Assembly (NCBI RefSeq): GCF_025854375.1
Contig: NZ_CP107575.1
Location: 496,001 to 560,000, forward strand
DNA from: Glutamicibacter sp. JL.03c
GTDB taxonomy: Bacteria > Actinomycetota > Actinomycetes > Actinomycetales > Micrococcaceae
Length of the DNA stretch: 64,000 nt
Reading direction: 5' to 3'
The stretch's first letter is position 1, and each line of letters opens with the position of its first letter. Position numbers and translations under genes: made by a program. The notes under the pieces were generated by a model. It ran no database searches. It saw only the letters and a list, made by a program, of their open reading frames with translations, and had not been told where the DNA came from. Positions 1 to 64,000 of this stretch are shown here, piece by piece.

Positions 1-1
1 G

Positions 2-673
2 CAGGCTATTACGGTCTCCGCCGCGGCCTCATTGCATGGAGCCTTTGACCAGATCGCCGAGGAATTCCAGGCGGAGCACCCCGAGGTTCAGATCGCCGGG
101 ATCAATTATGACGGCTCCTCCACTTTGGCCACCCAGATTGTGGAAGGCGCCGACGTGGACGTCTTCGCCTCCGCAGACGAACGCAATATGGCTACGGTCA
201 CCGAGGCCGGATTCGGCCACGAACCGGTGATTTTCGCCAGCAATACCCTGGTGATCGCGGTCCCCAAGGACAACCCCGCCGACATCGCGTCGCTCAAGGA
301 TCTCGCTGGGGCCGACACCGTGCTGTGCGCCTCCCAGGTGCCCTGCGGCAACGCTTCGCGGCGGCTGCTGGAGAATGCCGGGGTAAGCCTCAAGCCGGTC
401 AGCGAAGAGCAGAATGTGACCGCAGTCGTGCAGAAGGTGGCCGCCGGGGAAGCGGACGCCGGGTTGGTGTATGCCACCGATGTGCGCGAAGACCCCAGCC
501 TTGCGGCCATCGTCCCGGATGGCGCGGAGGAAGTTGTCAACAGCTATCCGATTGCCGCGCTGGGGGATAACCCGGCCGCCCAGCAGTTCCTGGACTTTGT
601 TCTCGGCGAGCGCGGGCAGGCAATTCTCGCTGACTACGGGTTTGGCAGCGGAGCCGCGCAGGGCGATGGCTAG
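2..673 (+). CDS. modA: Molybdate ABC transporter substrate-binding protein ModA (5' truncated by window edge)
   Basis: Extracytoplasmic molybdate (or tungstate) receptor of the ModABC importer. The frame is open from the window edge, and residues ITVSAAASLHGAFDQIAEEF match the mature N-terminus of ModA, so only the signal peptide and start lie outside. The rest has the usual ModA course (DVDVFASADERNM, SNTLVIAVPKDNPADI, TDVREDP). The stop overlaps the start of modB. An internal TTG at 32 is not the start. Confidence 0.93.
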   Translation, partial: QAITVSAAASLHGAFDQIAEEFQAEHPEVQIAGINYDGSSTLATQIVEGADVDVFASADERNMATVTEAGFGHEPVIFASNTLVIAVPKDNPADIASLKDLAGADTVLCASQVPCGNASRRLLENAGVSLKPVSEEQNVTAVVQKVAAGEADAGLVYATDVREDPSLAAIVPDGAEEVVNSYPIAALGDNPAAQQFLDFVLGERGQAILADYGFGSGAAQGDG

Positions 674-1472
674 TGACACAGGGCTGCGCACCCCGGCCTT
701 CACGCTTGTCCCGGCCGCGCTTGGCCTGGCTCTGCTGATTGCCCCGCTGCTGGCCTTGCTGGGCCGCGCCAGCTGGTCCACGCTGTGGGCCGACGCCACC
801 AGCGAGCAGGCGCTGGCCGCCCTCTGGCTTTCGGTGCGCACCGGGGCCGCAGCCACCGCGGCATGCGTGTTGCTGGGCGTGCCTTTGGCCCTGCTGATTG
901 CCCGCAGCAGCCCGAAGCTCGCGCAACTGCTGCGGGCACTGATCGCCGTGCCGCTGGTGCTGCCCCCGATGGTCGGCGGGGTGGCGCTGCTCTTCCTGTT
1001 CGGCCGCACCAGCCCGATCGGCCAGCTGATCGATTCGCTGTGGGGGATCACCCTGCCCTTTTCCACCGCGGCCGTGGTGATCGCGCAAAGCTTCGTGGCC
1101 CTGCCCTTCCTGGTGCTCTCGGTGGAAGGCTCGCTGCGCGCGGCCGGCACCGGCTATGAGCAAGCCGCCGCCACCTTGGGGGCCGGCCGCTGGATGGTGC
1201 TCACCCGCATCACCCTGCCCCTGGCAGCCCCCGGGCTGGTGGCCGGGGTGATCCTGTGCTTCGCGCGGGCCATCGGCGAATTCGGGGCCACCGCGCTCTT
1301 CGCCGGCAACTCCCCGGGCGTTACCCAGACCATGCCCTTGGCGATCTACACGGCCTTCAACGGAGCAGGCACCGGGCGTGACACCGCTGTGGCGCTGTCC
1401 TTGCTGCTGCTGGCTACCGCGGTGCTGGTGCTGCTGTGTGTCCGTGCCTGGCGTCCGGGGGCCGTGAAATGA
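666..1472 (+). CDS. modB: Molybdate ABC transporter permease ModB
   Basis: Membrane channel subunit of the molybdate importer, 268 residues. Start ATG at 666 lies inside the end of modA; an upstream open extension to 471 would overlap modA deeply and is not used. About five to six membrane segments are visible (first around residues 12-32). The cytoplasmic EAA loop is present near residues 165-185 (GYEQAAATLGAGRW), followed by RAIGEFGATALFAGN, typical of ModB/CysT permeases. The stop overlaps modC by ATGA, implying translational coupling. Confidence 0.93.
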   Translation: MASDTGLRTPAFTLVPAALGLALLIAPLLALLGRASWSTLWADATSEQALAALWLSVRTGAAATAACVLLGVPLALLIARSSPKLAQLLRALIAVPLVLPPMVGGVALLFLFGRTSPIGQLIDSLWGITLPFSTAAVVIAQSFVALPFLVLSVEGSLRAAGTGYEQAAATLGAGRWMVLTRITLPLAAPGLVAGVILCFARAIGEFGATALFAGNSPGVTQTMPLAIYTAFNGAGTGRDTAVALSLLLLATAVLVLLCVRAWRPGAVK

Positions 1473-2221
1473 GGCTGCTCGCCGAGATGCGGGTGCCGCG
1501 CACCGGCTTCGAGGTCAACGTGGAATTCGAGGTGCGTTCCGGCTGCACGCTGGCGATCATGGGGCCCAGCGGCGCGGGCAAGTCCACCATCGTCAACGCC
1601 ATTGCCGGAACCCAGAAAATCGCCGGCGGGCGGATCGAACTGGACGGCGCCTTGCTGGCCGATGGACGCCGGCATCTGGCCCCGCACTTGCGCGGGGTGG
1701 GGCTGCTGGGGCAGGAATCGCACCTTTTCCCGCATCTGGACGCGGCCAAGAACATTGCCTTCGGGGCGCACGCCTCGGGGGCGGGCAAGGCCGCGGCGCT
1801 GGCCACCGCCCGCGAATGGCTCGCGCGGCTGGGGTTGGAGGAGCTGGCTGGCCAGCGCCCGGCGGCGCTCTCCGGCGGGCAACGCCAGCGCATCGCCCTG
1901 GCCCGTGCCTTGGCCGCCCGGCCCAAGCTGCTGCTGATCGACGAGCCCTTCGCCTCGCTGGATGTCGAAGCGGCCATGGACATGCGCTCCCTGGTGCGCG
2001 AGGAGCTGGAGCGCACCGCGACCAGCGCCATTGTCATCTCGCATTCGGCCACCGATGCCCTGGCCCTCGCCGATGACCTGCTGGTGCTGGAGCGGGGACA
2101 GGTGATCCAGCGGGGCACCGTCGACCAGGTCTTCGCCGACCCGGCCAACCGCTTTGTGCGCGCAGTGGCGGCCACGCTGCCCGCCCGGCATCCACGAAGC
2201 ATCCAGGAGGGACAGCCATGA
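1469..2221 (+). CDS. modC: Molybdate ABC transporter ATP-binding protein ModC
   Basis: ATPase subunit that powers molybdate uptake, 250 residues. Walker A GPSGAGKST near residues 31-39, Q-loop QESHLFPHL, signature LSGGQRQRIALARAL, Walker B LLLIDEPFASLD and switch histidine (VISHSATDAL) are intact. At 250 residues it ends about 100 short of E. coli ModC (about 350), so the C-terminal molybdate-binding TOBE/MOP regulatory domain is missing, as in many actinobacterial ModC. Start and stop both overlap neighbours by ATGA. Confidence 0.93.
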   Translation: MRLLAEMRVPRTGFEVNVEFEVRSGCTLAIMGPSGAGKSTIVNAIAGTQKIAGGRIELDGALLADGRRHLAPHLRGVGLLGQESHLFPHLDAAKNIAFGAHASGAGKAAALATAREWLARLGLEELAGQRPAALSGGQRQRIALARALAARPKLLLIDEPFASLDVEAAMDMRSLVREELERTATSAIVISHSATDALALADDLLVLERGQVIQRGTVDQVFADPANRFVRAVAATLPARHPRSIQEGQP

Positions 2222-3465
2222 ACACCGGCAATGAACCCGTAGACCTCGAAACCCATCGTGCGCGGCTGCTTGCGCAGATTGTGCCGCTGGCCCCGCAGGC
2301 CATCGAAGTCTCTGGCGGATTTGCCGCACTGCACGGCGCGGTGCTGGCCGAGGACGCCGCCTCCGCGCATCCGCTGCCGCTGTGGGACAACTCGGCCATG
2401 GACGGCTACGCGGTGCGCTCGGGCGATACCGCGGCAGCGCCGGTTGCCTTGGACGTGATCGGCGAAGTTCCGGCCGGCAGCGGCTGGGACCCGATGCTGG
2501 AAGCGGGCCAATGCGTGAAGATCATGACCGGTGCCCCGATTCCCTCGGATGCCGATGCGGTGGCGCGCATCGAGGATACCTCGGCGGCCATCGGCGGCTG
2601 GGATGTGGACACCGTGCAGGTTAACGTGCAGGTGCCGCAGGGCAAGGACATCCGGCACCGCGGCGAGGACAAGGCCGCAGGGGAGGTGATGGCCTACGCT
2701 GGCGAGACGCTGAGCGCGGCCAGGCTTTCGGCCCTGGCTGCCGCCGGCGCCAGCACGCTGGTGGTGCGCACCGCGCCCAGGGTGGCCGTGCTGGTCACCG
2801 GGGCGGAATTGCGTGCCCCCGGTGAAGAACTTTCGCGCGGGCAGATCCCGGAAACCAATTCGCTGCTCATCTCCGGCCTGCTGGCCGAATCCGGAATCCA
2901 GGCAGCCACGGTGGTGCACTGCGTGGATGACATCTGCGCGGTCCGCGAACAGCTCGATATTCTCGGTGCCACCCATGATGCCGTGCTGAGCACCGGAGGC
3001 GTTGGCCCTGGCGCCTATGACGTGATGCGCCAGGTGCTGGAAGCCGAACCGGGGGTCCGGGCGGCCCGGGTGAGGATCCGTCCCGGGCAGCCGCAATGCG
3101 CTGGACGATTGGAATCCGGCGCGATGGTCTTCGCGCTGCCCGGCAATCCGGTCAGCGCAGCGGTCAGCTTCGAATTGTTCGTACGCCCGTGCCTGCGAGC
3201 CATGCAGGGGCACCGCGAAGTGCTGCGCCCCACCCTGCGGGCGGTGGCCGCAGTGGGATGGAAAGCCGCGGCCGGGCGCATGCAAGTCATCCCCGTAGTG
3301 TTCCAGCACGGGCCGACACTGCGTTGCGCCCCGGCGGTCCAGGCCAGCAGCATTTCCCACTCGGTCGGCGGCTTTGGAGCGGCCCAGGGCTATGCGCTGG
3401 TTCCGGCCGGTGTCGCCGAGATCAATCCCGGCGATGAACTCGAAGTCCTGAGGATGATTCCATGA
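2218..3465 (+). CDS. moeA: Molybdopterin molybdenumtransferase MoeA
   Basis: Inserts molybdate into adenylated molybdopterin to complete the molybdenum cofactor; 415 residues, normal for the family. Seen: DNSAMDGYAVR near residue 59, IMTGAPIPSDADAVARIED, TGGVGPGAYDVMRQVLE (the family GG-x-S-x-G-x-x-D loop, here with G and P in place of the usual VS), LPGNPVSAAVSFELFVRP and a C-terminal MoeA domain IV. It sits directly after the transporter with ATGA overlaps on both sides, so import and cofactor insertion are co-expressed. Confidence 0.95.
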   Translation: MNTGNEPVDLETHRARLLAQIVPLAPQAIEVSGGFAALHGAVLAEDAASAHPLPLWDNSAMDGYAVRSGDTAAAPVALDVIGEVPAGSGWDPMLEAGQCVKIMTGAPIPSDADAVARIEDTSAAIGGWDVDTVQVNVQVPQGKDIRHRGEDKAAGEVMAYAGETLSAARLSALAAAGASTLVVRTAPRVAVLVTGAELRAPGEELSRGQIPETNSLLISGLLAESGIQAATVVHCVDDICAVREQLDILGATHDAVLSTGGVGPGAYDVMRQVLEAEPGVRAARVRIRPGQPQCAGRLESGAMVFALPGNPVSAAVSFELFVRPCLRAMQGHREVLRPTLRAVAAVGWKAAAGRMQVIPVVFQHGPTLRCAPAVQASSISHSVGGFGAAQGYALVPAGVAEINPGDELEVLRMIP

Positions 3466-4043
3466 GCCACGATTTCGACGCGCTCGTCCTCGCCGGCGGC
3501 CGCGGCACCCGGCTGGGCGGGGTGAACAAGCCGGAACTGCTGCTGCACGGGCAGCGACTGGTCGACCGCGTCATCCATGCCGCCCGCCACGCAGGTGCTG
3601 TCCGCGTGGTCGTGGCCGGCGAAAAGGCCAGCGGAGCCCTGGCTGATGCGGTATTGCGCGAGGATCCGCCCTTCGCCGGTCCGCTGGCTGGCATCGCCGC
3701 TGGGATCGGGGCAGTGCAAAACCCCTGGTGCCTGATCTTGGCCTGCGACCTGGAGCATCCCGAGGCGGTCGTCCAAGTCCTGCTCGAGAACCTCGATCAC
3801 CGGGCCTCCGACGGATTGGTGCTGCGCGATGCCCATGGCTATGCGCAATGGCTCGCCGGCTTCTATCGCACGGCCGCCGTTGCCCAAGCCTGCGCCGAAC
3901 TTGGCGATCGGCTGGTCAATGCCCCGGTGCGCGCCGCGCTGGGCCAACTGGATTTAGCCGACCTGCCGGTGGATGATGAGACCACCAACGACATCGATAC
4001 GATGCAGGCGCTAGAACGCGCCCGCCGCAACGAAAGGAACTGA
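3462..4043 (+). CDS. mobA: Molybdenum cofactor guanylyltransferase (MobA-like)
   Basis: Nucleotidyltransferase predicted to add GMP to molybdopterin, giving the MGD form of the cofactor; 193 residues. The N-terminal nucleotide-binding signature LAGGRGTRLGGVNKPELL (residues about 10-27) and the metal-binding stretch LILACDLEHPEAV near residue 90 are visible. In this family CMP (MocA) and GMP transfer are hard to separate from sequence alone. Start overlaps moeA by ATGA. Confidence 0.88.
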   Translation: MSHDFDALVLAGGRGTRLGGVNKPELLLHGQRLVDRVIHAARHAGAVRVVVAGEKASGALADAVLREDPPFAGPLAGIAAGIGAVQNPWCLILACDLEHPEAVVQVLLENLDHRASDGLVLRDAHGYAQWLAGFYRTAAVAQACAELGDRLVNAPVRAALGQLDLADLPVDDETTNDIDTMQALERARRNERN

Positions 4044-4044
4044 C

Positions 4045-4317
4045 ATGGCTGTGCATTTGCCTCCCGAAGCGCTGAACGAATGGCTTGAAGCCGCGACCCG
4101 GGAGCTGGGCCTGGACGCGACCGAGATCGACATCGCCACGGTCTTGGACGTCGCCAAGCACGTGGCCCACGAAGTCGCCCGCCCGGCGGCACCCTTGAGC
4201 ACGTTCCTGCTCGGCGTCGCTTTGGGCAGTGCAAAGGGCGATCTGCCCGGCCTCGCTCAACAGCTGGTCACCCGTGCCCACTCGTGGTCCGACGATCATC
4301 CGGAAAACGACGCCTAA
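4045..4317 (+). CDS. Small DUF6457-type protein at the end of the molybdenum cofactor run
   Basis: 90-residue soluble, helical protein (EALNEWLEAATRELGL, VLDVAKHVAHEVARPAAPLS, FLLGVALG). It starts one base after the mobA stop, with AAAGGAAC as ribosome site inside mobA. Proteins of this shape are found beside or fused to MobA in Actinobacteria, where they are annotated DUF6457; the exact role is unknown, and a helper function in molybdenum cofactor nucleotide attachment is inferred only from this position. Confidence 0.75.
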   Translation: MAVHLPPEALNEWLEAATRELGLDATEIDIATVLDVAKHVAHEVARPAAPLSTFLLGVALGSAKGDLPGLAQQLVTRAHSWSDDHPENDA

Positions 4318-4377
4318 TACGGACAAGTTTTCGAATTACCCACGTCCGCTGTTGAATTAGTTGTTGTGAATAATCCC

Positions 4378-4412
4378 TGTTGTTCCGGGGGTATCCGGCG
4401 TATACTGGATAT
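4378..4412 (+). promoter_or_regulatory. Probable promoter giving a leaderless mRNA for the HNH gene
   Basis: TATACT at 4401-4406 is a good -10 hexamer, and a weak -35 (TGTTGT, 4378-4383) lies 17 bases upstream. Only six bases separate the -10 from the ATG at 4413 and no Shine-Dalgarno sequence is present, so transcription would start at or next to the start codon. Confidence 0.45.
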
Positions 4413-5867
4413 ATGTTCGAAGACAATGGAGTGTTCGGTAGTAATTTCGAAGACGCGATTCCAGTGGGAACCGGCTTCGCTAATGCTCCTTGCCTTTCTG
4501 AAAGCGATCTGTCATTTATCAACGTGGCACTCTCTGAGGATGATCCGACCCTGAGCGTCATAGCACTTCAGAAAATCGAGTCCCAGACTGCCTTCCTTGC
4601 TTCAGTTCAAGCCCGCCTTGCAGCTCATTTGGATATTACTCAGGGCGGGACTGTTGACGGTCCGGTGACTGCCAAGCAGCGGGGGATGGCCCACCAGGTG
4701 GCAATGGCCCGTCGTCGCTCACAAAATGCCTCGGTCGCCTATGTGCGTCGCATGCATTTCTTGATAGCTGACTTGCCTTATCTTTTTTCGCGCTATCAGC
4801 ATGGAGACTTCAGCGAAAAGTTGGTTATGGCCATCCTGGCCCCGCTGGAGGACATGAGCAGGTCGGAACGCCGGGAGTTTGATAGCTTTTTTGCCAGCGC
4901 TCCCGCCATGTTTGACACGGCATCCGTCAACGAAGCCCGCGACCTTGCACAAAAAGCTGTTGACGAAGTGCGTGGTGAAAATCGCGATGAAGATATTGAC
5001 CGCAAGGCAGAACATCGTGGAGTGTCCTTCTTCAAGGGAAAAGACTGCGTCAGGCTGAGCGCCGGACTTCCCATTGAAGTGGGAATTGCCGTGGAAGCAT
5101 CGCTTGAGCATGAAGCTCAGCAGTTGAAGAATGCTGGCGACGAACGCTCCATCGCCCAGCTCAAAGCAGATCTTATAGTTTCCAGGCTGACGGGGCATCC
5201 GGCGGATAAGCCATTGCCAATTAAACTTCACGTAAATCTCGTGATGACGGATATGGCTCTGTTGATGGACGGAAAAGAGCCGGCTTCAATGCCCGGCTAT
5301 GGCACCGTTCCAGCACAGTATGCACGGAGCCTGATTAAAACTTATGGCGAGATCGATGATTGCTCACCGATTTCAGAACTTGCTGCATTGCGTCGCAGAA
5401 TCAGGGCCTACCCGATGATCCGGCGGCTCTATACGTTGCCAGGTGCGCAGGATTTGGTCGCCATGGATTCCAAAGAGCGGCTCTTCAAGGGGTCGCTGCG
5501 CAAACTTTTGCAATTACGGGACCCGTACTGTCGCACTCCATATTGCAACAACAAGCCCCGTCACGCAGACCATGTTCATCAGCACAGCAAGGGCGGAAAG
5601 ACCTGTTGCGTCAACGGATGCATGAAATGCGCTTTCTGTAATTTGGCCAAAGAGGCCCCGGGCTGGACCGAAGAAGTTGTTCAGGAGAATCCGCACAAGA
5701 TCAGAATTCATCCTCCAGGCAGCGTCACCTACGAATCTTCGTCTCCGCCAATAACTGGTCTGGCAAGAATGGACGAGTCGCTGACCAGGCAGATCAATAA
5801 GAGGACGAAGATCCCGCAATCCCCTCGGAACGTTCGCATCATTCGAATCTTCCCTGAAGCATCCTGA
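4413..5867 (+). CDS. HNH endonuclease-motif protein with DUF222 domain
   Basis: 484 residues. The N-terminal two thirds is a helical DUF222 (13E12-like) domain; the C-terminus has an HNH nuclease core with zinc-type cysteines: RDPYCRTPYCNNKP, DHVHQHSKGGKTCCVNG, CAFCNLAKEAPGW (residues about 375-430). The family is present in many copies in Actinobacteria; its biology is unsettled (mobile or repeat-derived nuclease is suspected). ATG at 4413 is chosen because a -10 hexamer sits just upstream; an in-frame TTG at 4380 is the alternative. Codon use is somewhat less GC-rich than in the molybdenum genes. Confidence 0.85.
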   Translation: MFEDNGVFGSNFEDAIPVGTGFANAPCLSESDLSFINVALSEDDPTLSVIALQKIESQTAFLASVQARLAAHLDITQGGTVDGPVTAKQRGMAHQVAMARRRSQNASVAYVRRMHFLIADLPYLFSRYQHGDFSEKLVMAILAPLEDMSRSERREFDSFFASAPAMFDTASVNEARDLAQKAVDEVRGENRDEDIDRKAEHRGVSFFKGKDCVRLSAGLPIEVGIAVEASLEHEAQQLKNAGDERSIAQLKADLIVSRLTGHPADKPLPIKLHVNLVMTDMALLMDGKEPASMPGYGTVPAQYARSLIKTYGEIDDCSPISELAALRRRIRAYPMIRRLYTLPGAQDLVAMDSKERLFKGSLRKLLQLRDPYCRTPYCNNKPRHADHVHQHSKGGKTCCVNGCMKCAFCNLAKEAPGWTEEVVQENPHKIRIHPPGSVTYESSSPPITGLARMDESLTRQINKRTKIPQSPRNVRIIRIFPEAS

Positions 5868-5925
5868 TTCCGTAAAACGGAGGATGTCACTTGGCGGTGC
5901 CGCACGCGCTGTAAACTCGAGAACT

Positions 5926-6468
5926 ATGGCTATCGGCGCGACTATGCACACTTTTGAAGTTCAACTTGCTGATGTAGATCGCGGGGTTTACGAGGATCTG
6001 TCTCTGCGCGTGGCGCAGCATCCTTCTGAAACCGATGCCTACATGATCACGCGCGTTCTGACTTACTGCTTGGAATACGACGAAGGGATCACCTTCTCGG
6101 CCGGTGGCGTATCCACGGGCGAAGAGCCAGCGATCCTGGTTAAGGATCTGACTGGGCTGATCACGGCATGGATTGAAGTAGGTGCGCCGGATGCACAGAG
6201 GCTTCACCTTGGCAGCAAACGAGCAGACCGCGCGGCCATCTACACTCACAGGGATCCTGCCAAGCTGCTTTCGGCCTGGCGAGGTAAAACCATTCACCAA
6301 GCTGAAGATATTCGCTTTCGATCTTTTGATTCCGTTTTCATTGATGAGGCGGTGCGCTGCCTAACCCGCAGAAACACAATGTCCGTTTCGGTGACAGAGG
6401 GCCAGATCTATCTTGAGCTGAATGGAACGAATTTGGAGACGCAATTCTGCGAACACGTTATTGAGTAG
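5926..6468 (+). CDS. YaeQ family protein
   Basis: 180-residue YaeQ-family protein (PD-(D/E)XK nuclease-like fold; E. coli YaeQ was first noted as a suppressor of loss of RfaH function; biochemical role unproved). Seen: MAIGATMHTFEVQLADVDRG at the start, then HPSETDAYMITRVLTYCLEYDEGITFS, EEPAILVKDLTGLITAWIEVGAPD, and ERADRAAIY-like segment SKRADRAAIYTH. ATG at 5926 gives the normal family length and N-terminus; an upstream ATG at 5884 adds 14 residues unlike the family. Confidence 0.88.
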   Translation: MAIGATMHTFEVQLADVDRGVYEDLSLRVAQHPSETDAYMITRVLTYCLEYDEGITFSAGGVSTGEEPAILVKDLTGLITAWIEVGAPDAQRLHLGSKRADRAAIYTHRDPAKLLSAWRGKTIHQAEDIRFRSFDSVFIDEAVRCLTRRNTMSVSVTEGQIYLELNGTNLETQFCEHVIE

Positions 6469-6491
6469 TAAACATTAATCTCGGCTTCAAC

Positions 6492-6511
6492 TGACCTTGA
6501 GGTGGAGGTCA
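6492..6511. promoter_or_regulatory. Inverted repeat upstream of glycerophosphodiesterase gene
   Basis: TGACCT and AGGTCA form a 6-8-6 inverted repeat 55 bases before the glycerophosphodiesterase ATG. It could bind a dimeric regulator; which one is unknown. Chance occurrence is possible. Confidence 0.3.
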
Positions 6512-6565
6512 TGCGCGCGCGGAAGCATGGCTGGTGTTAATCAACAACACCAAAGGAAATCCACC

Positions 6566-7768
6566 ATGAAACTGCGCAACATCACCCTCGGGGCAGCGGC
6601 CCTCTGCCTAGTTGCCGGAGTTAGTGCACCGGCAGCAGCAACGGAGATTGAGTCATCGGATTCCGGCCCTTTAGTCATTGGGCACCGTGGCGCTGCAGGT
6701 GTAGCACCGGAGAACACCTTGGAAGCCATCAAAGCCGGAAGCCAGCCGGGTGCCGAATTCATCGAAATCGATGTCCAGCTTTCTAAAGACGGCGTCCCGT
6801 TCATCTTCCATGACGGAACCCCGACCCGAACCACAAATGTTGAAGACGTGTTCCCAGAACGTGCCAACGATCCGATTACTTCGTTCACCTGGGATGAATT
6901 GCAGCAGCTGGACGCCGGCTCGTACTTCTCCGGGGAATTCATCGGGACGAAGATCCCGCACTTTGATGATGTTCCCGGTGCATTGACCGGAGAAACCGGG
7001 GTATTCATCGAGATCAAGGACCCAGCGAAGTCGCCGGGCGTTGAAAAGGTCGTGGCTGACGCGCTGGCCAATGACGAACAGTGGAAGGCACTGGCAGAGG
7101 ACGGCAAGATCGAAGTTCTTGGTTTCGACGCAGCCTCCAACGAACGCTTTGCCCAGCTGGCCCCTGAAGTTCCACTGCAGCAGCTGACCGGAAGCGTGCC
7201 ATCGGCGCAGGAACTCGAACACTACGCAACCTACGCTGATGCTTTCGGCACCAGCTACCGCAGCCTGGACGCTGCCGGCGCCCAGCGAGTGAAGGATGCC
7301 GGACTGGGCCTGGGCGTCTACACGGTCAATGCTCCAGAGGCCGCCGATGAAGTACTGGCTCTGGGCGTCGAGCGCATCACCGGGGACTTCTCGCAACAGA
7401 TCGATCGCCACCTCGAAGGGCAGAAGGTGTTCCCAGCCAACAACGGCGTGCTGATTTCGGATGCCGTCAATGATGTTCCGGGCAGCGATACCACCCCGGA
7501 AAACGGCGAACACGTGATTTTGGAGAACACGAGCCAGCGCACCATTGACGTGAGCGGCTATCTCATCCGCGATGCCGCCAACAACAAGCTGCAGATCGGA
7601 GCAGGCTACGAGCTGGCACCGGGAGCGAAGCTGCGCGTGTACTCGGGTCCAGGCACCAACAGCGATGAAGCGTTCTATGTCGACGGGGCGGGCGTGTTGA
7701 ACAATGGTGGCGACTCGCTGGCGCTCTGGACTGCCAAGGGCAAACTCAGCGACCTTTTCGCGAATTAG
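6566..7768 (+). CDS. Secreted glycerophosphodiester phosphodiesterase with C-terminal lamin-tail-like domain
   Basis: 400 residues. Hydrolyses glycerophosphodiesters to an alcohol and glycerol 3-phosphate, outside the cell. Signal peptide about residues 1-28 (ALCLVAGVSAPAAA). GDPD domain: IGHRGAAGVAPENTLEAI with the catalytic HRG, EIDVQLSKDGVPFIFHD, FIEIKDP, and a final VERITGDF segment. The last about 110 residues (from NGVLISDAVND) form a beta-rich module with ENTSQRTIDVSGYLIRD, like a lamin-tail domain, often on secreted phosphatases and nucleases. ATG 6566 follows AAAGGAAA and starts the signal peptide; upstream in-frame starts lack one. Confidence 0.9.
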   Translation: MKLRNITLGAAALCLVAGVSAPAAATEIESSDSGPLVIGHRGAAGVAPENTLEAIKAGSQPGAEFIEIDVQLSKDGVPFIFHDGTPTRTTNVEDVFPERANDPITSFTWDELQQLDAGSYFSGEFIGTKIPHFDDVPGALTGETGVFIEIKDPAKSPGVEKVVADALANDEQWKALAEDGKIEVLGFDAASNERFAQLAPEVPLQQLTGSVPSAQELEHYATYADAFGTSYRSLDAAGAQRVKDAGLGLGVYTVNAPEAADEVLALGVERITGDFSQQIDRHLEGQKVFPANNGVLISDAVNDVPGSDTTPENGEHVILENTSQRTIDVSGYLIRDAANNKLQIGAGYELAPGAKLRVYSGPGTNSDEAFYVDGAGVLNNGGDSLALWTAKGKLSDLFAN

Positions 7769-7792
7769 CGCGGATTCGGTTCCAGGCAAAGC

Positions 7793-7827
7793 AAAACCCC
7801 GGAAATCCAAAGGATTTCCGGGGTTTT
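7793..7827. terminator. Bidirectional terminator hairpin
   Basis: Perfect 16-bp stem: AAAACCCCGGAAATCC at 7793-7808 with its complement at 7812-7827 and a 3-base loop. It lies between the phosphodiesterase gene (+) and tRNA-Ser (-), so it can end both transcripts. Confidence 0.9.
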
Positions 7828-7829
7828 CT

Positions 7830-7920
7830 TGGCGGTGACGGTGGGATTTGAACCCACGGTACGGGGTTACCGTACACAACATTTCGAGTGTTGCACCTTC
7901 GGCCGCTCGGACACGTCACC
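7830..7920 (-). tRNA. tRNA-Ser (anticodon CGA)
   Basis: Minus-strand tRNA with acceptor GGTGACG/CGTCACC, long variable arm typical of serine, anticodon loop CTCGAAA (CGA, reads UCG), T-arm GTGGGTTCAAATCCCAC, discriminator G and an encoded CCA (7830-7832 on the plus strand TGG). Confidence 0.97.
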
Positions 7921-8014
7921 AGACCTGATAACTCTATACCGAACCAAAGATGATTACAAAAACGAGAGCCCGATATTCAGTGCGAAGTGGCTCGAAACAC
8001 ACATTTCAGCCAGT

Positions 8015-8491
8015 TCAGCCGCGCTTGGACCGGAAAAACTCGCGCAGCAGGTCCGCGCATTCTCGTTCCTTGACCCTTGGATAAACCTCGACCCAATGGT
8101 TCAAGCGCGGTTCGCGCACGACATCGAACACCGATCCGCAGGCCCCGGCTTTTTCATCCCAGGCGCCAAAAACAAGCTTGGGAATCCGGGAGAGCACGAT
8201 CGCCCCCGCGCACATGGCGCAGGGTTCCAGCGTGACGATTAATGTGCAGTCGGCCAAGCGCCAGCCATCATCTTCGCCGAGGGCTTCCAATGCGCGCACC
8301 GCATTGCGAATGGCGACCACTTCGGCATGGGCGGTGGGATCTTTGACCGCTTCGCGCTCATTGCGCCCGGTGGCAAGAACCTGGCCTTCGGGGGAGATGA
8401 TGACCGCGCCGATCGGCACATCGTCCGTGGCCAGGGCAGCGCGCGCCTCGTCCAGGGCGAGGTCCATCCAGGTATCGTATTCGTGCAGCAT
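8015..8491 (-). CDS. tadA: tRNA-specific adenosine deaminase TadA
   Basis: Deaminates A34 to inosine in tRNA-Arg(ACG); two copies of that very tRNA are at 28579 and 29413. 158 residues, normal length. Zinc/deaminase motifs: HAEVVAI (His55, Glu57 as proton shuttle) and TLEPCAMCAGAI (Cys91, Cys94). Start ATG at 8491; the region to upp is 124 bases and carries divergent promoters. Confidence 0.95.
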   Translation of the reverse strand: MLHEYDTWMDLALDEARAALATDDVPIGAVIISPEGQVLATGRNEREAVKDPTAHAEVVAIRNAVRALEALGEDDGWRLADCTLIVTLEPCAMCAGAIVLSRIPKLVFGAWDEKAGACGSVFDVVREPRLNHWVEVYPRVKERECADLLREFFRSKRG

Positions 8492-8615
8492 AGTGCTTTT
8501 ACTCTACGTGCTGGCATCCGATTCCTGTTTCTTTGGGCACACCGAACTCGTATAACAGCGGAATTTCGGGCAATTTCCTCGATTCGCCCGCCGGTGTGCT
8601 GATAGATTTCTACTT

Positions 8616-9263
8616 ATGCGCGTACAGGTAGTCGACCACCCGCTGGTGGCACACAAGGTTTCGGTTCTTCGAGATAAGAACACCCCGTCTTCGATCTTCC
8701 GTCAGCTCACTGACGAACTGGTCACCCTGCTGGCCTACGAGGCAACCCGAGAGGTGACGACCGAAAGCGTTCAGGTTGAAACCCCGGTTGCCACCACCCT
8801 CGGCACCGCCATTGCCAAGCCAACCCCACTGGTTGTCCCGATCTTGCGCGCCGGCCTGGGCATGCTCGAAGGCATGACCCGCCTGGTGCCCACCGCGGAG
8901 GTCGGCTTCCTGGGCATGGCTCGCAACGAGGAAACCCTCGACATCATCACCTACGCTGACCGCGTGCCAAACGACCTGACCGGCCGCCAGGTCTTCGTCC
9001 TGGATCCGATGCTGGCCACCGGCGGCACCCTGGCCGAGGCCATCAAGTTCATTTTCGATCGGGGCGCGCAGTCCGTGACCTGCATCTGCCTGATCGCAGC
9101 TCCAGAGGGCGTGGCCCGTTTGGAAGAAATCCACGGCGACGACGATCGCGTGCACGTGGTGCTGGCTTCGCTGGATGAGAAGCTGAACGAGAAGTCCTAC
9201 ATCATCCCGGGGCTCGGCGACGCCGGGGACCGCCTGTACGGTGTCACCCCGCCGATTGTCTAA
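8616..9263 (+). CDS. upp: Uracil phosphoribosyltransferase
   Basis: Salvages uracil with PRPP to UMP. 215 residues, close to the usual 208-215. N-terminus [20 protein letters not shown], then [13 protein letters not shown] and the PRPP loop [18 protein letters not shown] (about residues 127-144), and the C-terminal uracil site [15 protein letters not shown]. Followed by a strong hairpin at 9282. Confidence 0.97.
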
Positions 9264-9281
9264 CCTGCATTAAGCACCAGC

Positions 9282-9315
9282 CCGAAGGCCGTGGTCTTTA
9301 GACCACGGCCTTCGG
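9282..9315. terminator. Bidirectional terminator overlapping the end of the kinase gene
   Basis: Perfect 15-bp stem (9282-9296 with 9301-9315), loop TTTA. The right arm encodes the last residues (PKAVV) and the stop codon of the minus-strand kinase gene, so the terminator of the convergent pair is partly coding. Confidence 0.88.
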
Positions 9316-10812
9316 CATGTCCGGTTGAGGTTCTTCGCCGGCCAGTGGCAGGCGGACCTCGAAGACCGTATTGCCGGGCTCGGAGGTCACCGAAATGGTG
9401 CCGCCGTGCGCTTCGACGATGCTCTTGGCGATCGGCAGGCCCAGCCCGGTGGTGCCATCGGAACCCGAACGCGCCTTGTCGGCACGGGTAAAGCGTTCGA
9501 AGACCTTGGGCAGGAATTCAGGCGCGATGCCTTCGCCGGTGTCATGGACTTTCAGTACCGCCTCATCGGTTTCATCGTCCTGGTCCACCGTCACGGTGAC
9601 GGTATTGCCAGCCGAGGTGTGCTTGCGCGCGTTGGCGAGCAGATTGGTGATCACCCGGCGCAGCGAGGCGGAGTCGCCGAAGACCGTGGTCTGCTCGGCC
9701 AGGCACTCGAAGTCCCACTGATGGTCGCGCGCGGTCAGCTTGAAATCCTCGGTGATGTCGGCCGTGAGCATACCCAGATCCAGATTGCTGCGCTTGAACG
9801 AATTTTCTTCGTCCAATCGCGCCAGCAGCAATAGATTCTCCACCAGCGAGCCCATGCGGCTGCTCTGCTGCAGCACCCGGTCGACGGAGCGCTGGCCGTC
9901 CGGGGAGAAGTGCTCGGTGGCGGAGAGCAGCTCGGTGTAGCCGCGAATCGAGGACAGCGGGGTGCGCAGCTCGTGGGAGGCATCGGCGACAAACTGGCGC
10001 ATCTGGGCCTGCGATTTCTCGCGAGCGGTCAAGGCCGTGGAGACATTGCTGATCATGGCGTTCAGCGCGTTGCCCACATTGCCGACCTCGGTTCCCGGGA
10101 CTGCGTCCTCGGAAGGCACCCGCTGGGTCAGTGCCACCTTGCCGGAATCCAGGTCCTCGGCCGCCACGGATGCGGCCACCGAGGCCACGCGCTTGAGCGA
10201 TGCCAGCGAACGTGAAATCAGCCATGAGCCGGCCAGCCCCGCGCCGGCGATCAGGATCAAGGCGATGAACAGGGTCAGCCAGGCCATGCCGCGCAGCGCC
10301 AGATCCGTGCTGTGCAGCGGCAAGCCGACGATCAGGATGCCGTTGGAGCCGGAGTCCTTCACGGCGACCAGGTAGTAGTCGCCGACCGTCAGGTGGGCTC
10401 GGACCGGGTGGAAATTGTCCTTGTCCGGGTGCAGGTCGCTGAGCTCGAGATCCACCATCGGAATGGCGTCTTCCTGGCTGAGCTGTTGCAGCTCGCCGGT
10501 GCGTTCATCAAGCACGCCGCCGTTGAACACGTACTTGTCCACAAAGCGCGCGGTGAGCGTGCCGGCGGCCTGGCCCGGCGCATCCAGGCGCGAGTTGACC
10601 GCAGGCGCGCCCTGCGAATAATTCAGCGCGCGCTCGGTGGTCAGCCGCAACTGGCTGTTGAGCTGGTCCATCAGGGTCTGCCGCATGCCGGCGTTATAGA
10701 GCACGCCGAGCAGGACCGAGACGGCGGTCAGCGAGGTCAGCAGGATGAGCAGGAGCTTGCGCTGCAGTGAATGCGGGGAGCTGACCTTGGTGCTAGGGGA
10801 GAAAAAACTCAT
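9298..10812 (-). CDS. Sensor histidine kinase (OmpR-pair type)
   Basis: 504-residue membrane sensor. Membrane segments about 18-42 and 175-197 enclose an extracellular sensor region; HAMP linker about 198-265; phosphoacceptor helix with SHELRTPLSSIRGYTELL (His about 279); ATPase domain with N-box NLLANARKHTSAGN, G1 DTGEGIAPE, F-box FERFTR and G2 GLGLPIAKSIVEAHGG. It autophosphorylates and passes phosphate to the regulator upstream, whose stop overlaps its start by ATGA. Resembles mycobacterial TrcS-type kinases in layout; the signal is unknown. Confidence 0.93.
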   Translation of the reverse strand: MSFFSPSTKVSSPHSLQRKLLLILLTSLTAVSVLLGVLYNAGMRQTLMDQLNSQLRLTTERALNYSQGAPAVNSRLDAPGQAAGTLTARFVDKYVFNGGVLDERTGELQQLSQEDAIPMVDLELSDLHPDKDNFHPVRAHLTVGDYYLVAVKDSGSNGILIVGLPLHSTDLALRGMAWLTLFIALILIAGAGLAGSWLISRSLASLKRVASVAASVAAEDLDSGKVALTQRVPSEDAVPGTEVGNVGNALNAMISNVSTALTAREKSQAQMRQFVADASHELRTPLSSIRGYTELLSATEHFSPDGQRSVDRVLQQSSRMGSLVENLLLLARLDEENSFKRSNLDLGMLTADITEDFKLTARDHQWDFECLAEQTTVFGDSASLRRVITNLLANARKHTSAGNTVTVTVDQDDETDEAVLKVHDTGEGIAPEFLPKVFERFTRADKARSGSDGTTGLGLPIAKSIVEAHGGTISVTSEPGNTVFEVRLPLAGEEPQPDMPKAVV

Positions 10813-11555
10813 GCCGCCGGCTTCAGCACGTAGCCGACGCCACGCACGGTATGGATCATTGGTTCCGCGTCGACATCGATCTTCTTGCGCAGGTAGGAAA
10901 TGTAGAGCTCGACGATGTTTGCCTGGCCGTCGAAGTCGTAGTGCCAGACGTTGTCAAGGATTTGCGATTTGGAGACCACGCGACGGGCATTGCTCATCAG
11001 GTAGCTGAGCAGATCGAATTCGGTGGCGGTCAAAGAAATATCGCGGCCGGCGCGGGAGACATCGTGCGAATCCATGTTCAGTACCAGATCGCCCACTACC
11101 AGTTCAGCGGTATCCGCGGCTGCGGCACCTGAGCGTTCGACCAGGCGGTGCAATCGGATCAGCACCTCTTCGAGGCTGAATGGCTTGGCGACGTAGTCGT
11201 CGGCGCCGGCGCCGAGGCCTTCGATGCGGTCTTCGACCGCGTCCTTGGCGGTGAGGAAGAGGACAGGAATCTCGGGGAAGTGGGTGCGGACCTTGCGCAG
11301 CACCTCCGGGCCGTCGAAGCCTGGCAGCATCCAGTCCAGAACCAGCACGTCTGGCGCGAGCGAACGTGCGGTGGCGACGGCTTCGGGTCCATCGTGAGCC
11401 ATGGTGGCTTCCCAGCCGAGCATGCGGGTTCCCATGGCCACCAGTTCGGCGAGCGAAGGCTCGTCGTCAACTACGAGGACCTTGATCGGGGTGCCATCGG
11501 GATGGGTGAGGCGGGGCAATTGCGAAGGTGAAAACCGAGATTCATTCATGTTCAA
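10809..11555 (-). CDS. OmpR-family response regulator
   Basis: 248 residues: receiver domain with acidic pair VDDEP, phosphoacceptor Asp about 73 in LVLDWMLPGFDG, Thr/Lys switch LFLTAKDAVEDR and AKPFSLEEVL; winged-helix DNA-binding domain with VVSKSQILDNVW, IVELYISYLRKKID and HTVRGVGYVLK. Partner of the adjacent kinase (ATGA overlap). The 25-residue N-terminal extension before IKVLVVDDE could shorten if a later start is used. Confidence 0.93.
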   Translation of the reverse strand: MNMNESRFSPSQLPRLTHPDGTPIKVLVVDDEPSLAELVAMGTRMLGWEATMAHDGPEAVATARSLAPDVLVLDWMLPGFDGPEVLRKVRTHFPEIPVLFLTAKDAVEDRIEGLGAGADDYVAKPFSLEEVLIRLHRLVERSGAAAADTAELVVGDLVLNMDSHDVSRAGRDISLTATEFDLLSYLMSNARRVVSKSQILDNVWHYDFDGQANIVELYISYLRKKIDVDAEPMIHTVRGVGYVLKPAA

Positions 11556-12165
11556 CAGCGTCTCCTATTGCCTTGGGGTAAGAATATGATTTTGCTGTGC
11601 GTGAGCTATGACTGCAAGTCGATTTTATGCAGGTTTTTTGCTGGCAGTTAGTGCTTAATTTGGTCAAGCCCTGAGATCGACGAATGATTGAAGTGTGGAC
11701 AGCGTGTTGCAATGAATGGATATTCAGGGCACTGAATGGACTGGTCGGTATGCATGCTTTGCCTGGAAAGCTTGAGCATATTGAGTAGTTAAGCGCTTAG
11801 ATACCCTAGATATGCCTAAAGTGTCCTGTGTCACCTTTGAGCGGTTTTGTCTCACTATGTGGACATGCTTCTGGTTTGTTACTTGCAAGTTGACAATGTT
11901 ACGAGGAAACTAGAGGTGTGAGTACGGCGCAGAACAGCAAAAAGCATCCCGGCGGAGAACCGCGGATTGCCGATGCACGTTGCAATCGAATGCTCGGCGT
12001 CAACGACGCGAAAACGGAATTATGAGTCACTCGTAATCGAGATTTCGCCGGTCGTTGACGGGAAACCCAACTGCTGGGCATGGACGAAGGCCATGATCAG
12101 CGCAAGCAAAACCCGAAGCACGAGCGCCAAGCCACTTGGCCTTCGCACTAAAAGAGGAAAACATC
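11556..12165. other. 610-base regulatory gap and structured leader
   Basis: AT-richer than its surroundings in 11570-11900. It must hold the promoter of the response regulator (minus) and that of the winged-helix gene (plus). A 35-codon frame (GTG 11918 to TGA 12025, begins MSTAQNSKKHPGGEP) has a GAGGA ten bases upstream and could be a leader peptide. An inverted repeat CGTCAACGAC (11998-12007) / GTCGTTGACG (12051-12060) brackets that frame's stop. A further foldable stretch GCATCCCGGC…GCCGATGC is at 11944-11976. No known riboswitch class is recognised. Confidence 0.45.
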
Positions 12166-12951
12166 ATGTCGGCTGGATCCGGATACGTCCACGTTTCAAT
12201 TCGCAACGCGCAGAACCGCGCGGCTGCTGCACAGCGCCAGGCTGCTGGCAACTATGCACCAGCGGGATATCGCCCACTGCGCGCAGTTTCCAGCGTCCAG
12301 GAAACTCGTGAAGCTACGCATCAGCCGGCCAGCACCCCGGTGCAGCCTGCAGGCCAGGCCAGCGCCGACACCTCGGCCCGCGGCTTCGTATTGTATGTAG
12401 GCCTGGATGAAGCTGCCGCCCAGGCGCAGGGAACTTCGCTGGGCAAGCTGGCCACCCAGGTTCGCGCCTTCCTGGCAACCTTGTCGCCACAGGCTCAGAC
12501 CCACGCGGCAGTCGCGTTGGCGCCAACCAGCGCCCAGGGCGAGCCAATTGACGTGGTCCGCCAGGCGCTGGGGGACCCAACTGCTTCGCGCCGCCCACGC
12601 GCAGAAGCCCGCCCGAGCACCCCACGCCCATCCGGCGTGCTGATCGACCTGTCGCGCCGCGAAGTGTACCTGGATGGCGACACCCTGAACCTGACCTTCA
12701 AGGAATTCGAGCTGCTGAACTTCCTCGTGGAAAACGGCACCCGCACCGTAGGCCGCGAAGAACTGCTCGAGAACCTGTGGCGCAATGCCGAAGAAGTGCC
12801 TAACGAGCGCACCATCGACGTGCACATCCGCCGACTGCGCTCCAAGCTGGGCCGCCTGGCCAACACCGTGCGCACCGTACGCGGCCAGGGCTACCGCTTC
12901 TACGAGCACCCGGAAGTTGTCGTTTGGGCAGCACCTGAATACTCGATCTAA
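12166..12951 (+). CDS. Orphan winged-helix transcriptional regulator
   Basis: 261 residues. The C-terminal about 105 residues are an OmpR/PhoB-type DNA-binding domain: LIDLSRREVYLDGDTLNLT, FKEFELLNFLVENGTRTVGR, ERTIDVHIRRLRSKLG, VRTVRGQGYRFYE. The N-terminal 150 residues are not a receiver (no phosphoacceptor aspartate) but an Ala/Gln-rich segment plus a small domain around FVLYVGLDEAAAQAQGTSLG. So it is not controlled by a classic kinase. Start ATG 12166 follows AGAGGAAA. Followed by a strong terminator, so it is monocistronic. Confidence 0.85.
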   Translation: MSAGSGYVHVSIRNAQNRAAAAQRQAAGNYAPAGYRPLRAVSSVQETREATHQPASTPVQPAGQASADTSARGFVLYVGLDEAAAQAQGTSLGKLATQVRAFLATLSPQAQTHAAVALAPTSAQGEPIDVVRQALGDPTASRRPRAEARPSTPRPSGVLIDLSRREVYLDGDTLNLTFKEFELLNFLVENGTRTVGREELLENLWRNAEEVPNERTIDVHIRRLRSKLGRLANTVRTVRGQGYRFYEHPEVVVWAAPEYSI

Positions 12952-12963
12952 TCTGATCACCCT

Positions 12964-13003
12964 GCAGCGGCGGGCAAACCATATTCGGTTTGCCCGCCGC
13001 TGC
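12964..13003. terminator. Terminator after the winged-helix gene
   Basis: Perfect 17-bp stem, GCAGCGGCGGGCAAACC at 12964-12980 with 12987-13003, six-base loop. Confidence 0.85.
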
Positions 13004-13020
13004 TGTCTTAAGCTGGGAAG

Positions 13021-13548
13021 ATGAACACCATTCATTCGCGCAAGCTCATCTTGATGCGCCATGCCAAGGCCGACTATCCCCTCGGCGTTGCCGATCACGA
13101 ACGGCCGCTGGCCGCCCGCGGACACCGCGAGGCGCCCTCGGCCGGCGCATGGCTGGTGGAAAATGACCTGATACCGGACTACATCTTGTGCTCGGATGCC
13201 CTGCGGGCGCGCTCCACCTGCGCGTGGGTGCTATCGGAGCTGGGGGAGAAGGGGCCTACGCCCTATGTGGATTCGCGGATCTATGGCGCGGGCGTCGCGC
13301 AGCTGTGCTCCATCATCAATGAGGTCCCCGAAACCGTAAGCAACCTGCTGGTGATCGGGCACCAGCCGATCCTCCAGGAGCTGGCCCTGAGGCTGGCCTC
13401 GGTCGACTCCGACGAGGAAGCCGTTTACGAGCTGGCGATGAACTATCCGACCCTGGGAACAGCTGTGCTGGAAACCAGCCATCCGTATTCCCACCTGGAT
13501 GCTCGCGACGCTAGGGTGACGCATTTCCTCGCCCCACGGCCCGCATGA
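13021..13548 (+). CDS. sixA: SixA-type phosphohistidine phosphatase
   Basis: 175-residue histidine phosphatase: catalytic RH in LILMRHAKADYPLG (His14), second histidine in LLVIGHQPILQEL, typical of SixA, which removes phosphate from phosphohistidine in phosphorelay or phosphotransfer proteins. DHERPLAARGHREAPSAGAW is the substrate-side signature. No clear target is adjacent; the kinase pair at 9298 is separated by other genes. Confidence 0.88.
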   Translation: MNTIHSRKLILMRHAKADYPLGVADHERPLAARGHREAPSAGAWLVENDLIPDYILCSDALRARSTCAWVLSELGEKGPTPYVDSRIYGAGVAQLCSIINEVPETVSNLLVIGHQPILQELALRLASVDSDEEAVYELAMNYPTLGTAVLETSHPYSHLDARDARVTHFLAPRPA

Positions 13549-13776
13549 GAGAACTCTCACCGAGTTTTTTCTTATGCACTAGTCAAACTGCGTTATTCGG
13601 ATGAGCTGGGGTTATGAGAAGGAGATGAAAACCCTCTCATCGATTGCCCCGGAAGACCTCAGGGGTAGTTCATCTTCGGTTAACCATCCCTCGCTTCACT
13701 GAGAACCGTTGGCGCCACAGCCAACGCCGGAACACCACCAGGTGCCCCGGGTCTTGTGTGAAAGAGGAATGGGACC
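13549..13776 (+). other. Leader region before the DUF1611 gene with several hairpins
   Basis: A short stem TGAGAG/CTCTCA followed by CCGAGTTTTTT near 13547-13573 probably terminates sixA. Downstream, ATGAGA…TCTCAT (about 13614-13641), CCCC…GGGG (about 13647-13665) and GTTGGC…GCCAAC (about 13709-13726) could fold. Ribosome site AAAGAGGAA at 13761. No riboswitch class is recognised. Confidence 0.35.
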
Positions 13777-14907
13777 ATGGCCGTCATCGCAGAATCACTT
13801 CCAGTTCAGAGCACCGCCGCGCGCAGCGAAGTGCAGGAGCATATCGACGCAGCTCGCGCCCGGGCCATCCGGGCCGCGTACACCACCCGTTTTGTCGCCG
13901 CCGAACTGCAGCGCAACCCGCAGGACTTCCAGATCGTGCGCCGGGCGCAGCTGGTTCCGGCACCCGGGGACGTCGTGATCGCCTCGGTGACCGAATTGGG
14001 CAAGCACACCCGGCTGCAGTCCCCGGTATCGCGCCGCCAGCTGCTGTTCGCCGGCCAGGAAATCATGGTCGCCTACGGCCACCGCTACGCGCCAGACCAG
14101 TTCCTCGCCCACGTGCCGGATGCTCTGGGGCCTTGCCAGCTGGTCGCCGGGGGAGGCGTGGCCAGCGAAGTGATCGAACAGCACGCATCCATCGACAAGG
14201 CCACCCAGCTTGAGCCGGTGGGCCTGCTGATGCGCCACGGCAAGGTGGTCAACCTCTCGGACTTCGCGCCGCTGGATATCAACAACGAATCGCCGCAGGC
14301 TGCGCAGCTCGGCGAGATGCGCCCGCCGGTGATCGCGGTGCTGGGAACATCGATGAATTCGGGCAAGTCCACCACCCTGGGCTGCCTGGTCAACGGGCTG
14401 GTCAATGGCGGGCTGAAGGTGGCTGCCGGGAAGGCCACCGGCACCGGCGCGGGCAACGACCCGGACCTGTTCACCGATGCCGGCGCGTTCAGCGTCTGCG
14501 ACTTCACCGACTTCGGCTACCCGACCACTTACCGCCTGGACTATGAGACGGTGCGTTCGCTGCTGGTGGCGATGATCCGCGAACAGAGCGCCACCGGCGC
14601 CGACGCGGTGGTCATCGAGATCGCCGACGGGCTGTTCCAAGGCGAAACCGCGCGGCTGCTGGCCGATCCGATCTTTGCCGAGCACGTCGACCGCGTGCTC
14701 TTCAGCGCCCAGGATGCGCTCGGCGCGCAGGCCGGCGAGCGGATCCTGCTGGAAGCCGGGCTGGACCTCGCGGCCGTCAGCGGCGTGGTGACTGCTTCGC
14801 CGCTGGCTGCGCAGGAGGCCCAAGGCCAGCTGTCCACCCCGGTGATCGGCACCTTCGATCTGTGCCAGGCAGAGGTGGCCGCCAGCCTGCTGCCAGCCAA
14901 GCTGTGA
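13777..14907 (+). CDS. DUF1611-family P-loop protein
   Basis: 376 residues. The DUF1611 family has an N-terminal Rossmann-like part and a C-terminal P-loop domain; here the P-loop VIAVLGTSMNSGKSTTLGCL (residues about 187-206) is intact, followed by KATGTGAGNDPDLFTDAGA and VIEIADGLFQGETARLL. Some members (DgcN) N-acetylate D-glutamate, but no partner epimerase gene is nearby, so the substrate is open. The last base of the stop is the first base of the next ATG (TGATG), which suggests the two products act together. Confidence 0.8.
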   Translation: MAVIAESLPVQSTAARSEVQEHIDAARARAIRAAYTTRFVAAELQRNPQDFQIVRRAQLVPAPGDVVIASVTELGKHTRLQSPVSRRQLLFAGQEIMVAYGHRYAPDQFLAHVPDALGPCQLVAGGGVASEVIEQHASIDKATQLEPVGLLMRHGKVVNLSDFAPLDINNESPQAAQLGEMRPPVIAVLGTSMNSGKSTTLGCLVNGLVNGGLKVAAGKATGTGAGNDPDLFTDAGAFSVCDFTDFGYPTTYRLDYETVRSLLVAMIREQSATGADAVVIEIADGLFQGETARLLADPIFAEHVDRVLFSAQDALGAQAGERILLEAGLDLAAVSGVVTASPLAAQEAQGQLSTPVIGTFDLCQAEVAASLLPAKL

Positions 14908-16517
14908 TGCCCTTGGCCCGGGACGAACGGCTGCCCCCGCTGTATGCGCCGGGACGCAGGAGGCTGCTGGCGGGCCTGCTGGGCCTGGGTATTCTCGCCG
15001 GACTGTTCTCGATCGCGGCCAGCTGGTTGATCGGGCAGCTGGCTGCCGGGTTCACGATGGCGGCGCTATGCTCGGTGATCGGGCTGGTTCTCGGTTTTTT
15101 TGCCGCGAAGTACCTCGAGCGGGTGCTGGCCGAGAAGCTGGGGCAGCACTATGTGGCGCAGCTGCGCCGCGGGCTGATCGCCCATGCGCTGCGCAGCGTG
15201 CGCGGTCCATCGGCCGGGATCACCATCGCCCGCTCCACCAACGATCTGTCCTCCATTCGCAACTGGATCGTGCAGGGCATGGTGCCACTGGTGGCGGGCA
15301 GTGCGCTGCTGCTGGTCAGCGGCATCGGGCTGTGGCTGCTGCATCCCCTGCTGGCGTCGAGCCTGGGGCTGACCCTGGTGATCGAAGCGGTATTCCTGCT
15401 GGGGCTGGCGGGCGGGACTTTCGCCAGCGCCAGGAGCCTGCGGCGGCACCGCGGATACCTGGCCGCCCGGATCTCGGACACCGTGGCGGCGCGGACCGCG
15501 ATCACCTCTGGGGGCGGGGTTGACCGCGAAGTGGCGCGGGTGCAGGCGACGGCGCAGAAGGTGGTGGATGCTTCGGTGCACCGTGCCCGCTATGCCGGTG
15601 CCCTGCGCGCTTCGGCCTTGGCGGTGCCATTGCTGGGGACCGCGCTGGCGGTCGGGGCGTGTACGGTGGCGGGATTGCCGCATGCCGCGGTCGCGACGGC
15701 GCTGACGCTGATGGGGATCTGCGCCGGCAGCTTGGGCGAATGGGGCAAGGCGGTGGAGTACCGGCAGAATTACAAGGCCGGTCGCCGGATCATCGCGCCG
15801 CTGCTGGCCCAGGAGCAACAGTGGCCAGATGCCCAGCAGGCGCCGGCCAGCACCAGGAATGCCAAGGAGCTGATGGGGCAGGGCTCGACTGTGCGGATCC
15901 ATCCGCCGCTCGATGGCCCAGAGGCCTTCCCGGTGCTGCGGGCCCAGCCCGGGGAACGCATCCAGCTGCTCGGCACGCCCGCTGCCTGCTCGGCCTTGCT
16001 GGCGGCCATTGCCACCGGAAGCTTCGCCCGGAGCGGCCCAGGGCAGGCGGGGGTGTGGATCGCCGAAGGACGCAGCGAGGATTTGCCGCCCACCGAACGG
16101 CGCAAGCTGGTGGGCGCGGCGCTGGAATCCATGGTGCCCGAGCGCGGAACCCTGGGCCGTGCATTGCGCTACCGCCATCCCGGTTCCGCCATGGACAAGG
16201 CGCTGCAATTGGCACAGCGCTGCGGACTGGATCTTCAGTCGCTGCCCGAGGCGGAGCAGACCAGGCTGCGCCGCGGCGGCGAACCGCTGGACCGCGGCCA
16301 GCAGGCGGCCTTGCTGGTGGCCCGCGCCCTGCTGCGCGAACCGCCGGTACTGGTGCTCGACGAACTGCTCACCCGATTGCCGGCCGACGGATACGCCTAT
16401 GTTCTCGGGCGGTTGAACGGCTATCGGGGCGTGGTGGTCTGCTCTGGGCAGCTGCCGGGGCTGCAGGCGACTAGCGCGTGGCGCGCGGCCGGGTTGCCAG
16501 CAGCCCGTCAACGGTGA
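14907..16517 (+). CDS. ABC exporter-like membrane protein with degenerate ATPase domain
   Basis: 536 residues: six membrane segments over residues about 15-300 in the style of a type IV ABC exporter half, then a nucleotide-binding-like domain. The Walker A position reads GERIQLLGTPAACSALLAAI, with no GK(S/T), so ATP binding by the normal route is lost. A signature-like LDRGQQAALLVARALL and Walker B VLVLDELLTRL remain. Start ATG 14907 overlaps the DUF1611 stop; no ribosome site of its own is obvious. The 3' end overlaps the minus-strand TetR gene by 47 bases. Function unknown. Confidence 0.8.
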   Translation: MPLARDERLPPLYAPGRRRLLAGLLGLGILAGLFSIAASWLIGQLAAGFTMAALCSVIGLVLGFFAAKYLERVLAEKLGQHYVAQLRRGLIAHALRSVRGPSAGITIARSTNDLSSIRNWIVQGMVPLVAGSALLLVSGIGLWLLHPLLASSLGLTLVIEAVFLLGLAGGTFASARSLRRHRGYLAARISDTVAARTAITSGGGVDREVARVQATAQKVVDASVHRARYAGALRASALAVPLLGTALAVGACTVAGLPHAAVATALTLMGICAGSLGEWGKAVEYRQNYKAGRRIIAPLLAQEQQWPDAQQAPASTRNAKELMGQGSTVRIHPPLDGPEAFPVLRAQPGERIQLLGTPAACSALLAAIATGSFARSGPGQAGVWIAEGRSEDLPPTERRKLVGAALESMVPERGTLGRALRYRHPGSAMDKALQLAQRCGLDLQSLPEAEQTRLRRGGEPLDRGQQAALLVARALLREPPVLVLDELLTRLPADGYAYVLGRLNGYRGVVVCSGQLPGLQATSAWRAAGLPAARQR

Positions 16518-17073
16518 GCATGACGGCGTTGACGACCTGATCGCGCGCCAGATCCTCGCGCCGGGTGGCCCGCATCCGGGCGGTGAACAGGGCCGCGCCG
16601 AAAATTGTGGTGGCCACCGGCAGCTTGTCGGCCTCATCGAGGCGGACCAGGCGTTCGAGCACCTGCAGGAGCAGATCCGTCACCCGGCTGTGCAATGTCG
16701 TGGTCGTGGCGAGATCGGCGTGCAGCTGCTCCTGCATCCACAGCTGGACAAAGGCCGGGTAGCTGGCCACGAAGTCCATGGCGAATTCCACCATATGCTT
16801 CAGCGCCGCATAGGGGTGGGGCCCCGCGGCCACGCGAGCGAGCTCGTCCAGCAGCTTGTTCGCGCCAAAGTCGAGGATCTGGCTGATCAGCTCGTCCTTG
16901 GAACCGTAGTTGTAGTAGACGGTGCCCTTGGACACGCCGGCCGCCGCGGCGATCTGGTCCACCGATACGGCTTCCGGCGCACGGTGGCCCAATAGCGTCA
17001 TGGCGGCCTCGAAAAGCCGTTCCTTGGAATCGGTGGCGCGCACTCGCTGGCGCTGGCTGGCGGGGTGGGTCAT
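16471..17073 (-). CDS. TetR-family repressor of the YhgE operon
   Basis: 200 residues. N-terminal helix-turn-helix: SKERLFEAAMTLLG, VDQIAAAAGVSKGTVYYNYGSKDEL (recognition helix TVYYNYG); ligand domain follows (FVQLWMQEQLHAD). Start is the ATG at 17073, which overlaps the YhgE stop by ATGA; an earlier in-frame ATG at 17109 lies within YhgE. It is last in a three-gene operon that begins at a 32-bp palindrome (20188), the likely operator it binds, giving autoregulation. Confidence 0.9.
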   Translation of the reverse strand: MTHPASQRQRVRATDSKERLFEAAMTLLGHRAPEAVSVDQIAAAAGVSKGTVYYNYGSKDELISQILDFGANKLLDELARVAAGPHPYAALKHMVEFAMDFVASYPAFVQLWMQEQLHADLATTTTLHSRVTDLLLQVLERLVRLDEADKLPVATTIFGAALFTARMRATRREDLARDQVVNAVMLTVDGLLATRPRATR

Positions 17074-19400
17074 TCTTTCAGCTCCGGTTGCAGGGTCTTC
17101 AAGGTCCATGTCTTATTCTTGCGCACCGCCAGCATGCTCAACAGCAAACCGAGGACGGTGTAGGCCAGCAGGGAGGCGATGACCGTGGACATGACGCCCA
17201 GATCGGCACCGTAGACCAGGTGGCGCAGGCCGAGCACGACATTGCCCATCGGCAGGATCTGGTGCAGGAACTGCAATGGCTCGGGCAGGGTCTGCCAAGG
17301 GAAGGTGCCTCCGGCGGTGATCAGCTGCAGGACCATGAGCACCAGCACCAGGAACTTGCCGGCGGTGCCCAGCAGGGCGAAGAACCCCTGGATCAGGGCG
17401 CTGAAGCACAGCGCGGCGAGCACCAGCAGCAGCCAGGCCATCCACGGGTGCGCCGTGCTCAGGCCCAGGCCGAAGTGCACGGCCGCGTAGAGCAGGGTGG
17501 TTTGCACCACGGCGATCGCCGCGAAGGGCAGCCAGCCGCCGATCGAGATCTTCCAATTGCTGCCGTTGGAGAGCAGGGCGCGCTTGGTGATCGGGCGCAT
17601 CACCTGGGTGAGGACCAGGACACCCATATAGGTCGCCAGGGTCATGAAGAACGGTGCCAGGCCGGCACCGTAGGACTGGGCAGCGGTCTGCTTGACGTTA
17701 TCCAGGGCCACCGGGGAGCCGATCACGTCCGCCAGCTGGTCGCTGGTCTTCTCATCAGGGTTCGGGACTTCCTTGACGCCATCCTTCAGGCCGTTGGAGA
17801 GGTCGCCGGAGCCGTCCTCGAGCCGCTGCGCTCCATCGGAGAGGTCGCCCACGCCGTCGGAGAGCTGCACCAGGCCGGTGTGCAGCTGATCGCTGCCATC
17901 CACCAGGGAACCGGCGCCGTCATCGAGGGTCTTGGCGCCGTCGGCGGCCTGGGAGGTGCCGGCCAGCGCCGACTTCTCGCCATCGGCCAGCTTCCGGGCC
18001 CCGTCATCTGCGCTGTGCGCGCCGGCGGCAAGCTTGGCCGAGCCGTCCGCGGCGGTGGAAATGCCATCGACCAGGGCGGGAACTGCGGCATCCAGCTTCT
18101 TGGTGCCATCGGCCAGCGTGCCCAGGCCGCTGGCCAGCTGCTGATTGCCGTCGGCGACCTTTTCGGAACCGTCGGCCAGGGTGTGCAGTTGGGTCTGCAG
18201 TCCCGACAGGCCTGAGTTCACCTGCTTGACCTTGGCATCCAGGGCGTCGGGCACCGAGGAGCCCTCGACGCTTTGGCTGATGGTGGCCTTGATGGTCTTG
18301 GCCTGTTCCGGGGTCAGCGTGCCGTCGGCGACCAGCGCGTCCAGCTGGGCTTGGGAGTCGCTCTTGACCTTTTCCAGCTGCGCATCGGTGTCGGATTGCA
18401 GCTGTTTGATCACCGAGATCGCATCATCCGCCGTGCTGGCCAGCTGCGCGTTGCCGTCGGCGACCTGGCGCGAACCGGTGGCCAGCTGATCGGCGGCGTT
18501 CTTGGCGCTGTGCGCTCCATCGTTGAGCTTGCCCACCGAGCCAGGCAGCGAGGAGGTCTGCGATTGCATTCTCTGCAGGCCCTGATTGAGCTTGTCGGCG
18601 CCGGTGGCCAGCGCTCCGGTGCCCTCGGCCAGCGCATTGGCGCCGGTGCTGAGTTTCTTCTGCCCGGCCAGCAGGTCATCCAGGCCGCCGGAAAGCTGCG
18701 TGGTGCCGTCCTTGAGCTGGACGGTGCCATCGCTCAGATCGCTGCTGCCGTCCACCAATTTGGTCGTGCCGCCGGCGAGGGTGAGCACTCCATCGCCGAG
18801 GTTCAGGGTTCCGTCATAGAGCTTCTTGGCGCCGTCGGCGGCATCGCCCATGGAATCGTGGATATCCACAAATCCGGCGATCATGGCCGAGGCGGTTTCG
18901 GTCCCGACTTCTTCGGAGACCGAATTGCGCACCTCCGCGGCCAAGGTGCGGGCGAAGTTGGAGACCATGAAGTTGTTTGCGTCGTTTGTCAGCAGCTCGA
19001 GATTGGCCCGGTCGGCCTTCTTGAAGTCGCCGGGGGAGACCAGAGCCGCGGAGAAGTCATCGGGAAGCACCAGCGCGAAGGCGTACTCGCCGCTGGCTAC
19101 CGCGTCTTCGGCTTCTTGGCGGGAGCCCAGATGGGCCCAGCTGAAGGTCCCGTCTTCTTCGAGGTTCTTCACCACGTCATCGCCGACCTGGGTGTCCTTG
19201 CCGTCCTTTTCCGCTCCGTCATCGAGGTTGACCACCGCGGCAGTGACCTTGTCCAGGTTGCCCTGCGGATCCCAGTTGGCGTACAGGTAGAGCGCGCCGT
19301 AGAGCAATGGCACGCACGTCAAAGCGATCAGCGCCAGCTTCGGCAGGGTGCCTCGGGTCATGCGCTTGAGTTCGGAGAGCGCAAGTTGCAAAGTCGTCAT
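17070..19400 (-). CDS. YhgE/Pip family membrane protein
   Basis: 776 residues. One N-terminal membrane segment (LALIALTCVPLLYGALYLYA, about 22-41), a large external region, and about five or six C-terminal membrane segments (from about 590). The external part has dozens of short repeats of the type LxDGxxxLxxG (for example KLVDGSSDLSDGTVQLKDGT), the hallmark of YhgE/Pip proteins, which are phage-receptor or ESX/export-linked in other Gram-positives. The ABC-like gene upstream overlaps its start by one base (TAATG). Confidence 0.9.
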   Translation of the reverse strand: MTTLQLALSELKRMTRGTLPKLALIALTCVPLLYGALYLYANWDPQGNLDKVTAAVVNLDDGAEKDGKDTQVGDDVVKNLEEDGTFSWAHLGSRQEAEDAVASGEYAFALVLPDDFSAALVSPGDFKKADRANLELLTNDANNFMVSNFARTLAAEVRNSVSEEVGTETASAMIAGFVDIHDSMGDAADGAKKLYDGTLNLGDGVLTLAGGTTKLVDGSSDLSDGTVQLKDGTTQLSGGLDDLLAGQKKLSTGANALAEGTGALATGADKLNQGLQRMQSQTSSLPGSVGKLNDGAHSAKNAADQLATGSRQVADGNAQLASTADDAISVIKQLQSDTDAQLEKVKSDSQAQLDALVADGTLTPEQAKTIKATISQSVEGSSVPDALDAKVKQVNSGLSGLQTQLHTLADGSEKVADGNQQLASGLGTLADGTKKLDAAVPALVDGISTAADGSAKLAAGAHSADDGARKLADGEKSALAGTSQAADGAKTLDDGAGSLVDGSDQLHTGLVQLSDGVGDLSDGAQRLEDGSGDLSNGLKDGVKEVPNPDEKTSDQLADVIGSPVALDNVKQTAAQSYGAGLAPFFMTLATYMGVLVLTQVMRPITKRALLSNGSNWKISIGGWLPFAAIAVVQTTLLYAAVHFGLGLSTAHPWMAWLLLVLAALCFSALIQGFFALLGTAGKFLVLVLMVLQLITAGGTFPWQTLPEPLQFLHQILPMGNVVLGLRHLVYGADLGVMSTVIASLLAYTVLGLLLSMLAVRKNKTWTLKTLQPELKE

Positions 19401-20179
19401 TAATTGTCCTTCGCTTCGCTGGTTTCAGCGGCAGGTTCTTCGCTGGCCGGCTGGTCGATGACCGGCACTTGGCTCGTCGGCTCTGGCAGATCAAGGTCCA
19501 GTTCTTCTTGCACGAAGCCGTCGAAACCGGTCTCTTCGGGGGTTTCTTCCTCGGGCTGTTCAGGCAGCGGGCCGAGGTAGCTGACCGGACCGTCCCAATC
19601 GCAGGGAATGCCGCTCACGATGGCGACCACTGCGAATTCGCGAGGGGAAGAGGCGAATTCGGTGAGCAGGTCCATCCACGACTCGTCGTGCAGATCGTGG
19701 CGGTCGGGGGAGTCGAGAACCAGCATCTGAACGTGCGGATTTTCGGCGGCCAGGAGCAACTGCAATTCCAGGCGGCGTGCTGGGTCAATGGCATCGACCC
19801 AATCCGCTGCCACGTCGTCAAAGCCATGTTCGCTGATCCACTTTTTGGTTCGCGGCTTGCGCCAAATAGGCCCGGGGATCAAAGCGAGGTCCTCGCCAAC
19901 CACGTCGCGGACCTTCATATGGGATTCCGGCTCGTTCACCTGGGGGGAATCGAGCAGCGCGCTATGCCGGCGCAAGGTCTTCAGTGCCTCGGAATGGCCC
20001 CACGCTACCGTGCCGGAGGTGGGCTGCATGCGGCCGCTCAGCGCGAGGGCCAGAGCGGTACGCGAAATCTGCGGGTCGGCAACTACCAGGTGCACTTCGC
20101 CCCGCTGCACACTCAGGGAAGTGGGCGGCACTAGCTGTTCGTGGCGGCCTTTGACGGTGACTGAATCTGCAATAAGCAC
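19400..20179 (-). CDS. ABC ATPase-like protein with degenerate nucleotide site
   Basis: 259 residues, first gene of the YhgE-TetR operon. It follows the outline of an ABC ATPase (VQRGEVHLVVADPQ, GRMQPTSGTVAWG, LQLLLAAENPHVQMLVLDSPDRHDL, VAIVSGIPCDW) but the Walker A position reads ADPQISRTALA, without GK(S/T), and the Walker B glutamate is replaced by Ser. The C-terminal 50 residues are Glu/Pro-rich. Start is GTG 20179; a promoter fits so close that the mRNA would be leaderless. It may be a structural or regulatory subunit for YhgE rather than an ATPase. Confidence 0.75.
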   Translation of the reverse strand: MLIADSVTVKGRHEQLVPPTSLSVQRGEVHLVVADPQISRTALALALSGRMQPTSGTVAWGHSEALKTLRRHSALLDSPQVNEPESHMKVRDVVGEDLALIPGPIWRKPRTKKWISEHGFDDVAADWVDAIDPARRLELQLLLAAENPHVQMLVLDSPDRHDLHDESWMDLLTEFASSPREFAVVAIVSGIPCDWDGPVSYLGPLPEQPEEETPEETGFDGFVQEELDLDLPEPTSQVPVIDQPASEEPAAETSEAKDN

Positions 20180-20187
20180 AACTACAG

Positions 20188-20219
20188 ACTAATTGAACTG
20201 ACCGGTCAGTTCAATTAGT
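20188..20219. promoter_or_regulatory. Perfect 32-bp palindrome: TetR operator over the YhgE-operon promoter
   Basis: Each 16-base half reads ACTAATTGAACTGACC from the outside in; the palindrome is exact. On the minus strand it contains a -35 TTGAAC (20214-20209), a 17-base spacer and runs into a -10-like TAGTCT (20191-20186); the GTG start of the ABC-like gene is six bases after the -10. The core TGACCGGTCA resembles TetR/QacR-type operators. Confidence 0.8.
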
Positions 20220-20400
20220 GCGAATATTCCTTTAATCACCTCTAGACGTAAACCGCTTGATGCTTTTGGATTGTTCGTGGGGCGTGTAGAAAACCGCGGT
20301 GCGAAGTTCATTGGTAGTTCATCGAACTTTGATTACCTCGAGGCCTCATCAATCGTGGCGGCCCGACCGTCACGCAACGATCATCAGCTAGAGGGAAAAT

Positions 20401-22317
20401 ATGAGCAAGAGAAGAACTACTCGCATTACAGCGGTTCTGCTCGGCGGCGCCGTGGCTGTATCCAGCTTCTCGGTGGCCCAGGCGGACACAGTCGAAATCA
20501 CCCCCATCGAACAGGTGCAGGGCACAGGCAGCAGCTCGCCATTGTCCGGCCAGCAAGTCACCGTGCAAGGCGTGGTCACCGGCGCCTATGCCGAGGGCGG
20601 GATCCGCGGTTTCTATGTGCAAAGCGAAGGCACCGGGGTGGAAGTTCCCACCTCAGGCAGCCCGGCAATTTTTGTTTATGCTCCTGACGAGGTCTCCTCG
20701 GTGCAGGTAGGCGACTTTGTCCAGGTCTCCGGAGCGGTCAGCGAATACTACGGGCTGACCCAGATCAAGGCCCAGGGCGTTCAGCAGCTAGCCGAGCCGG
20801 CCGAAAGCGTGAAGCCGTTGGCGATCTCCCTGCCTGGCGACGAGGCAGGACGCGAGCAGATCGAATCAATGCTCGTTGAGCCGCAAGGGGAGTTCACCGT
20901 CTCGGATAACTACTCGCTGAACCAGTACGGCGAATTGAGCCTGGCCCAGGGGACCAGCTCGATCCTGCCTGGCGAAAAGCTTCTGCGCCAGCCGACCGAC
21001 GTTTTTGCTCCCGGAAGCTCCCAGGCCAAAGCGCTCGCTGAAGAAAATGCGCGGCGTGCGCTCGTGGTTGATGATGGTGCCACGTTGAATTTCAGCACCG
21101 CCAAGAACACCTCCGTTGCCTTGCCTTATATCGATGCCGAGCAGCGCGTGAGCGTCGGCGCCACGGCGACCTTCACCGGACCAATGATCCTGGACTACCG
21201 CTATGACCTGTGGCGCTTGCAGCCGCAGGGCCAGGTGATTGGCGCCCAGGACTCCGACATCGCGCTGAACTTCGAGCAGATCAGCAACGAGGCTCCCGAA
21301 GAAGTCGGGGGCAACCTCAGTGTCGGCAGTTTCAATGTCTTGAACTATTTCACCACCACCGGCGATCAGCTTGAGGGCTGCACTTATTACCGGGACCGTG
21401 AAGGCAACCCGCTGACCGTGAAGCAGGGCTGCGATGCCCGCGGCGCCGCCGATGCGATCAGCTTCGAGCGCCAGCAGTCCAAGATTGTTTCCGCGTTGAG
21501 CAAGTTCACTGCCGACGTGGTGGTCCTTGAGGAAATCGAGAACTCCGCACGCTTTGGACAGGATCGCGATGCAGCCCTCTCCCACCTGGTTGATCAGCTG
21601 AACGCTGTTGCCGGCGGCAAGGTGTGGCGCTTCGTTCCGAGCCCGGAAACCGTGCCAGCCGATGAAGATGTCATCCGCACTGCGATCATCTACCGCAATA
21701 AGGCGGTGAAGCCGATTGACGAATCGGTCATCTTGCGCGATGCCGCCTTCGATAATGCCCGCGACCCGCTGGGCCAGGCCTTCCAGAAAGTCGGCGGAAA
21801 CCAGAACACCCGCTTTGTCGTAGTGGCCAACCACTTCAAGTCCAAGGGGTCCAACCCGAATGATGGTTCAGGCAATGCCGACTCCGGCGACGGCCAGGGC
21901 GCGTGGAATGCAGACCGTGTCGAGCAGGCGCGGGCATTGGTTCGATTCACCGAAGAGCTGAAGACCTCGCGTAACACGCAAAAGGTCCTGCTGGCCGGTG
22001 ACTTCAACTCCTATGCCGCGGAAGATCCGATTCGCGTTCTGACCGAGGCCGGGTTCACCGATCTCGGTGCCAACGCCGATTCCCAGAGCTACGTCTACGA
22101 CGGGCTCAGCGGCTCATTGGACCACATTCTGGCGTCCCCTGAGCTAGCTGCAAAGGTCACCGGACAGGACATCTGGAATATCAATGCGACCGAATCCGTG
22201 GGCTACGAGTACAGCCGGCATAACTACAACATCACCGATCTGTTCACCGCGAATCAGTACCGTTCTTCGGATCACGATCCGGTGCTGGTTGGACTGGAGC
22301 TGAATAAGAAGGGCTAG
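20401..22317 (+). CDS. Secreted ExeM/NucH-family endonuclease
   Basis: 638 residues. Signal peptide about 1-28 (AVLLGGAVAVSSFSVAQA). N-terminal OB-like region (VTVQGVVTGAYAEGGIRGFYV, residues about 50-130), then a C-terminal endonuclease/exonuclease/phosphatase domain: VGSFNVLNYFTTT, VVVLEEIENSARFG, VVVANHFKSKGSNP, LLAGDFNSYAAEDPI, SLDHILASPEL and final SSDHDPVLVGLEL, giving the catalytic Asn, Glu, His and Asp residues. Predicted to degrade extracellular DNA. Ribosome site AGAGGGAAA before ATG 20401. Confidence 0.92.
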   Translation: MSKRRTTRITAVLLGGAVAVSSFSVAQADTVEITPIEQVQGTGSSSPLSGQQVTVQGVVTGAYAEGGIRGFYVQSEGTGVEVPTSGSPAIFVYAPDEVSSVQVGDFVQVSGAVSEYYGLTQIKAQGVQQLAEPAESVKPLAISLPGDEAGREQIESMLVEPQGEFTVSDNYSLNQYGELSLAQGTSSILPGEKLLRQPTDVFAPGSSQAKALAEENARRALVVDDGATLNFSTAKNTSVALPYIDAEQRVSVGATATFTGPMILDYRYDLWRLQPQGQVIGAQDSDIALNFEQISNEAPEEVGGNLSVGSFNVLNYFTTTGDQLEGCTYYRDREGNPLTVKQGCDARGAADAISFERQQSKIVSALSKFTADVVVLEEIENSARFGQDRDAALSHLVDQLNAVAGGKVWRFVPSPETVPADEDVIRTAIIYRNKAVKPIDESVILRDAAFDNARDPLGQAFQKVGGNQNTRFVVVANHFKSKGSNPNDGSGNADSGDGQGAWNADRVEQARALVRFTEELKTSRNTQKVLLAGDFNSYAAEDPIRVLTEAGFTDLGANADSQSYVYDGLSGSLDHILASPELAAKVTGQDIWNINATESVGYEYSRHNYNITDLFTANQYRSSDHDPVLVGLELNKKG

Positions 22318-22330
22318 CTCCCGCAGGCGC

Positions 22331-22383
22331 TAACAGCCAGGCATGACTTCGCTGCTCGAAGACATGCCTGACTGTTATTTTTT
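22331..22383 (+). terminator. Rho-independent terminator after the nuclease gene
   Basis: Stem AACAGCCAGGCATG (22331-22344) with CATGCCTGACTGTT (22364-22377), one mismatch, followed by ATTTTTT. Confidence 0.88.
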
Positions 22384-22480
22384 GCCTGCAGGCGCTGTGG
22401 CCGTTGATCAAAACGGGTGCGGCAGGAATTAGGGGGTTGACAGGAAAGTTCCATCGTGGAGAATTGTTGAAGACGTTTCG

Positions 22481-22494
22481 TGAGAGCGCTCACA
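22481..22494. promoter_or_regulatory. LacI-type operator, distal copy
   Basis: TGAGAGCGCTCACA, imperfect palindrome around AGCGCT. It fits the LacI-family half-site pattern TGnnAnCGnTnnCA and lies 91 bases upstream of the perfect copy at 22568, compatible with repression by looping. Confidence 0.65.
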
Positions 22495-22567
22495 AAACGG
22501 TTAAGCGGAGCTGCTTTCATTGCCATGGCAAGCAGGGTTCAGGGATGGACCTATTATTTTTTGCCCC

Positions 22568-22589
22568 ATTTTGAGAGCGCTCTCAAAAT
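22568..22589. promoter_or_regulatory. LacI-type operator, perfect palindrome
   Basis: Perfect 22-bp palindrome centred on 22578/22579, core TGAGAGCGCTCTCA. This closely resembles the CebR box of Streptomyces (TGGGAGCGCTCCCA). It lies between a possible -10 (TATTAT, 22552-22557) and the start of the binding-protein gene, so bound repressor would block the promoter. The LacI-type gene at 27492 is the likely ligand-responsive repressor. Confidence 0.82.
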
Positions 22590-22635
22590 TCAGCAGTACC
22601 CACACTTGCACGAACTGAACTTGAATGGAGTCACC

Positions 22636-23967
22636 GTGAAATCTTCACGCACAACCCGGCTTGCCAAGGTAGTAGCACTGACCTCGAGCATCGCGCTGCT
22701 GGCTGCCGGATGCTCATCGGGAGCAAGCAAGGACGCTGCCCAGCCGGCCTCGGCCGATAACCCCGTCACCCTCACCGTTACCACCTTCGGCACCCAGGGA
22801 CTGGATCCGCTGTACAAGCAGTACGAGAAGGACAACCCGGGTGTCACCATTGAAGCCACCAACATCGATACCGGCGGCAACGCTCTGACCGACTGGAAGA
22901 CCAAGCAGGCAGCAGGCGCCGGGTTGCCAGATGTCCAAGCTGTGGAAGAAGGCTGGCTCGGCCAGGTCATGACCGTGTCCGACAGCTTCACCGACCTGAA
23001 CGAATACGGCGCCAGCGACATCTCCGGCGACTGGGTGGACTGGAAAGTCAAGCAGGCCACCGACGCTGACGGACGAATCATTGGCTACGGCACCGACATC
23101 GGCCCGATGGGCCTGTGCTACAACAGCAAGCTCTTCAAGGCCGCCGGTTTGCCTAGTGATCGCGACAAGGTTGCCGAGCTCTTCGGCGGCGAAGACGCCA
23201 CATGGGATGACTTCTTCTCGGTGGGCGAAGACTACGTGAAGAAGGCCGACAAGGCCTTCTACGACCAGTCCGGCTTCGTCTGGAACGCCATGGTGAACCA
23301 GCTTGACGAGGGCTACTACACAGCCGATGGCTCCTTGAATATCGACTCCAATGCCGAACTGCGCCAACGCTGGGACCAGCTCTCGGACGCCGCATCCAAG
23401 GGCCTGTCCTCCGGGCAGACCCAGTGGGACTGGGGCAAGGGCCAGGCCTTTGTCGATGGCTCCTTTGCCGTCATGCCATGCCCCGGCTGGATGCTGGGCA
23501 ACGTCAAGGGCCAAGTTGAAGGTGCCGGCGGCAACGTTTCCGATGGCTGGGACTTCGCCGATGTCTTCCCGGGCGGACCGGCCAACTGGGGCGGCGCATT
23601 CCTGACCGTGCCAAGCACCTCCAAGCACCCCGCCGAGGCAGCGAAGCTGGCCCAGTACCTGACCAACGCCGCCTCCCAGGCCACCTCCTTCGAAGAGGCA
23701 GGCGCCTTCCCGAGCAACCTTGAAGCGCAGAAGTCCAAGGCTGTGACCGGCGAAAACGATCTGACCAAGTTCTTCAACGGCGCACCGATCGGCGAGATCC
23801 TCGGCCACCGCGCCGAAGGAGTGAAGGCCCAGTACAAGGGCGCAGATGATTCGGTGATCCAGGAGCAGGTCTTCGGACCGGCAACCATCGCCATTGACAA
23901 GGGCACCGACGGCGAAGCTGCGTGGAACAGCGCACTGTCAACGCTGCAGGAACTGGAAATCAAGTAA
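22636..23967 (+). CDS. Sugar ABC transporter substrate-binding lipoprotein (CebE-like)
   Basis: 443 residues. Lipoprotein signal with lipobox LAAGC (Cys26), then a family-1 extracellular sugar-binding fold: TVTTFGTQGLDPLYKQYE, PDVQAVEEGWLGQV, VMPCPGWMLG, AAKLAQYLTN. GTG 22636 has GGAG six bases upstream and places the signal peptide at the N-terminus; longer in-frame extensions run into the operator. First gene of the predicted beta-glucoside operon. Confidence 0.9.
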   Translation: MKSSRTTRLAKVVALTSSIALLAAGCSSGASKDAAQPASADNPVTLTVTTFGTQGLDPLYKQYEKDNPGVTIEATNIDTGGNALTDWKTKQAAGAGLPDVQAVEEGWLGQVMTVSDSFTDLNEYGASDISGDWVDWKVKQATDADGRIIGYGTDIGPMGLCYNSKLFKAAGLPSDRDKVAELFGGEDATWDDFFSVGEDYVKKADKAFYDQSGFVWNAMVNQLDEGYYTADGSLNIDSNAELRQRWDQLSDAASKGLSSGQTQWDWGKGQAFVDGSFAVMPCPGWMLGNVKGQVEGAGGNVSDGWDFADVFPGGPANWGGAFLTVPSTSKHPAEAAKLAQYLTNAASQATSFEEAGAFPSNLEAQKSKAVTGENDLTKFFNGAPIGEILGHRAEGVKAQYKGADDSVIQEQVFGPATIAIDKGTDGEAAWNSALSTLQELEIK

Positions 23968-23984
23968 ACGGATAGCCTCCACCG

Positions 23985-24012
23985 CCTTGTGCGGGCTAAT
24001 CCCCGCACAAGG
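23985..24012 (+). repeat. Intercistronic hairpin
   Basis: CCTTGTGCGGG (23985-23995) pairs with CCCGCACAAGG (24002-24012) in the gap between the binding-protein gene and the first permease. With no T tract it is more likely an mRNA-stabilising or attenuating hairpin that raises the binding protein relative to the permeases. Confidence 0.7.
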
Positions 24013-24038
24013 TGGCTGCAGTAGAAAAGACGACACTG

Positions 24039-25091
24039 ATGAGCACCATGACACCTATGTCACGGCCGACAGAAAAGGCCGGAAAACCCAGCACGCCCAC
24101 GGTTGAAAAGCTGGAGGAATCAAAAGCCGAGCGGGCCATGCGTCGCCGGCACCTGCGCGGACGGCTGGATTTCAAATTCTCGCCATACCTCTATATCTCC
24201 CCGTTCTTCGTCCTCTTCGCGCTGGTCGGACTGTTCCCGCTGATCTATACCTTCGTGGTGTCGATCAACGACTGGGAACTGCTCGGCGGCGCCGGCGACT
24301 GGGTGGGGCTGGATAATTACAAGGCCGAATTGGCCTCGCCGCTATTCTGGAATTCGCTGTTGAACACCTTCAGCATCTTCCTGCTCTCCGCCATCCCGCA
24401 GCTGGTTGTTGCGACCTTCATCGCGGCGATGCTGGACCAGAATATTCGGGCCAAGACCTTCTGGCGCATGAGCGTGCTGGTGCCATACGTAGTCACCCCG
24501 GTAGCCGTGACACTGATCTTCTCCACCGCTTTCGACGAAAAGTACGGGCTGATCAACAACCTGCTCGGTGCCTTGAACCTGGATACCATCGCATGGAAAA
24601 CCGATGTGTTCCCCTCGCATATGGCCATTGCGACCATGGTGAACTGGCGCTGGACCGGGTACAACGCGCTGATCCTGCTCGCGGCCATGCAGGCGGTGCC
24701 GCGTGAGCTGCACGAATCGGCGGCCATCGACGGGGCCGGAGCGATTCGCCGATTCTTCTCCATCACCCTGCCCAGCATCCGCCCGACCATGATCTTCGTG
24801 ATTATCACGGCGACCATCGGCGGCCTGCAGATCTTCACCGAACCCAAGCTCTTCAACCCCAGCAGCTCGGTCCCGGGCGGACCGGACCGGCAGTACCAGA
24901 CCACCGTGCTGTACCTGTGGGATCTGGCCTTCAACCGCGGCGATTTCGGACGCGCCTCGGCCGTGGCCTGGATGCTGTTCCTGATCATCATCGTGATCGG
25001 CGTGATCAACTTCTTGATCTCCGGCACCATCGCCTCGTCATCGGACAAGCAAAAATCCCGCCGATTCGCTACCAGGAAGGGCAAAAAATGA
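24039..25091 (+). CDS. Sugar ABC transporter permease (CebF-like)
   Basis: 350 residues, MalF-type permease: a cytoplasmic N-terminal tail rich in Lys/Glu, six membrane segments from about residue 55, and the EAA motif ELHESAAIDGAGAIRRFFSI near residue 228. ATG 24039 is chosen; an earlier GTG at 24012 falls in the hairpin. Stop overlaps the next gene by ATGA. Confidence 0.92.
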   Translation: MSTMTPMSRPTEKAGKPSTPTVEKLEESKAERAMRRRHLRGRLDFKFSPYLYISPFFVLFALVGLFPLIYTFVVSINDWELLGGAGDWVGLDNYKAELASPLFWNSLLNTFSIFLLSAIPQLVVATFIAAMLDQNIRAKTFWRMSVLVPYVVTPVAVTLIFSTAFDEKYGLINNLLGALNLDTIAWKTDVFPSHMAIATMVNWRWTGYNALILLAAMQAVPRELHESAAIDGAGAIRRFFSITLPSIRPTMIFVIITATIGGLQIFTEPKLFNPSSSVPGGPDRQYQTTVLYLWDLAFNRGDFGRASAVAWMLFLIIIVIGVINFLISGTIASSSDKQKSRRFATRKGKK

Positions 25092-25975
25092 ACAACGCGA
25101 CCTTGCAGCGGCCCGCCACACCCAAGCCGGTGCGCTTGGGGCGAGGCAAGAACTTCTCTGCCGATCGCCGTCCTGGATTCCTCACTTACGGCATCCTCTT
25201 GGCCTTCCTCATCGGCAGCACCTACCCGTTGTGGTACTCCTTCGTCATCGGTTCCTCCACTGGCGACGTGTTCTCCTCGGCGTGGCCACCGCTGCTGCCC
25301 GGCGGGCGGTTCTGGGTCAACGTGGCCGAGGTCTTCGATTCCGTCGACTTCTGGGCGGCGCTGGGCAACAGCCTGATCGTCTCCTCGGTCATCACCTTCT
25401 CGGTGGTCAGCTTCGCCACCCTGGCCGGCTACGCGTTTGCCAAGTTGCGCTTCCGCGGACGCCAGGGGTTGCTGGTCTTCGTGATCGCCACCCTGGCGGT
25501 GCCGACCCAGCTGGGCATCATCCCGATGTTCATGATGATGAAGCAGCTGGGCTGGACCGGGTCACTGGGAGCCATCATGATTCCGACCCTGGTCACCGCC
25601 TTCGGCGTCTTCTTCATGCGCCAGTACCTGGTGGACAACATCCCGGATGAGCTGATTGAAGCCGCCCGTGTTGACGGGGCCTCGATGATCGGGACCTTCT
25701 GGCATGTTGGCGTGCCGGCCGCCCGTCCGGCCATGGCGATCCTTTCGCTGTTCACCTTCATGACCGCGTGGACCGACTACCTGTGGCCGATGCTCGTCGC
25801 CCCGCAAACACCTACCCTGCAGGTGGCGCTGAGCCAGCTGCAATCTGCTCGATATGTCGACTACACCATTGTGATGGCTGGCGCCTTGATGGCCACGATC
25901 CCGCTGCTGTTACTCTTCGTCGTAGCAGGCAAACAACTTGTATCCGGAATTATGGCAGGAGCTGTAAAGGGCTAA
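25088..25975 (+). CDS. Sugar ABC transporter permease (CebG-like)
   Basis: 295 residues, MalG-type permease with six membrane segments and EAA motif DELIEAARVDGASMIGTFWH near residue 188. ATG at 25088 overlaps the previous stop, and its own stop overlaps the glucosidase start (TAATG). No ATPase gene is present in the operon; such systems often share a housekeeping MsiK-type ATPase encoded elsewhere. Confidence 0.93.
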   Translation: MNNATLQRPATPKPVRLGRGKNFSADRRPGFLTYGILLAFLIGSTYPLWYSFVIGSSTGDVFSSAWPPLLPGGRFWVNVAEVFDSVDFWAALGNSLIVSSVITFSVVSFATLAGYAFAKLRFRGRQGLLVFVIATLAVPTQLGIIPMFMMMKQLGWTGSLGAIMIPTLVTAFGVFFMRQYLVDNIPDELIEAARVDGASMIGTFWHVGVPAARPAMAILSLFTFMTAWTDYLWPMLVAPQTPTLQVALSQLQSARYVDYTIVMAGALMATIPLLLLFVVAGKQLVSGIMAGAVKG

Positions 25976-27393
25976 TGACTCACCACCTCTCTCAAGAATT
26001 CGCCTGGCCCAAGCATTTCCTGTTCGGCTCGGCCACCGCGGCGGCGCAAATCGAAGGCGCTGGCCACCTCTACGGCAAGGAAGACTCCGTTTGGGACGCC
26101 TTTGCCCGCAAGGTAGGGACCATTGCCGGGGGAGAAAACCTCGAAGTCGCGGTAGACCACTACCACCGCTATCGCGAAGATGTTCAGCTGATGCGCGAAC
26201 TGGGTCTGGACTCCTACCGCTTCTCCACCAGCTGGGCCCGCATCGTGCCCGGCGGGCGCACGGTCAACGAGCAGGGCCTGGATTTCTATTCGCGTCTAGT
26301 CGATGAACTGCTCGAGAATGGCATCCTGCCCTGGCTGACCCTGTACCACTGGGATCTGCCGCAAGCGTTGGAAGAACGTGGCGGATGGACTAATCGCGAG
26401 ACGGCCTACAAGTTTGTCGAGTATGCCGAGGCTGTGTACGCCAAGCTCGGCGACCGGGTGCAGCATTGGACCACCTTTAACGAGCCGCTCTGCTCGTCGC
26501 TGATCGGCTATGCCTCCGGCGAGCATGCGCCGGGACGCCAAGAACCCGAAGCGGCCTTGGCCGCCATGCACCATCAGCACTTGGCCCACGGCCTGGCGAC
26601 CCAGCGGCTGCGGGAGCTTGGCGCCAAGGAACTGGGCATTACGCTCAACCTGACTAACGCTGTGCCAAACGACCCCACCGATCCAGCGGATCTGGAAGCC
26701 GCCCGCCGCATCGATGCGGTATGGAACCGCATGTACCTGGATCCGATCCTCAAGGGCAGCTATCCGCAGGACCTTTTGGAAGACGTAAGCCATTTGGGCC
26801 TGGCCGAGGTGATGCAGCCAGGGGATCTGCAGATCATTCACCAGCCGATCGACTTCCTGGGTGTGAACCACTACCACGATGACAATGTCTCTGGCCATCC
26901 ACTGCCTGGAGGACAGCCACCTGCGGTGGTTCCCACCGACTCCGCGAAGTCATCGCCGTTCGTTGGCAGCGAGTATGTGACCTTTCCGGCTCGAGACCTG
27001 CCCCGAACCGCAATGGGCTGGGAAGTGAATCCCCAGGGATTGCGCGTGCTGTTGAACCGCTTGAAGAGTGACTATGAGAATCTTCCGGCGCTGTACATCA
27101 CCGAAAATGGCGCTTCCTACACGGACGTGCTCAGCGAGGAGGGAACCATCGAGGATGAGGAGCGCCGCGAATACATCTTGAACCATCTTGATGAAGTTGC
27201 CCGATCCCTCGAAGATGGCGTGGATGTGCGCGGCTATTTCGTCTGGTCGCTGCTGGATAATTTCGAATGGGCCTGGGGCTATGACAAGCGCTTTGGCATC
27301 ATCTACGTTGATTACCAGACCCAAGAACGAATCATTAAGAATAGCGGTCGCGCTTACGCGGGCCTGATCGCCGCCAATCGTACAATGGCTTAA
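25975..27393 (+). CDS. Family 1 beta-glucosidase
   Basis: 472 residues, glycoside hydrolase family 1, cytoplasmic (no signal peptide). N-terminal FLFGSATAAAQIEGAG, YRFSTSWARIVPGG, acid/base glutamate in TFNEPL (about 169), nucleophile glutamate in YITENGASY (about 375), and substrate-site WSLLDNFEWAWGY. Cleaves imported beta-glucosides such as cellobiose, as BglC does in the Streptomyces ceb operon. Start codon shares a base with the permease stop. Confidence 0.95.
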   Translation: MTHHLSQEFAWPKHFLFGSATAAAQIEGAGHLYGKEDSVWDAFARKVGTIAGGENLEVAVDHYHRYREDVQLMRELGLDSYRFSTSWARIVPGGRTVNEQGLDFYSRLVDELLENGILPWLTLYHWDLPQALEERGGWTNRETAYKFVEYAEAVYAKLGDRVQHWTTFNEPLCSSLIGYASGEHAPGRQEPEAALAAMHHQHLAHGLATQRLRELGAKELGITLNLTNAVPNDPTDPADLEAARRIDAVWNRMYLDPILKGSYPQDLLEDVSHLGLAEVMQPGDLQIIHQPIDFLGVNHYHDDNVSGHPLPGGQPPAVVPTDSAKSSPFVGSEYVTFPARDLPRTAMGWEVNPQGLRVLLNRLKSDYENLPALYITENGASYTDVLSEEGTIEDEERREYILNHLDEVARSLEDGVDVRGYFVWSLLDNFEWAWGYDKRFGIIYVDYQTQERIIKNSGRAYAGLIAANRTMA

Positions 27394-27491
27394 CACCTGA
27401 GCATGATGGTCCGCAGGCCCATAAGGGGTCGCTGCGGGCCATCTTGCTTGCTTGGCTGATCAACAAACTCCCAGGATCTAGGCGCAGACGA

Positions 27492-28511
27492 ATGAGCACG
27501 CAAGAACCACGCAAGCCGCAGGCAACACTGGAATTGGTGGCGCAGAGGGCGGGCGTATCTCGCGCCACGGTCTCGAGAGTGGTCAATGGCTCGGATCGCG
27601 TCAAGCCGGAGGCCAGGAAAGCGGTGGAACAGGCGATCCGCGAACTCAATTATGTTCCCAACCGGGCTGCTCGTTCCTTGGCACAGGGAAGAACTAACTC
27701 GATTGCGCTGGTAGTCCCGGAAAACACCGCGAAGTTCTTCGCTGACCCCTATTTCGCCAAGGTCGTCCAGGGCGCAGCGCAGTACGTGGCGGGCACCGAA
27801 TTCATGCTGACCTTGCTGCTTTCCACCGAATCCGACCCGGCAAAAACCACTCGTTATCTCCAGGGCGGAAACGTTGACGGCGCCCTGGTCCTGTCGCACC
27901 ATGCGGCCGACAGGTCTTATGCAGATCTGGGATCCCTGCTCCCAATGGTTTACGGCGGACGCACCATGAGCACCGACCAGAATGAAATCTACGTTGTCGA
28001 CATCGATAATATTGCGGCCGCGCGCCAGGCAACCGAGGTCATCATTGCCCGGGGCCGGACCAAGCTGGCAATGATTGCCGGCCCTCAGGATATGGGTGCT
28101 GGGTTGGACCGCCTGACCGGATTCCAGCAAGCCGTTCGAAACGCTGGCCTTGAATCTGTGGCAGTCGAAATCGGAGATTTCACGCCAGCGAGCGGGCATC
28201 AGATCATGCAGCAGCTGATCGGGAACAATGTGGACTTTGACGGGCTGTTCACCGCCAGCGCCCAGATGGGTTTTGGCGCGCTGCAGGCCCTGGCCGAGGC
28301 AGGAATCAAAGTGCCCGAGGACGTGTCGGTGACAGCTGTGGATGACGACTCATTTGCGCGTAGCTCCACTCCACCGCTAACCACCATTGCGCAATTCCCT
28401 GAACGCCAGGGGGAGATCATGGCTGAACTGCTGATCAAGCGGATTCAAGGTGCGCAGGTGCCTGAATGGAGCATTACGGACACCCAGCTGGTGCTGCGCG
28501 ACTCGCATTAG
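27492..28511 (+). CDS. LacI-family repressor (CebR-like)
   Basis: 339 residues: helix-turn-helix TLELVAQRAGVSRATVSRVVNGS with hinge helix YVPNRAARSLAQGRTNSIAL, then a periplasmic-binding-type sugar-sensing domain ending FPERQGEIMAELLIKRI. Last gene of the operon it most likely controls through the operators at 22481 and 22568. ATG 27492 chosen; an upstream TTG at 27444 would add a basic 16-residue tail. Confidence 0.92.
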   Translation: MSTQEPRKPQATLELVAQRAGVSRATVSRVVNGSDRVKPEARKAVEQAIRELNYVPNRAARSLAQGRTNSIALVVPENTAKFFADPYFAKVVQGAAQYVAGTEFMLTLLLSTESDPAKTTRYLQGGNVDGALVLSHHAADRSYADLGSLLPMVYGGRTMSTDQNEIYVVDIDNIAAARQATEVIIARGRTKLAMIAGPQDMGAGLDRLTGFQQAVRNAGLESVAVEIGDFTPASGHQIMQQLIGNNVDFDGLFTASAQMGFGALQALAEAGIKVPEDVSVTAVDDDSFARSSTPPLTTIAQFPERQGEIMAELLIKRIQGAQVPEWSITDTQLVLRDSH

Positions 28512-28540
28512 CAAGGACATCGATTTCGGTGAGAACACAA

Positions 28541-28572
28541 AAAAATTCCCACTCGAGTGAGCGGGAATTTTT
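28541..28572. terminator. Bidirectional terminator between LacI gene and tRNA-Arg
   Basis: AAAAATTCCC (28541-28550) pairs with GGGAATTTTT (28563-28572), inner bases ACTCGAGT also pair. T-rich on both strands. Nearly the same hairpin recurs at 29376 next to the second tRNA-Arg. Confidence 0.88.
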
Positions 28573-28578
28573 AATTTG

Positions 28579-28652
<74 letters not shown>

Positions 28653-28815
28653 ATATTTATTTGTTGTCGCCTTGACGACTTGAATAACTTTACACGAGTT
28701 TAAGTCGGAGCAAAAACCAAAATAGGCAAAAGTGCCGTGATTCACAAAATATCTAGTGGAACGTGTATTGCTGTCATGACCCAGGTCGAATTTCGGGGCG
28801 GGTGATGTTCAAAGG

Positions 28816-29355
28816 TCAGCTATGCAAGATGGCTTGGTAAAGGTTGTGGTCCTGCCAGCGGCCGGCGATCTTGAGGTATTTCGGTGCCATGCCGATCTGG
28901 GTGAAGTCGTTGTTGAGCAGTACTCGCTGCGAGGCGTGATTATCAACCAGGGTGCTGGCTTCGATCCGGTGCAGGCTGAGATGTTCAGCTGCTTCGGCAA
29001 GTAGTGCGGCGACCGCGCGTGAAGCCAATCCTTGGCCGGTGCTTTCATGATCGACCCAGTAGCCGAGGCTCGCGCTTTGAAAGGCGCCGCGAACCACGGA
29101 AGCGATGTTAAAGCGTCCAATTAAAACGTCTTCGCGGAACAATCCGTAGGGGTACGCAAGACCTTGGGAGCTGGCTGCCAGGACCTGTGAAATATTCTGA
29201 GCCTGCCACGCTTCGGTGAAAAACACCTCGGCGCGTTCTGGTTCCCACCGCTTCAGGTGCTCCCTGTTGCGCTGGTAGGAATGCGCGAGTTGAGGGGCGT
29301 CACTGATGGCGAGCAGCCGAAGGGCGGTGTCTGAGTCAACGGGTAGCTGGCGCAT
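28816..29355 (-). CDS. GNAT-family N-acetyltransferase (RimJ/RimL type)
   Basis: 179 residues. LGYWVDHESTGQGLASRAVAALL is the acetyl-CoA site (GQGLASRA), followed by HRIEASTLVDNHASQRVLL and a C-terminal QDHNLYQAIL as in RimJ/RimL proteins that acetylate N-termini of ribosomal proteins or antibiotics. ATG at 29355 has AGGAG upstream; a longer reading to 29421 would run through the terminator of the neighbouring tRNA. It sits between two identical tRNA-Arg genes. Confidence 0.88.
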   Translation of the reverse strand: MRQLPVDSDTALRLLAISDAPQLAHSYQRNREHLKRWEPERAEVFFTEAWQAQNISQVLAASSQGLAYPYGLFREDVLIGRFNIASVVRGAFQSASLGYWVDHESTGQGLASRAVAALLAEAAEHLSLHRIEASTLVDNHASQRVLLNNDFTQIGMAPKYLKIAGRWQDHNLYQAILHS

Positions 29356-29375
29356 GAACAACTCCTGAGGAACAA

Positions 29376-29405
29376 AAAATTCCCACTCAAGTGAGTGGGA
29401 ATTTT
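29376..29405 (-). terminator. Terminator of tRNA-Arg copy 2
   Basis: 14-bp stem AAAATTCCCACTCA (29376-29389) with 29392-29405. Near copy of the hairpin at 28541, and at the same distance from its tRNA. Confidence 0.82.
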
Positions 29406-29412
29406 CAATTTG

Positions 29413-29486
<74 letters not shown>

Positions 29487-29624
29487 ATATTCTTTTGTTG
29501 ATCCGTTCTCACGAACCTCGAATTACTATACAGGTCGTTTTAGGCATGTACAAATCGACGGGCAAAGCTACCGCGCCCAGATGAACAAAAGGTTATGTGA
29601 AGCAAGCAAAAGGGTACCGGTATA

Positions 29625-29640
29625 CGTGACCTTCGTCACA
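29625..29640. promoter_or_regulatory. CRP/GlxR-type site upstream of pckG
   Basis: CGTGACCTTCGTCACA matches the CRP/GlxR consensus TGTGA-N6-TCACA except for the first base. It lies 163 bases before the pckG start, in a 316-base gap (29487-29802) that otherwise shows no gene. In Corynebacterium, gluconeogenic genes are under GlxR; the regulator here is inferred. Confidence 0.6.
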
Positions 29641-29802
29641 TATTGCTGTATTTTGGTTCGATGTCTCCCGCGGAATTTCGGTAATTTTGAACAATTCGCT
29701 GTGGGGGAGCGGGAGTTCTGAGGCCTCAATCACACAGATCCCGCCGCACGCTCCCCATAGCCTTGATTCATTGCTAGTTGAGCCCAATGGAGGGAACAAA
29801 TA

Positions 29803-31635
29803 ATGAGCACGAGCTCGGATCAGACCGTAATCGACGCAGCGGCGACTTCGCACAAGGGGTTGGCAAGCTGGGTTGAAGAAGTGGCCGCACTGACGAAGCC
29901 GGATCGTGTTTATTGGGTAGACGGATCAGCTGAAGAAGCCGATCGACTGACCGAAGAGTTGGTTAAAGCTGGAACGCTCGTCAAGCTGACCGATCCCAAC
30001 TTCCCTAATTCCTACGCCGGTTTCTCGGACCCCAAGGACGTTGCGCGTGTAGAAGAGCGCACTTTCATCTGCTCGAAGAAGAAGGAAGACGCCGGCTTCA
30101 CCAATAACTGGGAAGACCCGGACAAGATGAAATCCATGCTCAATGGGCTGTTTGACGGTTCGATGCGCGGACGCACCATGTACGTGATCCCATTTGTCAT
30201 GGGGCCGCTGGACGCGGAAACTCCTGCCTACGGTGTGGAAATTACCGACTCCGCCTACGTGGTCGCGTCCATGCGCATCATGGCCAAGATCGGCACCGAG
30301 GTCCTGCGCAAGATGGAAGCTGAAAACGCCTTCTTCGTGCCAGCCTTGCACTCAGTGGGTGCACCGCTCAAGCCGGGCCAGGAAGACGTGGCGTGGCCAT
30401 GCAATGAGAACAAGTGGATCGTGCACTTCCCGGAAGAGCGCTCCATCATGTCTTACGGTTCGGGCTACGGTGGCAACGCGCTGCTGGGCAAGAAGTGCTA
30501 CTCGCTGCGTATCGCTTCGGCGATGGCCCGCGACGAGGGCTGGCTCGCAGAGCACATGCTCATCCTGAAGCTGACCAGCCCGCAGAACAAGGCATACCAC
30601 ATTGCCGCGGCCTTCCCATCGGCCTGCGGCAAGACCAACCTGGCGCTGCTGGACCCGACCATCGAAGGCTGGAAGGCCGAGACCCTGGGCGATGACATCA
30701 ACTGGATGCGCATCGGCAAGGACGGCGAGCTGCGTGGCGTCAACCCAGAATACGGCCTGTTCGGCGTAGCGCCGGGCACCGGCTGGTCCACCAACCCGAA
30801 CGCGATGCGCGCCATCGCCAAGGGCAACAACATCTTCACCAACGTGGCACTGACCGACGAAGGTGGCGTGTGGTGGGAAGGCATGACCGACGAGACCCCG
30901 GCGCACCTGACCGACTGGTTGGGCAATGACTGGACTCCAGAGTCAGGACGTCCGGCAGCGCATCCGAACTCGCGCTTCTGCACCCCAATCTCGCAGGTCG
31001 ACATGCTGTCCGAGGACTACTACTCGCCTAACGGCGTGAAGATCGACGCGATCCTGTTCGGTGGCCGCCGCAAGACCACCATCCCATTGGTGACCGAAGC
31101 ACGCAGCTGGACCAACGGCATCTTCATGGGTTCCACGTTGTCCTCGGAAACCACCGCTGCGGCTGCTGGCGCCACCGGCGTGATCCGCCGCGACCCAATG
31201 GCAATGCTGCCGTTCATCGGCTACAACGCTGGCGACTACCTGAACCACTGGGACAACATCTCGGCCAAGCTCAACCCGGAGCAGATGCCCAAGATCTTCC
31301 TGGTCAACTGGTTCCGCCGCACCGCCGATGGTGGCTTCGCATGGCCGGGCTTCGGCGACAACTCGCGTGTGCTCAAGTGGGCCATCGAGCGCATCGAAGG
31401 CACTGCGGACGCCAGGGAGACCATCATCGGCAACGTGCCAACCGGCGAATCGCTGGACCTGACCGGTCTGGAAGGATTCACCCCGGCCGACGTCGAGGTC
31501 GCGGTGGCCGTCGACAAGGATGAATGGGCCACCGAAGTCGAGGGCATCGAAGAATGGTACGCCAATTTCGGCGACGCTTTGCCAGCATCGCTGCGTGCCG
31601 AGCTGGACGGCCTCAAGGAACGACTGAGCGCCTAG
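29803..31635 (+). CDS. pckG: Phosphoenolpyruvate carboxykinase (GTP)
   Basis: Converts oxaloacetate plus GTP to phosphoenolpyruvate, the committed step of gluconeogenesis; cytosolic. 610 residues, the normal size for the GTP form. Kinase loop [17 protein letters not shown] (about 268-284, with the active-site Cys), [19 protein letters not shown], guanine and metal-site segments [11 protein letters not shown] and [16 protein letters not shown] 29803 follows GGAGGGAA. Confidence 0.97.
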
Positions 31636-31662
31636 CTCTAGGCGCCGATCAACCAGCGCCGC

Positions 31663-31702
31663 ATGGCTCCCTGATCCTGTAAATCCAGGATCAGGGAGCC
31701 AT
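31663..31702. terminator. Terminator after pckG
   Basis: Perfect 17-bp stem ATGGCTCCCTGATCCTG (31663-31679) with 31686-31702, six-base loop. Confidence 0.88.
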
Positions 31703-31788
31703 TTGCGTAATGGTCACAATCCGGGCACAGTTTTCCCACGCCGGTCAAAAGTGGGTGCAAAATCAACTAACTGTGAAAAGATAAGCCT

Positions 31789-32316
31789 ATGGTTTTGGCA
31801 CGATTGATTCTCGGGCTGCTGTGCTTGTCGCCGATGACCGGCTACGAGCTCAAAAAGCATTTTGACTCCTCTATTAACCACTTCTGGAACGCGGACAAGG
31901 CGCAGATCTACCGCACCTTGGCCCAGCTGGTTGATAAAGGGTACGCCACAGTGCGCACGGTAGCGCAGAGCAACTACCCTGACCGCCAGGAACATCACAT
32001 CACCGACGCCGGACGCGAAGTGCTCACCGGTTGGCTTTCGGCCGGGGCCGCGCAGTCCCCGGAACGCGATCCCTTCATGGGCCAGGTGTTTTTCGCGGCC
32101 GAATTGGAACGCGGAGACATCGAGGAGCTGCTGGTGCAACGTCGAGAAGCCACGCAGTTCATCCTCGATGACTATCTCTCCCAACGCGAAGGCATCGACA
32201 TGCGCGCGGCCGCCGACCGCAGGAGCTTCCTGATGGCCGCCACCCTTGACCATGCCATCCGACAACAAGCCGCCGAGCTGGAGTGGCTCGACGCGGTATT
32301 GGAGTATCTGCCATGA
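31789..32316 (+). CDS. PadR-family transcriptional regulator
   Basis: 175 residues: winged helix ARLILGLLCLSPMTGYELKK, FWNADKAQIYRTLAQLVDKGYAT, RQEHHITDAGREVLTGWL, then the C-terminal four-helix domain of the long PadR subgroup (FFAAELERGDIEELLVQR). PadR proteins respond to small molecules, often phenolics. Stop overlaps the hydrolase gene (ATGA), which it probably controls together with itself. Confidence 0.92.
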   Translation: MVLARLILGLLCLSPMTGYELKKHFDSSINHFWNADKAQIYRTLAQLVDKGYATVRTVAQSNYPDRQEHHITDAGREVLTGWLSAGAAQSPERDPFMGQVFFAAELERGDIEELLVQRREATQFILDDYLSQREGIDMRAAADRRSFLMAATLDHAIRQQAAELEWLDAVLEYLP

Positions 32317-33152
32317 CTTCTTCCAAGGATTCTGCGGCCAAGCCAGCCCAGGGCGCGGTGCGCGACGCCACCGACTACCCGGAAGTGCATCCAGGCCGGG
32401 CTGCCGCCGGTCAACGCCAGGCGCAGACGCTGGTCTTCCTGCACGGCGGCAATGTGGGGAACTGGAGCTGGGATCCGCAGGTGCTCGCTTTCGGGGACTT
32501 CAATATCCTGACGCTGCACCTGCCGGCCTTCGGTGCCCGCTTCGAGGAAACCTGGGATGGGTTGGAATCCGCGGCCGATGACGTGGCGGCCTTGATCGCC
32601 GACGAAGTCTCCGAGGGCGGCGTGCACCTGGTCGGCATTTCGCTGGGCGGAGTCATCGCGCTGCATGTGGCCGCGCGGCACCCTGAACTGGTGGAATCGA
32701 TGCTGATCACCGGCACTCCGGTGGCCGGCGCCAGCGCTGGGGCACGCGCTGTTCATCGGATGCAGCTGAAGCTGATTGGCAGTGAGTGGTATTGGCGTTT
32801 CCAGGCCGGCGCCTATGGCATGGTCGACGACGAACGCGAGCTGTTCACCGAACATGGGGTCAAGCTCAAGGCCCAGAATATGCGCGCCATCATGGACGAA
32901 CTGGACTCCGGCGGGCTGCCCGAGCATCTTGAATCCTACCAAGGCCCGTTGCTCGCACTGGTAGGCGCCAAGGAACCCAAGCTAGTGCAAAAATCCTTTG
33001 CGGCGTTGCGCGACAGGGTTCCGCAGGCGATCACCCGGGCAGTACCGGGAATGCACCACCAATGGAATATCGAGAATCCTATTCTGTTCAACTCGGTGCT
33101 GCGTCGGTGGATTACCGATGGAGGGATTCATCAGGTTCTTGTAGAACTCTAG
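32313..33152 (+). CDS. Alpha/beta hydrolase
   Basis: 279 residues. Oxyanion-hole strand TLVFLHGGNVGNWSWDPQ, nucleophile elbow VGISLGGVIALH (Ser about 116), C-terminal histidine in PGMHHQWN. No signal peptide. Substrate unknown; its coupling to a PadR regulator suggests an inducible detoxifying or catabolic esterase. The 33153-33428 gap after it is very GC-rich, with a hairpin GGGTGCAGGC/GCCTGCACCC about 33374-33408 that may terminate hmp transcription from the other side; no gene is supported there. Confidence 0.85.
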   Translation: MTSSKDSAAKPAQGAVRDATDYPEVHPGRAAAGQRQAQTLVFLHGGNVGNWSWDPQVLAFGDFNILTLHLPAFGARFEETWDGLESAADDVAALIADEVSEGGVHLVGISLGGVIALHVAARHPELVESMLITGTPVAGASAGARAVHRMQLKLIGSEWYWRFQAGAYGMVDDERELFTEHGVKLKAQNMRAIMDELDSGGLPEHLESYQGPLLALVGAKEPKLVQKSFAALRDRVPQAITRAVPGMHHQWNIENPILFNSVLRRWITDGGIHQVLVEL

Positions 33153-33428
33153 GCGCACAGGCCCCTGCCGAACGAAAGACCCGCGCATCTGCGGGCCTCG
33201 CTGCCCGGTCGGGGAGTCAGTCCCAGCGCGGTGCGCAATTTGCCGTGCCGCTGAATAGCGCTCGGGGGCGGTTCAGGCGAAACACGGGACGTTGCGAGGC
33301 GGGGCATGGCTGGATGGCCCTGCCCGCGCGGGGTGCGGCCGGCGGGAATCCAGCGGGCGTGAACCCGCAACGGGGTGCAGGCGGATCGTGGCCATCGGCC
33401 TGCACCCAGATCAGGCAGCGTATATACG

Positions 33429-34604
33429 CTAGGCAGCTAGCCAGACGTCCGGACCGAAAACCTCATAGTGGATGCGTGCGGCTGGAATCCCGGCGGCCAG
33501 TGCCTGGTTGCGCACGGCGTGCATGAAGGGCAACGGACCGCACAGATAGACGATGCTGTCTTCTTCCAGCGCATCGGCCAGGTCCATGTAGCCCTGCTTG
33601 GCGTTCAAGCCCTCGGGTAGCGCACCGCGTTCGAACCACGTGGCGATGCTGGCCTGGGGCAATTTGGCGACAGATTCAATCATCTGATCGCGCAGCGGCC
33701 AGGCCTCGAATTCCTGATCCGCGTGCAATACGCGGATCTTGCGCTCGGAAGCGCGGGCAACGAGGTTTTGCAGCGCGGCCGCACTCGGGGTGCATCCGAT
33801 GCCGGCGGTGGCGATGACCAGCGGGGCGCCATCATCGTCGATGACGAGGTCGCCATACGGATTGGACAGTTCGACCACATCACCGATCTGCATATTATGA
33901 TGCAGCACCGGGGAGAACTCCCCGTCTGCATCGAGCTTGACGGTCACGGTGCGGCGGTCGATCTGGTCGACATCATTGCTCAAGGTGTACTGGCGGACTT
34001 GGCGGATGCCGTCAGGCATTGCCAGGCGCAGCGAGACAAACTGCCCGGGCTTGGCCACTGTTGCAGGGGTTGCGTCGGCAGGGACAAAGCTGAACGTCAC
34101 CGAGTCCAGGCCGGTGGGCGTGCGGTCCGCAAGAATCCAGGGGGTATAGACCTCGCTATTTGCCTGTCGCGCGTACAAGCCCTTTTCGATCTTGATCAGT
34201 GCATGGGCCATCAACCAGTAGACCTCCGTCCACGCCTCGGCGATTTGGGGGGTGAGCGCCTCGCCCAGGTCTTCGGCGATGGCAGCGAATAGGTGCTCGT
34301 ACACAACCGAATATTGTTCCTCGGCGACGCCCAATGACGTATGTTTGTGGGCGATGCGGGACAGCATTGTTTCCGGGGTAGTTTCCGGGTGCTTGATCAG
34401 ATGCGTGGCGAAGACCGCAATGGAGCCAGCCAAGGCCTGCTGCTGGGTTCCATTCTTTTGATTCGAACGGGAAAAAGTGCCATCCAGCAGCTCGGGGTGC
34501 GCAGCGAAAAGGCGGTTGTAGAACTTCGGCGTGATGCTGGAAATCCGATCCGCGATGATCGGCAGGGTCGCTTCGATGACTGGGCGGGCTGTGGTCGACA
34601 GCAT
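33429..34604 (-). CDS. hmp: Flavohemoprotein / nitric oxide dioxygenase
   Basis: Converts NO and O2 to nitrate using NAD(P)H. 391 residues, family length. Globin domain: B10 Tyr29 in PKFYNRLF, proximal His88 in AHKHTSLGVAEEQY; FAD domain with RQYTLSND; NAD domain with VIATAGIGCTPS and C-terminal IHYEVFGPDVW. Downstream of an NsrR-type palindrome at 34631 and next to the Rrf2-type regulator gene. Confidence 0.96.
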   Translation of the reverse strand: MLSTTARPVIEATLPIIADRISSITPKFYNRLFAAHPELLDGTFSRSNQKNGTQQQALAGSIAVFATHLIKHPETTPETMLSRIAHKHTSLGVAEEQYSVVYEHLFAAIAEDLGEALTPQIAEAWTEVYWLMAHALIKIEKGLYARQANSEVYTPWILADRTPTGLDSVTFSFVPADATPATVAKPGQFVSLRLAMPDGIRQVRQYTLSNDVDQIDRRTVTVKLDADGEFSPVLHHNMQIGDVVELSNPYGDLVIDDDGAPLVIATAGIGCTPSAAALQNLVARASERKIRVLHADQEFEAWPLRDQMIESVAKLPQASIATWFERGALPEGLNAKQGYMDLADALEEDSIVYLCGPLPFMHAVRNQALAAGIPAARIHYEVFGPDVWLAA

Positions 34605-34630
34605 GGGGTATCTCCTTCAGCAGGGTGGTT

Positions 34631-34653
34631 ATCTTGCATTTGAAATGCAAGAT
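34631..34653. promoter_or_regulatory. NsrR-type operator before hmp
   Basis: Perfect 11-1-11 inverted repeat: ATCTTGCATTT, G, AAATGCAAGAT. Spacing and sequence follow the enterobacterial NsrR consensus (AAGATGCATTT-N-AAATGCATCTT). It ends 27 bases upstream of the hmp ATG, where bound repressor would block transcription. Confidence 0.85.
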
Positions 34654-34728
34654 TTATACTTCAGTTCTACGCCTTGTAGAAAGAGATTTCAAATCAGGAG
34701 TTGCAGCCAGGCGCGCCTGTGATGGGAT

Positions 34729-35202
34729 TCACTCCGAGGATGCTGACGAGGGAGCCGCGCGGCGTAGGCCGGGGAATGGCAGTGCAGCAATCGCTGGGGA
34801 GTTGGAGCAAATCTCGCGGATGGTCAACGGGTCGAGCGCTGCGTAAAAGGCTTCACGGGCCTGGCGCAGTGCCGAACGCAGCCGGCATCCGCCGGAAAGC
34901 GGGCAATTCCCGCTTCCATCGATATCCGTGCAGTCGACGACGTCGTCCCGCTTATCAAGCTGCCTCAACAAGGCGCCCAGGGATGTCTCCAGACCCTGGG
35001 CGGTCATGGCGGCGCCGCCGTTGCGCCCGCGAGAGACATTCAAGATCCCCAGCGTGCGCAGTTCCAGCACGGCTTTGGTCACATGATTATAGGGAACGTC
35101 GACCAGGCCCGAGATTTCACGGCTGGTCAGCTGGTCCACTCCAGGAGCGCCCAGCACCATAAGAGTCCGTAGGCAAACGTCGGCGAAGGCACTGAGTTTC
35201 AT
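34729..35202 (-). CDS. nsrR: NsrR-like Rrf2-family repressor
   Basis: 157 residues. Winged helix: MKLSAFADVCLRTLMVLG, TSREISGLVDVPYNHVTKAV, LGILNVSRGRNGG. Three cysteines (91, 100, 106; C-x8-C-x5-C) suit an NO-sensitive iron-sulfur cluster. Nitrosylation would release it from the palindrome before hmp. The last 20 residues are Ala/Ser-rich and probably disordered. Confidence 0.87.
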   Translation of the reverse strand: MKLSAFADVCLRTLMVLGAPGVDQLTSREISGLVDVPYNHVTKAVLELRTLGILNVSRGRNGGAAMTAQGLETSLGALLRQLDKRDDVVDCTDIDGSGNCPLSGGCRLRSALRQAREAFYAALDPLTIREICSNSPAIAALPFPGLRRAAPSSASSE

Positions 35203-35232
35203 GGCTCCTACTCTACGGCGGAATTAGCAAGG

Positions 35233-35262
35233 GGCCAGCAGTTCATTGCCGAACTGCTGGCC
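35233..35262 (-). terminator. Hairpin after the phosphomannomutase operon
   Basis: Perfect 12-bp stem GGCCAGCAGTTC (35233-35244) with 35251-35262, downstream of the minus-strand gene that stops at 35279. Confidence 0.75.
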
Positions 35263-35278
35263 TCCCAGTAGCCATCGA

Positions 35279-35752
35279 TTAGTGCTGGGCGTTGGCCCAG
35301 ACGGCCTCGGCGGATTCGGCTGCCGGCTCATCGAAGATCCACTCGCCGCCTGGTTCGGCAGGCATGGTGTAAGGCTGGACGATCGCGAGCGCTGCGCCAA
35401 TGCGGTGTTCGGCCACCACATGGATTGCGTCACGGTCGTTTTCCTGCAGCAGCACATCCGAGGCGATGGCGATGGCCTCGAAGTGCGTACCCTGCTGGTT
35501 CAGTACCTGGACCAGATCGGCAGCCATGGCCTCAGTATCGATATCTGCGTCCGGATCCTCCGGATCATCCGTTGGCGGAACAGCGATCAGACGCAGCTCC
35601 GGCTCATCCTCGCCGTCCTTCGGCTCCAGCGCGATGGCGAAGGGGAGGAACACGCCCTGCTCTTCAAGCTGTTCGCGAGCCACGCCCAAGGCGGTGCCCA
35701 GAACCTTGTTCAGCGCATCCTTGACGCCCTCATCCAATGATTCGAGATTCAT
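35279..35752 (-). CDS. Conserved acidic protein of unknown function
   Basis: 157 residues, soluble, acidic (PTDDPEDPDADIDTEAMAADL). An N-terminal amphipathic helix (VKDALNKVLGTALGVAREQLEEQG) is followed by alternating strands (FLPFAIALEPK, LRLIAVPP, FEAIAIASDVLLQ, AIHVVAEHRIGAALAIVQPY). ATG 35752 follows AAGGGA. It lies 13 bases after phosphomannomutase and is probably co-transcribed. I do not recognise the family. Confidence 0.75.
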   Translation of the reverse strand: MNLESLDEGVKDALNKVLGTALGVAREQLEEQGVFLPFAIALEPKDGEDEPELRLIAVPPTDDPEDPDADIDTEAMAADLVQVLNQQGTHFEAIAIASDVLLQENDRDAIHVVAEHRIGAALAIVQPYTMPAEPGGEWIFDEPAAESAEAVWANAQH

Positions 35753-35765
35753 GTCTTCCCTTTTG

Positions 35766-37190
35766 CTAGTTCGTGACGTTTTCTCCGCGCACGATGGCCA
35801 AAACGGCATCGCGCAGGGGCTCAATAATTGCAGCGGTGCGGCCCTCGCCATTAAAGCGAAGATACGGTTCGGTGTTGGACGGGCGCAAGTTGATCCACCA
35901 GCTGCCGTCCGTCGCCGAAATGGTCGTGCCATCCATGGTCAGCACATCAACTGGCTGTCCGTCAAAGTGAGCCACGACCCGAGCTGTGGCCCCTTGCTTG
36001 TCTTCAACCTGGGAATTGATCTCCCCGGTGGCAACGTAGGGCTCGTATTCGGCACCCAGTTCCGAGAGCGGAAGGTCCTGCCCGCCCAGCGCGGCCAGTA
36101 CGTGCATGGCTGCGAGCATGCCGGTGTCGGCATTGTAGAAGTCGCGGAAGTAGTAGTGGGCGGAGTGCTCGCCGCCGAAGACCGCGCCCTGGGCTGCCAT
36201 CTCGGCCTTGATGAAGGAGTGGCCCACGCGGGTCATTACCGGGGTGCCGCCGGATCTCTTGACGAACTCCGGGACCGCCTTGGAGGTGATCAGATTGTGG
36301 ATGATCACCGGGTTCGGCTCGCCGGCAGCCTGAACGCGGGCGATTTCGCGGACTGCGACGAGGGCGGTGATGGCCGATGGGGACAGTGGAAGGCCGCGTT
36401 CGTCGATCACGAAGCAACGGTCGGCGTCGCCGTCGAAGGCCAGGCCCAGATCGGCACCGTGCTCCAGCACGGCGGCTTGCAGATCCTTCAGGTTTTCCGG
36501 TTCCAGCGGGTTGGCCGGGTGGTTGGGGAAGGTCCCGTCCAGTTCGAAGTACAGCGGTACGATATCCAGTGGCAGGGCCGGGAGCACGGTGTCGCCAAGC
36601 ACTGCCGGGGTGGTCATGCCACCCATGCCGTTGCCCGCGTCCACGACGATTTTCAGCGGGCGAATGGCCGCGAGATCAACCAGCTCGCGCAGGTAGGCGG
36701 CATAATCGGCGAGGACATCGCGCTCGCTGATGCGTCCCTGCGGGGCATCGCCGGAAACAGGCAAGCCCTCATTGAGGTATTGCTGGGCGAGATCGCGGAT
36801 TTCGAACAGGCCAGTGGCCGAAGAGATCGGGCGGGCGCCGGCCTGGGACATCTTGATGCCGTTGTACTGGGCCGGATTGTGGCTTGCGGTGAAAACCACG
36901 CCAGCTGCATCCAGCTTGCCGGAGGCGAAGTAGAGTTCGTCGGTGGAAATCAATCCGAGCATGATGACGTTGGCGCCACGGTAGGTGGCACCTCGGGCAA
37001 AGGCCTGGGCGAATTCTGCTGAGGATGGGCGCATGTCGCCGCCGACCAAAACATCCTTGCCAGCCAAGGACAAGACATCAACAAAGGCTGCGCCGATAGC
37101 TTCGATCGCTTCGGCATTCAGGCTCTCGCCGACTACGCCACGCACGTCGTAGGCCTTAAAGCTCTGATTAAGATCAATTTCTTCACTCAC
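35766..37190 (-). CDS. manB: Phosphomannomutase/phosphoglucomutase
   Basis: 474 residues. Interconverts mannose (or glucose) 6- and 1-phosphates for cell-wall and glycolipid sugar supply. Phosphoserine Ser103 in TASHNPAQYNG, Mg loop AFDGDADRCF near 256, sugar-recognition GGEHSAHYYFRD, phosphate-binding RPSNTEPYLR. All four domains are present. Confidence 0.94.
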   Translation of the reverse strand: MSEEIDLNQSFKAYDVRGVVGESLNAEAIEAIGAAFVDVLSLAGKDVLVGGDMRPSSAEFAQAFARGATYRGANVIMLGLISTDELYFASGKLDAAGVVFTASHNPAQYNGIKMSQAGARPISSATGLFEIRDLAQQYLNEGLPVSGDAPQGRISERDVLADYAAYLRELVDLAAIRPLKIVVDAGNGMGGMTTPAVLGDTVLPALPLDIVPLYFELDGTFPNHPANPLEPENLKDLQAAVLEHGADLGLAFDGDADRCFVIDERGLPLSPSAITALVAVREIARVQAAGEPNPVIIHNLITSKAVPEFVKRSGGTPVMTRVGHSFIKAEMAAQGAVFGGEHSAHYYFRDFYNADTGMLAAMHVLAALGGQDLPLSELGAEYEPYVATGEINSQVEDKQGATARVVAHFDGQPVDVLTMDGTTISATDGSWWINLRPSNTEPYLRFNGEGRTAAIIEPLRDAVLAIVRGENVTN

Positions 37191-37365
37191 ACCTTTCAGC
37201 CTACCGGTTTGACTGATTCAAATCATCGAGAATGGCGCTATTGTGCATGGGAAATGCCTAACACTTCCGCTAAATATGCGTTCTGCGCGCCTTCGGATTC
37301 CTTGTTCTTGCACAAATCGGTGGGGCCGGGGCTAAATCGGGGGAGGAAACTGAAATACTTGATCC

Positions 37366-39486
37366 ATGGATGGCTCAACGCAAGTGGATCTGAAAACTCT
37401 CGCGCTGCAGAAATTGCGCGCCCTGGTGCAAAACCCGGAAGCCCAGTTCCATGACGGGCAGTATGAAGCGATCGAAGCCCTGGTCGCCCAACGCCGTCGC
37501 GCATTGGTGGTTCAGCGTACCGGCTGGGGAAAGTCGGCGGTGTACTTCATCGCATCCCTGCTGCTGCGGGAACAGGGGTACGGTCCCACCCTGATTGTCT
37601 CCCCGCTCTTGGCATTGATGCGCGACCAGGTGGCCGCCGCCGAGCGGGCCGGGGTGCGAGCCGCCGCCATCAATTCTGCCAACGTGCTTGAATGGCGCGA
37701 AATTCTTGAAAAGCTGCAACGCAACGAAATCGACGTATTGCTGGTGTCCCCCGAGCGGCTGAACAATCCGTCATTCCGGGAACAACAGCTGCCCATGCTG
37801 ATGCAGCGGCTGGGGCTGCTGGTGATTGACGAAGCCCACTGCATTTCGGACTGGGGCCATGATTTCCGTCCCGACTACCGGCGTATTCGCGACCTGATTG
37901 GCCGCTTGCCCCACGGCCTGCCGGTGCTGGCCACCACGGCAACGGCTAACAGCCGAGTAGTCGAAGACGTCGCGGAACAACTAGCCGGCGGGACCGAACA
38001 GGTCTTCACCCTGCGCGGCACCCTGGCCCGTGACTCCTTGCGGCTGGGGGTGCTTCGCTTGCCCTCTCCGCGCATGCAGCTGGCCTGGCTGCTCAGCCAC
38101 ATCAATGACTTCAAGGGTTCCGGCATAATCTATACGCTCACGGTGTCGGCGGCCGAGGACATCGCCAGGCTCCTGCACGAAGCCGGGCATCAGGTGGCCT
38201 CCTACACTGGGCGCACGGACTTGGAGGAACGTGAGCGGCTGGAACAAGCCCTGAAAAACAATGAGGTCAAGGCGCTGATTGCCACAAGCGCATTGGGCAT
38301 GGGATTCGACAAGCCTGATCTTGGGTTCGTGCTGCACGTAGGCGCGCCGAGCTCGCCGGTGGCTTATTACCAGCAGGTGGGCCGCGCGGGCCGTGGCAGC
38401 ATCAACGCTGACGTGCTCCTGCTGCCTGGACCCGATGATTCGGAAATCTGGGAATACTTCGCCACCAGCTCCATGCCGGACCAAGTCCGCGCTACCCAGG
38501 TACTTGAAGTCCTAGCCGGCACCGATGGCGCCATGAGCGTACCGGCGTTGGAAAGCGCGGTGAATCTGCGCCGCTCGCCTTTGGAACTGCTGCTGAAAGT
38601 CCTGGCCGTGGACGGGGCAGTGGAGCGCGTTGCCGGCGGATGGATGCGCACCGACATGCCATGGACCTACGACGCGGATCGCTACAAGCGCGTGGCGCAA
38701 AGCCGGATCCACGAGCAAAACCTGATGGTCAATTACGAAAACACCCGCGGCTGCCGAATGCAGTTCTTGACCGAAGCGCTGGATGACCCGCGTTCGGTGG
38801 CCTGCGGGCGTTGCGATAACTGTGCCGGCGTGTGGTTCGATGACCATATTCCCGAGGATTCCAAGGACAGCGCGCAGGCTGCGTTGGGCCGGGTTGGCAT
38901 CCCGGTCGAGCCTCGCAAGCTCTATCCCTCGGGTCTGGATCGGTTGGGCTATTCGCTCAAGGGGAAGATCCCCGTGGATGAGCAACTGGCCAACGGCAGG
39001 GCCCTGGCCAGGTTGACCGACCTCGGGTGGGGCAACCGCTTGCGCCAGCTCTTCGCTGATCCCGCCGATCATCCAATCGACAAGGCGATGCTTGATGCAT
39101 GCGTTAAGGTGCTGGCGGAGTGGAACTGGGAAGAGCGCCCGGTAGGCGTTGTCGCCATGCCATCGAATAAGCGGCCACAACTGATCACGTCCTTGGCTCA
39201 CAGCTTGGCCGAGGTGGGCCGTTTGCGCTACCTCGGACAGCTGGAGTATCGGGGTGCGGGACCGCAAAATGGATCCGGAGGCAACTCCGCGTTCCGTGTA
39301 GCGGCGGTAGCCGATGCCTTTGAGCTTCCAGCCGCCCTGGAGCAACTCGTGGCCGGCGCTCCGGGACCGATTTTGCTGGTTGATGACCTCGCAGATTCGC
39401 GCTGGTCGCTGGCAATGGCCGGTCGCGCCTTGAGGATTGCCGGTGCGCCGGGTGTCCTGCCTTTCACTTTGGGCGTAGCAGGGTAA
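37366..39486 (+). CDS. RecQ-family DNA helicase with C-terminal phosphoribosyltransferase-like domain
   Basis: 706 residues. Helicase core: Walker A QRTGWGKSAVY (about 50-60), DEAH box VIDEAHCISDWGHDFRP, motif III ATTATAN, motif V/VI ALGMGFDKPDLGF and QQVGRAGRG. Zinc cysteines of RecQ follow (CRMQFL…VACGRCDNCAG, about 463-488). The last about 200 residues are not RecQ: they end in a phosphoribosyltransferase-like fold with PILLVDDLADSRWSL (about 668-682), a PRPP-loop motif. ATG 37366 is used; GGGAGG lies rather far (about 18 bases) upstream. Confidence 0.9.
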   Translation: MDGSTQVDLKTLALQKLRALVQNPEAQFHDGQYEAIEALVAQRRRALVVQRTGWGKSAVYFIASLLLREQGYGPTLIVSPLLALMRDQVAAAERAGVRAAAINSANVLEWREILEKLQRNEIDVLLVSPERLNNPSFREQQLPMLMQRLGLLVIDEAHCISDWGHDFRPDYRRIRDLIGRLPHGLPVLATTATANSRVVEDVAEQLAGGTEQVFTLRGTLARDSLRLGVLRLPSPRMQLAWLLSHINDFKGSGIIYTLTVSAAEDIARLLHEAGHQVASYTGRTDLEERERLEQALKNNEVKALIATSALGMGFDKPDLGFVLHVGAPSSPVAYYQQVGRAGRGSINADVLLLPGPDDSEIWEYFATSSMPDQVRATQVLEVLAGTDGAMSVPALESAVNLRRSPLELLLKVLAVDGAVERVAGGWMRTDMPWTYDADRYKRVAQSRIHEQNLMVNYENTRGCRMQFLTEALDDPRSVACGRCDNCAGVWFDDHIPEDSKDSAQAALGRVGIPVEPRKLYPSGLDRLGYSLKGKIPVDEQLANGRALARLTDLGWGNRLRQLFADPADHPIDKAMLDACVKVLAEWNWEERPVGVVAMPSNKRPQLITSLAHSLAEVGRLRYLGQLEYRGAGPQNGSGGNSAFRVAAVADAFELPAALEQLVAGAPGPILLVDDLADSRWSLAMAGRALRIAGAPGVLPFTLGVAG

Positions 39487-39516
39487 TTGCACAGTTAAAA
39501 GAAGTAGTCTGGATGT

Positions 39517-40431
39517 ATGGAAATTATCATCTGGCTCGTCGTCATCATCGCAGTGATTGCCCTGGGCTACTTCGGTCTGCAGGCATTACGGAAGAAGAAT
39601 ACTGCGCAAGTTGCGCAGGCGATCTCCCGTGAAGCAGCCGAGGCAGCTAACGCGAAACTAGATGATTCTTCCCGTAACTCGGTGTACCGCAATCTGGCCA
39701 AGGGCGACGTCATGGGAGCCGTGCAGGTGTACCGTGCAGCTACCAGTGATTCAGTGAAGAACTGTGTCATCGCAGTGCGCAGCCTCGACAAGTACCCGCA
39801 GGTGGCTCCTGCCAAGGAACTTCCTGCTGATGATGCCGAAATCAAGGCATTGAGCGACAAGCTCGAAGCCCAGGTTGAGCGTGAAGACCGCGTGGCTACC
39901 GGCGGTCAGCCCAAGGATGCCCAGCCGGGTGCCTCGGACGACCACTGGGTGGTTCCCCAGGAATGGAGCGAACAGTTCGGCTCCGAGAACGAGCCAAGCG
40001 CCACCCATTTCAAGATGGCCTTCGAACTTGATGGCGAGAGCCGCGAATTCTCCAGCGAACAGCTGCCGCCGAACGAATACGATCAGTTGTTCTCCATGCT
40101 GCGCGATTCGAACTTCGAAGAAGCCGCAAAAATCTTGCATGGGTACACAGGATTGCCGGTGGAAGATCTCGAGCGGATGATCGCCACTTCGCCTATGTCA
40201 GGCGGGGCTTCGAACGGCAACGTCGCTGATTTCCGGTTTGAAGGCCAGGGACCGGATGGTCCGGTGCACTTCGATGCGGCTGAATTGCCTGAAGCTGACC
40301 GCGAGGCGCTTTTTGAGGCCATCGCCGATACCGATTTGGACCGCATGTCGGAGATCATCGTGCGCCATACCTCACTGCCCGAAGATATCGTGCAGAACAT
40401 GCTGCAGACCTTCGTCAAGCGCAAGGACTAG
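39517..40431 (+). CDS. Membrane-anchored protein with duplicated domain
   Basis: 304 residues. One N-terminal membrane helix (IIIWLVVIIAVIALGYFGLQAL), a region like the C-terminus of ribosomal L7/L12 (LAKGDVMGAVQVYRAAT, about 60-76), an acidic linker, then two related about 55-residue modules: 167-222 (FELDGESREFSSEQLPPNEY…TGLPVEDLERMI) and 239-297 (FRFEGQGPDGPVHFDAAELP…TSLPEDIVQNML). Function unknown. Followed by hairpins at about 40442 and 40619. Confidence 0.8.
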   Translation: MEIIIWLVVIIAVIALGYFGLQALRKKNTAQVAQAISREAAEAANAKLDDSSRNSVYRNLAKGDVMGAVQVYRAATSDSVKNCVIAVRSLDKYPQVAPAKELPADDAEIKALSDKLEAQVEREDRVATGGQPKDAQPGASDDHWVVPQEWSEQFGSENEPSATHFKMAFELDGESREFSSEQLPPNEYDQLFSMLRDSNFEEAAKILHGYTGLPVEDLERMIATSPMSGGASNGNVADFRFEGQGPDGPVHFDAAELPEADREALFEAIADTDLDRMSEIIVRHTSLPEDIVQNMLQTFVKRKD

Positions 40432-40618
40432 CGCAAAAACCCGATCCAACTGCTGGATCCAATATCGGCGCTCTGATCATCACGATCGGGGTGCCGTTTT
40501 TTGTTGGCTATTGCCCAAGGCCCGTGCCGGTAACGCCCGCGAAATCAATCTGCAAGCTATTCACGCGCGTTGCGGGAACTGGCTGTTCCGGTGCGGGCCG
40601 TGTTGCCGCAGGATAAAG

Positions 40619-40645
40619 AAAAACCCCTACCTGAGTAGGGGTTTT
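40619..40645. terminator. Bidirectional terminator before tRNA-Ser(GCT)
   Basis: AAAACCCCTAC / GTAGGGGTTTT around loop CTGA. It lies directly after the 3' end of the minus-strand tRNA and can also end plus-strand transcription. Confidence 0.88.
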
Positions 40646-40646
40646 A

Positions 40647-40738
40647 TGGCGGACACGGGGGGATTTGAACCCCCGGTCGAGTTTTAGCCCGACCCTTCAT
40701 TAGCAGTGAAGTCCATTCGGCCGCTCTGGCACGTGTCC
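40647..40738 (-). tRNA. tRNA-Ser (anticodon GCT)
   Basis: Long-variable-arm tRNA: acceptor GGACACG/CGTGTCC, anticodon loop CTGCTAA (GCT, reads AGC/AGU), T-arm GGGGGTTCAAATCCCCC, discriminator G and encoded CCA. Confidence 0.97.
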
Positions 40739-40801
40739 ATCCGCTGTTTCCAGCAGAATCTAGCCTACCTGAAGATGGGCGCGTGTTCCAAAACGAGTCG
40801 A

Positions 40802-42895
40802 CTACTGCACCTGTCGCCAGAGGAATTCGTAACTTGTAGCCAGCATTTTCGCGGTTGACTCGTTGTCCGTCGAGCCGGCATGTCCGCCGCCTTCGGGCTC
40901 GTGATACCGCACGTTTTCGATGCCCAGGTCCATCATCTTGGCCGCCATGATTCGGGCTTGAGATGGGCCGACTCGGTCATCGGAAGTCGTAGTCCAAATC
41001 AAAGACGCAGGATAGTCATCCACCGGGTGGGGCTGGTCGCTGAGGCGATGGACCGGAGAGAAGGTTCGAAGGAATTTCCAATCCTCAGGGTTCTCGGGAT
41101 CCCCGTACTCGGCAATCCACGAATGGCCCGCGGCAAGCTGCGTATACCGCTGCATATCGAGCAGGGGGACACCGCAGGAGATGGCCCCGAACAGCTGGGG
41201 GTATCCGGCAATCATATTGCCCATCAGCAAACCGCCATTGGATCGGCCGGTGGCTGCCAGGTGCTCGCGCGAAGTCACACCTCGCTGCACCAGGTCTTCG
41301 GCGATCGCGGCAAAATCCTCATAGGCGCGATGGCGATTCTCGCGCAAGGCCGCCCGATGCCATGCCGGACCGTATTCTCCGCCGCCGCGAATATTGGCCA
41401 TCACATAGATCGCTCTGCGGCCCCGCTCATTGTGCCGGGTAAGCCACCCGGTCCCCATTGCGGCTGCGTAGCCGGGAGTCATGCTGTGCTGGAATCCGCC
41501 ATACCCATCCATGAGCACGGGATTCTGGCCATCCAGAAGCAGGTCTTTTGCCGCGACCTGGAAGTAGGGGACACGGGTCCCGTCAGCGGAAGTCGCGAAA
41601 TGCTGGGTGACGCTCAATCCTTCGGCATTGAATCGTTCGGGCGATTTCTTCACCGCGGTGGCTGTGGATCCGACAGGTCCACGCAACAACGTGGTGGGCG
41701 TCGTGAATCCGGTAACGGTCATCCAATAGTCATCGCCGGCAGCCGGGTCTTCATCATCGACAGCTCCCACCGAAACGCTCAGCATCGGATCCTCAAGCGG
41801 CATCTGGGATTCACTGAAATCCTCACGCAGGCTGATGACGCGGACCTGGGCGGCTACGTGGTGCAGTACGGTGAGCAGCAGGTAGTTCGCGGTGAAGCTC
41901 AAGGATTCCAAGGCAGTACTGTCGTCGGGGACGAAGAGCACCCGCTGGATGGTGCCGTCCTCTAGGAATTCATCCAGTTCGGCAATGGCCAGTGAGCCGG
42001 CAGTGATGATCTGGCCCTGGTGCTTCCAGTCGGTCTGCGGCGCGAAAAGCACCCACTGGCGGTGCAGGCTCACCTGGACGTCCGTAGGCACTTCAATGAC
42101 ATGATGCTCGCCGTCGAGGAAGACTCCGGTGGCCGAATGATAAAAATCGATGGCGTCGGTGGTCACGATGCGTTCAAACCCGGGGGTTGAATCGAAGTAG
42201 CCGAACGCCGCCACATGCTCCTTGTCCACTTCAAAGAGCATCGGCGCTGCTTCGATGTCAACGCCTCGCCCTACGCGTCGCAGCGTGTTGGCATAAGTGG
42301 AGCGTGTGGTGAATTGTTCACTGCTGGCAGAGCCGACCAGCAGGGTATCACGGTCGATCCACGAGGCTTGGGTCTTGGCCACGGGCAAGTCGAACCCGCC
42401 GTCAACAAAGCCCTTGCCGATCAAATCAAACTCCCGGATGCGCACCTGATCGCCTCCGTCGGGGCTCAACCGGATCAATGCGCGTTCATAGGGTTCGGAT
42501 TCTTTCGGGCGAAGCAGCGTGGAACCAGCAAAATGCCATTCCTGTCCTTCCGACTTCGCCAAGGCGTCCAGATCGAGCAATATCTCCCACTGCGGGTCAT
42601 CGGTGAGATAGGACTGCCACGTCGTTCGTCGCCACAGCCCGAGGCGGTGCTCCGCGTCGCGCCAGAAGTTGTAATAGCACTCGCCTCGCTTGGTGACCAT
42701 CGGAATGCGGTCTTGCGCGTCGAGCACCGTTTTGATGCGCTGGACCTGTTCGTGGAACGAATCGTCGTAGAGTTCGTCTTCGGTTCGCGCGGACTGTTGC
42801 TGCACCCATTCAAGGGCCGACTTGTCGCGGGTACCTTCTAGCCAAGAATATGGATCAGCGTTCGTCGCCATGGAAACATGCTCAGTCATGGGCAT
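40802..42895 (-). CDS. Prolyl oligopeptidase family serine peptidase
   Basis: 697 residues, family S9A, no signal peptide. N-terminal DPYSWLEGTRDKSALEWV and a seven-blade propeller-like region, then the hydrolase domain: oxyanion/structure motif MANIRGGGEYGPAWH, nucleophile TGRSNGGLLMGN, catalytic Asp in TTSDDRVGP, His in GGGHAGSTDN. Cleaves short peptides after proline. The first residues are uncertain: ATGs at 42895, 42889 and 42871 are in frame. Confidence 0.93.
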   Translation of the reverse strand: MPMTEHVSMATNADPYSWLEGTRDKSALEWVQQQSARTEDELYDDSFHEQVQRIKTVLDAQDRIPMVTKRGECYYNFWRDAEHRLGLWRRTTWQSYLTDDPQWEILLDLDALAKSEGQEWHFAGSTLLRPKESEPYERALIRLSPDGGDQVRIREFDLIGKGFVDGGFDLPVAKTQASWIDRDTLLVGSASSEQFTTRSTYANTLRRVGRGVDIEAAPMLFEVDKEHVAAFGYFDSTPGFERIVTTDAIDFYHSATGVFLDGEHHVIEVPTDVQVSLHRQWVLFAPQTDWKHQGQIITAGSLAIAELDEFLEDGTIQRVLFVPDDSTALESLSFTANYLLLTVLHHVAAQVRVISLREDFSESQMPLEDPMLSVSVGAVDDEDPAAGDDYWMTVTGFTTPTTLLRGPVGSTATAVKKSPERFNAEGLSVTQHFATSADGTRVPYFQVAAKDLLLDGQNPVLMDGYGGFQHSMTPGYAAAMGTGWLTRHNERGRRAIYVMANIRGGGEYGPAWHRAALRENRHRAYEDFAAIAEDLVQRGVTSREHLAATGRSNGGLLMGNMIAGYPQLFGAISCGVPLLDMQRYTQLAAGHSWIAEYGDPENPEDWKFLRTFSPVHRLSDQPHPVDDYPASLIWTTTSDDRVGPSQARIMAAKMMDLGIENVRYHEPEGGGHAGSTDNESTAKMLATSYEFLWRQVQ

Positions 42896-42946
42896 AGTCT
42901 ATGCGGTAGGGCTCATGGCCTGCGTTAGAGGTAATAACCTAGAGGG

Positions 42947-44962
42947 GTGAGCACCGTGATGGAGAACCCCAAGATTGAGTACAGCCTGGCTATTGTCGGG
43001 GCTGGCCCGCGTGGCACCAGCGTTGTCGAACGATTTGCTGACTTGTCGCTCAGGCTGGCGCCCAAGGGAAGCAAGTTGAACATCGTGGTTCTCGATCCGT
43101 GCCGTCCTGGATCAGGGCACGTCTGGAATCCGCAGCAGTCGGAGAATTTCTGGATGAACACCCCCGCCTCGTTCCCCACGGTTGCGCCCGAACGAGTAAC
43201 CGATGAGCCGGGTTTGAGCTTCAGGCAATTTGTCGCGCTGGGGGGAGATGGGCGACAGCTCACCGAGGAGCATGCCAAAGCCATCAAACATATCGACGCG
43301 GGAACCTATCCATCACGCGCTTTGTACGGCGAGTACCTGGAGCATGTTTTTGACCGTAGCTGTGCCGTGCTCACGGAGCATGAGTCATTCACGATCCAGC
43401 ATGTTCCGGCCGAAGTCCTCGCTGTGCGTCCGCAGGGCAACGGATATCAGCTGGAGTACAAAGCGTGTACTCCCGGCTCCGAAGCGCAGCACCTGTCAGC
43501 AGATGCGGTGGTCCTGGCCTTGGGGCACCAGAGTGCGGAACTGAATCCCTGGCAGAAGCAACTGCAGGAAGCCGCGATTAACTCGGGTGCCACCTATCTG
43601 CCGCCGAATATTCCCGCTGATCTTGACTTCAGCAAATTCGCGGACGGACAGCCAGCGCTCATTCGAGGGCTGGGCCTGAACTTCTTTGACTGCATGGCTG
43701 AACTCACCCTGGGCCGGGGAGGAATCTTCCGGGAGGTAAGCAATGAACCGGGACATCAGTTCGAGTACGTAGCCTCTGGCAGGGAACCTGAGCTGATTGT
43801 GGCATCGCGACGCGGAACCCCCTACTGGGGCAAGCCGGTCGTTGAGCAGTTCATCCCAGATGAGATCGAATTGCGCTTCTTCGATGTCCAGGATCTGATT
43901 GGCCATCTTGCCGAGCTCCGAGCAACGAACTCGAATGCCACGCTCGAGTTCTCGCGGCATATCTGGCCCAAGCTCCACCGTGATGTGCTCTTCGCCTACT
44001 TCCGGCAGTGCGCACGGAGCACCCGTGCGCCCGAGGGCTTATCAGCGGAAGAGTTCATCGAGCGGCTCGAATCGATCCTTATGGCCGAACACCGCGAAGG
44101 CAGCCAGGTGTGGCTGGGCGAGCTGCGCAAATTCATCTCGCAATTCCCGGAAATCCAGTGGCTTGATGTTCCCAAGCTTGCCCGGCCTTTCGAAGAATTG
44201 GGATTTGCATCTACTGGGGACTACCAGCAGGCAGTCCAGGATTATTTGATCAGCAATGTCCGGCACAGCACCGGGGGTCTGGACGACCCGTTGTCCTGCG
44301 CCATCATGACGATGAATGCCGGGCGGATGCTGGTCAAGGAATTGATTGTCGCCGGTGTTATCGACGAACAGTCCCGGATTGAAGAGATCCAAGCGCACTT
44401 CGAACCACTGGTTGAAGGGCTGGCCTCCGGGCCTCCCTTGGAAAGAATCGAACAATTGCTGGCGCTATCCCGCGCCGGGATCGTGACCTTTATCGGCCCG
44501 GAACCGGAATTCGCCTTTGATGAAGTCTCGGGGCAGTTCACTGCTTCTTCGCCATGGGTGGACGCCGAAGTGCACACCGCGAAAACCATGTGCGAAGCGA
44601 TGATGCCGGGCAACCGCGTACTGCAGAACGACACAACGCTCATCAAGCAATTGCTGATGGAGCACGTGGGCCGAGCCCACACTTGGCGCAATTCCGAAGG
44701 GGAGAGCCTTCCCGGTTCAGGTTTTGATGTTGTGGGCGAGCCATACCGTCTGGTCAACAGCGAGGGACTGGCCCATCGCGGGATTTTTGTGATGGGCCTG
44801 CAGCTATCTTCAGCGCAATGGGGAACGGCGATTGCAGCCCAGGCTGGCGACGTGAATAATCCTGCGGCGCGAACGCTCAAGGACGCCACGCATGTAGCCA
44901 ACGAAGTGGCACGCCTGGCTGGTTTCCTGGTCGGCGAAGGGCTGCCGACAGAACGGCAATAA
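42947..44962 (+). CDS. FAD/NAD(P)-binding protein
   Basis: 671 residues. N-terminal dinucleotide fold SLAIVGAGPRGTSVVERFA (about 13-31), conserved HVWNPQQSENFWMNTPASFP, and second nucleotide segment ALIRGLGLNFFDCMAELTLGRGG. This is the pfam13454 type, found near siderophore or amino-acid hydroxylation genes and as stand-alone proteins; substrate unknown. GTG 42947 is the start, preceded by AGAGGGG. Confidence 0.85.
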   Translation: MSTVMENPKIEYSLAIVGAGPRGTSVVERFADLSLRLAPKGSKLNIVVLDPCRPGSGHVWNPQQSENFWMNTPASFPTVAPERVTDEPGLSFRQFVALGGDGRQLTEEHAKAIKHIDAGTYPSRALYGEYLEHVFDRSCAVLTEHESFTIQHVPAEVLAVRPQGNGYQLEYKACTPGSEAQHLSADAVVLALGHQSAELNPWQKQLQEAAINSGATYLPPNIPADLDFSKFADGQPALIRGLGLNFFDCMAELTLGRGGIFREVSNEPGHQFEYVASGREPELIVASRRGTPYWGKPVVEQFIPDEIELRFFDVQDLIGHLAELRATNSNATLEFSRHIWPKLHRDVLFAYFRQCARSTRAPEGLSAEEFIERLESILMAEHREGSQVWLGELRKFISQFPEIQWLDVPKLARPFEELGFASTGDYQQAVQDYLISNVRHSTGGLDDPLSCAIMTMNAGRMLVKELIVAGVIDEQSRIEEIQAHFEPLVEGLASGPPLERIEQLLALSRAGIVTFIGPEPEFAFDEVSGQFTASSPWVDAEVHTAKTMCEAMMPGNRVLQNDTTLIKQLLMEHVGRAHTWRNSEGESLPGSGFDVVGEPYRLVNSEGLAHRGIFVMGLQLSSAQWGTAIAAQAGDVNNPAARTLKDATHVANEVARLAGFLVGEGLPTERQ

Positions 44963-44966
44963 ACAG

Positions 44967-45000
44967 TTTGGCGGGCTGATCAAAAGATCAGCCCGCCAAA
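44967..45000. terminator. Bidirectional terminator before tRNA-Ser(TGA)
   Basis: Perfect 15-bp stem TTTGGCGGGCTGATC (44967-44981) with 44986-45000, loop AAAA. Confidence 0.9.
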
Positions 45001-45009
45001 CTCAAAACG

Positions 45010-45097
45010 CGGATGGTATGGGATTTGAACCCATGAGACGGGGTTGCCGCCTACTGGTTTTCAAGACCAGCTCCTTCGGCCGCTCGGACAACCATCC
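45010..45097 (-). tRNA. tRNA-Ser (anticodon TGA)
   Basis: Long-variable-arm tRNA: acceptor GGATGGT/ACCATCC, anticodon loop CTTGAAA (TGA, reads UCA family), T-arm ATGGGTTCAAATCCCAT, discriminator G; CCA not encoded. With the CGA and GCT genes, three serine isoacceptors are in this window. Confidence 0.97.
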
Positions 45098-45147
45098 AAC
45101 CCGAAAAAGTATACGGCATGAACCCTGATTGGAAGGAATTGAGATCC

Positions 45148-46137
45148 ATGAGCGAAACAATGAACGCCTACATCTACAACGCCGGTGGAGGGCCAGAGGT
45201 CATCGAGCTGACCGAACGGCCCATCCCTGGTGTTGGAGCCGGGGAAGTACTGGTCAAGATCGAAGCCTTTGGATTGAACCGTGCCGATGTGCAGCAGCGC
45301 AAGGGGGTTTATCCACCGCCTGAGGGAGCTAGCGATATTCCCGGACTGGAGATTGCCGGAAGCATCGTGGCGGTCGGTGACGGGGCCAGCGATTGGAGCG
45401 TTGGCACGCGCGTGGCGGCACTGCTGGCCGGAGGTGGATACGCACAGTATGTGAACGTGCCGACCGAGCTGCTGATTCGAATCCCTGACGAGCTGTCGAT
45501 CGAGGAGGCAGCGGCCCTGCCGGAAGTCTCGGCCACGGTGGTATCGAATCTCTTCATTGAAGGTGAACTGGAGCAGGGACAAACGGTCCTGATTCACGGT
45601 GGGGCCGGTGGCATCGGGTCCATGGCTATTCAACTGGCCAAGGCTGCCGGCGCTCGTGTATTCGTCACTGCGTCGTCGGACGAAAAGCTGGCCTACTGCC
45701 AGGAGCTGGGAGCTGATCAGGGCATCAACTACCGCGAAGAGGACTTCGAGCAGCGAGTTGGCGAACTGACCCAGGGGCAGGGCGTTGATTTGATCCTCGA
45801 CGTCATCGGCGCGAAGTACCTACAGCCGAATATCAATGCGCTCGCCGTGAACGGGCGGTTGGTCATCATCGGTCTGCAGGGCGGAACCAAAGGAGAAGTG
45901 AACTTGGGCGTGATGCTTGGGAAGCGTGCCAGAGTCATCGCTACGACGCTCCGTTCCCGACCGCTGGAGCAGAAGAGCGAGATCATCAAGCAGACCATCG
46001 CACGAGTGATGCCGTTGGTCGATGAAGGAAAACTAGCCTTCAATGTCTCCAAGATCTTCGAATTCACCGATCTGACTAGTGCACATGAGTATTTTGATTC
46101 GGGTGAGCACACAGGAAAAATCGTTGTGAAGGCTTAG
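45148..46137 (+). CDS. NAD(P)H:quinone oxidoreductase, zinc-free MDR type
   Basis: 329 residues. Quinone-oxidoreductase (Qor/PIG3) branch: MNAYIYNAGGGPEVIELTE, GLNRADVQQRKGVYPPPEG, GLEIAGSIVAVG, NADPH loop VLIHGGAGGIGSMAIQLAK and DVIGAKYLQPNINALA. It lacks the zinc-ligand pattern of alcohol dehydrogenases. ATG 45148 follows AAGGAA; ATGs at 45118 and 45160 are alternatives. Confidence 0.9.
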   Translation: MSETMNAYIYNAGGGPEVIELTERPIPGVGAGEVLVKIEAFGLNRADVQQRKGVYPPPEGASDIPGLEIAGSIVAVGDGASDWSVGTRVAALLAGGGYAQYVNVPTELLIRIPDELSIEEAAALPEVSATVVSNLFIEGELEQGQTVLIHGGAGGIGSMAIQLAKAAGARVFVTASSDEKLAYCQELGADQGINYREEDFEQRVGELTQGQGVDLILDVIGAKYLQPNINALAVNGRLVIIGLQGGTKGEVNLGVMLGKRARVIATTLRSRPLEQKSEIIKQTIARVMPLVDEGKLAFNVSKIFEFTDLTSAHEYFDSGEHTGKIVVKA

Positions 46138-46248
46138 CGGGAAATGTTTCAGGCGCGTAAAGTGACACAGTAGTCTTAACAGCGTGATCGAGCTTATATA
46201 GTGCGATCGCGCACATCACTTGCCACGCCCCTGAGGAGGATGCTCACC

Positions 46249-48483
46249 TTGAGTGCCCAGAATACGCTGCCCCCGGCAGGCGTTGATCCTGAGGTCGCCC
46301 AACGCGAAGAAACGCGTTGGACGCCTCTGCGCATCGCCGTCTGGATCGCCATTGCCCTGGTTGGTGGCATTGCTTGGTCCTTCCTTGCGTTTTCGCGAGG
46401 AGAAACCATCAATGCGATTTGGTTCGTCTTCGCAGCCGTCGCCACCTACCTGATTGCCTACCGTTTCTACGCGAAGTTCATCGAACGCAAGATCGTCCGG
46501 CCGGACGACTTCCGTGCGACCCCTGCCGAAACGGTGAACAACGGACGCGACTTCGTTCCGACCGATCGCCGCGTGCTCTTCGGGCACCACTTCGCCGCGA
46601 TCGCCGGCGCGGGTCCTCTGGTCGGCCCGATCCTGGCCGCCCAGATGGGCTACCTGCCGGGAACCATCTGGATTATCGTCGGCGTTGTCCTGGCCGGAGC
46701 GGTCCAGGACTACCTGGTGATGTTCTTCTCCATGCGCCGCGGCGGCCGTTCCCTGGGCCAGATGGCCCGCGAAGAACTCGGGCTGATCGGTGGCACCGCC
46801 GCCCTGATCGCCACGCTGACCATCATGATCATCATTACCGCCATCCTGGCGCTGGTCGTGGTCAACGCCCTGGGCGAATCAGCATGGGGCGTGTATTCGG
46901 TGGGCTTGACCATCCCGATCGCGCTCTTCATGGGCATCTACCTGCGCTTCATCCGCCCGGGCAAGGTCCTGGAGATCTCCATCATCGGCTTCATCCTGCT
47001 GATGTTCGCGATCATTTCCGGCCGCTGGATCGCCGAATCGCCATGGGGCGCCGAATTCTTCCACCTGGATCGCACCACCATCGCGTGGGCCATCATCATC
47101 TACGGCATCATCGCCGCAGTGCTTCCGGTCTGGCTGCTGCTGGCCCCTCGTGACTACCTGTCCACGTTCATGAAGATCGGCGTCATCGCCCTTCTGGCCG
47201 TGGCCATCATCATCGTGCGCCCGGAAATCACCGTTCCGGCCTTCTCCGAGTTCGCCTCGCGGTCCGATGGCCCGGTGGTCTCCGGGCATATCTTCCCGTT
47301 CCTCTTTGTGACCATTGCCTGTGGCGCGCTGTCGGGCTTCCACGCACTGATCTCCTCGGGCACCACCCCGAAGCTGGTTGAGAAGGAAAAGCAGACCCGC
47401 TTCCTGGGCTACGGCGGCATGCTCATGGAATCCATGGTGGCCATCATGGCGCTGGTGGCTGCGATCTCCATCGACCGCGGCGTGTACTTCGCGATGAACT
47501 CCTCGGCGGCCGCCACCGGCGGCACCGTGGAAACCGCGGTAGCCTTCGTGAACTCGCTGGGCCTTGCCGGCGTGAACCTGGAACCGAATACGCTCACCGA
47601 ACTGGCCGCCAATGTGGGTGAGACCAGCGTGGTCTCGCGTACCGGTGGAGCTCCGACCCTGGCCGTGGGCATCGCCCACATCATGCACCAGTGGTTCGGA
47701 GGCACCGCGATGATGGGCTTCTGGTACCACTTCGCCATCATGTTCGAGGCGCTGTTCATCCTCACCGCCGTCGATGCCGGCACCCGCGTGGCCCGCTTCA
47801 TGCTGCAGGACACCATTGGCAACTTCTTCCCGAAGTTCAAGGACACCTCATGGCGTCCCGGGGTGTGGATCTGCACCCTGGTCATGGTGGCCGGATGGGG
47901 TTACATCCTCATCCTGGGCGTGACCGATCCACTGGGCGGAATCAACACCTTCTTCCCGCTGTTCGGCATCGCGAACCAGCTGCTGGCGGCAATCGCCTTG
48001 GCAGTGGTCATGGCCATCATCGCCAAACGCAACAACTTCAGGTACTTGTGGGTTGTCGCCCTGCCTCTGGCCTTCACCGTGGTGGTCACCTTCGTGGCCA
48101 GCTGGCAGAAGATCTTCTCGCCGGATACCAAGGTCGGATACTTCGCCAACCACAATGCCTACAAGGAAGCGCTGGCCAACGGCGAAACCTCGCTGGGTTC
48201 GGCCAAAACCGTCGAAGCCATGGAAGCTGTGGTGCGCAATACCGGCGTCCAGGGCTGGCTCTCGGTGCTCTTCTTGCTGCTGACCGCGGTGGTGATCGTT
48301 ACCGCGATCATGGCAACGCTCAAGGCCAAGAAGAACGGCGGCGGCAACAACACCGAAGATCCTGCAGTCCCTTCGAAGATGTACGCGCCGGCCGGCCTGA
48401 TTTCCACTCCTGCTGAAAAGCAGCTGGCGAAGGAGTGGAAGCAGGTTCCTGCTTCATCGCAAGTCCAGCGGGGCGGCCACTAG
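46249..48483 (+). CDS. cstA: Carbon starvation protein CstA (peptide/pyruvate transporter family)
   Basis: 744 residues with about 16-18 membrane segments. Family motifs: VLFGHHFAAIAGAGPLVGPILAAQ in parts, AGAVQDYLVMFFSMRRGGRSL, SGFHALISSGTTPKLV, FPLFGIANQLLAAIAL. CstA/BtsT proteins take up peptides or pyruvate during carbon limitation. Start is uncertain: GGAGG (46235-46239) is nine bases before TTG 46249 but touches ATG 46240; GTG 46201 is further upstream. Followed after two bases by ybdD, as in E. coli cstA-ybdD. Confidence 0.94.
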   Translation: MSAQNTLPPAGVDPEVAQREETRWTPLRIAVWIAIALVGGIAWSFLAFSRGETINAIWFVFAAVATYLIAYRFYAKFIERKIVRPDDFRATPAETVNNGRDFVPTDRRVLFGHHFAAIAGAGPLVGPILAAQMGYLPGTIWIIVGVVLAGAVQDYLVMFFSMRRGGRSLGQMAREELGLIGGTAALIATLTIMIIITAILALVVVNALGESAWGVYSVGLTIPIALFMGIYLRFIRPGKVLEISIIGFILLMFAIISGRWIAESPWGAEFFHLDRTTIAWAIIIYGIIAAVLPVWLLLAPRDYLSTFMKIGVIALLAVAIIIVRPEITVPAFSEFASRSDGPVVSGHIFPFLFVTIACGALSGFHALISSGTTPKLVEKEKQTRFLGYGGMLMESMVAIMALVAAISIDRGVYFAMNSSAAATGGTVETAVAFVNSLGLAGVNLEPNTLTELAANVGETSVVSRTGGAPTLAVGIAHIMHQWFGGTAMMGFWYHFAIMFEALFILTAVDAGTRVARFMLQDTIGNFFPKFKDTSWRPGVWICTLVMVAGWGYILILGVTDPLGGINTFFPLFGIANQLLAAIALAVVMAIIAKRNNFRYLWVVALPLAFTVVVTFVASWQKIFSPDTKVGYFANHNAYKEALANGETSLGSAKTVEAMEAVVRNTGVQGWLSVLFLLLTAVVIVTAIMATLKAKKNGGGNNTEDPAVPSKMYAPAGLISTPAEKQLAKEWKQVPASSQVQRGGH

Positions 48484-48485
48484 CC

Positions 48486-48677
48486 ATGGCAACGCTGATG
48501 GAACGCCTCTCGCAGGCCAAGCGGTTTGTCGACGGGGTGCTGGGTGCCGATAAGTACCAGCACTATCTGGAGCACCATCATCGCAATCATCCGGACCAAC
48601 CTCCGATGAGCGAACGGGAGTTCTGGAAAGACTACACCGACTGGCAGGAAAAGAACCCCGAGGGGCGCTGCTGCTGA
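48486..48677 (+). CDS. ybdD: YbdD/YjiX family small protein
   Basis: 63 residues: LGADKYQHYLEHHHRNHPDQPPMSEREFWKDYTDWQEKNPEGRCC, read in parts LGADKYQHYLEHH and MSEREFWKDYTD. These short proteins accompany CstA/BtsT transporters and are thought to assist them. The C-terminal CysCys is typical of the family. Starts three bases after the cstA stop. Confidence 0.92.
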   Translation: MATLMERLSQAKRFVDGVLGADKYQHYLEHHHRNHPDQPPMSEREFWKDYTDWQEKNPEGRCC

Positions 48678-48687
48678 AAGCACCGAT

Positions 48688-48735
48688 CACCGGTCCCGAA
48701 ACCACCCGCACCTGCGGGAGGTTTCGGGACCGGTG
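48688..48735 (+). terminator. Terminator after cstA-ybdD
   Basis: 16-bp stem CACCGGTCCCGAAACC (48688-48703) with 48720-48735, an inner CCCGC/GCGGG hairpin in the loop, then TCGTTTTA. Confidence 0.88.
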
Positions 48736-48826
48736 TCGTTTTATGTCGCATCCATGCTCTTACCGGTGCCGTGGCACCGGTAGGCTAGAGCTAACGTTTC
48801 TTATAGATCACCGGTAGAGAAGAGTC

Positions 48827-49276
48827 ATGGCGTTCTTTTCACGACTTCGCGCTGAGCGCGCAGCCACTCGCGAACTTGGCGAGGGGGTCTGGCGCCGCGC
48901 CCACGATCGCTTCCAGCGTTCCCTGGATCGCGTGTTCCAGGTGATCGAGGGCGTTGCCGATGACCAGGTCTATAACCAGCTGGTCAAGGAAGCCAATGAC
49001 ATGGCAGACCTGCTGGCCACCGTGCGGCAGCTGTGCACCATGGCCCAGCGGATCACGCCGAGCAACGACGAGCATATTCCGCAGTCCACGGCCGGGGTGC
49101 ACCGCAGCCTCACCAAGTCGGCCAATGACCTCGCGACCACCGCGCAGGTCATTGCGATGATGCGGATGCAGGCCGAAGCGGGGGAGCCGATCGATATCGA
49201 ATCGGTGCGCCATCGTGCTCAACTGGTCAAGGAAGATGTGGGCCGAGCCGCCCAGCTGCTCACCGGCAGCGAATAA
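48827..49276 (+). CDS. Conserved helical protein of unknown function
   Basis: 149 residues, almost wholly alpha-helical, no membrane segment: RLRAERAATRELGEGVWRR, FQRSLDRVFQVIEGVADDQV, KEANDMADLLATVRQLCTM, SLTKSANDLATTAQVIAMM. Found in Actinobacteria without an assigned role as far as I recognise. ATG 48827 is preceded by AGAGAAGAG. Own transcription unit between terminator and aldo/keto reductase. Confidence 0.78.
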   Translation: MAFFSRLRAERAATRELGEGVWRRAHDRFQRSLDRVFQVIEGVADDQVYNQLVKEANDMADLLATVRQLCTMAQRITPSNDEHIPQSTAGVHRSLTKSANDLATTAQVIAMMRMQAEAGEPIDIESVRHRAQLVKEDVGRAAQLLTGSE

Positions 49277-49344
49277 TTGACAATTCCCGATCAGTTGCGT
49301 GGTGGTCCTAGAAATCGGGTCGGGCGGTGCACTAAATTGGTTGC

Positions 49345-50187
49345 ATGACCCAAACAATACCCACAAGCAAGTTCCTCGACGGAAACACCATTGACCAGCT
49401 GGGCTACGGCGTGTGGCAGGTCAAGGACGATGAAGCGGAAATCGCGGTTGGCAAGGCCCTGAAAGCTGGATACCGCCACATCGACACCGCGAAGATCTAC
49501 GGCAATGAAGCAGGCGTCGGCCGCGCTGTTGCTGCCAGCGGCATTGCCCGCGAAGACCTGTTCATCACCACCAAGGTCTGGAACGCGGACCAGGGTTACG
49601 ACAAGACCATCGCAGCAGCCGACGCATCGCTGGAGCGTCTGGGCCTGGAATACGTTGACCTGTACCTCATCCACTGGCTGCAGCCCAAGCGCGGCACCTA
49701 CGTGGATACCTGGAAGGCGCTGATCCAGTTGCAGAAGGACGGCAAGGCCAAATCCATCGGCGTCTGCAACTTCACCGTAGATGCCCTCGAAGAGCTCTAC
49801 ACCGAAACCGGTGTCCGCCCGGTGATCAACCAGGTTGAAACCCACCCGTACTTCCCGCAGGCCGAACTGCGTGCCTACGAGGCCGAACACGGCATCCTGC
49901 ACGAGTCGTGGTCACCACTGGGGCAGGGTGGAGACCTGCTCAAGGATCCAGTGCTTGAAGGCATCGCCAACAAGCATGATGCCTCCGTGGCGCAGGTTGT
50001 CATCGCGTGGCATCTGGCACTGGGCAACATCGTTATTCCGAAGTCCGTGACCGATGCGCGCATCGTGGAGAACTTCGAATCGTTGAACGTGACCCTGGAT
50101 GCTGAAGACATTGACGCGATCGCCTCCTTGGATCGCGGAGCAGAAGGACGCATTGCTGCCGACCCAGCCACTGCCGACTTCGAGTAA
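49345..50187 (+). CDS. Aldo/keto reductase
   Basis: 280 residues, NADPH-dependent reductase of aldehydes, ketones or diketo-gulonate. Catalytic tetrad visible: Asp47 (AGYRHIDTAKIYGNE), Tyr52, Lys77 (FITTKVWN), His110 (DLYLIHW). NADP segment IVIPKSVTDARIVENF near the end. No signal peptide. Confidence 0.93.
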   Translation: MTQTIPTSKFLDGNTIDQLGYGVWQVKDDEAEIAVGKALKAGYRHIDTAKIYGNEAGVGRAVAASGIAREDLFITTKVWNADQGYDKTIAAADASLERLGLEYVDLYLIHWLQPKRGTYVDTWKALIQLQKDGKAKSIGVCNFTVDALEELYTETGVRPVINQVETHPYFPQAELRAYEAEHGILHESWSPLGQGGDLLKDPVLEGIANKHDASVAQVVIAWHLALGNIVIPKSVTDARIVENFESLNVTLDAEDIDAIASLDRGAEGRIAADPATADFE

Positions 50188-50200
50188 GTCATAAGATCGG

Positions 50201-50239
50201 CGTCGGCCCCTCGGATTCCCGGAATTCGAGGGGCCGACG
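50201..50239. terminator. Terminator after aldo/keto reductase
   Basis: Perfect 13-bp stem CGTCGGCCCCTCG (50201-50213) with 50227-50239. Confidence 0.85.
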
Positions 50240-50277
50240 CGTACCTAGTCAATGGCAACCCTCGAGGAGAACCCGAC

Positions 50278-50598
50278 ATGCACAAGCTCACCGTTCTATA
50301 TCCAGAACCCGCTGATCGTGATGCCTTCGTCAAGTACTACGAACAGACCCACTTGCCGCTCGCAGCCCAACTTCCTGGGCTTCGTTCGTGGCGCTACTCG
50401 ACAGATATTTCCCCGGACGCGCAAGGCAACCCGGCGAAGTACTTCGCGGTTTTCGAGGCCGAGTTCAGCGATGTTGATGCATTTCGCGCTGCCATGAGCT
50501 CGCCTGAGGGGCAGGCGGTTGCCGCGGATGTCCCCAACTACGCCACCGGTGGAGCGATAACGCTCGACTTCGAAATCACCGGCGGCAACGACGCTTGA
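50278..50598 (+). CDS. EthD-family protein
   Basis: 106-residue dimeric alpha/beta-barrel (EthD) protein: KLTVLYPEPADRDAFVKYYE, THLPLAAQLPGLRSWRYST, YFAVFEAEFSDVDAFRAAM, TGGAITLDFEI. EthD proteins act in oxidative breakdown of ethers and in polyketide-like chemistry, but many have unknown substrates. ATG 50278 has GAGGAGAA upstream. Last chromosomal gene before the integrated element. Confidence 0.9.
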   Translation: MHKLTVLYPEPADRDAFVKYYEQTHLPLAAQLPGLRSWRYSTDISPDAQGNPAKYFAVFEAEFSDVDAFRAAMSSPEGQAVAADVPNYATGGAITLDFEITGGNDA

Positions 50599-50609
50599 GA
50601 AATGCGAAA

Positions 50610-50643
50610 ATCCCCGGAATCACGCAAGCGTGATTCCGGGGAT
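50610..50643. terminator. Terminator after EthD gene
   Basis: Perfect 16-bp stem ATCCCCGGAATCACGC (50610-50625) with 50628-50643, loop AA, then GTTCTT. Confidence 0.9.
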
Positions 50644-50654
50644 GTTCTTCACAT

Positions 50655-50697
50655 GAGCCCCCTGCCGGATTTGAACCGGCGACCTGCTCTTTACGAG
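50655..50697 (-). other. attL: duplicated 3' half of tRNA-Thr
   Basis: 43 bases identical to 61472-61514, covering the anticodon loop to one base past the tRNA 3' end. Here it is followed by element DNA (ACAGACG), so the tRNA is not functional: it is the displaced original 3' end. Confidence 0.93.
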
Positions 50698-50798
50698 ACA
50701 GACGAAAGCGATATTTGAGTGTTTTTGACTGTCCTGTTAGGCCTAGAAATAAGGCTATTTGTTCCGCTGGTGCAGGGGATTTCAGTTTTTACCCGACA

Positions 50799-50822
50799 GT
50801 GTGTGCACACAATTGCACACAC
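50799..50822. promoter_or_regulatory. Candidate integrase arm-type sites, left arm
   Basis: GTGTGTGCA and TGCACACAC form a 9-6-9 inverted repeat about 100 bases inside attL. ATTGCACACAC recurs once at 61391-61401, 71 bases inside attR. Repeats near both ends are typical of integrase arm binding. The rest of 50698-50998 shows no supported gene. Confidence 0.5.
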
Positions 50823-50998
50823 GTGCGCGGACTAGCTGTGGACTGAAATCTATTTGCCGCCGACTGGCTTCGTGGTCATTGCCGCACCGCCTTTTAATAG
50901 GCGAGGCATGCGTGCAACATCGCGAAGGTTAGGGCGCTGCAGCTCGCTATGGCTATCCGATGCGCTCCGCGCACGCCTAACCACTTCTTACCGAGACG

Positions 50999-51020
50999 AA
51001 AAAACCGCCCGAAGGCGGCC
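50999..51020 (-). terminator. Terminator of the coiled-coil membrane protein gene
   Basis: On the minus strand GGCCGCCTTCGGGCGG is followed by TTTTTT, a classic rho-independent terminator 14 bases after the stop at 51034. Confidence 0.9.
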
Positions 51021-51033
51021 TAATCTGAGTTGG

Positions 51034-51807
51034 CTATTTACCAGTAGAAGCGTTCGCTGAAACAGTAGCAGAATCACCGATAATTGATGTTCGTGCTAGG
51101 TCGTGATTAGCCCCTTCGTAAGCAATTTGTTGCAAAGTAGCCACGTATCTACCTACAGCTTCAAAAAGTTTTCTCTGAAACTCGTAGGTTTCGTTGAGGG
51201 TTTCAGTTAGCTGTTGCTGCGTAAAACCTTCCCAATCATTCTTCGCAATTTTCTTTGCGATGGCTTGGATTTCAGAAGACTTTTCAACGTAATGTTCGTG
51301 CATGACGCTGGTTGCCTTCCGAAGTTCAGGGTCTCCGGCTATGAGATGTGCCGACCACGCGCCCCAAAGGATTGTGACTTCTCCCGTGTCATGCTCGAAT
51401 TCTGTTTGCCCGCCTAAACGCTCGGCATAGTTTGACGAGGAATTGACTAGCCGCATCAGCCCCTCAACATAAACTTGCAACCGGTCTAATTCTCGTTCAC
51501 GAAAGCTAAGATGTTGGGCCGCGTAGATTTGTTTTTCCAGTCCTATACGAGTCTCTTCGAGTTGTTTGATAAGCCCTTCGTCGGCTTGCTTCAAGTTTCT
51601 CTCGGCAATTCCATTCGAGTCTCGGGCTGCCGTCCAAGCTTTACGGGCAAATATCACGGCAAGAAACGCGACTGCCACGCCTATCCAGGCGGCCCATGTC
51701 TGCGAATCTGCAGAATCTACAGGATAGTTGACAGTGCAGAAGAATCGTTCTATTTTGACGGCATTCTCACTAGGTATGCGACAAACAAGGTCGCCTGCGA
51801 TGATCAT
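51034..51807 (-). CDS. Membrane-anchored coiled-coil protein, element cargo, unknown function
   Basis: 257 residues. One N-terminal membrane segment (WAAWIGVAVAFLAVIFARKAW, about 38-58), then long helices with heptad character (DEGLIKQLEETRIGLEKQIY, YVEKSSEIQAIAKKIAK, QRKLFEAVGRYVATLQQIA). No enzyme motif is seen. Opposite in direction to the neighbouring cargo operon, with its own terminator. Lower GC than the chromosome. ATG 51807 may not be the true start; the first 25 residues look unlike a normal N-terminus. Confidence 0.7.
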   Translation of the reverse strand: MIIAGDLVCRIPSENAVKIERFFCTVNYPVDSADSQTWAAWIGVAVAFLAVIFARKAWTAARDSNGIAERNLKQADEGLIKQLEETRIGLEKQIYAAQHLSFRERELDRLQVYVEGLMRLVNSSSNYAERLGGQTEFEHDTGEVTILWGAWSAHLIAGDPELRKATSVMHEHYVEKSSEIQAIAKKIAKNDWEGFTQQQLTETLNETYEFQRKLFEAVGRYVATLQQIAYEGANHDLARTSIIGDSATVSANASTGK

Positions 51808-52038
51808 GACCTGATTCTATGGCGTTTCTCCTATAGCTTCGACTTTGACTAACGCCCCGGGCCCTGCTCGACGGCCCATCGCTGGTGGCGTGCACGGTGA
51901 TGAATTCCGCGTCATCGCGAATGAGTTTGGATTGAGTGAGCGCGGCGCCATAATGTCCGGCGCGTCGGCTAAAGTCTGAATCGTTGCCCCGGCTTGCTAG
52001 GCCCCTGCCGGGGCTACCTGAATCGTTGAGAGGTCACC

Positions 52039-52188
52039 TTGAAGCTAAACAAAGATATTTGCCTAACTTTTGCGCTAGTCGCCGTGGTGTTTTTCGTGCC
52101 CATGCCGCCACTAGCGCGATTGGCTGTTTCGGTCGCGGCCTTAGGCTTGGCAATCAAATCAATTTGGGCAACGAGAGCGAAAAAGTAG
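52039..52188 (+). CDS. Small hydrophobic membrane protein (49 residues)
   Basis: TTG start with GAGAGG seven bases upstream. Sequence reads MKLNKDICLTFALVAVVFFV…PPLARLAVSVAALGLAIKSI and ends ATRAKK: two short membrane helices and a basic tail. A direct repeat CTGAATCGTTG (51976-51986, 52018-52028) flanks a GC-rich hairpin just upstream, and a hairpin follows at 52217. Unknown function; toxin-like small membrane proteins look similar but nothing confirms that. Confidence 0.5.
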   Translation: MKLNKDICLTFALVAVVFFVPMPPLARLAVSVAALGLAIKSIWATRAKK

Positions 52189-52601
52189 CCGCGTAGACAT
52201 GCCCGTTAAACAGAAATTCCCCTAGCCGTCGAAGGCTAAGGGAATCTCAGGGAGAAGCGCGGGCAATTGCCTAGGAGGTATCCTTCTCTCTGCATCTAGA
52301 AAGCCGCTATTTCGCTTCGCCTGGTGCTGGAAGGTCATCGCGTTCGCATCCGCTCTCTTCCATCGCTCGGCACTTACCTTGTTGCAGCCCGCCGTGACGT
52401 TCACACCAAACGGGGTTATTAGCCCCCTGGATTTAACAGCACGAGCTTAACACAGCGCCAGCCGAGCAACGCCACACCGAGACGAAACTAAGCCCTCAAA
52501 TCGACTTACAGCGCCGCCCGCCTGAAGCGTTCGAAATGCCCCACAAATAGCCCAAACGCCTAAAATAGGGCAATTTCCTAAAGGCAATCCGACTTGGCGA
52601 A
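52189..52601. other. 413-base gap in element cargo
   Basis: Hairpin TTCCCCTAGCC / GGCTAAGGGAA (52217-52244) terminates the small membrane gene. The remainder, with the AT-rich run before 52602, should hold the promoter of the three-gene operon. A 60-codon minus frame (52222-52404) lacks a ribosome site and is not accepted. Confidence 0.4.
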
Positions 52602-53180
52602 ATGCTCGGGGGGATATTTTTAGCTATGCCGGAGGGGCTGACCTCGGCCCCTGCCGAACCCCTACCCCGCACCTCGCGCTACCGCCAGGCGACAAACGTC
52701 GGCCTAATGGAGCATACTTATAACATGATTAGTCAGGTGCTCGTCCGTCAGCCTAACGGCGACAGCCCTGCCCTGCGTATCTATCCCGTCGATAGCACAG
52801 CGTCGGAGCTAATGAAGGAAGGCAGGCGCCTCGGGCTCGGCAGCCAGGATCTAATCCGCTTCGCCGGATATGCCAAGAAGCACGGATTTCGAATCACGAG
52901 CTTTTCCGTTTCGGACGCTCGGCTTAACCCGCTTCCTCAAGATGACGCTGAATCAACGTCGGACTCTATGTTGCAGGTCTTCAATGAGCTAGGTGTCAGA
53001 GGATTGAACGCCGCGATGGAATTTGAATTCGACGGCCTCTACATTGTGGGAGTTGAACTGAGATCACCAAAGAACGGATTGACCATCGATTTGCGACGCC
53101 ATGGCTACATCGATACGTCAATACCCAAAGACGCTGAAAATCTCATAGGGTCGGCTTGGCGAGAGCTTCGCTTGGCATGA
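52602..53180 (+). CDS. Cargo operon gene 1, unknown function
   Basis: Up to 192 residues, soluble. The first about 40 residues are Pro/Ala-rich and may be untranslated; ATGs at 52602, 52626, 52707 and 52725 are in frame, the last preceded by GGAG. The core is alpha/beta (LRIYPVDSTASELMKEGRRL, LIRFAGYAKKHGFRITSFSV, FDGLYIVGVELRSPKNGLTI). No known motif. Stop overlaps gene 2 by ATGA. Confidence 0.65.
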   Translation: MLGGIFLAMPEGLTSAPAEPLPRTSRYRQATNVGLMEHTYNMISQVLVRQPNGDSPALRIYPVDSTASELMKEGRRLGLGSQDLIRFAGYAKKHGFRITSFSVSDARLNPLPQDDAESTSDSMLQVFNELGVRGLNAAMEFEFDGLYIVGVELRSPKNGLTIDLRRHGYIDTSIPKDAENLIGSAWRELRLA

Positions 53181-53851
53181 GCGGTAGAGTCAGCACTGCA
53201 TTTTACGATGCTACTAAATTAGCGTGTGGAATATGGGCGGTAACCTCCCTCGACCCATGGATTGCCAGCACAGCTCCTGCGATACCTTTAGTCGCTAAGT
53301 ATCTATTTTCTGCGATTATTCTAGCAATTTTAATTGAAATATTTTTTCAGTTAATATTTGGGCGCCCTAAGATAGTCATCAACTGGGAGCAAAAGGGTGC
53401 GTCTACGCAAATCTACTCACTCGTTGCCCGAGTTTCCCAAACACAAAATGAATGCAAGCCGTTCAGTTTGAACATTTCAACTACGCCGGGCGGGTGGCTA
53501 AGCAACAAAGCACTTTTTCTGCTAATGAAAAACTCACCAACCCTTAGAATTCAGATTAAGGGTGCTGCCATTCAACCAATAGTCGATAATAGCTCTCTCG
53601 AAGGAGAAGAGCCCACTGTCAGAGCTGACTTTGACTCCAAAGGTGTAATAGTAAGTTTAGGCAAACCACCGCACAGCCCCGGAAAATGGCATTGGGCCGA
53701 CGTCCGTTGGACAGTCGACGAGAAATTTGAGGGCACAGATCTTAACGTCGATTGTTTTTTCCAGCACGAAAAGCCTATGGTGAAAAGAGTACTTAATTTG
53801 GTAATCGGCAAATCTACGAACGTCAATTTGTTTTCAGTGGAAAGGGCATGA
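53177..53851 (+). CDS. Cargo operon gene 2, membrane protein of unknown function
   Basis: 224 residues. A weakly hydrophobic stretch near 10-30 and a clear membrane helix about 45-64 (YLFSAIILAILIEIFFQLIF), then a beta-rich soluble domain (IVINWEQKGASTQIYSLVAR, LRIQIKGAAIQPIVD, GKWHWADVRWTVDEK). ATG 53177 overlaps the gene 1 stop. Distinctly AT-rich, unlike the host. No family recognised; the layout suits a membrane effector or anchor. Confidence 0.7.
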   Translation: MSGRVSTAFYDATKLACGIWAVTSLDPWIASTAPAIPLVAKYLFSAIILAILIEIFFQLIFGRPKIVINWEQKGASTQIYSLVARVSQTQNECKPFSLNISTTPGGWLSNKALFLLMKNSPTLRIQIKGAAIQPIVDNSSLEGEEPTVRADFDSKGVIVSLGKPPHSPGKWHWADVRWTVDEKFEGTDLNVDCFFQHEKPMVKRVLNLVIGKSTNVNLFSVERA

Positions 53852-53852
53852 A

Positions 53853-54893
53853 TTGCCAACTCTTAGCCAGGAAGCAGTTCATGTACTGCCCATGCGATCC
53901 AGAACCAGTTCCACTCTCGAAGAAATCCGAGACGCTATGGCTAAGAAGCCACCAAACTCGACCGACCGTGTCGGCGGCTGGGCGAGCATGGAAAACGAGG
54001 GATCAAGCATTGGTCTTCCCGGTGGTTGCCCACTCCCGTCAACTCCAATTATTGAACAAGCAGCCGGTGGGCTTCCAAAGGTTTTAAAAGCGCGGTATTA
54101 CTTCTGGATGACCCCTCCCACTGGGACTTCAAATGTGCCGAATCTCGATGTAAATTCCGTTCGCCGTTTGGCTGCGATTGACGTCATTATCTCCATGGAT
54201 GATTCCAATCACCTCGGCATTCTTTTATCCACTAGAAATCGGCAGCAGTTAAACCGACGCGACGGCGTATTGAAATCACTTGAAGATATTCTCAAAGCAA
54301 ACGATAACACCATCAAGATTGACCGCTCGGATTCCCATTTAGAGCTATGTGATACAGATATCTTCCTATGGCTAACGGTTCAGCGGCGTGACAAACCCCA
54401 GATCGCTCCCGATCTGCGCCTGGACAAGGTGTCTGGCATCAGCGGCAAGGATGCATCAGCGAGAACTGCTGACCTCCGAGCGGGAGTTGATTTCGATCGC
54501 CCGAACTTTTTAACTGCGGTCGCCGAAGCAGACACTCTAGGCCCGATAGATATCTCTTTCGTCCAAGATGAGAATGGCTCACTATGCACCTTTAGAGTGC
54601 AAGTGCACCTAGATGGAGGCTTCGCTATCCGTAAAAGCGACGTCCACATTCCTGGCATAACCGATGACCGGCAGTTGATGGAGACGGCGTCGCTTAGGCT
54701 GGCTTTCGAGCTGATTCCTCGGCTGAATGGACTCTACGTAAGCGATGCCGCCGATTGGGAAACACGGCGGCTCGAAGTCATACAAAGCGCGATGACTGAA
54801 CTTGAATCACGATATAGAGCAGCGCGTGAAGCTCTGCTGGAACGCATAGTGAATTCCCCTGAAGCCATAGATGACGGTGAAAACGCTGACTAA
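53853..54893 (+). CDS. Cargo operon gene 3, unknown function
   Basis: 346 residues, soluble. TTG 53853 is two bases after the gene 2 stop with AAAGGG six bases upstream, so all three genes are translationally linked. Seen: ARYYFWMTPPTGTSNVPNLD, AIDVIISMDDSNHLGILLST, ELCDTDIFLWLTVQRRDKPQ, PIDISFVQDENGSLCTFRVQ and a C-terminal helix LESRYRAAREALLERIV. No known catalytic motif. A 12-bp palindrome GCGAACGTTCGC (54899-54910) lies between it and the convergent HNH gene. Confidence 0.7.
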   Translation: MPTLSQEAVHVLPMRSRTSSTLEEIRDAMAKKPPNSTDRVGGWASMENEGSSIGLPGGCPLPSTPIIEQAAGGLPKVLKARYYFWMTPPTGTSNVPNLDVNSVRRLAAIDVIISMDDSNHLGILLSTRNRQQLNRRDGVLKSLEDILKANDNTIKIDRSDSHLELCDTDIFLWLTVQRRDKPQIAPDLRLDKVSGISGKDASARTADLRAGVDFDRPNFLTAVAEADTLGPIDISFVQDENGSLCTFRVQVHLDGGFAIRKSDVHIPGITDDRQLMETASLRLAFELIPRLNGLYVSDAADWETRRLEVIQSAMTELESRYRAAREALLERIVNSPEAIDDGENAD

Positions 54894-54913
54894 CAAGGGC
54901 GAACGTTCGCGCA

Positions 54914-55315
54914 TTACCATCGACGGCTAGTCCGAAGTGGAGTGCTTGCCATTATTGTTTTGCTCTTCGGCTTTGCTCGGTTGCCTTTGCTTATGTTGCA
55001 TGTTCGGCAACAGACTATGAGGTTTGATTGCTCATGTGTGCCGCCCTTTGAGTATGGGATTACGTGGTCAACCCATGCGCCGTTTGGCGTGAGCTTGTTC
55101 TCGTAGTCCAGGGGGCGTGAGCAATAGGGGGCATTGTGTTTGCCCTCGTTCTTGCGCGAGGTGTAGGGCCATGCGTGCGGCTGGTTGCTATGCGCTTGTG
55201 TCTGTGCGTGATGACGCCATTGGTTGTTCTTTGGTTGTGCGAACGGCCAGCCTCCGTGTGTGAAGGCTGGCCGTTGCGGGGCGGGCTGTTGGTTAGTATG
55301 CGCTCCTGCTGTCAT
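54914..55315 (-). CDS. HNH endonuclease
   Basis: About 133 residues. C-terminal HNH core: NAPYCSRPLDYENKLT, DHVIPYSKGGTHEQSN, LIVCCRTCNISKGNR, with the zinc cysteines and DHV…N…H-type catalytic residues. The N-terminal half is Gln/His-rich. ATG 55315 is inside the end of the upstream gene; an ATG at 55354 is also in frame. HNH proteins of this kind sit beside packaging genes in phages and satellites. Confidence 0.75.
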   Translation of the reverse strand: MTAGAHTNQQPAPQRPAFTHGGWPFAQPKNNQWRHHAQTQAHSNQPHAWPYTSRKNEGKHNAPYCSRPLDYENKLTPNGAWVDHVIPYSKGGTHEQSNLIVCCRTCNISKGNRAKPKSKTIMASTPLRTSRRW

Positions 55316-56258
55316 AGCGCGCTGGTTCGAATGGCGCGGGCTTGTCGGCTCCAAGTTCGGCTTCGGCTTCTGCGTTGAGTTCGGCTAGGGCTTCGGCTTC
55401 GGCCTTGCGGTGTTCGGTGAACTCTTCGCTGTGGGTTGCCTTATGCCAGCTGTTGGCCGTGGGGAACCAAATAATGAGGCCCTGGTCTAGGACTGTTGCC
55501 CACCATTGCAGCGAATCGGTTGCGATTGCTCCCTTGAAGCCGGGTTCAGCCATGTAGGCGGCTTCATCGGTGAAAGCGTCGGGGGTGTAGAGCAGTGCGC
55601 GGAGCTGGCAAGCGTCATGCAGTTTTTTGGCAATGTGCGCGTTGCTTTCGATTAGGGCGGCGTGAGCAAAGTCCTTCGAACTCACAGCGGCATCTAGGTT
55701 CCATTGCTTGCCGGGGTGCTCTTCGATTAGCGCAGTAAGTTCAGCCAGGGCGGGGAAGAACAGCTTTTCGCCGATTTGGTGCGTAATGTTGTCGGCGTTG
55801 TCATTGACGAGCTGCAGGAAGTTTTCGCGGGCTAGCGCTTCGACGCGTTGTTGCAGGCCTCCGATGGTCTGATTCCATGCCACGAATCGCATTAGGTGAT
55901 CTTCGGGATTTTCGCCATTGAGTACCGCGTGAGCGGCAGCGTCGAGCCCTTGCCCGTGAATTTCGGCAACTAGCGAATCAACATGCTTTTTCGCTTCGGT
56001 GAGTGTTGCAATGAGCCCTACGCGCAATTCTTTCGGCGTGTCCAAGTTGTATGTATTGAGCAGTCGCCCGATGTTTCGAAGGCGCTTCGGAAGTCCTCGA
56101 TTGATGCTCGGGATGCTTTTGCTTGCGTCGGTTTTTTCGGTGAGTCGGAAGTTTCCGGGGCGGTATGGCTTCGGCTTTTCGGCTGGTGCTGGGGTGTCGG
56201 TCATGGTGTCCTCGGTGTTTTCGGTGGCGGCGGGGCGGGTGAAGTCTGGGTTAGTCAT
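55293..56258 (-). CDS. Element protein of unknown function (321 residues)
   Basis: Disordered N-terminus (about 50 residues, Pro/Thr/Glu-rich), then a helical body (RLRNIGRLLNTYNLDTPKEL, VGLIATLTEAKKHVDSLVAE, ALARENFLQLVNDNADNITH) and an Ala/Glu-rich tail. ATG 56258 begins MTNPDFTRPAAT; a longer reading to 56342 crosses into the upstream gene. Largest minus-strand gene of the element, just before HNH; a packaging or replication accessory role is conceivable but unsupported. Confidence 0.7.
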   Translation of the reverse strand: MTNPDFTRPAATENTEDTMTDTPAPAEKPKPYRPGNFRLTEKTDASKSIPSINRGLPKRLRNIGRLLNTYNLDTPKELRVGLIATLTEAKKHVDSLVAEIHGQGLDAAAHAVLNGENPEDHLMRFVAWNQTIGGLQQRVEALARENFLQLVNDNADNITHQIGEKLFFPALAELTALIEEHPGKQWNLDAAVSSKDFAHAALIESNAHIAKKLHDACQLRALLYTPDAFTDEAAYMAEPGFKGAIATDSLQWWATVLDQGLIIWFPTANSWHKATHSEEFTEHRKAEAEALAELNAEAEAELGADKPAPFEPARYDSRSAY

Positions 56259-56268
56259 TGGTTGTCTT

Positions 56269-56454
56269 TCAGATAGTGTGGAGGCTGGTTTCAGCACGGG
56301 CGCTGAAGTAGGGGTTGGACGTGCGCGAGAGACGCTGAGCAACTGACACCATTAGGTCAGGCGCTAGGCCGTCGAGTAGTTCGGTGTCTTCATCGCTGAG
56401 GCGGTAGCTTTCGGCAATTCGGTACTTGGTGCTTTCAAGAGTTTCTTCATCCAT
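56269..56454 (-). CDS. Small element protein (61 residues)
   Basis: MDEETLESTKYRIAESYRLS…LDGLAPDLMVSVAQRLS; helical, acidic at the N-terminus. Spaced four bases from the upstream gene and ten from the downstream one, so it belongs to the same minus-strand operon. Function unknown. Confidence 0.6.
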   Translation of the reverse strand: MDEETLESTKYRIAESYRLSDEDTELLDGLAPDLMVSVAQRLSRTSNPYFSARAETSLHTI

Positions 56455-56458
56455 TGAG

Positions 56459-56755
56459 CTATTCGCTTTCTGCTGGGCTGGTGGGCAGTGGTTGCTCTTC
56501 GGTTCCGTCGGCGGCGGTCAGTCGCGGGCGGGTGGCTAAGGCGCTGCGTTGAGCTTGGCGCACTTTTGCCGGGTCTGGAAGATGCTCGGCGGCGTCAACA
56601 ATCCGGTCTGCCAGGGCGAACGCTTCGGGCTTAGTCAGGTGCGCCGCGATGCCTCGCCCGCCGATAAGTGCAATGCCGTCAACTTTCTGTCCTGAGTCCT
56701 CAGTCCAGGCACGCTTGAAGATATGGCCGATGTAAGGGCGGTGGTTTTCCTGCAT
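56459..56755 (-). CDS. Small element protein (98 residues)
   Basis: Begins MQENHRPYIGHIFKRAWTED, then VDGIALIGGRGIAAHLTKPE and AFALADRIVDAAEHL: a small alpha/beta fold with a helical end and a Pro/Glu tail. Its ATG directly follows the upstream stop (TAG-ATG). Function unknown. Confidence 0.65.
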   Translation of the reverse strand: MQENHRPYIGHIFKRAWTEDSGQKVDGIALIGGRGIAAHLTKPEAFALADRIVDAAEHLPDPAKVRQAQRSALATRPRLTAADGTEEQPLPTSPAESE

Positions 56756-56932
56756 CTAGTTGCCTCCTTCGCAATGGTGTTCGAGCATCCGGCGCTCTGC
56801 GGATTCAGCGCGTGCCTTCCAATAGTTCGCGTTTTGTTCCCAGTGCTTGGCGCGTTCCCACAAGACGGCTGCCTGGGTAGGTTCCGGCCAGTGCTCGGAT
56901 TGCAAAGTTTTATCGGTGTAGACGTAGGCCAT
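56756..56932 (-). CDS. Small element protein (58 residues)
   Basis: Begins MAYVYTDKTLQSEHWPEPTQ and ends CEGGN; Trp- and Glu-rich helix in the middle (AVLWERAKHWEQNANYW). Abuts the next gene with no gap and is four bases from the 46-residue frame before it. Function unknown. Confidence 0.55.
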   Translation of the reverse strand: MAYVYTDKTLQSEHWPEPTQAAVLWERAKHWEQNANYWKARAESAERRMLEHHCEGGN

Positions 56933-56936
56933 GACG

Positions 56937-57077
56937 CTAACTTTCTTGTTCGAGGTGGTCGGCGAGTTGCTGGAGGTCGGTGTGAAGCGCTTCGGAGGTT
57001 TGCCCTCCCGCGATATGGTCGGCGCTTGTGCGCAGTAGCTTCACAACCTGCTCCCGGTCGTATGGGTCAATGGTCAA
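56937..57077 (-). CDS. Small element protein (46 residues)
   Basis: TTG start inside the stop of the replication initiator (TTGA overlap); begins MTIDPYDREQVVKLLRTSAD and ends HLEQES. A helical hairpin is likely. Translationally coupled to rep; function unknown. Confidence 0.5.
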   Translation of the reverse strand: MTIDPYDREQVVKLLRTSADHIAGGQTSEALHTDLQQLADHLEQES

Positions 57078-57913
57078 GCTGCATTCCCCTTGCGCTGTCG
57101 TGCGAGGTTCGCGGCTTCGATGACTCGCTGGGTCAGTGAGAGGTCAGGATTCGATTCTTCGACGGCGGCGAGCAACTTAGTGCCGTGGTCTTCGAGGGTT
57201 TGCAGGTGGTCGCGTGCGGCGTCGTATTCGTCTTCGGTGGAGTTTTGAGAATCATCATCATCTTGGGCGGCGGCGAAAATTTCTTTGCGCCCTTCTAAAC
57301 TTGCGTCCAAAAGCCGATTGATTGGTTCATCCCTATATTCCTCATATGGTTCATCCTTATTCATCGGCCCCACCTTTTCGGTGGGGCTATCTCCACCTTT
57401 TCGGTGGAAGTTGCCCCACTTATTCGGTGGCTCTTGCCCCACCTTTTCGGTGGAAACCTGCCCCACCTTTTTAGTGGGGCTAACTGGGCTATCCACAGGC
57501 GCCCAGGACATTCGATAACGCCCCTTCTCGGTACGTATTCGACCTGATGGACGGTATGAAATGCCAGGGTCGAGGCAGAGGGCGTAATCAGCATTCGTAG
57601 AGTTACGAGCGTCACCGGCTGAGACGATAGCCCCCGCCTTCACAAGCGATTTCATGACGCGCCGAACCTTTTCTTCTACGGCCTTCGCTTTGCGCAATTG
57701 TTCGGCAGTGGCGTAGGGGTCTTTCTTGAAGGCGAGCGCGTCGCCTTCGTCTCCGAGGGCGTCGGCGATGGAATCCCAGCCGCCAAAGTAAACCGGCGGT
57801 TCATCTGCGTCTAAGGCAACGTTTGCCATGAAGATAAGGGCCACCAAATCGCGGTGCGTCAATTCGGACTTTGACCAGTTGATAAAGACCTTCGCAACGT
57901 TTGAAGCTCCCAC
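57074..57913 (-). CDS. Replication initiator-like protein with origin repeats in its gene
   Basis: 279 residues. The N-terminal 110 residues look like a helix-turn-helix initiator domain: VFINWSKSELTHRDLVALIF, YFGGWDSIADALGDEGDALA, VRRVMKSLVKAGAIVSAGDA. The middle (about 140-190) encodes the iteron array and is low-complexity at protein level; the C-terminus is a helical domain. Phage O-like initiators also carry their origin in the middle of the gene. GTG 57913 follows GAGGGGGTGA. A match to a named Rep family is not made from sequence alone. Confidence 0.7.
   Translation of the reverse strand: MGASNVAKVFINWSKSELTHRDLVALIFMANVALDADEPPVYFGGWDSIADALGDEGDALAFKKDPYATAEQLRKAKAVEEKVRRVMKSLVKAGAIVSAGDARNSTNADYALCLDPGISYRPSGRIRTEKGRYRMSWAPVDSPVSPTKKVGQVSTEKVGQEPPNKWGNFHRKGGDSPTEKVGPMNKDEPYEEYRDEPINRLLDASLEGRKEIFAAAQDDDDSQNSTEDEYDAARDHLQTLEDHGTKLLAAVEESNPDLSLTQRVIEAANLARQRKGNAA
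57323..57497. repeat. Putative replication origin: iterons, AT-rich repeats, DnaA-like box
   Basis: Five copies of CCACCTTTTCGGTGG (57370, 57393, 57416, 57439, 57463; two variants) spaced 23, 23, 23 and 24 bases. Each copy is itself an inverted repeat. Right flank: CTATCCACA (57489-57497), one base from the DnaA box TTATCCACA. Left flank: AT-rich pair GGTTCATCCCTAT (57324) and GGTTCATCCTTAT (57348), 24 bases apart, as a melting region. Confidence 0.75.
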
Positions 57914-57960
57914 GCGCTCACCCCCTCTTTAGTGCGTCGGTAATCTTGTTTCCTTGGTGT

Positions 57961-58188
57961 TTAGGCGTGCTCTGCTGGCACTAAGCGGTAAAGGGTCAGT
58001 GTTGCCCGTAACCCGGCGACGTGGGCACGCTGAACGGCCTTCTCTGCCGGTGCCAGCGAGAGATAGACGCGGCGGCGATGCCGTGGCGGTACGTGGCCGC
58101 CCTGAAGCTTGGGCTGGCACTCGACCACGACGGCGTAAACACCATCCATGGTCGGCAACTCGGCGGGTTCAGCGGGATTAGTAGACAA
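57961..58188 (-). CDS. Small element protein (75 residues)
   Basis: TTG start with AGGAG eight bases upstream; MSTNPAEPAELPTMDGVYAV, then a basic stretch PPRHRRRVYLSLAPAEKAVQ. Overlaps the upstream 38-residue gene end. A small strand-rich basic protein; function unknown. Confidence 0.55.
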   Translation of the reverse strand: MSTNPAEPAELPTMDGVYAVVVECQPKLQGGHVPPRHRRRVYLSLAPAEKAVQRAHVAGLRATLTLYRLVPAEHA

Positions 58189-58294
58189 TCGGTGCTCCTA
58201 CGGCCAAAGCGATGAATTGGGGAATACTGACCAGGGCGAGGAAAACGCCCATGTAAAAGACGGTGCGAACTGCGATTTGAATCGTCCTATGCAT
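58178..58294 (-). CDS. Tiny membrane protein (38 residues)
   Basis: MHRTIQIAVRTVFYMGVFLA followed by LVSIPQFIALAVGAPIVY: basic start and one long membrane helix. The ATG lies inside the stop region of the upstream gene, so translation is coupled. Phage-like small membrane protein; function unknown. Confidence 0.5.
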   Translation of the reverse strand: MHRTIQIAVRTVFYMGVFLALVSIPQFIALAVGAPIVY

Positions 58295-58901
58295 TGTTTG
58301 CCCCGCCGTTCGGGATGAAGCCGAGCGAGGCGTAGGCATTGAACAATGCTTTGGCATCAATGTCAGTTTCGAGAGCGAAGAGCGAAAGCTGGTGAACCGT
58401 AGTGCGTTCAGACGCGCCCCACTCAATCAAGCGGGCGTGCAATTCGTCTTCGGAGTATTCGGGTTCTTCCAGCTCTGGAGAATTAGCGCCATAACCGAAG
58501 GCGAACATGTGCGCCTGGGCTACTTCGATAGGGTCAGCCGAGTTTTCATCTGCGAACGCTCCGAGGGCTTCAGTTGACATGTTCGCGTTGATGCCGTGGC
58601 GGGTGAACTTGTCGCGCAAAGTAGCGGCAATAAACGCGTTGCGCTCATTTTCGGTAGGCTTAGACATGAAATCACGTTCTTTCTGGGTGTTGGTTTCGTT
58701 GGCCGTAGCGGATTCTTTGGCGAGAGCGCTACGGTCATTTTTCTTAGGTGCAGGGCAGTAGATAAGCTCTGCCGGGTCAACTGGTGTTTCGATGCCCGTT
58801 GCATCCCACAGCACGCGAACAACGGTCTTCCTGGAGCTGGTGACAGTGCCAGCGGTGGACTTGTCGAAAGCGAAAGCTACACGGTTGCCTATACGGAACA
58901 T
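58287..58901 (-). CDS. Element protein of unknown function (204 residues)
   Basis: N-terminal small beta barrel (MFRIGNRVAFAFDKSTAGTV…VVRVLWDATGIETPV, KOW/Tudor-like), linker, then a helical acidic domain (ERNAFIAATLRDKFTRHGIN, HARLIEWGASERTTVHQLSL). ATG 58901 has AGAGAGG upstream and overlaps the end of the 78-residue gene. Function unknown. Confidence 0.65.
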   Translation of the reverse strand: MFRIGNRVAFAFDKSTAGTVTSSRKTVVRVLWDATGIETPVDPAELIYCPAPKKNDRSALAKESATANETNTQKERDFMSKPTENERNAFIAATLRDKFTRHGINANMSTEALGAFADENSADPIEVAQAHMFAFGYGANSPELEEPEYSEDELHARLIEWGASERTTVHQLSLFALETDIDAKALFNAYASLGFIPNGGANNA

Positions 58902-59125
58902 TTGTTAGGCCTCTCTTTCATCTTTGATTTGCGCTCAGTCGCTTCAAGGTTCTTTACTGCTTCTCGTGCCGTGGGGTCTGAGATGATGCCGTGGATTCGA
59001 ACTGCGTCGTAACCAACGTTTTCTTCAAGCCAGATCATCTTTTTTGCAACCGCCTTGGCCTGCCCTGCTGAATAGTGGGGATTCTTGGCCATGAGTTCGC
59101 GTTGCAATTCCCGTTGTGTGGGCAT
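58889..59125 (-). CDS. Small element protein (78 residues)
   Basis: MPTQRELQRELMAKNPHYSA…AVAKKMIWLEENVGYDAV, basic and helical, possibly DNA-binding. Good AGGAG site before ATG 59125. Second gene after the excisionase; function unknown. Confidence 0.6.
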   Translation of the reverse strand: MPTQRELQRELMAKNPHYSAGQAKAVAKKMIWLEENVGYDAVRIHGIISDPTAREAVKNLEATERKSKMKERPNKCSV

Positions 59126-59193
59126 AACAAAGTTGCTCCTGTCTTCGTCTCCGGTATAGAGAGCGGTTGCGCTGCTGGTGTTGCCTAAATGCC

Positions 59194-59385
59194 CTAGCTG
59201 GCTTCGTGGTGCTGTTCGCCATTCACGTAGCCATCGAGGACTCGGCGACTAACGAGAAAGCGCGAATCGATCTTCAGTACGCCGGGCAGTTCTCCGCTGC
59301 GTGCCCATTCGTAGGCTTTAGCCTTGCCGATGCCGAGAATGGTCGCGGCCTGGGGCACTGAGTAAGTCTTGCGTTCGGTGATCAT
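59194..59385 (-). CDS. xis: Excisionase (helix-turn-helix Xis)
   Basis: 63 residues: MITERKTYSVPQAATILGIG, KAKAYEWARSGELPGVLKID, SRFLVSRRVLDGYV, a MerR/Xis-type winged helix that directs the integrase towards excision. First gene of the leftward operon, divergent from the repressor. GGGGGA precedes the ATG. Confidence 0.87.
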   Translation of the reverse strand: MITERKTYSVPQAATILGIGKAKAYEWARSGELPGVLKIDSRFLVSRRVLDGYVNGEQHHEAS

Positions 59386-59509
59386 GATTTCCCCCTGCTG
59401 TTCTAAAAAAGATTAGCTGTTCCAAAACAGAACACCTTCAGCGTACCGCACAGATATCAAATGTGGCAAGATAGGACACGAGAGAGCTTTTGGAACGACT
59501 GACCGATGG
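59386..59509. promoter_or_regulatory. Divergent promoter/operator region of the element switch
   Basis: 124 bases between xis and the repressor gene. GTTC(C/T)AAAA-type half sites occur at 59400 and 59419 (direct, 19 apart) and inverted at 59488 (TTTTGGAAC); TGTTC…GAACA also pairs at 59418-59434. These are the likely repressor operators. Confidence 0.55.
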
Positions 59510-60151
59510 ATGGAACGCATGGCGAAGACCCCGAGAAATCACGAGAACGCGGAGGCTCAAGCCTCCCGTGTGGTCGCTGAGATGCGACAGGCTAGGAGTT
59601 GGTCATATGGTGATCTATCCAAACGAATGCTTGAAGTCGCCGGTTGCAATATTGACCGCAGTTCACTGCAAAAAATTGAGAAGGGCACACCGCCGCGAAA
59701 AATTAGCCTGAATGAGTTGGTGGCCTTCTCGAAAGTTTTCGAAGCGCCGTTATCAGCATTCCTAGGTGTTGATTTTGACGCAGAGAACGAACTTACCTGG
59801 AGTTCAATCGATCATGCCGAGCGCCTTGCTAGCGTGATGCTGCGCGCCCGTGAAGAATACAAGGCCGTTATTGAACCATTGCAAACTCTTGCCGACAATG
59901 ACCGAGCGTTTCATGATCGAATAAGTGAGCGATACCGGGAAAACCTGAAAGAAATTCGAGACAGGCAATCACCTGGTGAATACTCGAACGGCACAAAGAT
60001 GCTGTTGCCGATTGAAACGGTCGTTGCATCAAGCCCACTACTAACGACGGCCCTAGATATCGTTCGCGGCGAACCGATGGGGCCGGAATATTTGCAGCTC
60101 GATTTTTCTGGCGACGATTTAAATGAGGGGGATGGAAATAATGGCGAATGA
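59510..60151 (+). CDS. XRE-family repressor of the element
   Basis: 213 residues. N-terminal Cro/CI-type helix-turn-helix: SWSYGDLSKRMLEVAG, RSSLQKIEKGTPPRKISLNE, AFSKVFEAPLSAFLG. The C-terminus (SSIDHAERLASVMLRAREEY) is helical and lacks a LexA-type Ser-Lys peptidase, so induction is probably by an antirepressor or helper phage protein rather than RecA. ATG 59510 or 59519. The 3' end overlaps the integrase start, so the two are co-expressed. Confidence 0.85.
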   Translation: MERMAKTPRNHENAEAQASRVVAEMRQARSWSYGDLSKRMLEVAGCNIDRSSLQKIEKGTPPRKISLNELVAFSKVFEAPLSAFLGVDFDAENELTWSSIDHAERLASVMLRAREEYKAVIEPLQTLADNDRAFHDRISERYRENLKEIRDRQSPGEYSNGTKMLLPIETVVASSPLLTTALDIVRGEPMGPEYLQLDFSGDDLNEGDGNNGE

Positions 60152-61538
60152 TATTTACCGGCGCTGTGGTTGCCGCAAGCCGGACGGCACGCAATACAAG
60201 ACGCTTCCGGTGCGCCCTACTGCTGATGAACGCGCCGAGTCATGCCCCTGGATGACTGACCCTAAGCATGGTTCCTGGGCGTTCTACATCTCGGCGGGCA
60301 AAGACGCCAAGACTGGCAAGCGCAAGCAACATCGAAAGTCGGGTTTTCCTACGGAGAAGGCGGCGCGAGTAGCCCGTAACAAAGTCGCTGCAACTATCGA
60401 CAACGGCACGTATACAGCGCCTAATAAAATCACTGTTGAGCAGTTCCTGGCCGAGTGGCTACCGCGCCGGGAGCGTACCGGCAAGGGCTTGAAACCGACA
60501 ACGGTAAGCAACTATCGCCGGTATATCGAAAATGACATTACCGGCTCAATGGTCGGCGTTATGAAATTGAGTGAGCTACGCCGTGACCACGTTCAGCGCT
60601 ATGTTGACCAGCTCATGAATGACGGCCGAGGCGCGGAAACTATTCATCGAATCGTCGCCGTACTAAAAACCGCGTTCAAGTATGCTGTGCGAGATGGGTA
60701 CCTGGGCGCGAATGTAGCCCAAGACATTGACCTTCCCACGGTGGAACGCAAAGCAATCACGGTATGGGAAATCAAAGACTTGCAAGCGTTCTTTGCCGAG
60801 GCCGCTAAGCATCGACTCGGTGAGGTGTTTCAGCTAATCGCCCGCACCGGGTTACGCAGAGGCGAAGCGTTGGGCTTGCGCTGGGAAGATGTTGATTTCG
60901 TAGAAGCAAAGCTGAATATCCGACACTCAAGGGTGGAAGTTCGCGGCGTGGCCGTCGAGCAAGAGAGCGTCAAAACTGATGCCTCTAAAGCCTCGGTTGA
61001 ACTAGACCCCGCTGCAGTTGACGCGCTGATGCGCTGGAAGATCAGCCAGGACGCCGAACGCGAGATGTACGGCGAACTTTGGGAAGGCGTAGGGCACGTT
61101 TTCACTATGCCGGACGGTTCGCCCTTGAATCCCTCCTACGTCACCAAATTGTTTACCAAGCTCCGCAAGGCCGCTGGAGCTCCTGCGCTCACGTTGCACG
61201 GGCTACGGCACGAGCACGCGGCACTCATGGCGCAAGCGGGCATTGATGTAATGATCATTTCGAAGCGCCTGCGTCATTCGAATATCGCCGTTACGAGTAA
61301 CTTCTATGGCCACTTGATGCCGAACGTCTCCCGTAACGCGGCGTCGAAGGTGTCGCAATTGATCGACGCTGAAAAATCGGATGTTCACACATTGCACACA
61401 CAAAGCGAGTTTTTGGGCACGAAAAACGCCCCTGCCAAAATCAATAATGACTCTGACAAGGGCGTTAGGCCGAGCCCCCTGCCGGATTTGAACCGGCGAC
61501 CTGCTCTTTACGAGGGAGCTGCTCTACCCCTGAGCTAA
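60141..61538 (+). CDS. int: Tyrosine site-specific integrase
   Basis: 465 residues. N-terminal arm-binding domain (GSWAFYISAGKDAKTGKRKQ), core-binding domain (KITVEQFLAEWLPR), catalytic domain with Arg (ARTGLRRGEALGL, about 237), HGLRHEH (about 352-358), RLRHSN and tyrosine in SNFYGH (about 388). ATG 60141 has GAGGGGG nine bases upstream. The 3' end runs through attR into the tRNA gene: the last residues GAALPLS are encoded by host DNA. Confidence 0.93.
   Translation: MANDIYRRCGCRKPDGTQYKTLPVRPTADERAESCPWMTDPKHGSWAFYISAGKDAKTGKRKQHRKSGFPTEKAARVARNKVAATIDNGTYTAPNKITVEQFLAEWLPRRERTGKGLKPTTVSNYRRYIENDITGSMVGVMKLSELRRDHVQRYVDQLMNDGRGAETIHRIVAVLKTAFKYAVRDGYLGANVAQDIDLPTVERKAITVWEIKDLQAFFAEAAKHRLGEVFQLIARTGLRRGEALGLRWEDVDFVEAKLNIRHSRVEVRGVAVEQESVKTDASKASVELDPAAVDALMRWKISQDAEREMYGELWEGVGHVFTMPDGSPLNPSYVTKLFTKLRKAAGAPALTLHGLRHEHAALMAQAGIDVMIISKRLRHSNIAVTSNFYGHLMPNVSRNAASKVSQLIDAEKSDVHTLHTQSEFLGTKNAPAKINNDSDKGVRPSPLPDLNRRPALYEGAALPLS
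61472..61514 (-). other. attR core inside the intact tRNA-Thr
   Basis: 43-bp copy identical to attL. Here the element-borne 3' half is joined to the chromosomal 5' half, so the tRNA is rebuilt. Confidence 0.93.
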
Positions 61539-61544
61539 GGAGGC
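61473..61544 (-). tRNA. tRNA-Thr (anticodon CGT), attachment site
   Basis: 72-nt tRNA: acceptor GCCTCCT/AGGGGGC (one G-U), discriminator T, anticodon loop CTCGTAA (CGT), T-arm GCCGGTTCAAATCCGGC. The pair 31-39 at the base of the anticodon stem is C-A, unpaired. CCA not encoded. Confidence 0.93.
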
Positions 61545-61626
61545 CTGTGCCTGCAAACAGGCACCACGTCACTTTATCCGAGGAATTGTCTGATCGTCAA
61601 AACGAGGAAGACATCATTGTTCCCTA

Positions 61627-63165
61627 TCAGCACCGCGTGCCAGATGCCGGGGCCTTCCCATCAATCAGGTAGCCATCGACCGCATTGGTGATGCAGTCAT
61701 TGGAGCGCCCGTAAGCCGTGTGGCCATGGCCCTGGTAGGTCAACAACGTGGCGTTATCCAATTGCTCGGCTAGCGACTGGGACCACTGATACGGGGTGGC
61801 AGGATCCGACGTCGTGCCGACGACAAGGATCTCATTGGATTCCTTGGCATCCAGCGCGCCAGCCTTGCCCGTCGGCTTGTGATCCCACACGTCACAGACG
61901 ATTTCACCGTAGGACAGGTACTTTCCCAACGTCGGAGCCACGCGCATCAACTCGGTGGCTTCCTGGCCCATCTCCTCTTCGCCGGCGTTCATGGGACGGT
62001 CCAAGCAATTGATGGCCGTGAACGCGTCACTGGAATTCGAAGCGTAGGTTCCGTCGCTTTGCCGATCGGCGGCCAGATCGGCGAATCCGAGAATGGTATC
62101 GACATCGCCGTCGTTGACAGCGGAAGCCATGGCCTGTGTCAGGTAGGGCCAGTTGGTATTGTCGTACAGCGGCAGGATGAAGCCGTTGACAAAATCGATG
62201 ATCGGCACGGTTCGCCCGTCGCTGGAAACCATTGGCTCGTTTTCGACCTGGGCGAAGAACTGCTGAAGTTGCACCTTTGCTGATTCCACGGTGCCGCTGA
62301 AAGGGCAGCCTTCGGATCCGATGCACTGGGCAAGCCACGCTTCAATTTCGTGTTCGAAACCCACCGCCTGCGCCTTGGTCAAATCAGCGGCCTGGCTCTT
62401 GGGATCCATGGCTCCATCAAGCACAAACCGCCCCACCTTCTGCGGGAACAAATCCGCATAGGTCGCACCGAGGAACGTGCCGTAGGAGAACCCCAAGTAG
62501 TCCAGCTGCTTGTCGCCCAGCACTGCACGGATGACATCCATGTCCTTGGCAGCCGAGACTGTATCAACGTGGCCCAAGAGGTCGCCGGTGTTGGCTGCGC
62601 AGTCGGCGGCGTAGTCCTCGGTTTCCTCGATGATCTGTTCTTGATCCTCGGGCAACCAGGCGCGGAGGTTTTCCTGGCGGCCCTCATCGGTTTCGGCATC
62701 GCTCTGGCAGGTGACCGGGGAGCTTTCACCCACGCCACGCGGGTCGAAGCCGATAATGTTGTAGGACTGCTGCAGCTGGTCGCTGAACATGGTCTGAACG
62801 GAAGACTCGACCATATCCAAGCCTGAGCCGCCGGGGCCGCCGGGATTCACAAGCAGGTTTCGGCTGGCGCTTTCGGCTGTCCGGCGATTGAGCGAAAGCT
62901 CGATGCTCTCACCGGTGGGATCGCCATAGTCCAGAGGCACCTTGATGGTGGCGCATTCCAGGGCATCGCCGCAGTTCCCCCAATCGATCTGCTGGGCGTA
63001 GTAGCTTTCCAGCCCGCGGGGAGCATCGGGGGCGCTGGTGCTGGGGCTCGCGTCCGTGCCTTCGGCGTCAGGGAGCGGGGATCCTGCGGAGCAACTGGTG
63101 AGCCCGGTCAGGGCGAGCAGGGTTCCCACCGCAAGCAAACGCAGTTTGGATAAGCGTACAGGCAC
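61627..63165 (-). CDS. Secreted alpha/beta hydrolase, tripeptidyl-aminopeptidase (TAP) type
   Basis: 512 residues. Lipoprotein signal with LTSC (Cys25). LLVNPGGPGGSGLD oxyanion loop, nucleophile GFSYGTFLGATY, Asp in VVGTTSDPATPYQWS, His in YQGHGHTAYG, and the C-terminal TAP-like domain with a CITNAVDGYLIDG ending. Removes N-terminal peptides outside the cell; membrane-attached by lipid. Confidence 0.92.
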   Translation of the reverse strand: MPVRLSKLRLLAVGTLLALTGLTSCSAGSPLPDAEGTDASPSTSAPDAPRGLESYYAQQIDWGNCGDALECATIKVPLDYGDPTGESIELSLNRRTAESASRNLLVNPGGPGGSGLDMVESSVQTMFSDQLQQSYNIIGFDPRGVGESSPVTCQSDAETDEGRQENLRAWLPEDQEQIIEETEDYAADCAANTGDLLGHVDTVSAAKDMDVIRAVLGDKQLDYLGFSYGTFLGATYADLFPQKVGRFVLDGAMDPKSQAADLTKAQAVGFEHEIEAWLAQCIGSEGCPFSGTVESAKVQLQQFFAQVENEPMVSSDGRTVPIIDFVNGFILPLYDNTNWPYLTQAMASAVNDGDVDTILGFADLAADRQSDGTYASNSSDAFTAINCLDRPMNAGEEEMGQEATELMRVAPTLGKYLSYGEIVCDVWDHKPTGKAGALDAKESNEILVVGTTSDPATPYQWSQSLAEQLDNATLLTYQGHGHTAYGRSNDCITNAVDGYLIDGKAPASGTRC

Positions 63166-63187
63166 GTTGAGTGTCTCCTTGCGTGGG

Positions 63188-64000
63188 TTAGCGCCGGCCG
63201 GGATTTGGCAAAAGGCGGGTCATCAGGGCTTCCAAGGCCATGAGCTGATTGACGTTGGCGGCCAGGCGGCTGCGCGTCTGGTTGATCGCATCCAGTTGCG
63301 CCAAAGATTTTTCCTTGCTTTGGCCATGGGAATAAGCCTCAAGCTTTTCGCGCAAATGCTCGTTGATCAGCTCGATGCCAGTTCCCAGCTGCAAGCTGAG
63401 CACATCCCGGAAAAAGGTGGTCAGGTCGGTCAGTGTCCGGTCCAAGGCATCAAAGCTGGCGCGTCGAGCGAAACGCTTGGCATCCTCGTCGAGGGCTTTG
63501 AACTGGCTGCGCAGGCCCGGGGGAATGGTTTCCTCAGGACCGAGGCCATTGGCGTGGCGTAGTTGTTCGGTTTTCTTCTGCAGGTCCGTTCCGGTGATGC
63601 TCTCAGCTCGCTCGGTAGCCAATTTCGAGATTTCGGCGGCGGCGGCCATGGCCTGGGGCAAGGTCGTGGTGCGCAGCGGCAAGGTGACGACCTTTTCCCG
63701 CTGGATGCGAGCCTGTTCGTCACGTGCCAGCAATCGGGCCACACCGATATGCGACTGCGAGACCCGGGCGGCAAATAGCGCTTGCTGCGGATCAAGACCA
63801 TCGCGGCGCACCAGGAGATCCGCCACGTCCGAGGTCGAAGGGACCGACAGATTGACTGCGCGACAGCGCGAACGGATGGTGACCAGAACGTCGGCTGGCG
63901 ACGGGGCGCACAGGATCCAGATCATCTTCGCCGGCGGTTCCTCAATGGCTTTAAGCAGCACATTGGTGCTGCGTTCAGACATCCGGTCCGCGTCCTCGAT
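63188..64000 (-). CDS. holB: DNA polymerase III delta' subunit HolB (5' truncated by window edge)
   Basis: C-terminal 270 residues of the clamp-loader delta' subunit. The first codons in the window read IEDADRMSERSTNVLLKAIE, then ILCAPSPADVLVTIRSRCRA, the family sensor 1/arginine segment (usually T-IRSRC). The N-terminal P-loop part is outside. The ATG at 63982 is internal. Actinobacterial members have a long helical collar domain as here. Confidence 0.93.
   Translation of the reverse strand: MEDADRMSERSTNVLLKAIEEPPAKMIWILCAPSPADVLVTIRSRCRAVNLSVPSTSDVADLLVRRDGLDPQQALFAARVSQSHIGVARLLARDEQARIQREKVVTLPLRTTTLPQAMAAAAEISKLATERAESITGTDLQKKTEQLRHANGLGPEETIPPGLRSQFKALDEDAKRFARRASFDALDRTLTDLTTFFRDVLSLQLGTGIELINEHLREKLEAYSHGQSKEKSLAQLDAINQTRSRLAANVNQLMALEALMTRLLPNPGRR

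Follow-up and report, generated by a model that had tools for sequence, protein, structure and literature searches.

A probable cos-type phage satellite with a RepA_N-like initiator in a Glutamicibacter chromosome

We find that a 10.8-kb, att-bounded element in the Glutamicibacter chromosome is very probably a cos-type phage satellite that follows PICI-like logic and carries a RepA_N-like initiator and cargo of its own. The window referred to throughout is the whole 64,000-nucleotide stretch that was analysed, and all features of the element are listed by their positions in it (Table 1). Because the element carries a copy of a phage packaging start site, it probably travels in phage particles. 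An earlier note had proposed a phage satellite, and this proposal is strengthened by a cos of the type found in Arthrobacter phage Zucker, by an HNH endonuclease of the kind that adjoins cos in such phages, and by related elements of 6-12 kb with att repeats of their own.

Table 1. Features of the element (positions in the window)
Feature	Position	Strand	Basis or remark
attL core (43 bp)	50655..50697	.	identical to 61472-61514
cargo gene	51034..51807	-	no Pfam, PADLOC or NCBIfam match; PHROG matches at chance level, best E 0.04
conserved non-coding motif with covarying hairpin	~52298..52413	-	in 5 of 8 p349 elements
cos packaging site, Zucker-like phage type	52604..52633	-	match to joined genome ends
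cargo gene	52725..53180	+	no match (Pfam and PHROGs with the longer ORF; PADLOC, NCBIfam)
cargo gene	53156..53851	+	no match (Pfam, PHROGs, PADLOC, NCBIfam)
cargo gene	54135..54893	+	longest ORF starts at 53853
HNH endonuclease, type adjoining cos in Zucker-like phages	54914..55354	-	PF01844, 8.9e-11
p349, conserved all-helical protein	55293..56342	-	core ~residues 84-330
conserved 61-aa protein	56269..56454	-	in L029, L030
conserved 98-aa protein	56459..56755	-	in L029-L032 (tblastn), L034 (blastp)
conserved 58-aa protein	56756..56932	-	in L029-L032
replication initiator (rep), winged-helix, RepA_N-like by model	57074..57913	-	fold matches
in-gene repeats in rep	57367..57502	.	5 copies, spacing 23-24 bp, 60-100% alike
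conserved 75-aa protein	57961..58188	-	91% to L029, 82% to L030
protein common to L029, L030, L032	58287..58901	-	tblastn
small protein	58889..59125	-	ORF; no Pfam match
excisionase (xis), leads divergent operon	59194..59385	-	HTH_17, 1e-10; phrog_66, 8.2e-6
Cro/CI-type repressor	59510..60151	+	HTH_3, E 1.3e-4, just below Pfam cut-off
tyrosine integrase (int)	60123..61538	+	phrog_1, E 1.6e-76; Pfam Phage_integrase, 3.1e-22
attR core (43 bp), within tRNA-Thr(CGT)	61472..61514	.	exact repeat of attL core
tRNA-Thr(CGT), integration target	61472..61544	-	empty site in relatives

The identical att cores that the earlier note had described are indeed exact repeats, spaced 10,817 bp apart, with the attR core forming the 3' part of tRNA-Thr(CGT). 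The element is single-copy in its own genome, and its GC content in 1-kb windows is 0.47-0.58 vs 0.58-0.64 in the flanks. PICI att sites are not known to be used by prophages; at the att site here, a clear empty site was present in 4 of 18 genus genomes inspected, a set that includes the element's own genome and G230, the holder of the related element L030. The joined flanks aligned over 783/783 bases at 95% in G246 and 85% in G210, and over bases 1-779 at 79% in G181 and 77% in G157; in G245 and G220 the flanks lie ~1.4 kb apart. Strands and family matches bear out the gene order proposed earlier, with integrase and repressor on one strand, a divergent operon led by the excisionase, the initiator and its presumed origin downstream, and cargo toward the far end as in PICIs. 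Because the last codons of int run through attR, the C-terminus of the integrase differs between the integrated and circular forms. Integrase relatives of phage type occur in 2,494 phage records, the best places all falling below 60% identity.

The putative packaging site, which the earlier note had not listed, is a close copy of phage genome ends. A 27-mer at the site differs from the joined ends of Zucker at a single position (1 mismatch/27). With up to 3 mismatches allowed, nothing else in the 3.59-Mb genome matched, and a reversed control gave 0; BLAST placed the 27-mer at the left end of the Zucker record (bases 1-23). A position weight matrix built from 10 phage sites (8 distinct) scored the site at 38.9, vs 5.2 for the next site in the element and 6.5 for the best in window positions 1-50600, with the matrix core inflated because its training viral contigs were picked by an exact 16-mer. 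Of the 17 viral contigs with this 16-mer core, 8 were omitted from training (L065, L076 and six without terminase genes); 11 of the 17 carry a Zucker-like TerS, TerL or portal in the stretch examined, and 6 of those 11 show the order HNH-cos-TerS. A prophage-like region from the same family (L085) reads HNH-cos-gp1-TerS-TerL-portal, and in L086 the cos lies on the strand opposite the genes.

The HNH gene reported from the first inspection of the sequence was upheld by its Pfam match, with an uncertain gene start and without the first Cys of the CxxC pair. Residues 71-146 are 51% identical to Zucker gp98, and residues 61-146 are 55% identical to the HNH of viral contig L074, which there adjoins cos-TerS-TerL. 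The HNH-cos gap is 2.3 kb in the window, with three opposite-strand cargo genes between, vs ~90-126 bp in Zucker, L070, L073, L074, L077, L079 and L085, and 602 in L075. At the DNA level, a 51-base piece of the HNH region matched within the HNH gene of Cutibacterium phages (E 0.02).

Upstream of the HNH lies p349, present in 8 of the 395 family genomes searched, its own genome counted. The cos recurs downstream of p349 on the same strand in five of these eight elements (the window element, L030, L031, L032 and L035), two of the five sites lying within 3 mismatches of the 27-mer; no clear cos was found in L029, L033 or L034. The L030 cos has an indel and was missed by the matrix, and was read by eye and with a 23-mer (20/23) composed after several sites had been seen. 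In L030 the match to the window HNH covers residues 2-38 only, and no HNH domain was found. In 6 of the 8 p349 elements the gene precedes HNH and/or cos, and from this position we guess that its product probably acts in packaging or assembly. Pfam, PHROGs, PADLOC, NCBIfam, PDB sequences and two fold libraries yielded no usable match to p349. That the helper head would also be remodelled, with p349 as the size factor, is a doubtful extension of the satellite reading: the protein is conserved, modelled as all-helical and placed ahead of HNH and/or cos in those 6 elements, but it has no head-family match, no PDB or BFVD fold match at E <= 0.001, and a model pLDDT of 67.

A conserved non-coding motif, likewise absent from the earlier note, occurs in 5 of the 8 p349 elements and has no Rfam match. 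Its 14-pair hairpin has 92.4% of cells paired vs 29-46% in slid versions, and the observed covariation score was reached by 1 of 500 shuffles, the number of pairs changed on both sides by 17/500 and the further pair types by 48/500; this covariation support is weak because the structure was derived from the same five rows, two of them near-identical. Folding energy was not better than that of shuffles (z 0.82, 0.77, -0.07 and -0.44). The motif's seed pattern gave six matches in 197 family genomes, namely three known p349 elements and three other sequences; in viral contigs the pattern occurred in at least 120 stretches, and the longer motif was in none of the matches listed.

The initiator gene with internal repeats noted earlier is present, with the five repeats in place. 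The Rep model matched PDB folds 4pql, 5kbj and 4pt7 at ranks 1, 2 and 4 (prob 0.90-0.97, E 0.04-0.13), all of which we take to be RepA_N proteins, 5kbj being a Rep-DNA complex and 4pt7 an initiator; Rep had no match to Pfam RepA_N. Plasmids of the RepA_N type have their origins within the initiator gene, and the repeats inside rep are the probable origin here. Relatives' rep genes carry repeats in the same position with other sequence, a comparison made without a shuffled control. Within the family, 15 of 245 genomes have Rep matches, its own counted. These plasmid-like traits, together with a tRNA site and an int-xis-rep layout resembling those of AICEs, are what an integrative plasmid-like or conjugative element moving by cell contact and holding its cos by chance would show. 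We nevertheless consider that origin extremely improbable: Rep and p349 had no match in 72,556 plasmid records, the cos recurs in place in 5 of 8 p349 elements, and neither relaxase nor the FtsK/TraB-type translocases characteristic of AICEs had a Pfam or PHROG match among the matches listed.

The same searches looked for phage genes. No structural or terminase family was found in the element among the Pfam and PHROG matches listed (for the HNH, the best 25 of 40 PHROG matches), in agreement with the earlier description of an element free of structural phage, relaxase and FtsK genes; the families that the earlier note had named as refuting a satellite, relaxase, FtsK and morphogenesis genes, were not found. 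Among these matches were likewise no virion structural or lysis genes, of which remote homologs may escape, and no capsid, portal or TerS/TerL of its own, a trait of cf-PICIs. The proposed search for terminase-small and capsid-size genes had a mixed outcome, with none recognised in the element and a TerS in the relative L034, which reads p349-HNH-TerS (phrog_1496, 6.7e-16).

A prophage that decayed to its int, HNH and cos by losing head, tail and lysis genes would fit the phage-type HNH and cos, the phage relatives of the integrase, the GC below that of the flanks and viral contig L047, which encodes the sole Rep relative confirmed by an alignment-based scan of viral contigs (a single-sequence scan confirmed none). 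We regard such decay as highly unlikely, given that related elements at several sites keep the compact gene order and have att repeats of their own, which bound L029, L030, L032, L042, L043 and L046 as they do the window element; an absence of related mobile copies, also named earlier as refuting, is thus not what we see. The core genes look constrained: when the window is compared with L029/L030, dN is well under dS for int, xis and p349, and the 75-aa protein has dN of 0.06-0.12 against dS of 0.6-1.3. Moreover, a tblastn search of 50,697 phage records matched neither Rep nor p349, and no p349 relative was confirmed in viral contigs by single-sequence or alignment scan.

Cargo genes were examined as candidate known defence systems, and PADLOC gave no match in the six window genes tested. 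The gene at 54135-54893, searched as its longest ORF, matched nothing in Pfam, PADLOC or NCBIfam and had one chance-level PHROG row (E 0.25). The listed ORF 52602-53180 would run into cos; the gene caller instead begins this gene at 52725, which is the likelier start.

Collectively, these data suggest how the satellite may operate. Once the repressor is relieved, the integrase and excisionase would release the element from tRNA-Thr as a 10.8-kb circle, and the RepA_N-like initiator would fire the origin within its own gene to give many copies or multimers. The terminase of a Zucker-like helper and the helper-type HNH would then cut the satellite at the copied cos, a step suggested by the kinship of both cos and HNH, and the cut DNA would be packaged into helper particles. 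Counting against this scheme, the element is about one fifth of the 53.5-kb Zucker genome and has no recognised capsid-size gene, its HNH lies far from cos and lacks a Cys, no HNH domain was found in L030, and a clear cos was missing from three of the 8 p349 elements. A helper would need to come from outside, since the own genome holds only two weak local matches to phrog_2 (E 1.4e-4 and 5.9e-4, within reading frames 576 and 1163 aa long) and none to phrog_9, which we take to be terminase large subunit and portal, respectively; no convincing prophage terminase was found there.

The element resembles PICIs in layout and logic, a likeness that need not reflect PICI descent, and we do not file it as a classical PICI because no PICI-specific gene (primase-type Rep, Cpm/Ccm, Ppi, TerS) was recognised in the window among the Pfam, PHROG and NCBIfam matches listed. 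It shares with the cos-type SaPIs SaPIbov4 and SaPIbov5, Gram-positive PICIs, the block order (regulatory, replication, cargo) and a helper-like cos. Unlike SaPIs, it has an initiator that looks RepA_N-like rather than primase-type, its own phage-type HNH and an actinobacterial host, and general family scans recognised no Ccm, Ppi or PtiM. SaPIbov5 cut to 10.9 kb lost its small-capsid band and seemed to enter large heads as concatemers (PMC5052747), and the Gram-negative PICI EcCICFT073 has cos sites that serve lambda and phi80 and goes into full-size heads (PMC6092414). EcCICFT073 is like our element in carrying phage cos but has two sites vs one, a host of another phylum and no recognised genes in common. 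PICMIs are likewise small, without recognised capsid-remodelling genes, and packaged as a concatemer (PMC10803314), but they adjoin fis in Vibrionaceae (PICMI115, 6.1 kb) rather than tRNA-Thr. Actinobacterial counterparts, some at tRNA genes, include candidate mycobacterial PICIs and the Streptomyces satellites MulchRoom and MiniFlayer (PMC10654092, PMC10690885); the former were delimited by having an integrase together with a capsid gene, and the latter carry capsid and terminase genes, neither of which was recognised in our element.

We tentatively propose, at odds we consider rather low, that actinobacteria harbour a separate lineage of cos satellites living on Zucker-like phages, whose distinctive packaging cassette comprises p349, a helper-type HNH, the copied cos and a short structured RNA. 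Some relatives would add a captured TerS, a tropism-determinant domain, which one relative carries, or, among Rep-sharing cousins, the tail-chaperone and tape-measure-like genes found in some. If such a lineage exists, the added tail and tropism genes would re-equip the stolen particle. Actinobacterial satellites that lack capsid genes are difficult to spot when they have no marker in common with known PICIs; with a cos that matches sequenced phage ends, conjecture about a small island gives way to a named group of helpers that can be tested, and cos together with p349/HNH provides a search key for an element family with variable cargo.

The tRNA-Thr element of the window is very probably a cos-type phage satellite. 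Among 291 phage records with a match to its HNH protein, the Arthrobacter phage Zucker ranks first (51%); there the final gene is HNH, 111 bases short of the right end, and the small and large terminase subunits (TerS, TerL) lie at the left end. In relatives of the element, a motif matching Zucker's joined ends turned up downstream of HNH or of p349, a conserved all-helical protein, and the window carries a copy (Table). By BLAST, this copy aligns to Zucker bases 1-23 with 95.7% identity, at E = 1, the level to be expected of 23 bases in 2.3 Gb; the remaining six records of that search align at other places. The 27-mer of this motif, allowing at most three mismatches, occurred once in the element's own genome, in 2/18 genus genomes and in 5/395 family genomes, and the reversed 27-mer yielded none among the matches listed. 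The five family matches comprise two p349 elements (window and L031), a Zucker-like prophage region (L085), a serine-recombinase element whose cos and genes lie on opposite strands (L086, without a p349 match by BLAST) and a locus without clear assignment (L087). In viral contigs, the 16-mer core of the motif marked 17 loci; Zucker-like TerS, TerL or portal accompanies it at 11 of them but not at the other six, and the order HNH-cos-TerS was observed in L070, L073, L074, L075, L077 and L079. At L064, L066, L067 and L076 the core lies no more than 40 bases into the examined stretch, whose start is probably the contig end; L067 gave no terminase match in that stretch.

Five of the eight p349 elements carry cos, with weight-matrix (PWM) scores, derived from phage cos sites, of 38.9 in the window, 32.7 in L031, 18.8 in L032 and 14.0 in L035; the L030 site contains an indel and was found with a 23-mer (20/23). 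No cos was found in L029, L033 or L034 (best scores 4.1, 8.2 and 7.8). The eleven loci bearing the initiator Rep without p349 (L036-L046) and locus L047 reached at best 9.6 and 1.2, respectively, and therefore show no cos of this type. G-rich runs precede the phage cos sites and likewise several satellite sites. In L034, p349 and HNH are followed by a directly adjoining TerS. We also observed a non-coding sequence of ~100 nt, with a covarying 14-pair hairpin, conserved in five p349 elements; the window copy has no Rfam match.

Table. Features of the window element and of related loci
Locus	Feature	Position (strand)	Detail
Window	cos motif	52604-52633 (-)	2.3 kb beyond HNH
Window	integrase C-terminus that differs between integrated and excised forms	61472-61538	
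Window	non-coding motif	52298-52413 (-)	
L030	non-coding motif	9270-9377 (-)	
L031	non-coding motif	10438-10555	
L032	non-coding motif	10541-10658	
L033	non-coding motif	11035-11150	
L032	candidate defence protein HEC-09	12403-12723 (+)	PADLOC, 8.4e-28
L034	TerS	10654-10998 (+)	phrog_1496, 6.7e-16
L035	Mtd_N	7301-7648 (-)	1.1e-15; ~0.55 kb past cos
L038	tail-chaperone and minor-head/tail-completion matches	2333-6867 (-)	Rep-sharing
L043	counterparts of these L038 genes	12495-16538 (+)	Rep-sharing
L047	large protein in tape-measure position	11478-14483 (+)	Rep-sharing; PhageMin_Tail, 2e-16
L086	additional cos-bearing element	3634-9974	

The att repeats, tRNA-Thr, integrase, repressor, xis, Rep with its in-gene repeats and HNH all lie where the earlier note had placed them, and the element is single-copy in its genome (one contig of 3.59 Mb). 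The tRNA-Thr site is uninterrupted in 4/18 genus genomes, where the joined flanks align over 783/783 bases (G246, 95%; G210, 85%) or over bases 1-779 (G181, 79%; G157, 77%). In two further genomes, G245 and G220, ~1.4 kb separates the flanks, so another insert may occupy the site there. The integrase ORF continues through attR, and its C-terminus differs between the integrated form (PALYEGAALPLS) and the circle, in which it would end PALYETDESDI (PALYETKDDDI in L030).

Related elements sought in Micrococcaceae are indeed present, recognized through Rep (15/245 family genomes, one weak at 9.4e-4) and p349 (9/245 by sequence, one weak at 7.2e-4; 8/395 by profile, 5/18 in the genus), all counts including the own genome. 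Relatives with p349 occur in Glutamicibacter ardleyensis, G. soli and G. protophormiae. Of the 19 other genomes that gave a match, 18 supplied neighbourhoods for comparison, and G088 (weak p349 match) was left out. Six of the 18 showed candidate bounding repeats: 18 bp in L029, 50 bp in L030 (same tRNA-Thr as the window), 24 bp in L032 (tRNA-Leu), 38 bp in L042 (tRNA-Lys), 53 bp in L043 (tRNA-Thr) and 16-17 bp in L046 (tRNA-Ser); the other 12 had no clear pair within the stretch examined. A series of small genes plus p349 is common to the window and L029-L032. Judged by eye, L031, L033 and L086 encode serine recombinases, and transposase-like ORFs follow p349 in L029.

For the Rep model (pLDDT 71), fold comparison with the PDB placed 4pql (N-terminal domain of a DNA binding protein) first, 5kbj (Rep-DNA complex) second and 4pt7 (initiator) fourth, with prob 0.90-0.97 and E 0.04-0.13; we take these three to be RepA_N proteins. 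Most following ranks were Fur and MukE-MukF chains. RepA_N proteins have the origin inside their own gene. By raw count, a 9-mer recurs at least three times in 11 of the 14 rep genes examined (of 16), at about nt 360-590 and mostly 21-25 nt apart, its sequence different in most; L035, L038 and L045 had no recurring 9-mer. The Rep N-terminus of L029 and L030 is of another type than the window's.

Judging from substitution patterns, the element core looks maintained, with dN/dS pairs of 0.08/1.58 for int and 0.12/1.10 for xis (window vs L030), 0.24/0.81 and 0.29/1.03 for p349 (vs L029 and L030) and 0.06/0.60 for a 75-aa protein. Constraint is weaker for p349 between L034 and L035 (0.47/0.77) and for HNH between the window and L032 (0.59/1.70). 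Variable genes in relatives include a major tropism determinant N-terminal domain in the p349 element L035 and a candidate defence protein towards the distal end of the element in G. protophormiae. Like L047, L038 and L043 have a large protein in tape-measure position; family searches covered part of the genes of these three loci, and L047 alone gave a solid minor-tail/tape-measure match.

The element circle of 10,817 bp is a fifth of Zucker's 53,491. Satellites that do not remodel the head are packaged either as multimers or into heads of full size (PMC10803314, PMC6092414), and by analogy this circle may be packed likewise. Among the matches listed from the open-access literature (few subscription papers, no bioRxiv), no title or abstract opening named a satellite of Arthrobacter or Glutamicibacter. 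Actinobacterial satellites of Mycobacterium and Streptomyces are described in PMC10654092 and PMC10690885, and PMC10023795 proposes small actinobacterial prophage elements as satellites. The window element would work like a PICI, a likeness in logic that need not imply membership in the PICI gene family.
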